A stretch of DNA of 37,946 bases from a virus. Positions 1 through 37,946 of this stretch are shown here, piece by piece (positions within the stretch are counted from its first letter, which is position 1; every line of letters begins with the position of its first letter). The notes beneath the pieces were generated by a model. That model was not told where the DNA came from. It made no database searches and saw only the letters and a list, made by a program, of their open reading frames with translations. The stretch lies in the IMG/VR virus record IMGVR_UViG_3300034073_002216, positions 1 to 37,946 of that record; one strand, 5' to 3'. Both the position numbers and the translations under genes were made by a program.

Positions 1-1409
1 CCAGATGCTCCGCCACCACCGCCAGCACTTGTGTTGTTGGTTCCTACTCCGTTTCCACCAGAACTTCCCAAAATAGTTGGAAACAAACTGGTGTATCCAG
101 CGGTTACTGCGCCTCCGCCACCTCCTCCACCCCCACCAGAAGCACCCCTAGAACCCTCACCATAAGCAACTCCGTTATTGACCCAAACTCCATACCCGCC
201 ACCAATGGCATTTATTGAGCCCAATGTGGTCGCCAAGGATGAGCCGCCGCCGTTTGTCCCTCTTGTATTTACGACTGATGTTCCACCAGCACCAACGGTC
301 ACGGCATACGAACCAACAGGCAAGAAAACAGTTTGAGTCGTTACGCCACCAGCGCCGCCGCCGCCACCATTGTAGGCGGAGACTCCACTACTGCCCCCAG
401 CACCACCGCCACCTACAAGAAGCAAATCAAATAAACCTGCGGTCGTAACCGTAAAAGTACTATCGCTAGTAAAGGTTGTCAGATTATATGTTACTCCACC
501 AACGTTGATTGCCGATGAAGCGTTCGATGCAGCACCATATCCAGCAGTTGTTGCTAGTGCATCACCAGAGATGCGACGACGGATGTAGACAATTCCTGAA
601 CCACCAGCGCCAGCGGCGTAAGCACCATTCCCACCGCCGCCACCGCCACCAGAGTTCGCCGTGCCAGCAGTTGCGTTACTTGTGCTTCCATCTGTTCCAC
701 GACCGCCACCACCAGAACCGCCAGTCCCACCAGTACCAGTTCCTGCACCACCACCACCGCCTCCACCCTTGTATGTCGTGCCAGCAGACTGACCTAAAAA
801 CGCAGAAATGTCGCGACCAGCACCACCAGCACCAGCCGTTGAACCAGATGCATTGCCACCAGCAGCCCCAGCACCACCGCCACCACCAGCAACGCCCGTA
901 GCATCATTACCACCTTGAGTGCCTTGTCCTGCTATACCCACTGACGGAACATTTGTGGTTCCATTACCACGAGCACCAGCAGTTGACGCACCAACGCGAC
1001 CGACATCCAACGAATAGTCAGAGTTTCCTCCGCCAATTGCTAATAAACTGGTTGCCGTTGAGCCAATGTAGGACGAACCACCCATCACAGAACCAGTTGA
1101 TACTCCAGATACAACTCCCCCAGCGCCAACAGTTACTGGGTACGAACCAGATGGAAGGTAAATAGTTCCTTCACATACACCACCACCGCCGCCACCGCCG
1201 CCACCCGAAGCAACCGCCCATCCGCCGCCACCGCCACCGACAAGCAATACATCAAACCAACCACCTTTAGAAACAGTAAATGTTCCATCAGCAGTAAATG
1301 TATGTAACTGGCATGACACGCCAGAAATGGTCGGCGTTGTCTCAGTGCCACCAGATGCGACTCCATACTGAGTTACAAGCCGTTGTGTGCGTCCGCCAGA
1401 GATGCTCAT
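1..1409 (-). CDS. Glycine-rich tail fibre/adhesin protein, partial at window edge
   Basis: An open frame starts with ATG at 1409 and shows no stop before the window edge, so at least 469 codons are visible and the C-terminus is missing. The start overlaps the stop of the upstream gene as TAATG. After a short N-terminal segment there is a beta motif (HTFTADGTFTVSKGG), then FDVLLVGGGGGG and a first polyglycine-rich domain ending in SGIVYIRRR near residue 271. A second copy begins with TTFTSDSTFTVTTAG and FDLLLVGGGG and runs to the edge. Domains of this type occur in phage tail-tip adhesins, where glycine-rich runs can pack as polyglycine-II helices around exposed specificity loops. Receptor binding at the tail fibre tip is inferred from composition and position. 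The two-module architecture differs from the single module of its upstream neighbour. Confidence 0.8.
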   Translation of the reverse strand, partial: MSISGGRTQRLVTQYGVASGGTETTPTISGVSCQLHTFTADGTFTVSKGGWFDVLLVGGGGGGWAVASGGGGGGGGGVCEGTIYLPSGSYPVTVGAGGVVSGVSTGSVMGGSSYIGSTATSLLAIGGGNSDYSLDVGRVGASTAGARGNGTTNVPSVGIAGQGTQGGNDATGVAGGGGGAGAAGGNASGSTAGAGGAGRDISAFLGQSAGTTYKGGGGGGGAGTGTGGTGGSGGGGRGTDGSTSNATAGTANSGGGGGGGNGAYAAGAGGSGIVYIRRRISGDALATTAGYGAASNASSAINVGGVTYNLTTFTSDSTFTVTTAGLFDLLLVGGGGAGGSSGVSAYNGGGGGAGGVTTQTVFLPVGSYAVTVGAGGTSVVNTRGTNGGGSSLATTLGSINAIGGGYGVWVNNGVAYGEGSRGASGGGGGGGGGAVTAGYTSLFPTILGSSGGNGVGTNNTSAGGGGGAS

Positions 1410-2299
1410 TAGAAAGTAATGCTTCCACTTGCGGCAAAAGTATAAATACGGTGTGTCGCAGTTGTCGTAACGGCAACAGATGAACCAGTAGTCGTTGCTG
1501 TTCGATAAATAATCGGATATCGAATAATTACTACACCACTTCCACCACCAGCATTCGTTGAGCCAGAACCACCACCGCCACCAGTATTAGCAGTCCCAGC
1601 AGTAGCAGAACTACCCGAAGTTAGGTTGTGACCGTTTCCGCCACCACCCGAACCTCCAGCCCCACCTCTTGCAGGAGCATCGGTTCCACCTCCACCACCA
1701 CCTGCATAGTATGTGTTCGTCCCAGAGATAGAAGATATAACTCCAATACCACCAGCGCCACCAGTTGCAACTGATGCAGTACCACCGATTCCAGTTGCTC
1801 CTGCGCCGCCAGCGCCACCACCGCCTCCGCCGCCATCATTTGTACCGACTGCTCCACCGCCTCCAGCAAAACCCTGTGCAGTCGTTCCAGCGGCTCCAGG
1901 TTGGCTGCTTCCCCTACCGCTACCGCCACCACCCGAGCCTCCGATGCTTGCTGCGTTTGCTACATACTCTCCGCCTCGACCACCGCCAGTAGAAGTAATA
2001 GTTGAAAAAACAGAATTGTTTCCTGCTGTATTTCTAGCCCCACCACCACCAACTGTGACCGTATATGAAACTCCTGATGAAATATTAAAGATTGCTTCAG
2101 TAGCAGAACCTCCACCAGAAGTTGCTCCAGCAACATTAGTTCTTAAGCCGCCAGCGCCACCGCCCCCATCACCAGGACCATTCTGTCCGCCACCGCCTCC
2201 GCCAGCGACAACAAGATACTCGGCGGTTTGTGGTGCAAAGGTTGAAGCATTCACATAGTTCTTCAACCCGAGAACCCCATAAGGCGTACTAAGACCCAT
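1409..2299 (-). CDS. Glycine-rich receptor-binding-like protein
   Basis: This 296-residue protein has a short N-terminal region (MGLSTPYGVLGLKNYVN), then AEYLVVAGGGGGG and a long glycine-rich domain to about residue 255. It closes with SGVVIIRYPI and a short beta tail ending in IYTFAASGSITF. That tail is shared in type with the 603-residue protein at 12913-14724. The N-terminus replaces the KPGVCTSS module seen in the otherwise analogous gene at 7994-9031. It lies 3 bases after the 111-residue beta protein and overlaps the next gene as TAATG, so translation is probably coupled. The likely role is host-surface recognition in the distal fibre complex. Family assignment rests on composition and repeat grammar, and the receptor is unknown. 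Confidence 0.8.
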   Translation of the reverse strand: MGLSTPYGVLGLKNYVNASTFAPQTAEYLVVAGGGGGGQNGPGDGGGGAGGLRTNVAGATSGGGSATEAIFNISSGVSYTVTVGGGGARNTAGNNSVFSTITSTGGGRGGEYVANAASIGGSGGGGSGRGSSQPGAAGTTAQGFAGGGGAVGTNDGGGGGGGAGGAGATGIGGTASVATGGAGGIGVISSISGTNTYYAGGGGGGTDAPARGGAGGSGGGGNGHNLTSGSSATAGTANTGGGGGSGSTNAGGGSGVVIIRYPIIYRTATTTGSSVAVTTTATHRIYTFAASGSITF

Positions 2300-2302
2300 T
2301 GC

Positions 2303-2638
2303 TCAGTTTTCCTTCTCCCAACCAATGGCAGTTACGTTCACAACGTTTGCAGCATCGGCGAGACCTTGCAGTGTTTCGGTAGCAGCAAGAACCAAGGCGG
2401 TATCAAAAACCATGATGTCGTTTGCGCCGATTGGAACTGCTGACATAATTCGATTTGCTGCAGTTGCCGCAGAGCCAATAGCAAGGGTTACCGTTCTATC
2501 TGCAGTGTCGGTATTGCAGATGATAATTTGCTTTATGACTTCTGTATATCCCGACGCCGCAGTGCAAATTGTTGTTGTTGTTGTGCCCAATTGAATTGGG
2601 CCACCAAGCCGCGATTCTGTTCTATCTCCTGATGCCAT
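2303..2638 (-). CDS. Small conserved fibre-associated beta protein, copy 2
   Basis: This 111-residue protein is clearly paralogous to the 111-residue protein at 9031-9366. Both share ESRLGGP, QLGT, TTTICTA, EVIKQ, ICNTDT, DRT, PIGAND, FDTA and TETLQGLAD, and both end in GWEK plus two or three residues. The sequence looks like a single beta-sandwich domain with no signal peptide or membrane segment. It sits between a collagen-like fibre protein and a glycine-rich protein, exactly as its paralogue sits between a fibre-base protein and a glycine-rich protein. An upstream GGAG lies 8 bases before the ATG. The function is unknown. A connector or cap between fibre shaft and adhesin is inferred from position only. 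Confidence 0.82.
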   Translation of the reverse strand: MASGDRTESRLGGPIQLGTTTTTICTAASGYTEVIKQIIICNTDTADRTVTLAIGSAATAANRIMSAVPIGANDIMVFDTALVLAATETLQGLADAANVVNVTAIGWEKEN

Positions 2639-2641
2639 GTC

Positions 2642-4414
2642 TTATGCTCCTATATCCATAACGATTAATGCCGCATTTTTTGTGCTTGTCATAAAATCTG
2701 TTGACACTGTTGCAGCGACCCAGTTTGTGCCGTTCCACTGCAAATACTGTCCAGAAGTTGCAGAAGTGACATTAACATCGCCAACATCGTCAAGTGCGTT
2801 AATCGTTGGAATTGACGCCCACTCAACACCAGCGGCTGCAGAACTGTTCGCCTTTAAGAAATAACCATTTGCGCCCACTGACAGTACCGTCGCCGTATTG
2901 TCGGCGCTTCCGACAAAAATATCACCTTTCGCATCAAGCAGATTAAGAAGGTTGTTAACAGGGACCGCTCCAACTTCTGCCCATGCGCTGCTGTAGTAGA
3001 CATAGGTTCCACCGTTTAGCGAGTTGAACCAAACTTGTCCAGTGACAGGACTTGATGGAGCAGTATCTGAAACTGTTGCCGTAGGCGGAGTACTACCGAT
3101 TTCAACCCAGGCAGAGTCGTAATAGACAAATGTTCTTGTGGTGTCCGATTCAAACCATAAGTCGCCGCTTGCTGGAGTGGATGGAGCGGTATCCGAGACA
3201 GTAACCGAGGATGTGGATGCAACGCTCGTAATCGGCGTATTGACCCACGATGTTCCGTTGTAGTAAACAATGTCCCCGCTTGCAGCATCGGTGATTGCCA
3301 CATCGGAAAGTGTGTCGAGTGGACCGACTGGACCAGTTGCTCCAGTTGGACCCGTGTCTCCAGTTGCACCCGTAGGTCCAGTTGCGCCTATCGGCCCAGT
3401 CGCGCCAACATCACCCTGCGGACCTGTGGCACCAGTTGCGCCGACAGAACCCTGTGGACCAGTCGCACCAGTAGCACCAGTCGGTCCAACTGCACCTGTT
3501 GCGCCCGTATCACCAGTTGCTCCCGTGGGACCAGTTGGTCCTGTCGCTCCAGTGGCACCTGTTGCACCCGCTGGTCCAGTCGGACCGACCGCACCAATGT
3601 CGCGAATAATGAGAAGAAGTTGGTGGTCGTTGGCGAAAGCATTTCCAGTTCCGCCGTATGAGACAAAGGAAACTGGGAACTCTACATATGTACCTTGGTC
3701 GACTGGCGCTGAGGAGACAGTCCACTTCTGATAGTTGGTTGAATCATTGGAATCCTGAATGTACAGTTCGTCGCCAGACTGAATACTGTTCAAAAATACG
3801 TGTACGTCATAACCGCTGTTATCAAGGTCATCAACATTTATTTGTGTCGCGCTTGTTTGTGTTGAATTATTCCAAATCAAGTACGAACTACCTGGGTCTC
3901 CACTTGTCGAACCAGTTTTTGCTTTGTAGTCGAAGTACGAAGACGATTGACCGCGTGGTCCAGTCGCTCCAGTAGGACCTGTCGGTCCAGTTGCTCCCGT
4001 CGCGCCTGTCGGACCAGTTGCTCCAGTTGGTCCAATTGGTCCAGTTGCTCCTACTGGACCAGTTGCTCCAACATCGCCAACAGGACCAGTTGGACCAGTT
4101 GAACCAACGTCGCCTTGTGGACCAGTTGCGCCAACATTTCCTTGTGGTCCAGTTGCACCGACAGGACCCGTTGCGCCAGTGGCACCCGTGGGTCCAGTTG
4201 CCCCTATTGGTCCAGTCGGCCCAGAAACAGTCGATGCTGCGCCTTCTGGACCTGTTGCTCCAGTTGGTCCTGTAGGTCCAGTTGGTCCAGTTGCTCCAGT
4301 TGGACCAATTGGGCCATTGCCGCTTTCCCACTTGCCGTTGCTGTAAATCCAGGTCTTATCGCCGACTGAGTACGTCTGGCCATTAGATGGTGAATTTGGA
4401 AAGTCAATAGCCAT
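2642..4414 (-). CDS. Collagen-like tail fibre protein
   Basis: The protein has 590 residues. Residues 1-30 form the recurrent N-terminal module ([18 protein letters not shown], then TW and KWE), probably a docking element. A collagen-like Gly-X-Y domain follows at about 34-155, mostly GPT, GAT and GPQ triplets. A beta domain occupies about 156-272 and a second collagen-like domain about 274-365. Two copies of a module with SDTAPS, WF and VYY motifs lie near 400-480, and the C-terminus ends in ALIVMDIGA. Collagen-like stretches in phage fibres trimerise and give a rigid shaft. The large part after residue 365 resembles the end of the 891-residue protein at 15090-17765, so they are paralogues. 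The 71-base gap upstream holds no clear gene, and the ribosome binding site is weak. Confidence 0.85.
3320..3595 (-). repeat. Collagen-like Gly-X-Y coding repeat, second block
   Basis: This second run of about 30 Gly-X-Thr-rich triplets lies in the same fibre gene, separated from the first by a non-repetitive beta domain. It ends in [16 protein letters not shown], which is also found directly after a collagen block in the paralogous 891-residue fibre. Confidence 0.9.
3950..4315 (-). repeat. Collagen-like Gly-X-Y coding repeat, first block
   Basis: On the minus strand this encodes about 40 Gly-X-Y triplets, mainly GPT and GAT, interrupted by the segment EGAASTVS. On the plus strand it reads as many near copies of ggaccagttg and related units. 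The same interrupted segment occurs in the fibre gene at 15090-17765. Confidence 0.9.
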
Positions 4415-4485
4415 TGAAAAACCGTCTATTCAGGCTTATAGGGAGCAAGAAAATAATACACCATCACCGTCGTTCGGTAATTGGG

Positions 4486-5988
4486 TTAAACCTTCCATCT
4501 GATGTATGCGATGCCGCTTCCGCCAGAACCGCCACCGCTCCAACCACCACCACCACCAGATGCGGTATTGGCCGATGCGGAGCCGCCACCACCAGAACTT
4601 CCGCCAGAACCACCAACGCCAGAACCGCCAGCGCCAGCACTACCCGCGTAGCGACCGCCACCACCGCCACCAGATTTATAAAGAGTTGAGCCACCTATGA
4701 ATGCTGCAACGTCATAACCAGCGCCGCCCGCAGAACCAGAGCCCTGACCGCCCTTGCCGCCACCACCACCGCCAGATGAACCTGTGGTACCGCTACGAGA
4801 CTCAATACCGCCAATATTTCCCTGATTGGTTACGGCCTTGTTTGTTCTTCCCTCTTGTCCGCCCCATGAATGGTTTCCGCCAGCAGAACCACCGCTACCA
4901 CCAAGTGCAGAAGTGTTGTAGTAGTACTCTGGCGAATTAATTTTTCCACCGTGGCCCCCACCAACGGCAACAAGAACACTGCCAAGAGTTGTATCTGAAC
5001 CGTTTGCCTGACCACCACCTCCTGCACCGATAGTTATGGTCTGGTTCGCGTCAAGATAAACGCTTCCAGTTATAACCAATAATCCACCCGCGCCACCGCC
5101 GCCACCGTCACCGTAGTAAGTCTGACCACCGTATCCGTATGCGCCTCCATTGCCACCACCGCCACCACCAGCGGCAAGGAGTACATCAAACAATCCAGAT
5201 TTTGTAACAGTAAGAGTTCCAGTTCCCGTAAAAGTTAGGTACTCATAGTTTTGACCGCTGATTGTCACCGATGTGGGCGAACCGACTCCACCTGTCGCTG
5301 TTCCGTATGTTACGCCGCCACCTGGGGGAAAAAATATGGCGGCTGACGCCGACGTAAAGTAAAGAGTGCCGCCTCCCCACTGCGCCAAAGCAAGTGACCC
5401 CGAGGTGGTAACAGTCGCCGTACCTGCGGTCACGGTGCAGGTACCAGCACCAATATTATGAATCCAGACAACATCTCCAGCAGAAAACAGACTTGTGTTT
5501 ACGGTGATTGTTGTGGATGAACCGCTATTCATAATGACTCGAGTATTTCGGTCTGCCGCGGCAAGAACATATGAAGTTGTTTTTACTGATGTAGACAGGT
5601 TTGCCAACTTTTCACCTGTCACACTGGAGTTTGCGATTTTTGCTGTTGTGACTGCCGATGTGCCAAGGTCTGCCTCAACCACTGCACCAGCGGCAATTTT
5701 TGCGGTAGTAATCGCACTGTCGGCAATCTTTGTCTCAGTTACTGCGCCAGTGCCAATCTTTGCTTCGGTTACTGCACTAGAGCCAATCTTTGCTTCAGTG
5801 ACCGCTCCAGAACCAATCTTCCCTGCAGTAACAGCGCCGCTTGCCAATTTATCTTCAGTGACGGAACCAGTTCCAATAAGGGCGTCACTTTGTACGACAA
5901 CCCAGACCGTGCCATCAAACTGCCAGGTCTTTGTTCCAACCGAATAAGTTGCACCGTTGGCTGGAGAATTTGGAAAATCAATAGGCAT
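4486..5988 (-). CDS. Modular glycine-rich tail fibre protein with decapeptide repeats
   Basis: The protein has 500 residues. Residues 1-30 are the MPIDFPNSP docking-like module. Residues 41-130 are nine imperfect decapeptides of the form SGAVTEAKIG. Residues about 138-222 form a beta domain of a kind common in phage fibres (VLAAADRNTR, WIHNIGAG). Residues about 245-270 carry the beta strand preceding glycine-rich domains (GTLTVTKSGLFDVLLA), and 272-493 is a polyglycine-rich domain ending SGIAYIRWKV. The ATG overlaps the stop of a 53-residue gene as TAATG with GGTGAG just upstream. A trimeric fibre with an adhesin head is the likely role. It has the highest number of decapeptides of the paralogous group. 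Confidence 0.82.
   Translation of the reverse strand: MPIDFPNSPANGATYSVGTKTWQFDGTVWVVVQSDALIGTGSVTEDKLASGAVTAGKIGSGAVTEAKIGSSAVTEAKIGTGAVTETKIADSAITTAKIAAGAVVEADLGTSAVTTAKIANSSVTGEKLANLSTSVKTTSYVLAAADRNTRVIMNSGSSTTITVNTSLFSAGDVVWIHNIGAGTCTVTAGTATVTTSGSLALAQWGGGTLYFTSASAAIFFPPGGGVTYGTATGGVGSPTSVTISGQNYEYLTFTGTGTLTVTKSGLFDVLLAAGGGGGGNGGAYGYGGQTYYGDGGGGGAGGLLVITGSVYLDANQTITIGAGGGGQANGSDTTLGSVLVAVGGGHGGKINSPEYYYNTSALGGSGGSAGGNHSWGGQEGRTNKAVTNQGNIGGIESRSGTTGSSGGGGGGKGGQGSGSAGGAGYDVAAFIGGSTLYKSGGGGGGRYAGSAGAGGSGVGGSGGSSGGGGSASANTASGGGGGWSGGGSGGSGIAYIRWKV
5599..5868 (-). repeat. Nine tandem decapeptide coding repeats in a fibre gene
   Basis: The encoded units follow the pattern S/T-G-A-V-T-E-A-K-I-G with conservative variation, one unit per 30 bases. 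About four units occur at the same place in the genes at 9698-11068 and 11068-12516. The unit number differs between paralogues, which points to expansion or contraction by unequal recombination. Confidence 0.85.
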
Positions 5989-6149
5989 TACTCACCAGTC
6001 CATTCTTCTGCTGTATTTCCTTCGGCGACCCAAGCAAGATACGCCTGATAATCGGTATTGGATTCATCCATCGGAACGCACGAAACGACACCATTTATGG
6101 TCATTTCAATCCATTCGTCTCCGAGGTCAGGGCGCACAATCTTGAACAT
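5988..6149 (-). CDS. Small fibre-associated protein of 53 residues
   Basis: This short frame encodes 53 residues beginning MFKIVRPDLGDEW and containing SNTDYQAYLAWVAEGNT near the C-terminus. Small phage proteins with the N-x-D-Y-Q-x-Y-L-x-W-V-x-E-G-N pattern are common next to tail fibre genes, and their function is unknown. A chaperone or assembly helper is a guess. Two adjacent ATGs exist at 6152 and 6149. The second has AAGGA at a better distance, so I chose 6149. The stop overlaps the ATG of the 500-residue fibre as TAATG. The segment GGTGAGTAATGCC at this junction recurs at the junction near 12516. Confidence 0.75.
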   Translation of the reverse strand: MFKIVRPDLGDEWIEMTINGVVSCVPMDESNTDYQAYLAWVAEGNTAEEWTGE

Positions 6150-6159
6150 CATTTATCCT

Positions 6160-7371
6160 TTACAGTTCTGCACTAGAAACAGCCTGATAGTAGAAGCCTG
6201 CATAATTCGCTTGGAAAAGCACAGCGTGTGAAGAAACACCGTTCACCCAACCAGCATTGGTGGGCGTCAAGTTATTCGTAGTCGAACCAGATTGCCACCC
6301 AGTAACTTTGCCACTATTCCCAGCCATATCATAAATCGTTACTGATGGTGCAGCCCGTTTATCAACTTTGTACCGCCAAACATTCCATCTGTAGATTGAA
6401 GCGACACCATCTGGACCACCAGTTCCAGTAAACCCAGCATTGGTTGCTGCCCCAGGATTTACGGTCGTATCATAAGTTTTCTCATAGTAACGCTGACATT
6501 TAGCAAGCGTCACACCGTAGTCCTCAAACTCGAATGGTGTTGCTACCGCACCAGCCTCCAACTGCACACCCGTAATCTGCCAATAATTGTTCGTGGCGGA
6601 AGCGAGATTGGTTTGACCGACCGCACGATTCGCATTGGTTGAAGAAGCCCAACTCGTATTCAATGTTCCTGAAGTAAAATCTGTTCCAGCACCAAGCCAC
6701 CAACGAACCTGCAAACTTTCCGCATTATCGTTATCAAAAGCACCAGTCGTATCCGCAGGGAAAGTGATAGTTTTCTTCTCCCAAGTTGCTGAAGCAGAAA
6801 TCGTGTACGAGGCAGATACTTGCCGAGTGTTGTCGGTGTCAGACAACTCTGCAATGTATGTTCCAGTCACATTTGACTTGACCCAAAACGACAAACTGAA
6901 CTGTTTGGCAGACGAAGTTCCTTTAGCAAATTGCTGAAGATTCTGACCCTCCAACAGTTGGTCTATTCTCACCACATCGGGTGCCGCTGGGGAAGCATCA
7001 GCGGTCGTGCAGAGCATTTTCAATGACTTGCGAAAACCCGAACCAGTTGGGGCATCATTCTCAACTGATTGCGTCCATGTCCCCAAAGAAGATATTGCGA
7101 CACGGTATCGGTCTGCGGTGTTGTAACTACTTGCCGTGATGCTGGCTGTGGATGTTCCTCGTTGCGCAACCTGCATCGCACCATTAATTATGACATTCCT
7201 ATCTCGTGAACGCTCTAACCCAATCCACGATGACCCATCCCACACCGCAGTCTGGTCGGCATCCGTCATATAGATAACTTGACCGTCAAACGGTGATGCA
7301 GGCTTGGTTGAAGATGTGCAAACTCCAGGCTTAACGATTGACTGAGCACCGACAATAGACGAAAGAGGCAT
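6160..7371 (-). CDS. Tail fibre protein with carbohydrate-binding-like domain
   Basis: This 403-residue protein begins with a form of the recurrent module B at about 12-52 (VKPGVCTSSTKPASPFDG, then VWDGSSW). It continues with NVIINGAMQVAQRGTS and TADRYRV, a pattern frequent in phage fibre and virion proteins with a jelly-roll, carbohydrate-binding-like fold. Later motifs include WEKKTITFPADTTG, ITGVQLEAGAVATPFEF and CQRYYEKTY. The last 100 residues are unrelated to the glycine-rich genes and likely form the binding face. It is joined to the upstream gene by a TAATG overlap. Binding to a surface glycan is a family-based inference, and no catalytic residues are evident. Confidence 0.78.
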   Translation of the reverse strand: MPLSSIVGAQSIVKPGVCTSSTKPASPFDGQVIYMTDADQTAVWDGSSWIGLERSRDRNVIINGAMQVAQRGTSTASITASSYNTADRYRVAISSLGTWTQSVENDAPTGSGFRKSLKMLCTTADASPAAPDVVRIDQLLEGQNLQQFAKGTSSAKQFSLSFWVKSNVTGTYIAELSDTDNTRQVSASYTISASATWEKKTITFPADTTGAFDNDNAESLQVRWWLGAGTDFTSGTLNTSWASSTNANRAVGQTNLASATNNYWQITGVQLEAGAVATPFEFEDYGVTLAKCQRYYEKTYDTTVNPGAATNAGFTGTGGPDGVASIYRWNVWRYKVDKRAAPSVTIYDMAGNSGKVTGWQSGSTTNNLTPTNAGWVNGVSSHAVLFQANYAGFYYQAVSSAEL

Positions 7372-7997
7372 TATCCAGCAATCTCCATAGCAGTAATAGT
7401 AGAAATGAAACGACCGCCAGCATAATTGTCCGTATCGTTTTGGCTTCTATTTATCCAAACCGAATACCCAACTTCATCGCGCACCTGCAATTTGTATGTT
7501 GTTGAAGAAGTGGTTGAAGGGCTATCCAAGTAACTGAAACTTGTACTCAGGGACTGATAAGCATTTGTAAAACCAACCGTGGTTGTTGCCTGAACCCTAC
7601 TGCCAGCCGCATCACCAATGGCAATAGCGGTTGAGCCACGGACAAGACGGATGAACCCCTGGGTATTTCCAGTCTGTGCATACGCAGTTATGTTGGACGT
7701 AATGAACACTTTGCTAGATGCAGAAGTCGGCGTGATGCTGACACTTAGACCAGTGATATCGGTGTAGGTCGCAGTCGTAAACGTTTGCGTATCGGTCTTA
7801 GTTGCGCTCACAACCTGAATAACTGAACCGCTCGTATAGTCCGAGTACGCCAACGTCTTCCACGCCGAACCATTCCAAATACGCACCAAATTCGTATCAG
7901 TCTCATAAATCATCATCCCGTCAAACGGGTTCGCTGGACGATTCGACGAAGTACAAACACCAGGCTTCAACCCCTGAGAAGTAGCAGAAATCGTCAT
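7371..7997 (-). CDS. Fibre-associated virion protein with module B
   Basis: The protein has 208 residues. Residues about 8-50 carry module B (GLKPGVCTSSNRPANPFDG, ETDT, IWNGSAW), shared with four other genes here. The remainder is a predicted beta domain containing TYTDITGLSVSITPTSASSK and TYKLQVRD and ending FISTITAMEIAG, a type often seen as a terminal domain in phage fibre proteins. The start overlaps the upstream stop as ATGA and the stop overlaps the next start as TAATG. It probably attaches through module B to the same base as the other fibre parts. Its ligand is unknown. Confidence 0.75.
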   Translation of the reverse strand: MTISATSQGLKPGVCTSSNRPANPFDGMMIYETDTNLVRIWNGSAWKTLAYSDYTSGSVIQVVSATKTDTQTFTTATYTDITGLSVSITPTSASSKVFITSNITAYAQTGNTQGFIRLVRGSTAIAIGDAAGSRVQATTTVGFTNAYQSLSTSFSYLDSPSTTSSTTYKLQVRDEVGYSVWINRSQNDTDNYAGGRFISTITAMEIAG

Positions 7998-9031
7998 GCG
8001 ATTACCAAACTACTGGAGGAGTTGAACGTGTGAATCGTGTACGAACCTGATGTGGAGGTTGTTCCGCCAGTGATGGTCAAGCCTATTGCATCTGCTGTGA
8101 GATAACGAACGATGACAACACCAGAACCACCTGCTCCACCAGCAATTCTATTGGAATATGCGGTACCACCACCGCCACCTCCAGTATTTGGTGTTCCAGC
8201 CACTGGGTTATTGGTGCCATTTGACCCAGCGCCGCCACCACCTGAACCACCAGAACTACTAGAGCCACTAGCACGAGTATCTCGTCCACCACCACCACCA
8301 CCTGCATAGGTAACAGAAGACCCAGTAATCGCCACAGCGACACCGTTGCCACCGTTACCTCCAGCGTTTGTGGCTGATGTTGCGCCAACTGCTCCAGCAC
8401 CACCACCACCACCACCAGCAGCCCAACTTGACGGCACTGAAGAAGTTGCACCAGCGTATCCTTGATTGGCTGTTCCAGCCGCACCTGCCGATGTGGTTGA
8501 TGGGTCTACCGCCCAGCCTCCGCCACCAGAACCACCAGTGGTTGCGTTTCCGTTTGAGTTTTGGTAACCACCACCACCTCCGCCACCACCAGCAGAAGTA
8601 ACCGTAGTTATACCAGTTCCCGCAATAGAACTTGCTGTTCCTTGACCTCCAGGAACTTCAGAACCACTATTACCAGTTCCTCCAGCACCAACAGTTATTG
8701 TGTAAGTTCCAGGTACTAATTGTAGTTGTGATTCAAGATTTCCCCCACCCCCAGTTGCAGTAACTGTTGAGCGTAACCCTCCAGCACCACCACCACCACC
8801 ACCGTTATAGCCATTACCACCTGCACCACCACCTGCAATTACGAGGTAATCTAGAGTAAGCGCAAGTTGGTGTGTTGTTCCACTTGACCAACCAGTACCA
8901 AGCCATACTTTCATCTTCTTTGTATCGGTCTCAAAAATAGTTTGCCCCACATACGGGGAAGCAGGACGAGTCGAACTAGTACAAACCCCTGGCTTCAGCG
9001 AGCCGATGCCGTAGTTCGAATCAACACCCAT
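7994..9031 (-). CDS. Glycine-rich receptor-binding-like protein with module B
   Basis: I start the gene at the ATG at 9031, which overlaps the upstream TAA as TAATG. A longer reading from 9052 would run 22 bases into the upstream gene and break the junction style used elsewhere. The 345-residue protein begins MGVDSNYGIGSLKPG. Module B lies at about 11-50, followed by LDYLVIAGGGAGG and a polyglycine-rich domain to about residue 295. It ends with SGVVIVRYLT and a beta tail (SGSYTIHTFNSSSSLVIA) almost the same as those of the 456- and 482-residue proteins. The likely function is receptor recognition at the fibre tip. It is the counterpart of the 1409-2299 gene in a duplicated cassette. Confidence 0.8.
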   Translation of the reverse strand: MGVDSNYGIGSLKPGVCTSSTRPASPYVGQTIFETDTKKMKVWLGTGWSSGTTHQLALTLDYLVIAGGGAGGNGYNGGGGGGAGGLRSTVTATGGGGNLESQLQLVPGTYTITVGAGGTGNSGSEVPGGQGTASSIAGTGITTVTSAGGGGGGGGYQNSNGNATTGGSGGGGWAVDPSTTSAGAAGTANQGYAGATSSVPSSWAAGGGGGGAGAVGATSATNAGGNGGNGVAVAITGSSVTYAGGGGGGRDTRASGSSSSGGSGGGGAGSNGTNNPVAGTPNTGGGGGGTAYSNRIAGGAGGSGVVIVRYLTADAIGLTITGGTTSTSGSYTIHTFNSSSSLVIA

Positions 9032-9366
9032 TAGACCGTTGTCTTTTCCCAACCAAACGCAGTAACTGTTACCTTGCTTGCCGTATCTGCAAGACCCTGA
9101 AGTGTTTCTGTGGGAGCAAGGACGATGGCCGTATCAAAGATAATGCTGTCGTTTGCGCCGATTGGGGTTGCCGAAAACAAGTGATTCGCTCCAGATGCCG
9201 CGCTGCCAATTGACAAAGTGAATGTTCGGTCAACGGTATCGGTATTGCAAATGACAACCTGCTTGATTACTTCCGTAACGCCAGCACCTGCTGTGCAGAT
9301 GGTTGTCGTACTTGTTCCAAGTTGTGTTGGGCCGCCAAGTCTTGATTCTGCTCTTGATGTAGCCAT
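9031..9366 (-). CDS. Small conserved fibre-associated beta protein, copy 1
   Basis: This 111-residue paralogue of the protein at 2303-2638 begins MATSRAESRLGGP and ends TAFGWEKTTV. It preserves nearly all of the other copy's conserved blocks, including TTTICTA, EVIKQ, ICNTDT, PIGAND and TETLQGLAD. It starts 2 bases after the stop of the 109-residue fibre-base protein and overlaps the next glycine-rich gene as TAATG. No transmembrane segment, signal or enzymatic motif is visible. A structural connector role is inferred only from the identical placement of both copies. The 118-residue protein at 14724-15080 holds the same position in a third cassette and is weakly similar in length and composition. 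Confidence 0.82.
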   Translation of the reverse strand: MATSRAESRLGGPTQLGTSTTTICTAGAGVTEVIKQVVICNTDTVDRTFTLSIGSAASGANHLFSATPIGANDSIIFDTAIVLAPTETLQGLADTASKVTVTAFGWEKTTV

Positions 9367-9368
9367 TT

Positions 9369-9698
9369 CTATGCTCCAATATCCATAACCGAAATAGCCC
9401 CTTCAGAATCTGTCTCAAGGCCGCCACTTGCTGGGATTGCGCTCGAAATCCACGCCCCAGCAGTAGTGTCATAGGTCAAGACTTGTCCATTTGTCGGTGC
9501 TACCGTCAAATCTACATCACCGAGGTTGTCAATTGATGACAGAACAGATGCATTCAACTGGCTTGAAGTAATAGCCCCAGATGGGATGACCGCAACAACA
9601 CCCTGCAAAACCCATACAGAACCGTTGTACTGCCATGTCTTGCCGCCAGCGTTATAGGAATCGCCGCTTGATGGTGAATTTGGAAAATCTATAGGCAT
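9369..9698 (-). CDS. Short fibre-base protein with N-terminal docking module
   Basis: This 109-residue protein consists mostly of the shared N-terminal module ([24 protein letters not shown]). A single decapeptide-like unit (SGAITSSQLNAS) follows, then a segment with LGDVDLTVAPTNGQVLTYD and a C-terminus ending ISVMDIGA. The last residues match those of the much longer collagen-like protein at 2642-4414. It therefore looks like a minimal version of that fibre with shaft and collagen parts missing, or a base plate for adjacent fibre parts. The start overlaps the upstream stop as TAATG. The function is inferred from modularity. Confidence 0.78.
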   Translation of the reverse strand: MPIDFPNSPSSGDSYNAGGKTWQYNGSVWVLQGVVAVIPSGAITSSQLNASVLSSIDNLGDVDLTVAPTNGQVLTYDTTAGAWISSAIPASGGLETDSEGAISVMDIGA

Positions 9699-11068
9699 TA
9701 CGAAATCACCAGGCTTCCTGAAGAGTTGAATGTTCTGACGGTGTACGAGCCAGAAGTCGTGGCACTACCCCCTGTAATTGTAAGTCCTGTAGAACTCGAT
9801 GTCAGGTAACGAATGATGACAACCCCAGAACCACCACCGCCACCCCACGCGTTTGGTCCGTTTCCTTGACCACCGTTCCCAGTATTTGCCGCGCCCGCAC
9901 CACCGCCACCACCATTCCCGTAACCAACTCCACCAGCGGCTCTTGTCACTGATGTCCCAGTAATGCTTGACGCAACTCCAGGACCACCAGACGAACCAAG
10001 TCCACCAGCACCACCACCGCGTCGACCACCGCCGCCGCTTTCTCCTGCATAGCCTTGATTTGCTGTTCCTGCACCACCAGAACCAGTTACTCCGAAGGCA
10101 CTCGTACAGGAGCCTCCACCAGAGCCACCAGAACCACCATTAGCCAAAGACGCATCGCTGTTCTCTGATGCACCACCACCGCCACCAACGCACGAAATTG
10201 TATGGAACGCCGATGAATTACCGCTACCAGCACCGACTGTGACTGTGTAGGTTCCAGGTGACAGAACAAGTGGTGATTCTGCTGAAGCCCCACCACCAGA
10301 GGATTCTCCAGAGACGGAAGAACGGTAGCCACCACCACCGCCACCACCGCTTCTGCTGTACCCACCAGCGCCTCCCGCTGCGACTACGACATACTCGACA
10401 GAAATTTCCGTAGTAGTTGTGAATGAAACACCAGAAGATGCAACTCCGCTTCCAATTTCATTGACGCCACGCAACTGAGCAACATATGCTGTTCCCATTG
10501 AAAGCCCGCTGATGGTAATCGGGCTCGTGGAGTCTGCTGGAGATAGTGCTGTCCATGAACCGTATGTACTACCACCATTTGTAGAAAGTCTGTACTCGTA
10601 ATTACTAATCGCGGAAATAGGTGAAGACCCAGCAGTAAATGAAATAGCAACACTCGTGCTAGACGCAACAGCACTAAGGGAAGTCGGTGCGGATGGGGGT
10701 CTTAGTCCAACTGGCAACCATGTTGAGCCATCCCAAATTAAAAACGCATTAGTGTCAGTTTCAAAAATTGGTTTTCCAGATGACGGGGTTTCTGGTCGTG
10801 TCGTAGATGTGCAAACCGTAAGGATATTGACAGCACTATCAATTTTTGCTGACGTAACGGCATTAGCGGCGATTTTTGCGGTTGTCACTGCGTTGCTTGC
10901 GATTTTTGCAGTAGTCACTGAATTGGAAGCGAGTTCAGATTCCGTAACTGAAGCAACACCCAAGGCAGAACTGTTGAGTTCCCAAATTGTTCCGTTCCAG
11001 GTCCATGTACGCGTTCCAACGGTATAAGTGTCGCCATTTGTCGGAGATGAAGGAAATGAAAGCGGCAT
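9698..11068 (-). CDS. Modular tail fibre: docking, decapeptides, FN3, glycine-rich adhesin
   Basis: The protein has 456 residues. Residues 1-31 are the docking-like module (MPLSFPSSPTNGDTYTVG). About 39-78 are four decapeptides (SNSVTTAKIA type). About 84-121 is module B (CTSTTRP, ETDT, IWDGSTW). About 122-219 is a fibronectin type III-like domain (PPSAPTSLSAV, SNYEYRLSTNGGSTY, ITISGLSMGTAY, TTTT). About 223-420 is polyglycine-rich, and the end is a beta tail SYTVRTFNSSGSLVIS. It is a close paralogue of the next gene upstream with the same domain order, so a tandem duplication is very likely. The glycine-rich heads differ most, as expected of an adhesin. Confidence 0.83.
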   Translation of the reverse strand: MPLSFPSSPTNGDTYTVGTRTWTWNGTIWELNSSALGVASVTESELASNSVTTAKIASNAVTTAKIAANAVTSAKIDSAVNILTVCTSTTRPETPSSGKPIFETDTNAFLIWDGSTWLPVGLRPPSAPTSLSAVASSTSVAISFTAGSSPISAISNYEYRLSTNGGSTYGSWTALSPADSTSPITISGLSMGTAYVAQLRGVNEIGSGVASSGVSFTTTTEISVEYVVVAAGGAGGYSRSGGGGGGGYRSSVSGESSGGGASAESPLVLSPGTYTVTVGAGSGNSSAFHTISCVGGGGGASENSDASLANGGSGGSGGGSCTSAFGVTGSGGAGTANQGYAGESGGGGRRGGGAGGLGSSGGPGVASSITGTSVTRAAGGVGYGNGGGGGAGAANTGNGGQGNGPNAWGGGGGSGVVIIRYLTSSSTGLTITGGSATTSGSYTVRTFNSSGSLVIS

Positions 11069-12516
11069 TACGCAACCACCAAACTGCTTGAGGAATTAAA
11101 CGTATGGATTGTGTATGAACCAGACGTCGTTGTTGTGCCACCACTAATTGTAAATCCTGAAGCGGTCTTTTCAGATGTCAAATATCGAACAATTACCACA
11201 CCAGAGCCACCATTGCCACCGTTGTATGGCGCACCTTGCCAGTTTCCACCGCCACCACCGCCACCAGTGTTGGCGGTTCCAGCAACTCCGCCGTTCGCGC
11301 TTGCCCCACCGCCACCAGTTCCACCAGTTATTCCGTTTCCGTAGTCCCCACCACCGCCACCACCACCGCCGCGAGTCACTGCAGTTCCAGTAATAGAAGA
11401 TGAAACACCGTTGCCACCAGCACCACCCCATGTATTTCCTGCGTTTGCTCCCGCCTGGCCAGCACCACCACCGCCGCCAGAGCCATTGGGGTACGAACCG
11501 TTCCCACCCGCGTAACCCTGACCAGCAGTTCCTGCTGCGCCAGTGGTGTCACCCGTGTATCTACCGCCACCACCAGAACCACCAGTCGTTCTAGTCGAAC
11601 CACCCGCACCGCCGCCGATTGATGTGATTCCATTAAAAACGGAGTTGTTTCCTGGATTCGAGTTTGCCGCCCCTCCGCTTCCAACCGTCACCGTGTAGGT
11701 TCCAGTACCAATGCTCATCGACGCCTCGGCAGAAGCACCTCCACCAGATGTTGCACCAGAAACATTTGTGCGATAGCCACCTGCACCGCCACCGCCACCG
11801 CGCTCGTAACCACCAGCGCCGCCACCCGCAATCACGAGATATTCGACAGCAATTGTTGATGTCGTTGTAAATGACACAGTGGATGACTCGGGTCCTGCGC
11901 CAACATCATTTACGGCTCTTAATTTCGCAACATATGCTGTAGCCATTGAAAGACCGCTAATAGTTATTGGCGACGTTGAATCTGCTGGCGAAAGTGCTGT
12001 CCACGAACCGTACGAACTTCCACCATTTGTGGATATTGCATATTCATAATTACTGATTGGAGAAATATATGACGCCCCAGCGGTAAATGAGATACTTACT
12101 GTTGTTGTCGATGGGGTAGCAGAAAGACTAGTCGGTGCTGCTGGGGGGTATAAGCCGACTGGAATCCATGTTGAACCGTTCCAGATTCGGAACGACTTCG
12201 TATCGGTCTCAAAAATAGTTGCACCAACAGATGGCGAGCCTGGCCGCGTGCCTGAAGTGCACGTCTCCATAACGATTACGTCTGAATTTAGTTTTGCTTG
12301 AGTAACGCTAGACGAAGCAAGTTTCCCAGTAGTAATTGCGTCCGACTGAATCTTGTTGGCAGTTACGGCATTTGAGGCAAGTTCGGTAGATGTTACCGAA
12401 CCACTAGGTATGCCAGTTCCGCTGACTTCCCAGATAGTTCCGTTCCATGACCACGTTCTTTGCCCGAGCGTGTATGTATCACCAACGCTCGGAGAAGACG
12501 GGAATGAAATTGGCAT
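11068..12516 (-). CDS. Modular tail fibre: docking, decapeptides, FN3, glycine-rich adhesin
   Basis: The protein has 482 residues and the same layout as the 456-residue neighbour. It has docking module MPISFPSSPSVGDTY, then four decapeptides (SNAVTANKIQ type). Module B follows (CTSGTRP, FETDT, IWNGSTW). The FN3-like domain has PPAAPTSLSATPS, SNYEYAISTNGGSSY and ITISGLSMATAY. A longer polyglycine head precedes a tail SYTIHTFNSSSSLVVA. Conserved stretches such as WTALSPADSTSPITISGLSM are shared with the neighbour, while the glycine-rich loops are different. The ATG overlaps the stop of the 121-residue gene in the sequence GGTGAGTAATGCC. It is likely part of the fibre or receptor-binding complex. 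Confidence 0.83.
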   Translation of the reverse strand: MPISFPSSPSVGDTYTLGQRTWSWNGTIWEVSGTGIPSGSVTSTELASNAVTANKIQSDAITTGKLASSSVTQAKLNSDVIVMETCTSGTRPGSPSVGATIFETDTKSFRIWNGSTWIPVGLYPPAAPTSLSATPSTTTVSISFTAGASYISPISNYEYAISTNGGSSYGSWTALSPADSTSPITISGLSMATAYVAKLRAVNDVGAGPESSTVSFTTTSTIAVEYLVIAGGGAGGYERGGGGGAGGYRTNVSGATSGGGASAEASMSIGTGTYTVTVGSGGAANSNPGNNSVFNGITSIGGGAGGSTRTTGGSGGGGRYTGDTTGAAGTAGQGYAGGNGSYPNGSGGGGGAGQAGANAGNTWGGAGGNGVSSSITGTAVTRGGGGGGGGDYGNGITGGTGGGGASANGGVAGTANTGGGGGGGNWQGAPYNGGNGGSGVVIVRYLTSEKTASGFTISGGTTTTSGSYTIHTFNSSSSLVVA

Positions 12517-12881
12517 TACTCACCAAGATTTTGCTCTTGCCACTCCTGAGCCTCTTCGTCCCATGACCAGAATCCTTCTTCTGGGCGCGGTGTCGGTGGG
12601 TCCCAATCAGCCGTATCTTCATTGAGGGTCCAAGATGGGAAAGGCTTCGGAGCAATGAACGCATCAAGTTCTTCGTTGTATGTGTAGCCCATACCTGCAT
12701 AACGAACGCGCATATTGCTGTTGTAGGAAGTCTGCTTCCATGTGCCGCCAAGCAGGTTGTTGCAAAAGGCTGCCCCAACTGCTTCCGACTCATTGCCGTC
12801 TGCGTCCTTGCAATCGTCGTTGGAAACCACAATTACGCGAAGAACTACGTTGTTGTCATCAATTTCTGCAAAGTGTGCCAT
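12516..12881 (-). CDS. Conserved small phage protein next to fibres
   Basis: This 121-residue acidic, tryptophan-rich protein starts MAHFAEIDDNNVVLRVIVV and contains GTWKQTSYN, RYAGMGYTYNEELDAFIAP and PFPSWTLN, with a Trp/Glu-rich end. Proteins with the pattern W-x-Q-T-S-Y-N, Y-A-G-x-G-Y-x-Y and A-F-I-A-P-x-P are very common in phages of aquatic bacteria, usually close to tail fibre genes, and have no established function. AAGGAG lies 5 bases before the ATG. The stop overlaps the fibre start as TAATG. A structural or fibre-assembly role is possible from context. Confidence 0.8.
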   Translation of the reverse strand: MAHFAEIDDNNVVLRVIVVSNDDCKDADGNESEAVGAAFCNNLLGGTWKQTSYNSNMRVRYAGMGYTYNEELDAFIAPKPFPSWTLNEDTADWDPPTPRPEEGFWSWDEEAQEWQEQNLGE

Positions 12882-12912
12882 TTTGTCTCCTTATGCCACT
12901 CATTATAGATGA

Positions 12913-14724
12913 TTAGAAGGTTATAGAGCCAGATGCAGTAAATACATATATGTGGTATCCACTTGCATTTAAATACGTCGGTGAACCAGTCGTCGACGCA
13001 GCCCGCGAAAGACTGTTCGGCCAACGAAATATTACTACACCAGACCCACCATTTGCTCCAGAGCCATCAGATGGGTGGGAGCCGCCACCGCCACCGCCAC
13101 CAGTGTTTGCCGTTCCCGCACCCGCCGCAGATGTATAGCCACCAACCCCTCCGCCCCCTAGCCCGCCAGAACCAGGAGTTCTGGCCCCTGTATTTGTGTT
13201 TTGCGAACCGCCGCCACCACCGCCACGCGTTACCGATGCTCCAGTTATCAAAGAAGAGAGTCCGTTGCCTCCGTTGCCCCCATTTGTAGTGCTCCATACC
13301 CCACCAACTGCTCCAGCACCACCACCTCCGCCGCCTCCAAGGGCAACGCTGCCTGTATGCCCGCCGTTACCGCCCGCATAACCCTGAAGCGCGGTACCAG
13401 CAGCACCCGTATTAGCCTGAACACCAGACCCGCTACCACCACCTCCGCCGCCACCAGAGCCGCCACTATATCCAGAGAAGGCCGCTTGCATTCCGCCCCT
13501 ACCTCCGCCAGTTGATGTGATTGTGCTGATGGTGCTTCCAGAAATTGAAGAATTTCCCCCGTCAGTATGCGCGCCTGCCGCCACTCTCCCAGTTCCACCA
13601 GACCCGACAGTGACAGTGAATGTCGCCCCAACTGAATAACTAATCGGTGCTTCTGCTGCTGAACCGCCCCCACTCGTCTCTTCGATTACGGAAGAACGGT
13701 AGCCGCCAGCACCGCCACCTCCGCCGCCACCGCTACCAGAACCACCACCACCTCCGCCACCTCCACCAATCACCAGATATTCGATTATCGGCCGTGGCGC
13801 AAAAAGAATATTTCCGCTAGATGTGAATGTAATGGTTATATAAGTTCCATCTGTGGTTTGAGTACCACCATAAACAAACCAATTTGTTAATTCACCAATA
13901 AGAAAACGTAGCGTCACAATTCCTGATTGCCCACTATTCGTGCCAGAACTTCCTGCCCCATAACCAGATGGTCGCCCAGATGCACTTAAGTTTGCATTGG
14001 TCAAAATATTTGAAACATAACTACTTCCACCACCACCAGCGGAACCAGGATTTGCTCCCGAACCAGCACCGCCTCCCCAGTATCCTCCTCCGCCTCCGCC
14101 GCCACCACCGCCATCGCCAGAACCAGAGCAATCACCACCCAATAGTGCCCCAGCAGCAGTGGTGCCACTCGGTCCAGTACCAGCAGCACTCTGCGTTCCG
14201 CCAGTTCCACCAGAAGCGGAACCAGCACCGCCATTTCCGCCAGTTGAGCCGCCGCCATTACCGCCGACTGCGCCCTCCCATGCCCCACCACCGCCACCAC
14301 CAGCGACAACGAGAGCGTTCCCCTGACTTACTGTCCGTGTACTGAAAAATCCAGAATACCCACCACCTTGCCCCCCATAACCAAGAGAGCCAGCAAGCCC
14401 ACCATTACCCGCTGGGCGCGTCCCAGGTCCAGCGTTTGCTGCCATTGCCGCCCCACCACCGCCGACAACAATCGAAAATACTTCAGCCGTGGTAACTCGA
14501 TATGTTGCAGTTACATACCCACCAGAACCGCCAGACCCACCAGCGCCATTCGCATGTCCACCACCGCCACCAGCACCTAATGCAGCGACATCAACATAAA
14601 TAGATTGATTGGACCAATTCCCAGCACCGTTTTCCTGTTGTTGCTCAACAAGTGACCATATTCCAGAGGGAATTACCGCCCCAGATATCGACTTTGGCCC
14701 AATGCGTCCGCCACGTCTACCCAT
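12913..14724 (-). CDS. Double glycine-rich adhesin-like tail protein
   Basis: The 603-residue protein begins MGRRGGRIGPKSISGAV, then SGIWSLVEQQQ, a start seen in many phage glycine-rich virion proteins. A first glycine-rich domain (VDVAALGAGGGGG) runs to about residue 265 and ends VTLRFLIGEL. A beta strand motif (YITITFTSSGNILFA) leads into IEYLVIGGGGGGGGG and a second glycine-rich domain ending SGVVIFRWPNS. The closing tail is YHIYVFTASGSITF. It resembles the two-domain partial protein at 1-1409 in layout. Its start overlaps the stop of the 118-residue protein as TAATG. A role as distal receptor-binding protein is inferred. Confidence 0.8.
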   Translation of the reverse strand: MGRRGGRIGPKSISGAVIPSGIWSLVEQQQENGAGNWSNQSIYVDVAALGAGGGGGHANGAGGSGGSGGYVTATYRVTTAEVFSIVVGGGGAAMAANAGPGTRPAGNGGLAGSLGYGGQGGGYSGFFSTRTVSQGNALVVAGGGGGGAWEGAVGGNGGGSTGGNGGAGSASGGTGGTQSAAGTGPSGTTAAGALLGGDCSGSGDGGGGGGGGGGYWGGGAGSGANPGSAGGGGSSYVSNILTNANLSASGRPSGYGAGSSGTNSGQSGIVTLRFLIGELTNWFVYGGTQTTDGTYITITFTSSGNILFAPRPIIEYLVIGGGGGGGGGSGSGGGGGGGAGGYRSSVIEETSGGGSAAEAPISYSVGATFTVTVGSGGTGRVAAGAHTDGGNSSISGSTISTITSTGGGRGGMQAAFSGYSGGSGGGGGGGSGSGVQANTGAAGTALQGYAGGNGGHTGSVALGGGGGGGAGAVGGVWSTTNGGNGGNGLSSLITGASVTRGGGGGGSQNTNTGARTPGSGGLGGGGVGGYTSAAGAGTANTGGGGGGGSHPSDGSGANGGSGVVIFRWPNSLSRAASTTGSPTYLNASGYHIYVFTASGSITF

Positions 14725-15080
14725 TAACTAATTTCCTCATAAGAGCAAATTGCATCTGCTGGCTCGCCTTGACCACCAGAGACGACATAAATTGACCAAT
14801 CCTCTTCTAGGTAGATTGGCTTAGACAAAACGTCGAGGGTGCTATCTGCTGGTATTGAAATGGTGCTTGCTAAATAAAAACTTTCATTCACGCCCTGGAG
14901 ATAAACGCTCACATTTACAGCAGCACTACCTTCTCTATTTGAGATGTACAAAGCATTTATTTTAAAAACTTTGTTGCTTTGCCCAGGATTTGATACAAGT
15001 ACTTGTGCCTGTCCAGACAAGGCCTTTCCAGCGGTCTTGCCTGTAATTGTGGTTACGTTAACGATATTTGGTGCGGCCAT
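14724..15080 (-). CDS. Small fibre-associated beta protein
   Basis: This 118-residue protein starts MAAPNIVNVTTITGKTAG and continues QVLVSNPGQSNKVFKINALY, SVYLQ, TISIPADSTLDVL, ICSYEEIS. The pattern is that of a small beta-sandwich virion protein. It lies between the 891-residue collagen-like fibre and a glycine-rich adhesin, the same place held by the two 111-residue proteins in their cassettes. AAGGAG is 5 bases upstream of the ATG. Sequence similarity to the 111-residue family is too low to assert homology by eye, although length, topology and context agree. The exact function is unknown. Confidence 0.75.
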   Translation of the reverse strand: MAAPNIVNVTTITGKTAGKALSGQAQVLVSNPGQSNKVFKINALYISNREGSAAVNVSVYLQGVNESFYLASTISIPADSTLDVLSKPIYLEEDWSIYVVSGGQGEPADAICSYEEIS

Positions 15081-15089
15081 GATTTCTCC

Positions 15090-17783
<2,694 letters not shown>

Positions 17784-17819
17784 TTATGTTCCGAATGACC
17801 CCTCAAGGTCAATCATATG

Positions 17820-19112
17820 TTAGCCCGTGACGACGATTGTGTAGTCGTTCGCGCTAATTGTTCCGTTCAGCACGACAGAAACCGTGTTGCTATTTGCTCT
17901 TGTTACATCGCCGAAAACGGTTGCGCCAGAAGAAACCTCATAAACCTGGACAGTAACGTCTGTCGTATTAAAATTATGCGTGACTGTTGTCGTCGACGTT
18001 CCGCCCACACTTGCGGCACATCCTTGTTTTGCAATTCTTGCAAGTGCTGGAGTGCTTGTCGTGCGACCCGTTGCTTCGGACGAAGCAGAAGCAAGATTCG
18101 TTCTTGCCCCAGATTCGGTCGATGCGCCAGTACCACCATCGGCAACAGCGACATCCGTACCATTCCAAACACCAGTCGTAATCGTACCGAGGGTCGTGAT
18201 GCTTGACTGACCAACGTAGGTAGAAGCAATGTCTACTGCGTCGCTAGTAATTGCTGTTCTGTCAGCAACAACGTTGACATTGAGAACGTTGCCTGACTTC
18301 GAAAGTCCGTCACCAGCAAGAATCGTTCCAGCGACTGAGAAGAGGGCCCATGTCAGACCAGTTGTGCCAACGGTGATTGTTCCATCGGTCGTCAATACCC
18401 AACCGCTGTCTGCGTTGACGGTACCTTCTTCAACGAAAGTAAATGCGCCAGGTGTTACTTCTGCATCGGAATCAAAGTCTGTTGCACGAACAGCAGCGCC
18501 ACTTGCCTGAACAACGTAGATACCGTTTTCAGAAGAAGTGCTCTGGTTCTTAACAAGGACTCGGTCGCCAGTAGCAAGAGTTACCGTCGTATCAAGCGTA
18601 TCGCCGTCTTCGAGGTCGGTTGCAATATTGATTGGACCAGTGGTGGCTGCGCGTACCGACTGCTTGACGTCAAGTCCAGAGCGTGCGGCATCTACATAGC
18701 CCTTTGTTGCAGCATGTGCTGGGTCGGTTGGGTCGGAAATCTTAATATTCCCGTTTGCATCTCTTTTAACAAGTTTTGACGCAGTGTTATCCGAAGTTGC
18801 GTCGTTGATGGTGTTCCAGAATGTACTGGAGAGCAAACCAGCGCTGTCTGTATCGGCAAGATTCAGCGTGAGGGTGATTTCACCGTTGGATTCACCAATG
18901 GTGATTGCATCCGTGTAGGAACCACCAGAGATGACCGAATGGAGCATCTTGCGCCATGCGGAACCCGAATAGACCTTAATTGTGTCTTCGGTGGAGTTGT
19001 AAATGAGACGGCCCTCGAACAGGTTTGTGTTCGGGTCCGAACCAACGACCTCAAATCGTCCGTTGACTAACTGATTTTGATTGAGGTCAATGTTTGTAAG
19101 AAATTTTGTCAT
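17820..19112 (-). CDS. Tail fibre protein
   Basis: This 430-residue protein begins MTKFLTNIDLNQNQLVNGRFE, a common start in phage fibre proteins that dock to the baseplate. It carries IYNSTEDTIKVYSGSAWRKM, HAATKGYVDAARSGLDVK and RVLVKNQSTSSENGIYVV, then WNGTDVAVADGGTGAS, all typical of phage fibre shaft regions. The C-terminal domain (TTTVTHNFNTTDVTVQVYE to NDYTIVVTG) resembles the small protein just upstream in style and likely folds as a beta receptor-binding or knob domain. AAGGA lies 7 bases before the ATG. The gap of 54 bases downstream has no clear gene. It is probably the first true fibre of the cluster. Confidence 0.87.
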   Translation of the reverse strand: MTKFLTNIDLNQNQLVNGRFEVVGSDPNTNLFEGRLIYNSTEDTIKVYSGSAWRKMLHSVISGGSYTDAITIGESNGEITLTLNLADTDSAGLLSSTFWNTINDATSDNTASKLVKRDANGNIKISDPTDPAHAATKGYVDAARSGLDVKQSVRAATTGPINIATDLEDGDTLDTTVTLATGDRVLVKNQSTSSENGIYVVQASGAAVRATDFDSDAEVTPGAFTFVEEGTVNADSGWVLTTDGTITVGTTGLTWALFSVAGTILAGDGLSKSGNVLNVNVVADRTAITSDAVDIASTYVGQSSITTLGTITTGVWNGTDVAVADGGTGASTESGARTNLASASSEATGRTTSTPALARIAKQGCAASVGGTSTTTVTHNFNTTDVTVQVYEVSSGATVFGDVTRANSNTVSVVLNGTISANDYTIVVTG

Positions 19113-19121
19113 TACGGGTCC

Positions 19122-19433
19122 TTACGTCAGATATGCATAACCTGCGAACGCTGCAGAAAAGTTTACTACAATCTGGCTATCGCTATTGTAGGTGACGTCA
19201 CCAACCACAACTGTTTTAGCGGTGTCCACTACCATGACCGATGGGTATCCACCCAATGTGTGATTTATTGTCCAGGTGCTCGACACTGTATTTTGAGTGT
19301 GAACATGGCGTCTTGTGAGAATCGTCTGGCTACTACCAGTATTGAGCGTGATGAGATTAGGCGCTACTTCGTCAACATTTACGTCTATTCTGACGTCCTC
19401 GACAAGAACCTGATTGGGGACTGCGTTGCTCAT
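19122..19433 (-). CDS. Small fibre/baseplate-associated protein
   Basis: The protein has 103 residues with two parts: an N-terminal segment beginning MSNAVPNQVLVEDVRIDVNV and a C-terminal domain with SSTWTINHTLGGYPSVMVVD, VVVGDVTYNS and FAGYAYLT. The latter pattern is widespread in phages as a short domain that ends fibre proteins. The start overlaps the upstream stop as ATGA, so translation is probably coupled. A likely role is a connector or small fibre component. The exact function is not established. Confidence 0.75.
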   Translation of the reverse strand: MSNAVPNQVLVEDVRIDVNVDEVAPNLITLNTGSSQTILTRRHVHTQNTVSSTWTINHTLGGYPSVMVVDTAKTVVVGDVTYNSDSQIVVNFSAAFAGYAYLT

Positions 19434-19804
19434 CGAGTCACCTCTTGTGAAAGCGTAAAGTCGCCCTGAAGGATTCTGTCAACGACGCCAGTAGATGAAA
19501 TAATCTCAAGGTCATAAACACCAGAACTTGTAAGCGCAGCAGTATCGGCGGCGGTAATAAGCAATTCAATAATTCCTGTCGGACCACCGAGGGTAATGCG
19601 GCCGTTTTCAGTCGTAAGAGAAATTAAGGTCGTAGTGGATTCGACGGTCCTTCTCACCTGCATGCGTGCTGTGTAGCCAGTAAAATTCCATGGCAAATAG
19701 GTCGGGTCGGAGACAGGGCTGAGCGGGTCTGGGTACTTCATAGTAAGGGTCCGACTAAACGTGGACCCCTGCTGACAAGTAATGTTGTAAATCCCAGCAA
19801 GCAT
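19430..19804 (-). CDS. Baseplate/fibre adaptor-like virion protein
   Basis: The 124-residue protein starts MLAGIYNITCQQGSTFSRTL and includes WNFTGYTARMQVRR, VYDLEIISSTGVVDRILQGD and SQEVTR at the end. This pattern matches a widespread small phage virion protein, sometimes compared with the N-terminal part of upper baseplate proteins that join fibres to the baseplate. It occupies the point between baseplate and fibre genes, in keeping with such a role. TAGGAG lies about 10 bases upstream, inside a predicted hairpin. It overlaps the next gene by 4 bases. Confidence 0.72.
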   Translation of the reverse strand: MLAGIYNITCQQGSTFSRTLTMKYPDPLSPVSDPTYLPWNFTGYTARMQVRRTVESTTTLISLTTENGRITLGGPTGIIELLITAADTAALTSSGVYDLEIISSTGVVDRILQGDFTLSQEVTR

Positions 19805-19805
19805 T

Positions 19806-19846
19806 GACGCGCGCTCCTAACTGTCGCGTCCTAATTGTAGATTAGG
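19806..19846 (-). promoter_or_regulatory. Two adjacent inverted repeats between holin and fibre block
   Basis: Two perfect six-base stems are visible in this 67-base gap. CCTAAT and ATTAGG flank a five-base loop at 19830-19846. GACGCG and CGCGTC flank a 13-base loop at 19806-19830. The second loop contains the TAGGAG likely used by the 124-residue gene, so folding could limit its translation. No T-run follows either stem, so a standard intrinsic terminator is not supported. Function is inferred. Confidence 0.35.
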
Positions 19847-19871
19847 TAGCCCAAAAGAGCGGGCACCATTG

Positions 19872-20087
19872 CTAAAGAACGCTGCCTGATTCCTTGTTTG
19901 TGCCGACCTTCTTGAGGCCCATGCTCATCGCAATTGACAATGCAACCGCAACAACGCCGACCTTGAGATTGTCCGTGTTGACCAGACCGTCGAAATCGGC
20001 CCCAGTGGCAAGCCAGGAGCCAAGATACCCCTGAATGAATGTGCGCGCCGCTCTTTCTGCGGTGTCTTTGATAAATGCTGTACTCAC
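19872..20087 (-). CDS. Holin, r1t-type
   Basis: This 71-residue protein has an N-terminal segment (STAFIKDTAERAARTFIQGY), a first hydrophobic stretch (LGSWLATG) and a second (VGVVAVALSIAMSMGL), with a polar end GTNKESGSVL. The K-D-x-A-E-R-A-x-x-T motif and the N-K-x-S-x-S-x end are typical of r1t-like holins, which form pores in the cytoplasmic membrane to time lysis. I use the GTG at 20087, which has AAGGAGG four bases upstream. A longer reading from 20120 has no better signal and would bypass it. It lies between the last baseplate gene and the fibre block, with no recognisable endolysin beside it. Confidence 0.8.
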   Translation of the reverse strand: MSTAFIKDTAERAARTFIQGYLGSWLATGADFDGLVNTDNLKVGVVAVALSIAMSMGLKKVGTNKESGSVL

Positions 20088-20120
20088 ATACCCTCCTTGT
20101 AGGCACTTAAATTTTATCAC

Positions 20121-21314
20121 TTAACCAAGGGGTGCAACATTCAACACACCGTATGTCTGGTCATCCAAAATGAATGGCAATTCCGTATAAGCGGAGTGAT
20201 TGATGGTAAATCCCATTGGCCGAGTTTTTTCGGTAATTGCCAATACTTCTGCGGATTCATCGCCCTCATTGGTGACACCTGGCGTTTCTGCTACGAGGGT
20301 GTAAATATTAATTTGGAAAAAACTACCACCTGGAATTATGTAGCAAACTTTTGAACCAGTAAGGACCTGTTGTGCACATTCGCGAATTGCTTTTGTTGTA
20401 CCAGCGTTTCTCCCAAAGTACGCATTGATAAGTTGCCACTCGATTGATTCGATTTGATTCGAAATTACCTCTGTGGCGGATTGCGTCTGAATGCTCTTAT
20501 AAATGTTTGTCCCATTGAATTGAGTAAGCCATGGCGTGTATTCGCTATCTACATACGTTGGATTGACCAACTGGCTATATCTAAATGATTCGCTTGTCTT
20601 ACTGATTGAAATTTGACCGTTAAGATATTCAAAATAACGCGAGTAAAGCAGACTTGAAAAATGTGCGAACACCGTCATCGCGTGTAAAAATTTGGTCATC
20701 GGATAGTTTGGATATTCCTGAATTTTATCCCTATCCCATATAAATGTCGGCATAAATTTTCGCATGTTGTAAACAAAAGAATTTTTATAAATACCAAGTT
20801 CGTTGATTATGTATGGAACCGATAGGTAAAATACAAATCCACTGTGGTTTGTAAAAGTAATTTCGACAGAAAACTCGATATCGTCAACTGAAGTATCTAT
20901 TACACCTACATCTATGACTGGTGACCAAACAGCATTCCATCTGCCAGATGTGAGTAATTGCTGATACGAATCTGATGTCGATTCGGTTATATTTTGAATT
21001 TCTGCGACAGCGGTAATTGCAGTCTGGCAATAGACCTGTGAATGGAACTGGACCTGCGAGCCATTGGCATCATTGTCATCTGGAATAACAGATGGAAGAG
21101 TCAGCACAATCGGTAGCGCAGGATTTAACGGCTGGATTTTTAATGAATATTGAACTGGATGAACGTATTGTTCGGCGACAACAGTAATTGTTGCGTTTGT
21201 TGCCGTCCATGTATGTGAATATGTCTCTGGCGAAAGAATTACACCGTTAGCGTTTTTGGCGCGCAGGCTATCGGTGGAGCCAATTAAATTTCTAGTTGGA
21301 TTTTTGAGCAGCAC
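20121..21314 (-). CDS. Baseplate wedge/tail protein, P2 gpI-like
   Basis: This 397-residue protein follows the J-like gene directly with a gap of 2 bases, the usual place for gpI-type proteins. The C-terminal half includes YPNYPMTKFLHAMTVFAHF, YFEYLNGQI and EYTPWLTQFNGTNIYK, then AGTTKAIRECAQ, resembling the core of phage tail protein I and related wedge proteins. The first 170 residues are an extra beta-rich domain (TYSHTWTATNATITVVAEQ) not present in short gpI proteins. It likely forms part of the baseplate wedge that anchors fibres. Assignment depends on position and motif style. Confidence 0.65.
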   Translation of the reverse strand: MLLKNPTRNLIGSTDSLRAKNANGVILSPETYSHTWTATNATITVVAEQYVHPVQYSLKIQPLNPALPIVLTLPSVIPDDNDANGSQVQFHSQVYCQTAITAVAEIQNITESTSDSYQQLLTSGRWNAVWSPVIDVGVIDTSVDDIEFSVEITFTNHSGFVFYLSVPYIINELGIYKNSFVYNMRKFMPTFIWDRDKIQEYPNYPMTKFLHAMTVFAHFSSLLYSRYFEYLNGQISISKTSESFRYSQLVNPTYVDSEYTPWLTQFNGTNIYKSIQTQSATEVISNQIESIEWQLINAYFGRNAGTTKAIRECAQQVLTGSKVCYIIPGGSFFQINIYTLVAETPGVTNEGDESAEVLAITEKTRPMGFTINHSAYTELPFILDDQTYGVLNVAPLG

Positions 21315-21316
21315 AA

Positions 21317-22747
21317 TTAACCCGAATAAGCCGTAAGAGTTAGATTGATATTTGTTTCTGACAAATTCAACAAACTTCCTTTTTTGTAATAAAGCAAATC
21401 GTTTCCATCAGTAGCGCCCCAGTTTGGATATTTTGCGCTAGCGCTCCCACCAGAAGAATAAACACCACTTGCACCACCAGAATCAGCAACGGTAAATGTG
21501 CTATTTGTGCGTGCGGTAATAACTTTGTCTGCGATATCGAGGGAAGAAGGTGTTATGCCAGTCACCGTGACAACGTCATTAATAGCGAATGTATTTACTG
21601 CGTCATAGGTGACCCCAGCGCCAGCAACTGTTGCGCCAGTTATTGTTGCCGTTTCTGTATTCCCAACGGTCAATGATGTGACATGGACAATCGCTGGCTG
21701 GGCGTAGAGATTTTGCAAAACGTCGTTATACCTCAAACGCTCTTCAGTAAATTGACAATATCTTGGAGAAAACTGTTGTAGTAACTGGTTTTGAATAATT
21801 TCCAGTAAGGCCGTGGCATCATATGACGGGTCATACAAAATCGTTGCTGTAATATTGAAGTCGAGTAGTGTCGGGTCAAGCACGCCAATTTCCAAACCAG
21901 CAACTGCTCTATCAATCAAGTCTGTTTCAATCGCAGTTTTTTCACCAGAAGTAAGCAAACGTCCTGGACCGTAAGCAAAAACAGTTACCTTCCCAGACGA
22001 TGTTCCGCCACCAACAAGGTAAGTTCCATCTGGGTCGGTGAGGTCGTAAACCTTACACCTAGTTACAAGATTTGGGTTTTCTACTAAAACATAATTCTGG
22101 GCCTGTGACGCAGTTGTAAGTGCTGATGAAAACGAAGCAAGGTTTGCAACAGTTCTATCGAGAAACGAGTCAAGTGCTTCAGCGTCTGTTCCTTGCACAA
22201 AATTTCCGTTTGCTGCAGCGGTATACAGGGAAGCAGAAAACGATAGAATATTCAATGACGTTGAAGTGTCAATTTGGGGAATTACTCCAACCGTCTGACA
22301 GGTTGCAGATACCGTTCCTGTTGGCAACGGGTCTCCCACTGTATTTGATGCGATAGTCAACTCTTCATTGGTTTCAAACACATACTGAACTGGAGTGTCG
22401 TCAATTGTGATTGAGTTGCTAACAAGCGTTCCTGCTGGCACAACAGCCCCAGAATTTGAGTTGGCCGTAAAAAGCACATCCATCGTCGCCCTCGAGCCGT
22501 CCGCGTACGGTGTGCCAATCATTTTTCCTACACCAAGCATTAGGGCATCGGGAATACGATTTATAGCGCCTATATTTAGCGCAGACATATACGAGAATGC
22601 TTGGAACATTGCGTCCTCGATTGTCCCTGGCCGTAATTCGAAGTCTGGGAAAACGCTTCGAGCGACTTCTATCGATTCGAGGTATAACTGTGCAGGCTCA
22701 ATGTCAAGTGGTCTTAAATTTACATATTGTCTGAAATCCGCGACCAT
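21317..22747 (-). CDS. Baseplate J-like wedge protein with inserted beta module
   Basis: This 476-residue protein shows the baseplate J/gp47 pattern: N-terminal MVADFRQYVNLRPLDIEPAQ, a domain with GTPYADGSRATMDVLF and VVPAGTLVS, then AEALDSFLDRTV, PNLVTRCKVYDLTDP and ITATILYDPSYDATALLEII, and CQFTEERLRYNDVLQ. These belong to the wedge that closes the contractile baseplate. Residues about 366-439 carry an extra module (FAINDVVTVTGITPSSLDIA, then STFTVADSGG) similar to one in the head-tail adaptor at 35544-36416. The gene is followed by the gpI-like gene and preceded by the gp25-like gene, the standard order. Confidence 0.88.
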   Translation of the reverse strand: MVADFRQYVNLRPLDIEPAQLYLESIEVARSVFPDFELRPGTIEDAMFQAFSYMSALNIGAINRIPDALMLGVGKMIGTPYADGSRATMDVLFTANSNSGAVVPAGTLVSNSITIDDTPVQYVFETNEELTIASNTVGDPLPTGTVSATCQTVGVIPQIDTSTSLNILSFSASLYTAAANGNFVQGTDAEALDSFLDRTVANLASFSSALTTASQAQNYVLVENPNLVTRCKVYDLTDPDGTYLVGGGTSSGKVTVFAYGPGRLLTSGEKTAIETDLIDRAVAGLEIGVLDPTLLDFNITATILYDPSYDATALLEIIQNQLLQQFSPRYCQFTEERLRYNDVLQNLYAQPAIVHVTSLTVGNTETATITGATVAGAGVTYDAVNTFAINDVVTVTGITPSSLDIADKVITARTNSTFTVADSGGASGVYSSGGSASAKYPNWGATDGNDLLYYKKGSLLNLSETNINLTLTAYSG

Positions 22748-22752
22748 AGTTC

Positions 22753-23049
22753 CTACCTATTGTAAATGAATTTTACGTTTACGCGACCATCTTGGTCGTT
22801 GAGATTGCTGTCCACCGCAACAATAGTTACTTCTGGGACAAATTTATTTGCAGCGAGCATAAGTCGCTCTGGTGAAACTGTAGCAAATGATGGGTCAGAC
22901 ACTCCAAAATCTGGACTAAGGGGAAGCGAAAATGGCTCCGTCAGAATGCAAAAACTAATAATTTGCTTAATGTACGGGTCTGTATTTTCTGTCAATTTGA
23001 CGAGTTGTTTATTAGTGTCAAATTTTAAAGGAAATTTTAAGGTGTCCAT
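22753..23049 (-). CDS. Baseplate wedge protein, gp25-like
   Basis: The protein has 98 residues, close to the usual length of the gpW/gp25 family. It begins MDTLKFPLKFDTNKQLVKL and contains IKQIISFCILTEPFSLPLSP, DFGVSDPSFAT and LAANKFVPEVTIVAVD, a pattern in line with the family, whose members form the baseplate wedge and connect to the sheath. It lies directly between the spike-like OB-fold protein and the J-like wedge, where gp25/gpW genes normally are. No lysozyme activity is implied by the family name in such small members. Confidence 0.85.
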   Translation of the reverse strand: MDTLKFPLKFDTNKQLVKLTENTDPYIKQIISFCILTEPFSLPLSPDFGVSDPSFATVSPERLMLAANKFVPEVTIVAVDSNLNDQDGRVNVKFIYNR

Positions 23050-23051
23050 AA

Positions 23052-23435
23052 TTAATCCGTTTGCTTAAATGCGTCGAGCGCGTTTGAGGCTAAACCAAGC
23101 CTACTTTCAAGTTCGTCAATCAATGCGTTAAATTTTGTTTTTGTAACAAAAGTGTCAGCCCTTTTATTATACGCGCCAATGATAAAAATATCGCGAGTTC
23201 GTCCCTCTGTGAATACGCAAAGTACTCTGTCGTTTGTTGACAAACTGTAGTTATTTGTATTTCCAATAAATTCAACGTCGTTATAAGTTACGCCAAGGTC
23301 ATCAACTGTTACTACCGCTCTTCCGTTTACAACAGAACGAACGGTTCCTTTATACGTCTTGCCACCAACGAGCGGGTGGGAGGATGCCTTTTGCCTATTG
23401 ACTTGATTCCCGCCACCGTCGAATAATCCAGTCAT
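23052..23435 (-). CDS. Baseplate OB-fold spike-type protein
   Basis: The protein has 127 residues. After MTGLFDGGGNQVNRQKAS it has YKGTVRSVVNGRAVVTVDDL, EFIGNTNN, DRVLCVFTEGRTRDIFIIG, the beta pattern of the OB-fold in gp5/gpV spike proteins and related hub proteins. The last 35 residues (KTKFNALIDELESRLGLASN) look helical. The long beta-helical needle and the lysozyme part of larger spike proteins are absent, so it may be a small OB adaptor with a separate tip. Its start overlaps the hub gene's stop as ATGA. Confidence 0.72.
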   Translation of the reverse strand: MTGLFDGGGNQVNRQKASSHPLVGGKTYKGTVRSVVNGRAVVTVDDLGVTYNDVEFIGNTNNYSLSTNDRVLCVFTEGRTRDIFIIGAYNKRADTFVTKTKFNALIDELESRLGLASNALDAFKQTD

Positions 23436-24640
23436 GATTCTGTCCTCGTTACATTTCTTGAACCAGCAGCACCAGCATTGTATGCGTCTTGCTGCCTCGA
23501 ATTAAGACCGATAACTGTCGCCCATTCAACAGAGCCTGGATAAATAGCACCTACGGAAATTGGTTTAATATTTTTTTCCAAACGCGGTGGAGTGGCAAAA
23601 CTAATCGCTACTGGGTCTGGCACCATTTCTTGAAAATCAACAGAGGTAATTAAAAAATCGTCAGTAAACCAAGGTATATCGCCGACATTAATGGTCATCC
23701 CAGGTCTAAGCCGAACCCCATTCAGCCTGTCTACTACACACGAACCATCTCCTTCTAATGGGTCATTCTCAGATTTATGTATGGTCGGTAGCGTATGCAG
23801 GGTAAAGCGAGTGTCTATGCTGCCATCAGCCCTTCTGCGCTGCGGGTAGTTTAAGTGTGTAACTTTTCTATTCACTTCTTGCCATTGCTGAAGTTTTTTA
23901 TTCCAGCGCTTGTGTGAATAAGAATCTAAACCCCATTTATACATTAGCCACTGCTGACTGCCAAAATATAGTGTTCCATCTGATTCAAAAAGGATGAAAG
24001 GGTTTTTATTTTCGTCCTTGCATTCCCCAGCAAGACGCGTTAGGACATCCCAAAGCGAATCGGCCACGTCCTCACCGCTTGCTTGTGTGATATTTTGCTG
24101 TTGAGATGTTTTTTGGGCCACACACTGAAGACCATATTTCTTAGCGGCATTAATAACAAACTGTGAACCAGTCCCCTTGATAACTCCTGGTTTTCTATCG
24201 CGCTTCATTTGTTGTATCGCTTTTGTATAACACTGAACACGAATCACTGGGGAATTTCCTTGACCCTGAGAAATTGTGACGTCAGCAATTTCGAGAAAAT
24301 AACCAATATATTGCTCTACGCCGATACTTGTAGTAATTCCATCAGCAAGAACATTTGTGTTATGGCTTCTGTAAATAAGCGTCTGACCAATTTGAAAATA
24401 ATTATTTAGGGTCATCTGAAGACCTGGGTCAACAACCTCAAACGTCACCGCTGTTGCTGCCGATATTGAATAGTTGACATTGATAGATAAAATATTGTTC
24501 AACAAAGTGGTAATAAAAGTTTTTGGTATTCCACTCTCATAAAGGAAAACGAGTGGCACATCGCGTGAAGAGCCCGCAATATTTGAGGATGCGTTATTTG
24601 ACTGGTCGACCAGACTTGTCTTGATATCTACGTTTGACAT
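23432..24640 (-). CDS. Baseplate hub protein, gp27/gpD-like
   Basis: This 402-residue protein has hub-type features: ISINVNYSISAATAVTFEVV, IGQTLIYRSHN, VEQYIGYFLEIADVTISQGQ, IRVQCYTKAIQQMKRDRK, then NAAKKYGLQCVAQKTSQQQ and DSLWDVLTRLAGECK. Sequence of this sort is typical of the phage hub (gp27, P2 gpD). It forms the central ring through which the tube ends and the spike is held. The position before the OB-fold gene agrees. The last 50 residues (VEWATVIGLNSRQQDAYN) are polar and possibly flexible. Confidence 0.8.
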   Translation of the reverse strand: MSNVDIKTSLVDQSNNASSNIAGSSRDVPLVFLYESGIPKTFITTLLNNILSINVNYSISAATAVTFEVVDPGLQMTLNNYFQIGQTLIYRSHNTNVLADGITTSIGVEQYIGYFLEIADVTISQGQGNSPVIRVQCYTKAIQQMKRDRKPGVIKGTGSQFVINAAKKYGLQCVAQKTSQQQNITQASGEDVADSLWDVLTRLAGECKDENKNPFILFESDGTLYFGSQQWLMYKWGLDSYSHKRWNKKLQQWQEVNRKVTHLNYPQRRRADGSIDTRFTLHTLPTIHKSENDPLEGDGSCVVDRLNGVRLRPGMTINVGDIPWFTDDFLITSVDFQEMVPDPVAISFATPPRLEKNIKPISVGAIYPGSVEWATVIGLNSRQQDAYNAGAAGSRNVTRTES

Positions 24641-24663
24641 ATTCCGCTACGCGATTCCAATTA

Positions 24664-26454
24664 TTATCCGACAACTTCCGCATTAACCGTAAAACTTGTA
24701 TCACGCGGCGGTGTTTGGTCGGTAAAGTTTCCCCACTCATCCGATGGAGTAGTTGTCGTTGGCTCACGCGGAACGACTGTTTTATGTGTTAGTCGCGGCA
24801 TGCCAATCAGGGACTGCCGTTCTATGGGTATCTCTTGCAGTGTGATGTTTGCTTGCGCTCGAGTAATTTCCATATTGGCGTTACGCCTTGTTGCGGAGAT
24901 GGTTAAGTCTTGAATTACAAATTGAATTCCTCGAGGATTTCCTTTTTCGTCATATCTGAATTGATTGGTAAGCAACGTATCAAAACCATAGAACATCACT
25001 GGGAATGGGGTTTGTGCCATTCTTTGCAACTGTTCTATTTTGCTAGTAATTGGAATTTCAAGCCCATTGGCTGTTAGCCCAGGTGAATCTTTTGCCGCAA
25101 TGACAAACGAAAATGACACCTGCAATAATTTAAAATTTTTCCAATCTATGAATGGAAATCCACCAGTTCGTTCAATCGTTACCCATTCGCCCCCAAAACC
25201 AGAATATGTAATCTCGTTCGGTGCGAGGTCAAAAACATACGGTTCAATCAGTGAATAGCGCCCTGGGTCATCGGTTGATGCGGTAGCGTTTTGCAAATAA
25301 ACCTGATACATAACTGGTTGACCAGGCTTTAGGGCCACATTTTGTGCCGATAGGGCAGAAGAAACCTCGTCAGAAGTTAAAAATAAATTTCTGCTTCGTT
25401 GGATGGTGATGTCTTGAATTGCGCCTTGTGTATAACCCTCTGGGCCCAGCCAAGGGTTTTTATTTGGAGTTACTCCACCAGTAGTTCCACCAGTACGGGA
25501 ACTTGAGTTACCACCAGTTCCAGTACTGCTTGTGCCACCAGTCGATGACGTTCCACTCGCTGAAACGTATGCCGTTTCACCCTTAAGTGCGCGAATCGCT
25601 CTAATTTGCTCTAACGAATAACCTTCATTAATCAAATACCCCTCAACTTCTTCCTCACCTATCCAAGATTTTTTAGCGAGTGAATCCCATAATCCAAAAT
25701 ACGAAGTTGGCCACCATTCATTATCAGCAAAAAATTGATTATTAGTTGAACCAGCAGTAATTGATGCAAGAGCCTGTCTTTTGAACTCTTCATCATATGT
25801 GAAATACTTGGGAAACGCTTCCACCAATTCGTCAATTGTGTCAAGAATGATTGTTTGTGCCCCTGTTCCGCGAGTATGGAAACGGATTGTTGTGTCGTCT
25901 TTCCTCGATGGGTCTTTCTGTACGGCATATAAATACTCTTTTACCGCTGTTAGCAAATCTTCTTTTGACACGTTGTAAATTTGCTGGCCAGTCCCAATTT
26001 GTATTCTTGACGCCCCCTCGGCGCCTGATATTACGCCGCGTGGGCGAATATCTGGCCTCGCGTCAGTTGAACCAGAATCTGCACCAGACGGGCTAAGAAT
26101 CGCATTTATGTTTGCGCCCTTTGAGTAGCCGAGGTAATCTTTTAGTTCGGTATACGTATATTCTGTTTTACGTTGGTTGACGATATAGGCCGACTCAGTG
26201 CCACACAATTTGTTGTAGCCATCACCGCTACCAAACTCAAGGCACATCACAGCAACAGTTCCACCTCGCGGTATTCCGTTCAAGAGGTAGTAACTATCGT
26301 TGGTCCCATTTTGTGGAATGTTATTTACCATCTTCCGCCAAAGCACGGCACGTTCTCCATACCCACGCTTTATGGATGGCTTAAGATTCCAGACTGCTAA
26401 GTCTGTTTCAATAAATTGCATATTGCCAAAATTGGCCACTCTTGCTATTGCCAT
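24664..26454 (-). CDS. Large tail/baseplate protein between tape measure and hub
   Basis: The 596-residue protein lies between the tape measure and the hub, where T4 gp53/LysM-adaptor-type or distal-tail genes usually are. The C-terminal part (about 350-560) contains YVFDLAPNEITYSGFGGEW, TGGFPFIDWKNFKLLQVSFS and IEQLQRMAQTPFPVMFYGF, matching the style of baseplate proteins that join the tube to the hub. A Ser/Thr/Gly-rich linker lies at about 297-330 (SASGTSSTGGTSSTGTGG). The first 290 residues are unrecognised, with aromatic motifs (ADNEWWPTSYFGLWDS). No clear LysM domain was seen. A baseplate structural role is likely from order and the C-terminal motif. Confidence 0.65.
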   Translation of the reverse strand: MAIARVANFGNMQFIETDLAVWNLKPSIKRGYGERAVLWRKMVNNIPQNGTNDSYYLLNGIPRGGTVAVMCLEFGSGDGYNKLCGTESAYIVNQRKTEYTYTELKDYLGYSKGANINAILSPSGADSGSTDARPDIRPRGVISGAEGASRIQIGTGQQIYNVSKEDLLTAVKEYLYAVQKDPSRKDDTTIRFHTRGTGAQTIILDTIDELVEAFPKYFTYDEEFKRQALASITAGSTNNQFFADNEWWPTSYFGLWDSLAKKSWIGEEEVEGYLINEGYSLEQIRAIRALKGETAYVSASGTSSTGGTSSTGTGGNSSSRTGGTTGGVTPNKNPWLGPEGYTQGAIQDITIQRSRNLFLTSDEVSSALSAQNVALKPGQPVMYQVYLQNATASTDDPGRYSLIEPYVFDLAPNEITYSGFGGEWVTIERTGGFPFIDWKNFKLLQVSFSFVIAAKDSPGLTANGLEIPITSKIEQLQRMAQTPFPVMFYGFDTLLTNQFRYDEKGNPRGIQFVIQDLTISATRRNANMEITRAQANITLQEIPIERQSLIGMPRLTHKTVVPREPTTTTPSDEWGNFTDQTPPRDTSFTVNAEVVG

Positions 26455-26457
26455 ATA

Positions 26458-29400
26458 CTACGACCTATTCCGCATTTCATAAATTGACCGCTCAAGTTCG
26501 CTCTTGATTTGAGGAAGTGCTTCTTTTATACCCAGACCGTTCACGTTGAGGTTAACAGTTATATCCCCTCCACCAGAAGACGTTACTGTGGGTGTTGTTG
26601 TCATTTTCTTCGATGCTGGAACAGTCATGTCACCCATCGGTGCTGAGACCCCTGGACCTGGGACAACGTGCAGATGCCGATTTGCGCCACGACCGTGATA
26701 CTCAGCAAACCCACCAGACTTTTCAACAGTTGTTTTGTACATGCCAAGTTGTTGGCCAACAAGGTCGTATGCGCGTCCAGTTATGTGGTCCGAATTGAGT
26801 GAACCAAGATTGTTTGTGCGATAGGAGGAGGTAATTCTTCGTGAACCAGAGACCATTCCATCGATGGCCATATGGCGAGCCATTGTCTGAGAGAGTCTGC
26901 TTGCTGTTGTGTCACCAATTCCACGACCACGAGGAGTTTTTGTATCTCCATCAATCCCTGCCGCCTTGAACACTTCGGTGAGGGCAGCCTTTGACCACCA
27001 TTCTGGATTTTCTGCTTCTGGTCCGAAGAATTTGCCCATACCGTCAATAATCTCTTTTTCAGATTGCATAAGCATCAGTTCTTTTTCTGCTGCGTCGGCC
27101 AAAGCAAACGCTGCATCTTTATCGCTAATCGTATTAACAGAGACTCCAGTAACGCCAAAACTGCTCAGGAATTCAGTGGCGCTTAGTCCGCCAAGGTCTC
27201 CGCTTGCAAGAGAATTAGCGAAAAGTTCTTGCATATCGGTATCCATCCCGAGAAATGCTTTTTTGACTTTTTCCACATCGCCAGTAGCGAGCGCCTTGTT
27301 GCCACCAGCAAGAATTGCTCCGAATTGAGTCGTAAGTGTCGTCGCCACATCACGCTCGGACATATTAAGGAAGTCATTTACTGCTTGACCAGGAATACCA
27401 GTAAACATTGCTCCGCCAAGGCCGCCAAGCGGATTGAGTTTTCCAGATGCGTTGCGCTCATTAAACGCAAGTCCAGTCTGACTACCCATCTGTCTTTGCA
27501 ATTCAAAAAATGCTTTGACAGAGTTTCCGCCATACATATTTGTAAGTTGCTCAAACGCTGTCCCATAAAGCAATTTGGCATCTTCAGAAGTGACCGTTGC
27601 ACCAGCACCTCTGGCATTGAAATCCATGCGGAAATTCTTCATTACCTCATCGAGTATCTCTGGGGCCTGCTCAAGTTTGATTGCCTGGTCGAACACCGAA
27701 AGATTTTTTGTAACAAGTTCAGAAATTGTTTGATTAATTTGGTCTTTCGTTTTTATAACGGTTACGCCAAGTTTTTCGAGTTGCTCTCTGAAGTCTGCCG
27801 TATTATCTGCAAGATTTACACCCATTGTCTGCGCAAGTTTTACAACTTGAATTTCAGACATTCCAGTCATATTTGCTATAAATTTGGTGCGCGAGTCGAC
27901 CACCTTGGCGATATTGTCGGCTGCAACAGCCATGGAGTCGCCTTTCTTTACATAGTTTTCAAGAAATTTTTGCTGGACGGTGTCGTCAACTTTTTTATCT
28001 CGCGCAAAACGTCTTTTGACTGGCGCAGTAAGTTCGTTGTACTGCGACTCACTGATTGCTCCAGCCGCAAATAACTGGTCAATTGCTGAGCCACGCTCCT
28101 GTCTACGACGATTATTTGTATCATCCCTAAAACGGTTGTATAAAAACTTTGCTCCATAGGTCACAGTTGCTGCTGTTCCGCCGACTGCGCCGCCAACCAG
28201 CGCACCACCAAGAATTGCTGGCGTCAGCGCTCCGCCAGTTGACAGCGCTGCACCAGTACCAATAGCAGCGCCAGTGGTTCCTCCAGCAAGGATTCCTGCG
28301 ACTAAGTGGTCGCGAAGGGATGTGCCACTCCCGCGTGGCCCGCCACCAGCGGCACCCTTTTGGGCAATCATTGCATATTTTCGATATTCCCCACCTTGCG
28401 TTCTTAGAGAGGAAGCAATAGTGCTTTGTGTTTTATTTGAACGATATGCGGCATTTTCCAACAGCGCCAGGTTGACCATCATGTTTCCAACGGAGGCGCT
28501 AAAAAACGAATTTACAATACCCTTTGCTTTTTCGGTCGCGGCCTTCATTCGATTGATGGGGGCCATAATCGTTCCAGTTAGCGTTCCGATTGCCGCACCA
28601 ATTGCTGTACCCATCGGACCGAACTGAGAGCCGATTGCTGCACCAGCGCCAGCGCCACCAAGCGCGGCCATTGCGCCATTTTGGCTCTTGAGCGCAAACG
28701 TACCAGCGGCAATACCAGCGCCAAGTTTTGGATTGAACATAGCCATAGAAGCACCAAGCGAAAGTCCGCCAGCAACATCTTTGCCAACCATTCCACTTTC
28801 AGCAAGACGTGCCAAGCCCATCGAAAGCCCGAATGCTCCGAAGCCACCACCCAACCCGCCAAAACCCTTGCGACCCTCTGCTTCCCGTTGCGCTTTATAC
28901 GCATGGCTTGCGCCCATTATCCCACCCATAGATGCCATGCGCCGATATAGCGGAATACGCCCACCTGGCAAACCCTTGCTTTGCCCCATGTAATTTTTGT
29001 GTTCAGGGAATTGCTGGCCTTTAAAACCCTTGGGCTGTTGCCCTTGATTTTGCTGGTTGGATGGATTTGATGGCGCTGGCTGACCGCTGCCAGGTCCCTG
29101 TGATGGTGAAGTCGGTAATCCGCCCGCAGAGCGAAGCCCTCTTGATGCCCTCCCCAGTGCTTGATTAAAAGAATCAAGACCTTTGGTCGCCCTGCCAGCA
29201 GAAGACGCTAAGCCATCTGTTCGCTTGCTGGTAACACCACTTGTTGCGGTAACTGCAGCACCAGCACCAGCGACCGCACTTGCTGCACCTTTTCCTAGCC
29301 CAAGTTTCCCCATTATTCCCTTGATACTCAATGCACTAGCGACTGTCCCACCAGTTTTATTCCACCACTCTTGCGCCTTCGGACCGAGCCAACCGCCTTT

Positions 29401-31206
29401 AGCGGCACCACCAGCAAGAGCACCGATAGCAGCACCTTTCGGACCAGCAAGTTTTCCAACCTTATAGCCCTCGTAGGCACCCTTAAGTGTCCCCATGATG
29501 CTGACGTTATTGGCCTGCACGTTCATCTGTTGCGTGCGCTCAACCAATGTTCCCTTGTTGGTTTTCATTCCACGACCCATAGCCATAAGAGCCATGAATG
29601 CTTCTCGGCTGCTGAACAGGGGCAACTTCTCAAGCGACTCAAACATTTGCTTGAGTGTCTCAAAAACAGTTCCAACACCGTCGAGAATTTTTGTAATGAA
29701 TGGGAGATTGTCTTGAATTATTCTTTCAAATATTCGAATGACTTGAATTAACTTTACAATCATTTCACCGAGCGCTGTTCCAAACTTTTCAAACGCTGGC
29801 CGATTCTTTTGTGTTGCTTCGTTAAACTCTTTCGTACCTTCTTTGATTTCTTTCCAAACTGGCCGCCAGGCTTTTCCAAAAGACTTTTCAATAACACGTG
29901 CGCCATCCACAAGTGGTCTTAGGCCGTCAGCAACTTCTTTCCAGCCGCGCTTAAATTTCGTCCACCAATCACCAAGTCTGCTAAACATGCCCTCTGACTT
30001 TGGTAGATACTCTTGGATAAGTTTCACATAAAAATTAGAAATTTTTTCAACCGCACCAACAATTACATCGACAAACCCACCTCTGCTATTCCAGCCACTT
30101 ATTGCTCCGCTGGTCATCGACATTGTTCTTGTGAAAATACGATAAATCCGCTCGAGGCCAACTTTTGCTTCTGGGAGGAACTGCTGGCCAAAGTCAGCAA
30201 ACTGGCCACGAATCAAGTTGAAATATTTCTTTAACTGACCAACCAATGTGTTGTTGACTGCGTCAAATTGTCCAGTTACGCCACCGAGCATTGACAACTT
30301 ACCGCTGTTCATTGCTTCAATAAACTTTTCTTTTGTATTGATTCCTTCTTTGGCAGCCTTCTTCAAAGCCTCTTCCATTGCTGGACCAAGTTCTTTTGCA
30401 GCAGCCTGAACTGCGCCAAAACCCTTCTTTTGGTCCTCAAGGGCGGCTACGAGTTTTGCTGCTTTTTGCACACCTTCTTCAAGCGGCTGACCAGCGGCTG
30501 CAAAGTCCATCAAACCTTTCAAGAGTGTTTTACTTGCGCCCGTATACCCAGCACCACCCTTGGCGATTTCTGCGAATGCCTTATTGAGTCCTTCAATTCC
30601 AACACCAGCAAGTTGCGTGTCCATTTGCAAGCCACGCATCATCATTCGCGTTTGATTCAGGCCGTTGCCGAATTCCTTATGCCCCTTACCAAGATATGCA
30701 TATGTCGCCGCCTGCTGTTCACGTATTGCTGCTGATACCAAACCGATTCCAGTTGCAGCACCAGCAGCGGTTGCGGCCAGGGCCTGTAATCCGACTTGAT
30801 AGGCTTTCATTAGAAACTTTCCAGCGACAAACGCAGCGTGAACGCCGACCATCGCAATGCTCATTGCGCCCAATGACACCGTGGCAAGTTTTAGACCGCC
30901 GACGAGAGACTTAACAAGAGCGCTACCCATCTGCACAATCATTTTGTGGACTGGGAACATCACCCTGTCAAAAGTTTTTCCGCTGCCACTCAACTTGCTC
31001 AATGCGGCATTCGCTGCTGTCGCGGCACCAGCAAGTTTCAGCAAAGAGCGAGAAGTCCCATCAGCGGACTTGCTCATTAATTTGAGTTTGGCCGATGTTT
31101 TAGTCGCGTGGTCGCCTAATTCATCGACCCGTTCTACGGACTTACGAGGCCCCTCATCCCTCGTTGTCCGTACGCTTATGCGTATGTCTCTGCTTACATC
31201 AGACAT
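26458..31206 (-). CDS. Tape measure protein with C-terminal M15-like peptidase domain
   Basis: At 1582 residues this is the longest gene, directly after the tail chaperone as usual. The first 100 residues are polar and basic, and the 105-200 region is hydrophobic (AMSIAMVGVHAAFVAGKFLM). Long helical and Gly/Ala-rich segments follow (GGAGAGAAIGSQFGPMGTAI). TAGGAAA lies 5 bases upstream. Near the C-terminus, SDHITGRAYDLV at about 1472-1483 and RHLHVVPGP at about 1510-1518 match the S-x-H-x-x-G-x-A-x-D and H-x-H pattern of zinc M15 peptidases. Candidate metal ligands are H1474, D1481 and H1513. The tape measure sets tail length and may enter the cell at injection. The peptidase would locally cut peptidoglycan. 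Peptidase activity is inferred from motifs. Confidence 0.88.
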   Translation of the reverse strand: MSDVSRDIRISVRTTRDEGPRKSVERVDELGDHATKTSAKLKLMSKSADGTSRSLLKLAGAATAANAALSKLSGSGKTFDRVMFPVHKMIVQMGSALVKSLVGGLKLATVSLGAMSIAMVGVHAAFVAGKFLMKAYQVGLQALAATAAGAATGIGLVSAAIREQQAATYAYLGKGHKEFGNGLNQTRMMMRGLQMDTQLAGVGIEGLNKAFAEIAKGGAGYTGASKTLLKGLMDFAAAGQPLEEGVQKAAKLVAALEDQKKGFGAVQAAAKELGPAMEEALKKAAKEGINTKEKFIEAMNSGKLSMLGGVTGQFDAVNNTLVGQLKKYFNLIRGQFADFGQQFLPEAKVGLERIYRIFTRTMSMTSGAISGWNSRGGFVDVIVGAVEKISNFYVKLIQEYLPKSEGMFSRLGDWWTKFKRGWKEVADGLRPLVDGARVIEKSFGKAWRPVWKEIKEGTKEFNEATQKNRPAFEKFGTALGEMIVKLIQVIRIFERIIQDNLPFITKILDGVGTVFETLKQMFESLEKLPLFSSREAFMALMAMGRGMKTNKGTLVERTQQMNVQANNVSIMGTLKGAYEGYKVGKLAGPKGAAIGALAGGAAKGGWLGPKAQEWWNKTGGTVASALSIKGIMGKLGLGKGAASAVAGAGAAVTATSGVTSKRTDGLASSAGRATKGLDSFNQALGRASRGLRSAGGLPTSPSQGPGSGQPAPSNPSNQQNQGQQPKGFKGQQFPEHKNYMGQSKGLPGGRIPLYRRMASMGGIMGASHAYKAQREAEGRKGFGGLGGGFGAFGLSMGLARLAESGMVGKDVAGGLSLGASMAMFNPKLGAGIAAGTFALKSQNGAMAALGGAGAGAAIGSQFGPMGTAIGAAIGTLTGTIMAPINRMKAATEKAKGIVNSFFSASVGNMMVNLALLENAAYRSNKTQSTIASSLRTQGGEYRKYAMIAQKGAAGGGPRGSGTSLRDHLVAGILAGGTTGAAIGTGAALSTGGALTPAILGGALVGGAVGGTAATVTYGAKFLYNRFRDDTNNRRRQERGSAIDQLFAAGAISESQYNELTAPVKRRFARDKKVDDTVQQKFLENYVKKGDSMAVAADNIAKVVDSRTKFIANMTGMSEIQVVKLAQTMGVNLADNTADFREQLEKLGVTVIKTKDQINQTISELVTKNLSVFDQAIKLEQAPEILDEVMKNFRMDFNARGAGATVTSEDAKLLYGTAFEQLTNMYGGNSVKAFFELQRQMGSQTGLAFNERNASGKLNPLGGLGGAMFTGIPGQAVNDFLNMSERDVATTLTTQFGAILAGGNKALATGDVEKVKKAFLGMDTDMQELFANSLASGDLGGLSATEFLSSFGVTGVSVNTISDKDAAFALADAAEKELMLMQSEKEIIDGMGKFFGPEAENPEWWSKAALTEVFKAAGIDGDTKTPRGRGIGDTTASRLSQTMARHMAIDGMVSGSRRITSSYRTNNLGSLNSDHITGRAYDLVGQQLGMYKTTVEKSGGFAEYHGRGANRHLHVVPGPGVSAPMGDMTVPASKKMTTTPTVTSSGGGDITVNLNVNGLGIKEALPQIKSELERSIYEMRNRS

Positions 31207-31261
31207 GGTTTCCTAAGTCGTTATTAAAGAAGGTCTTTAATGACTCGGGCCAAGGGGAGTG

Positions 31262-31956
31262 CTACTTGTTTTCGCGCCGTTCTCGCTCGCGGTCGTTTGA
31301 TACCACTTTAGCACAGGCCATCAGTATCAGCCATTCTTCTTGGCTGCAGTTGAGAATCTCTAGCGGGCTTGTGCCCCAGAGTTCGCCTAGTCGGGCAGCG
31401 TTGATTACCAAGGAATCTTCGACTAGTTCGTCGAAGACTCCCTCATAGGGTCCTCGGTGTCAACCGTATCTGAATATCCAGCAGCCTCAAGGATTGCAAC
31501 TGCCGCAGACTCAACGTGCGGGTCAACACCAAAGAATGCACGAACACAGTCTGGCTGTGGGCGCGTAGTCTCTGTCATTTCGAGGATGAGGTCCGACGCA
31601 AAAGTCAACTCGTTGCCGTCGGCATCGCGAACTTCTTCGTCATTGAACATGATTCCGCGCGTTGTATGACCAACAACAAGGCAGGCAAAACGGAGTGCAT
31701 CCATGCCGCTCTTGGTGTCTTCGCCAGCGTTCTTGCGCCATGAGCGGAGTTGATTCTGAGTGATGTTTGGGCTGATAATCAACTTGACGTTTGGTCGCTC
31801 GGGGACGGTCAGGTGGACGTTTGGACGCTCCACCTTACGCTTGATTGCTGCAGACAACTGCGAAAGCAGCGTCGGCTCAGCGCCCTTGTCCTGCTCCTTC
31901 TTGGCAGCAGGCTTCTTTGGTTCTTCTGGAGTTGTATAAAGTTCAGAGTTGCTCAT
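31262..31956 (-). CDS. Tail assembly chaperone, extended form by probable -1 frameshift
   Basis: After the zero-frame stop region, the -1 frame is open to TAG at 31262-31264 and encodes about 61 residues including LGELWGTSPLEILNCSQEEW and LILMACAKVVSNDRERE. The segment has no start codon with a ribosome binding site of its own, and its codon pattern is protein-like. It fills the gap up to the tape measure gene. This is the standard layout of the gpG/gpGT pair, in which a fraction of ribosomes slip to make a longer chaperone that binds the tape measure. Slipping at C-CCT would give about 231 residues. The exact site is not proven. An assembly error is an alternative, but the genomic position argues against it. 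Confidence 0.7.
31423..31956 (-). CDS. Tail assembly chaperone, short (zero-frame) form
   Basis: This 177-residue protein sits between the tube and tape measure genes, the classic place for the gpG-type chaperone. I start it at ATG 31956 (MSNSELYTTPEEPKKP). The longer TTG start at 31977 adds 7 residues and lacks support. The first 45 residues are Lys/Pro/Glu-rich. The folded part includes VPERPNVKLIISPNITQNQL, DALRFACLVVGH, and the C-terminus ends ESAAVAILEAAGYSDTVD then TEDPMRESSTN before TAG. Such chaperones coat the tape measure during assembly and are absent from mature virions. A second frame continues the protein (see the extended form). Confidence 0.8.
   Translation of the reverse strand: MSNSELYTTPEEPKKPAAKKEQDKGAEPTLLSQLSAAIKRKVERPNVHLTVPERPNVKLIISPNITQNQLRSWRKNAGEDTKSGMDALRFACLVVGHTTRGIMFNDEEVRDADGNELTFASDLILEMTETTRPQPDCVRAFFGVDPHVESAAVAILEAAGYSDTVDTEDPMRESSTN
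31426..31459 (-). promoter_or_regulatory. Interval where the chaperone -1 frameshift must occur
   Basis: Going minus-strand 5' to 3', the -1 frame first opens after a TGA ending at 31460, and the zero frame closes at the TAG at 31423-31425. The shift must therefore lie between. The best candidate is CCCT at 31450-31447. There a proline tRNA reading CCT could re-pair with the overlapping CCC one base back, followed by TAT. No perfect X-XXY-YYZ heptamer is present, and no strong downstream stem was seen by eye. Confidence 0.45.
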
Positions 31957-32009
31957 AACCCAGAACCTAGCATACAACTAGTCGACAGATTGTAAATTGT
32001 TTAATTAAT

Positions 32010-32480
32010 TTACTTACTGGCAACCGTTGAAACAGAGAAGGTCAACGCAAATGTTGATGGTGCGCCAGATGACGAGTCTCCGTCTGGTTCGGTCAGACCA
32101 ACCAGAAGGGCCTTCGAGTAGATGCGGTCAAGACCTGGCTTCTTGAGGTCACAGTCATAGGTTTCAACTGTGATGTCGTAGTAGGCCTTACCGACATACT
32201 CTCTCAACTTGGCAACCTTTGCTGCAAGACCAGTGTCGCTGTCCGAAGGGACTCTGTCGTCGTCGTAGTGTGCGGTCAGCGTGATGTCACCGATATCAAA
32301 CGGCGCGCAGAGGACCGTAGGGGAGGATGCTCCACCTTCGTAAATCTTCTCGACCGAAGCAGTGATTTCTCCACCCGACACCTGAGCAAAACGGAATGTT
32401 TCAAACTTTGGCAAGTCTGGGATAAGCGCACCGTGCGGAGCAATTCTCGCCAGTACTTGCCTTTGTGATACTTTTGCCAT
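32010..32480 (-). CDS. Tail tube protein
   Basis: The 156-residue protein follows the sheath gene after 17 bases, with GGAGGA 6 bases before the ATG. It begins MAKVSQRQVLARIAP and contains TFRFAQVSGGEITASVEKIY, LCAPFDIGDITLTAHYDD and LREYVGKAYYDITVETYDCD, ending TFALTFSVSTVASK. The length and beta-rich pattern fit the tube proteins of contractile tails, which stack as hexamer rings in the sheath to form the DNA channel. Its place between sheath and chaperone is standard. Confidence 0.88.
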   Translation of the reverse strand: MAKVSQRQVLARIAPHGALIPDLPKFETFRFAQVSGGEITASVEKIYEGGASSPTVLCAPFDIGDITLTAHYDDDRVPSDSDTGLAAKVAKLREYVGKAYYDITVETYDCDLKKPGLDRIYSKALLVGLTEPDGDSSSGAPSTFALTFSVSTVASK

Positions 32481-32497
32481 GTTTTATCCTCCGTGGC

Positions 32498-33976
32498 CTA
32501 GACGACCGACTTGGTCAGGTTCGACTTGATGATGTCGACTTCAATCTTGTCACCGACGCTTGACACACGCAGACCGACACGGGCCTTGATAAGGCCATCG
32601 GCAAGTTGTGTCGTCGGGTTGAGGCTCGGGTCACACTTGACCGTGTAACCAAAGTCAATTCTCTTGCCATTGACATCGAATGCCTCGAACAGCGCTCCAT
32701 TCGCACGGAGTGGCTCAAGGATGGAGAACAACTTCGACTCAACTGCTGAGAAGATTGTGTTTCTGCCATCGATGACGCTGAAGATAAGGTCTTCGAGCGA
32801 GCGGTAAGCCTCGACAACCACCTGGTTGACGACATCCTGAGCCGTGATGTAACGGAAATTCGTTGTATCTGGCGAGAGCGAACGTGCTCCGTAAACACGA
32901 ATCGTATTGTTGATGACACGAATTGCATTGACGTATGAATCATCAAGTGCATCGCCGTTCGTCTTGTCGATGTCTGTTGCAACACCGTTGACAAACTGCG
33001 CAACCGAGATGAGACCAGCGCCTGGCTTGTGCGCTCCAACCTGTGTATGGGCAACTGCGCGCTTTGCTGCAGCATATCCAACTGGTGGAATCAGGCGGTT
33101 GACGCCAGCAACACTCGTCGGAATGTAAACCCATGGGTAGAAGTAGGCGACATGCTCTGCGTGATTGTCAGCAGCAGACAGCGTGTTGCCAGCCGTCTTG
33201 GCCTCAGCAATTGTGTCGTCGTATGCGCCGTTAAGGAACGCAACTCTGTTGTATGTATTTGCGTGTGTGGCAAGACCGCTCTGAACTGTTGAGTTCGTCG
33301 ACTCTGGGCAAACAACAACACCAGTTCCATAAGACTCAAGGAACAAATCGAGGCCAGTGACATAGTTTGCTGCAGTGACAGTCTCTTCGTTGTCATCACC
33401 AGCGGACAATGCAGTTGCTGCCTGGTTCTCGGGAAGCGGAGAACCAGAAACCTGAAGGTCTGTTGCGGTAACAACTTTCGATGCAGCAGCACTAGAGTTG
33501 ATACGACCAACTGCCTGCGCAACGGATGTGCAATTGCCAGTGCTGTAAAGCAGCGTTCCGTTGTCGTAAATCTTCACGATGAACGTGCTTGCAACAGTTC
33601 CTGGGTTGACAGTCTCAACGGTGATTCCGCTGCTCCAAGCACCAGGTCCGTTGGCGGTGATGGTCATAACATCATCGCCCCCTGCGCCACCTTCGTTCAG
33701 GCTAATGGTTCCAGTTGAATGACCAGAGCCAGCAACGCGAGAGATGTAGGCTCTTGTTCCGCCCTCTTCGAAGAATGTCTCAATGGTCGGGTGCAAGTAC
33801 GAGTACGATGCATAGCCACCATAAATTGCTTCGAACTCAGCGAGGCTGGTGACCAACTTTGCCGTGTTGACTGGACCGCGGGCGGCCTTGCCAACAGCGA
33901 ACAACTGCGAGGTCTCTACTGCGGTTGCCGCATTGGGACCGACTCTTACTGCTGTTTGTATGCTTACGCCTGGCAT
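32498..33976 (-). CDS. Tail sheath protein
   Basis: This 492-residue protein has the typical sheath start MPGVSIQTAVRVGPNAATA, then LFAVGKAARGPVNTAKLV, EFEAIYGGYASYSYLHPTIE and FFEEGGTRAYISRVAG. The C-terminal domain includes INNTIRVYGARSLSPDTTNF, RYITAQDVVNQVVVEAYRSL and FGYTVKCDPSLNPTTQLADG and ends in GDKIEVDIIKSNLTKSVV, all characteristic of phage sheath proteins. The sheath contracts to drive the tube through the cell envelope. This gene is the clearest proof that the virus is a myovirus. GAGGAAGG lies 4 bases upstream of the ATG. Confidence 0.96.
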   Translation of the reverse strand: MPGVSIQTAVRVGPNAATAVETSQLFAVGKAARGPVNTAKLVTSLAEFEAIYGGYASYSYLHPTIETFFEEGGTRAYISRVAGSGHSTGTISLNEGGAGGDDVMTITANGPGAWSSGITVETVNPGTVASTFIVKIYDNGTLLYSTGNCTSVAQAVGRINSSAAASKVVTATDLQVSGSPLPENQAATALSAGDDNEETVTAANYVTGLDLFLESYGTGVVVCPESTNSTVQSGLATHANTYNRVAFLNGAYDDTIAEAKTAGNTLSAADNHAEHVAYFYPWVYIPTSVAGVNRLIPPVGYAAAKRAVAHTQVGAHKPGAGLISVAQFVNGVATDIDKTNGDALDDSYVNAIRVINNTIRVYGARSLSPDTTNFRYITAQDVVNQVVVEAYRSLEDLIFSVIDGRNTIFSAVESKLFSILEPLRANGALFEAFDVNGKRIDFGYTVKCDPSLNPTTQLADGLIKARVGLRVSSVGDKIEVDIIKSNLTKSVV

Positions 33977-34020
33977 GACACCTTCCTCATTGTTGGGGGA
34001 CTACGCCGTACTATTTGCTC

Positions 34021-34371
34021 CTATTGTACAGACTTATCTTCTTCTGCTAATGCAACTGTGGTTGGAATGTCGACGCTCTGAGCATCTTCGGAAGGGGCGA
34101 CAATCTTTGGTTCTTCCTTGACTTCAACCTTGCTTTTTGCCTTTGGGGCATTGGCCTTCACCTCTTTAATAACTGCCAATTTTCCGCTCTCTATTCCTGC
34201 CTTGCAAAGGGGGCAAGAGTCGTCGATTGCGGCTACAACGTTGTGAGAGAGAATGCGTCCATCTTCGTCAATCTCGAATGGACCACCAGATACGTTTTTT
34301 ACAATAACTGCTGGACCAGCAACAGAAGCATAGGCATTCTTGTCGCGCAAAATTTGAAAAATGTGGCTCAT
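34021..34371 (-). CDS. Unknown small protein upstream of sheath
   Basis: This 116-residue protein starts MSHIFQILRDKNAYASVAG and has a folded N-terminal half with VIVKNVSGGPFEIDEDGRIL and DDSCPLCKAGIESGKL. A Lys/Glu/Ala/Pro-rich, probably disordered tail follows (KAKSKVEVKEEPKIVAPSED). A single CxxC pair is present, not a full zinc-binding set. AAAGGA lies 6 bases before the ATG. It lies between the tail terminator-like gene and the sheath. I do not recognise the family, and a neck or tail-assembly role is only positional. Confidence 0.7.
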   Translation of the reverse strand: MSHIFQILRDKNAYASVAGPAVIVKNVSGGPFEIDEDGRILSHNVVAAIDDSCPLCKAGIESGKLAVIKEVKANAPKAKSKVEVKEEPKIVAPSEDAQSVDIPTTVALAEEDKSVQ

Positions 34372-34420
34372 AAAAAATCCTTTTGAGTAACGTCAGTTAT
34401 GAATTGTACTTCATCTTGCT

Positions 34421-35065
34421 TTAATCAATCGTATGAACATCTGTCCAAGTGCTTGCCGATAAATCGGAATCTGTAATGCCCTGCTGCGATACGGCAAGTT
34501 CAATTTCGGAAACTTCGCCAATATCTTGACGAGTTACTACTTCATTGATTCCAAGGTCGTATCCGATATAGGAGCCAGCCATCACTCGGTCGCCCTTTAG
34601 CAAGGTAATTTCAGAAAACTCTTCGCGCATACTCCCCTCGTCAATCATTACCTGAAATGACTGTCTTGGGTCAACTGCCTGAAGACATGGATAATCCAAA
34701 AGCGCCGACCTAACCACGGATGTCAATCGGTCACGAGCGATTGTCGCTTCATCTGGACCAACTGCACGACACCACACATAGGTTCGCATTACATAATTAA
34801 CTCTGTAAAGAGGGTCTGGTCCATCGAAGCCCATTCGTTCAAAACGAGATGTTGAAATTGCGACGGTAATAATTGTCGGCCACGCGTCTAGCGCAAGTGG
34901 TTCGTAAGTAAGGAACTTAAGCGGCATCGGCAACTCCGCATCAGAAATATCCCAACCGTTTCTATAACGAATTACTCGCTTCGGCAAATCATTCTGTAGG
35001 TAATCAGAAACGTACTTTTTCGCGAAGTGCGGACCATGCATTAAATATTTTTCGTTTGATGCCAT
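34421..35065 (-). CDS. Probable tail terminator/neck protein
   Basis: The 214-residue protein starts MASNEKYLMHGPHFAKKYVS, 2 bases after the gpG-like gene. Motifs include WDISDAELPMPLKFLTYEPL, ALDAWPTIITVAISTSRFER, MRTYVWCRAVGPDEATIARD and LTSVVRSALLDYPCLQAV. Alternating hydrophobic beta strands and a helix with RDRLTSVVRSALL resemble the general style of tail terminator proteins, which cap the tail tube and join it to the head. Position between the gp10/gpG-like gene and the sheath fits. Homology is not certain from sequence inspection. Confidence 0.5.
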   Translation of the reverse strand: MASNEKYLMHGPHFAKKYVSDYLQNDLPKRVIRYRNGWDISDAELPMPLKFLTYEPLALDAWPTIITVAISTSRFERMGFDGPDPLYRVNYVMRTYVWCRAVGPDEATIARDRLTSVVRSALLDYPCLQAVDPRQSFQVMIDEGSMREEFSEITLLKGDRVMAGSYIGYDLGINEVVTRQDIGEVSEIELAVSQQGITDSDLSASTWTDVHTID

Positions 35066-35067
35066 AT

Positions 35068-35544
35068 TTATGCAGTTCTTTTAATTCCACCGATTATGTA
35101 ATCGCCAATTTCTTCTTGCACCTCATTAACCCAAACATCTGGCGCAAATAAAATTGGACGTGCTGGCATCTTGGTTGTTCCGTACTGGTGGAACCGAGCA
35201 ATTTTTCCAGTTAAGGAAAAATGAGCAGTTCGTGCTCCGCCGTCAAGTTTTGGACCTTCAGAAACTTTTCTGAATAATTGTCCTGTCTGTACAAGCATCG
35301 GAGCACCAGGGAACCGAGCAGATTTCCACGACGCATATTCGGCATCAAGTGGCTTCCACCCACCAGAAGGCAAACCCTGTGCAGTGAAATTTCCAATCGT
35401 GTAGGCCTTAAGGCTTGCTTGCAGTCGTGGCCAAACTGGGCGTAAATCTTTCATTCTCCTGCCGACATCCTGGAGGTAATCAGATGCCTCATCTGCGCCA
35501 TTCAGGTCGATGTCAACATGCACCTTCAACTCAGATGCGGCCAT
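35068..35544 (-). CDS. Virion morphogenesis protein, Mu gpG / HK97 gp10-like
   Basis: This 158-residue protein shows KAYTIGNFTAQGLPSGGWKP, LDAEYASWKSARFPGAPMLV, QTGQLFRKVSEGP and FHQYGTTKMPARPILF. The S-G-x-W-x-P-L, L-x-x-T-G-x-L and H-Q-Y-G-T-x-x-x-P-A-R-P motifs are diagnostic of the phage virion morphogenesis (Mu gpG) family, which works at the head-tail junction or in tail completion. The ATG overlaps the stop of the adaptor gene as TAATG, as expected for genes acting together. Confidence 0.88.
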   Translation of the reverse strand: MAASELKVHVDIDLNGADEASDYLQDVGRRMKDLRPVWPRLQASLKAYTIGNFTAQGLPSGGWKPLDAEYASWKSARFPGAPMLVQTGQLFRKVSEGPKLDGGARTAHFSLTGKIARFHQYGTTKMPARPILFAPDVWVNEVQEEIGDYIIGGIKRTA

Positions 35545-36416
35545 TAGGCAATCCTTCGTCTGCTGTACTTTTTGAGCGTATTGAGTTCTGTATCGAGGAA
35601 GCCAGTTTGCGTCACGGCAACATTGCGCGAATTTAGGTCTTTGACGCCGACTACATCATCATGCATGTTTTGCATTTCGCGTGTTGCGGCACGGAGAATC
35701 AACAACTTGAACAACTTGATATTTTCTCCGTCCAAACCGCCAGTGTATGTGACAGTGACAATGTCATTTGCAAAACCCGTATAGACGTCGATTCCATATC
35801 TTCTTACGGTGTAGTCGCTTCCATTTGCCGTTGCCGTTCCGCCAGAAACATATGTTCCACTTGCACCAGATGACGCAACTGTAAATGTATTCGCAGCAAC
35901 AGCGGTAATTATTTTGGCGTTCAAATTGAGAGTGCTCGGAGTGATTCCAGTAATAGTGACTGTTTGTCCAACGGTAAACCCGTGATTAGCGGCCGTGTAT
36001 GTTGCTGTTCCAGACGCGACAGTTGCTGCCGTAACAGTTTTGATACGCTTGACCGCTTCACCCAAAACTTTGTCAACAAGCGTCGGCCCATTAAGCATGA
36101 CCTTGCTCACTGAGGCAATCGGTGTATTGCGTAGATAAATCGTGCTTGGTGGAGCGGCGTAGGTAATTATCCCGTTGGGGTCTGAGTCACCAAGACCGAG
36201 ACCCTGGTTGTAAAAGTATGAGCCGAGGGGGACGTTGACATGATTCGCCTCAAGCACATGCTTTTCTTCGACGAATTCGGTCACCTCAACTGGACGACCG
36301 AGATAGGCCTCCATTTCGCTTTGAAGACCTTGAAGAATAATTTCTGCGGCATCTTGCTGACGCAGGGACAACGATATGTCCATATATGTGACAAGGTCAG
36401 AAAGAGTGACCAGCAT
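35544..36416 (-). CDS. Head-tail adaptor protein with inserted beta module
   Basis: This 290-residue protein is a head-tail connector type. It begins MLVTLSDLVTYMDISLSLRQ and has QDAAEIILQGLQSEMEAYLG RP-type helices. A beta segment with YLRNTPIASVSKVMLNG follows, then a C-terminal helix LFKLLILRAATREMQNM. Usual members are shorter. The extra length is due to a module at about 128-199 (NHGFTVGQTVTITGITPSTL, then NTFTVASSG), which also occurs in the baseplate J-like protein. GGTGAT about 7 bases upstream fits as ribosome binding site. The role is joining portal to tail or the next neck ring. Confidence 0.78.
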   Translation of the reverse strand: MLVTLSDLVTYMDISLSLRQQDAAEIILQGLQSEMEAYLGRPVEVTEFVEEKHVLEANHVNVPLGSYFYNQGLGLGDSDPNGIITYAAPPSTIYLRNTPIASVSKVMLNGPTLVDKVLGEAVKRIKTVTAATVASGTATYTAANHGFTVGQTVTITGITPSTLNLNAKIITAVAANTFTVASSGASGTYVSGGTATANGSDYTVRRYGIDVYTGFANDIVTVTYTGGLDGENIKLFKLLILRAATREMQNMHDDVVGVKDLNSRNVAVTQTGFLDTELNTLKKYSRRRIA

Positions 36417-36450
36417 TTAAATCACCCCCAAGTAAGGGGAGAAAACAATT

Positions 36451-36609
36451 TCAGCCTCGGCCTCGGAGCCTTCCGAGCACGCCTCTTGCCGCTCTTCCAA
36501 CTCTGCCACCACCACGGCCACGGCGTCCACCAAGGGCACGACTAACAGCGCGTCGGATGAATCCTGGACGGCCTTCGTCCTCGTCGCCACCAATAGTCAC
36601 TACACCCAT
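36451..36609 (-). CDS. Small Arg/Gly-rich basic protein
   Basis: The 52-residue protein starts at ATG 36609, which has TAGGAGA 5 bases upstream. A longer reading from 36678 adds 23 residues without such a signal. It reads MGVVTIGGDEDEGRPGFIRR, then AVSRALGGRRGRGGGRVGRA and ends RGVLGRLRGRG. The N-terminal 14 residues are acidic and the remaining 38 are strongly basic. It could bind DNA or RNA, or help join the neck, but I do not recognise the family. It lies between the ParB-like gene and the head-tail adaptor. Confidence 0.65.
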   Translation of the reverse strand: MGVVTIGGDEDEGRPGFIRRAVSRALGGRRGRGGGRVGRAARGVLGRLRGRG

Positions 36610-36697
36610 TGTTTCTCCTATTCGTGCTACGGCATTTATTACAAGACTTGATGAATGCCGACATATGAAGTTTAGCATTTATTGGAGCGGCGAAAGA

Positions 36698-37240
36698 TTA
36701 CCTGTCTTTATTGGGTGGCTTTTCGATGCTGACGGACTCGACAGTACCTGCTGGCGCTTCAATCGGAACCCAAGCGCGAGAATATTTATGTTCGCCAATG
36801 TTTGCTTTCTTAATAATTGTTCCATCAAGCAGCAAAGAAATTTCGTCGTATTTCATTGACAGCAACTTTTCCAAGTCTTCTTCTGAATATTTCTTACTGA
36901 TTACCAAATCCTTGACCACGCGAGAAACCCGATGCGCCACAAGAGAGCCGCGCCCCCGATTCAGACGCAAATGCATCATTGCTGCTTCGAGCGAATCGCA
37001 ATCTACAAAGACGACAGGTATTTTCTTTGCCTTCTCTTTGATTTGCTTAACTTCTCTCGCCAGCATCCAACGGTGATAGCCATCAATAATTGACCCATCG
37101 CCCTTACGCACAATGATTGGGGTGACGAAACCAAACTCGGACAAAGAAGCAGACAGGACCAAAAGGTCTGGGCGCAAAATATAGTTGCTGTGCCAGTCGC
37201 CTTTCTTTAGTGATTCTGGGTCAACCATTTCAACTTTCAT
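36698..37240 (-). CDS. ParB-like protein
   Basis: I choose the ATG at 37240. GGAG lies 6 bases upstream, while the in-frame ATG at 37246 is immediately next to it and the ORF from 37318 has no signal. The 180-residue protein starts MKVEMVDPESLKKGDWHSN. Residues about 20-58 contain the ParB N-terminal pattern: LRPDLLVLSASLSEFGFVTP, IIVRKGDGSIIDGYHRWMLA. The core D-G-x-H-R-type motif appears as DGYHRW. It overlaps the PAPS-reductase-like gene by 11 bases, so the two are probably translated together. The pair resembles IbrA/IbrB organisation. A role in gene regulation or DNA modification is inferred; partitioning is unlikely in this setting. Confidence 0.82.
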   Translation of the reverse strand: MKVEMVDPESLKKGDWHSNYILRPDLLVLSASLSEFGFVTPIIVRKGDGSIIDGYHRWMLAREVKQIKEKAKKIPVVFVDCDSLEAAMMHLRLNRGRGSLVAHRVSRVVKDLVISKKYSEEDLEKLLSMKYDEISLLLDGTIIKKANIGEHKYSRAWVPIEAPAGTVESVSIEKPPNKDR

Positions 37241-37946
37241 CGTCATCTCCACCTGTTTGTTCGTTCTGCTCCTCAAACTCCAACTCGCGCATTGCGTGAA
37301 CTTTGGTTTTTGGTCCAATCGGTCCAGCAGATATTTGAGCGCCCAATTCGTTCATAAACATTGAACGAATAAGTTGGTACATCGTGTACGACCTGGGGTC
37401 AGCCAAATGCTTTTTTCTGAATTCCGCCACATATGCTTTGGCGCGCTTTGTCTTTGTCGGCCCAATCATGTAGTCGTCAATAAATTGTTTTGCTCCGTCA
37501 AAGCCCAAACTCGCATACTGGTTAATTACTGCTTCCACGTCAAGGTTCTCCCAATACAGGCGTTGTGCGTCAATATACGGGAAACACTGGACTAAGCGGT
37601 CATAGAACTCTGGCTCCGTCCTGACGACATCACCGATACGCCTGATTGCTACAGAATGCAGAGGGATGCCCACCCTGGTGTTGCTTCCAGTTATTGCAGC
37701 CCTGTCGTAGTACTCGCAATAACGCTCTCCATGTTCTTCAATGATGAACTTAAATACGTCTGCCGTCTGCCAGTCGTAGATGACCTTCGCAAACTTAAGA
37801 GGAATGCCCTTTTTCAATTTGTATGGCGTAACGATGTAGTTTTCATGCAATTTCTGAACCAAGGAGCGATACCGAATCATTGACTCATTTGCGCGCACGC
37901 CAGTAATAAAAGCAACACTGCCCTGCTTGCCCTGCATGGTGTAGTA
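37230..37946 (-). CDS. PAPS reductase-like (ATP pyrophosphatase fold) protein, partial
   Basis: The gene is cut by the right edge of the window, with 238 codons visible. The first in-frame ATG (37937) is probably not the real start, because the codons before it are open and the family's SGGKDS N-terminal motif is missing. Visible motifs are VAFITGVRANESMIRYRSLV, VIYDWQTADVFKFIIEEHG and YCEYYDRAAITGSNTRVGIP, characteristic of the C-terminal half of phage PAPS reductase-like proteins. An acidic C-terminal tail (EEQNEQTGGDDDES) follows. The family transfers sulfate- or nucleotide-type groups, but many phage members have unproven substrates. It overlaps the ParB-like gene. Confidence 0.82.
   Translation of the reverse strand, partial: YYTMQGKQGSVAFITGVRANESMIRYRSLVQKLHENYIVTPYKLKKGIPLKFAKVIYDWQTADVFKFIIEEHGERYCEYYDRAAITGSNTRVGIPLHSVAIRRIGDVVRTEPEFYDRLVQCFPYIDAQRLYWENLDVEAVINQYASLGFDGAKQFIDDYMIGPTKTKRAKAYVAEFRKKHLADPRSYTMYQLIRSMFMNELGAQISAGPIGPKTKVHAMRELEFEEQNEQTGGDDDES

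Follow-up and report, generated by a model that had tools for sequence, protein, structure and literature searches.

The tail assembly chaperone gene of the viral DNA analysed here (a stretch of 37,946 nt, called the window in the following) very probably uses a programmed -1 frameshift of the lambda G/GT type, in which two tRNAs would slip in tandem at G_GAC_CCU under stimulation by a downstream hairpin. We put the probability of this reading at about 93%. Comparative sequence supports the two reading frames, the core of the slip site together with covariation at its first position, covariation in the hairpin, and selection acting on the extension that the -1 frame encodes. As an event, a -1 frameshift between tail assembly chaperone ORFs is of an already known kind, namely that of lambda G/GT.

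The tail gene block and its two reading frames

The zero-frame protein is a homologue of tail assembly chaperones. It matches PHROG 5088 with an E value of 5.7e-12 as well as annotated tail assembly chaperones in tblastn, and it could be aligned with 33 relatives. This match together with the tube and sheath genes located upstream assigns the region to the tail genes of a phage with a contractile tail (Table 1). The order of the genes in the window, which is sheath, tube, chaperone, extension and an ORF of 1582 aa, is that of annotated phages. No PHROG match was obtained for the 1582-aa ORF, whose start as presumed tape measure gene (31206) lies 55 nt past the end of the extension.

The -1 frame of the minus strand is open from 31459 and closes at TAG 31264-31262. 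The stretch which is open in both frames comprises 37 nt (31459..31423) and contains a CCT at 31449..31447 with a C directly before it. Read after CCC, the -1 continuation of 61 residues starts with YEGVFDEL and finishes with RRENK. These coordinates agree with the preliminary description, according to which the zero frame ends near a -1 frame of about 61 residues that reaches to the tape measure gene. The gpG/gpGT-like arrangement proposed there is supported by the gene order, the chaperone match and the conserved -1 extension. We also looked for tRNA genes and found none in the 37,946-nt window; therefore no tRNA gene of the fragment helps to explain the slip.

Table 1. Positions of the features discussed in the text, in window coordinates.
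Feature	Positions	Strand	Remarks
Zero-frame tail assembly chaperone (gpG-like), 177 aa	31423..31956	minus	ATG 31956, TAG 31425-31423; PHROG 5088
Slip heptamer G_GAC_CCT, predicted re-pairing on GGA and CCC	31447..31453	minus	identical in 53/72 representatives
Putative stimulatory hairpin, conserved 12-bp stem	31412..31441	minus	zero-frame stop at hairpin loop
-1 frame extension (T-like), 61 aa after CCC and TAG stop	31262..31447	minus	conserved among relatives
Large ORF in tape measure position, 1582 aa	26458..31206	minus	position, length, annotated homologous neighbourhoods
Tail tube protein	32010..32480	minus	PHROG 5102, E 8.6e-20
Tail sheath protein (contractile tail)	32498..33976	minus	PHROG 23, E 5.2e-39
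ORFs matching PHROG 2295	1409-2299, 4486-5988, 7994-9052, 9698-11068, 11068-12516, 12913-14724	minus	

Further genes of the window are listed here for completeness. On the minus strand, six ORFs align to a common segment of PHROG 2295 (profile positions about 370-890; E 4e-22 to 5e-56), and several of them have tail-fibre-like segments. They are apparently adjacent paralogous receptor-binding or fibre-tip proteins. By eye, the C-terminal part of the large ORF 26458-31206 contains a motif resembling M15-type peptidases (SGSRRITSSYRTNNLGSLNSDHITGRAYDLV...HLHVVPG); the Pfam scan gave no match to an M15-type peptidase. Beyond the tail genes, a phosphoadenosine phosphosulfate reductase-like gene is located at 37230-37937 (PHROG 2302, E 1.1e-35).

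A first scan of IMG/VR with the zero-frame protein yielded 80 loci. Later scans added Arthrobacter and Gordonia phages, a marine clade and further freshwater phages, which gave a comparison set of 177 loci with 72 representatives at <90% nucleotide identity. Many of the 177 loci are duplicate retrievals of one contig, so that counts are best taken from the 72 representatives. The frame break and the -1 continuation are found in every locus of the first scan in which the 3' end of the zero frame is present (the contig of L037 stops shortly past the slip site), and the two-frame layout is kept in 72/72 representatives. That a single frame was split by a sequencing or assembly error has next to no probability and was rejected; we found nothing in its favour, and the break occurs at an identical position in all 72 divergent representatives, sequenced isolates included. 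The local base error that the preliminary description had considered is thus at odds with a break which recurs in all divergent relatives for which the 3' end is available. The same tail module is also borne by two contigs (L092, L093) of a marine Gammaproteobacteria MAG (isolate SP183). Since the nearest sequenced isolates infect actinobacteria, these two may be binned phage contigs and not prophages.

Within the first set of relatives the product of the -1 frame is 52-89% identical at the amino acid level. The extension is under purifying selection, as indicated by a median omega of 0.17 for 190 pairs, calculated from the part past the zero-frame stop only. It is predicted to be all-helical, with a mean pLDDT of 94 in the structure model. 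Pfam and PHROG scans of the extension from 29 relatives gave only weak matches to unrelated or unnamed families, and a PDB fold search with the models of chaperone and extension returned nothing usable (best E 0.46 and 2.6). Outside its own relatives, the extension could be placed in no known family or fold, and its T-like role is therefore deduced from position and arrangement.

In some Arthrobacter phages the second ORF is annotated as a gene of its own (KBurrousTX gene 21, Colucci gene 20), and the window contains a TTG at 31411, from which one might suppose a separate translation by re-initiation or from a start past the chaperone stop. However, 64 of the 72 representatives have no ATG, GTG or TTG before the conserved core of the -1 frame, and in ten there is none anywhere in the -1 ORF. 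The conservation of the -1 frame begins already at the slip site, which precedes any such start codon, and the conservation of slip site and hairpin would be left unexplained. A separate start was rejected as very improbable, since no start codon for the second frame is conserved among the relatives; the view that the -1 frame is without a start signal of its own stands.

Conservation and variants of the slip site

As already stated in the preliminary description, the overlap in the window is devoid of a classical X_XXY_YYZ heptamer in frame. Counted from GAC, the latest opening of the -1 frame among the relatives is at +2 and the earliest zero-frame stop at +9. A single site common to the whole family would therefore have to lie within a few bases around CCT. 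The sequence found there is G_GAC_CCT in 53 of the 72 representatives. A C precedes CC(T/G/C) in all 72 (CCT 66, CCG 4, CCC 2), which means that CCT or CCC is present at 68 sites, CCG at four and CCA at none.

Among the first 36 representatives, GAC is invariant (36/36) and is followed by CCT in 32 and by CCG in the remaining four. The codon before GAC ends in G in 35 of them. Variation at this third base amounts to 0.18 bits, compared to 0.96-1.94 bits at the third bases of the 19 codons further upstream. Elsewhere in these genes GTG makes up 17% of the Val codons, GAC 57% of the Asp codons and CCT 24% of the Pro codons. According to the frameshift model the -1 frame is untranslated upstream of the slip, and coding therefore gives no reason to fix a G before GAC.

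The wider set extends this pattern. The base before GAC is G in 58 of 64 representatives, and in the eight in which AAC replaces GAC it is A without exception. The codon pairs switch jointly (GTG GAC to GTA AAC, GAG GAC to GAA AAC), and GAC or AAC with a matching preceding base is followed by CC(T/G/C) in 66/72 representatives. Conservation thus extends beyond C_CCT to the full heptamer G_GAC_CCT, as shown by the covariation between the first base of the GAC or AAC codon and the base in front of it. A slip on proline at C-CCT was the candidate of the preliminary description; its CCT core holds in all lineages, and C_CC(T/G/C) occurs together with both frames in 72/72 (as CCT in 66), while the upstream G has to be added as part of the conserved unit.

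A classical heptamer is present in 12 of the 72 relatives, of which eight have A_AAC_CCT and four have C_CCT_TTG. On the protein tree, from which the slip region was left out, the A_AAC state requires at least two changes, and A_AAC_CCT is present in two independent lineages. The four sequences with C_CCT_TTG are among the six representatives that lack the G before GAC. Only L005 (A_GAC_CCT) and L157 (T_GAC_CCC) are without both options, and C_CC(T/C) is kept in both. An upstream Shine-Dalgarno-like stimulator, which is an optional feature, is not conserved; loose matches at -20 to -7 were found in only 9/72 representatives.

The pattern of C_CCT preceded by a P-site codon whose first base is repeated directly in front of it agrees with the prediction from tandem slippage, in which the P-site tRNA would keep its first pair and the A-site Pro-tRNA would re-pair on CCC. 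The two exceptions, L005 and L157, are allowed if the Pro-tRNA slips alone on the tetramer C_CCT and the base before GAC is of little weight. C_CC(T/G/C) is indeed the sole part kept in all 72 representatives, these two included, and C_CC.U and C_CC.C act as tetramers in E. coli in the presence of a strong stimulator (PMC4066793). Slippage of a single tRNA leaves unexplained, however, why G stands before GAC in 58/64 and A before AAC in 8/8 representatives, and why A_AAC has two origins; moreover, four of the six exceptions with GAC carry the classical C_CCT_TTG. We consider it unlikely, though not negligible. The fusion product is identical for slippage of one or two tRNAs.

Homologues of the zero-frame protein with about 30% identity are found in phages of Gordonia (ScarletRaider, ChisanaKitsune, DalanDe) and in Arthrobacter Klausavirus phages (ArV1, Colucci, KBurrousTX). 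Both groups resemble the window in gene order, position of GAC CCT and the presence of a -1 extension. The Gordonia phages, for which a joined CDS is already annotated, differ from the window by a classical C_CCT_TTG one codon later and by C or T before GAC. The Klausavirus phages have G_GAC_CCT like the window, and the frameshift is unannotated in the records viewed. ArV1 (L084) keeps G_GAC_CCT and the -1 extension, which is unannotated; in KBurrousTX (L086) and Colucci (L087) both are likewise kept and the extension is given as a separate, shorter gene.

The downstream hairpin

In the window the sequence 3' of the slip site folds strongly into a hairpin, with z -3.86 relative to dinucleotide shuffles. 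This hairpin is absent from the preliminary description and is an addition of the present analysis. Its stem has 12 bp, and in the main class the first pair is located 5 nt after CCT. Since the encoded protein itself could cause the fold, synonymous recoding was used as a control, in which the -1 codons past the zero-frame stop were swapped synonymously. The real sequence is more stable than the recodings in 35 of the 36 representatives of the first set (mean z -1.57), in 17 of 19 from the short-overlap class of the wider set (mean z -1.40) and in all eight of the A_AAC class (mean z -1.81). The effect of recoding is weak in the phages of Gordonia (4) and Arthrobacter (5), and the hairpin is weak or unclear also in a few freshwater loci, e.g. 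L062 and L173. In 39 aligned sequences the 12-bp stem forms in 91.9% of the cells, six stem pairs have changed on both sides, and the covariation score is above all 500 shuffles and all slid versions; as the hairpin tests share ancestry, their combined significance is not to be taken at face value.

A stable structure 5 nt past the slip codon fits the range of about 5-9 nt for stimulated bacterial -1 signals, and a spacer of 5 nt between CCT and the stem fits a position of CCT in the A site. An identical end product would also result from transcriptional slippage, if some of the mRNAs carried an indel at the slip site. The runs at the site consist of only three identical bases (CCC, AAA), and transcriptional slippage usually needs runs much longer than that. 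Since the hairpin at ribosomal spacing and the codon-phased conservation are a better fit to ribosomes, we regard this explanation as practically negligible.

The proposed frameshift and related sites

According to the proposed ribosomal frameshift, the majority of the ribosomes would finish the 177-aa chaperone and terminate at TAG 31425. A minority, with the P site occupied by the Asp-tRNA on GAC and the A site by the Pro-tRNA on CCU, would encounter the hairpin at a distance of 5 nt, and the two tRNAs would move back by one base, to GGA and CCC. The slipped ribosomes would then read 61 further codons, which would give a fusion of chaperone and extension (...TEDP-YEGVFDEL...). In analogy to lambda, the unfused chaperone and the fusion together may coat the tape measure protein and recruit the tail tube protein during assembly. 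The actual slippage of ribosomes, its rate, its mode with two tRNAs in preference to one, and the role in assembly are inferred.

The tail assembly chaperone frameshift of lambda gpG/gpGT was described by Xu, Hendrix and Duda 2004 (as given in PMC7302621) and is reviewed in PMC5009743. Common to lambda and the window are two overlapping ORFs directly upstream of the tape measure gene, a -1 extension, a fusion made by frameshifting only and a conserved slip site. The window differs from lambda by G_GAC_CCT in place of a classical heptamer such as G_GGA_AAG, by a contractile tail, by a clear 3' hairpin and by an extension without a recognised sequence family.

Re-pairing of the P-site tRNA on GGA is imperfect, and G_GAC_CCT is thus a non-classical site. 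G_GA in place of X_XX is known from -1 sites of several eukaryotic viruses, e.g. G_GAU_UUU (PMC5009743). These G_GAY_YYZ-like sites share with the window the imperfect P-site re-pairing on GGA and the good re-pairing in the A site. They differ in having U in the A-site codon and in being read by eukaryotic ribosomes, whereas G_GAC_CCU would be read by bacterial ones. The six tetramers which are shift-prone in E. coli with a stimulator include C_CC.U and C_CC.C, while C_CC.G and C_CC.A are weaker, and C_CC.U_UU.G is among the motifs exceeding 0.1% without a stimulator (PMC4066793). With a strong stimulator only A_AA.C_CC.A, G_GG.C_CC.A and C_CC.G_GG.C are named as remaining below the threshold; A_AA.C_CC.U is not among these motifs and therefore passed (PMC4066793).

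Many annotated phage frameshifts lack X_XXY_YYZ, according to the work on PRFect and SEA-PHAGES frameshifts (PMC10885494 and its preprint). The PRFect motif 'twoonefour' may be close to G_GAC_CCC; judged by its name, it needs four identical last bases, which GGACCCT does not have (PMC10885494). A literature search for GGACCCT or GGACCCU in combination with frameshifting yielded no relevant paper within a coverage that left out most subscription papers. In our opinion G_GAC_CCU probably works by itself as a heptamer for tandem -1 slippage in bacteria, despite the imperfect pairing on GGA; it would be the predominant form in a clade of diverse contractile-tailed phages from aquatic habitats and would have interchanged with A_AAC_CCU and C_CCU_UUG within one and the same gene in evolution.

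With this finding, phage tail frameshifting gains a non-classical slip site that is well supported. It also provides a simple rule for locating tail chaperone extensions in metagenomic phages, and it indicates that deposited records of Arthrobacter phages lack such extensions or give them in shortened form. One gene family which has G_GAC_CCT, A_AAC_CCT and C_CCT_TTG at the same place represents a natural experiment on the bases that slipping tRNAs need. If the reading of G_GAC_CCU is true, the slip rules for bacteria as well as gene finders would have to be less strict about the P site and demand a match chiefly at its first base.
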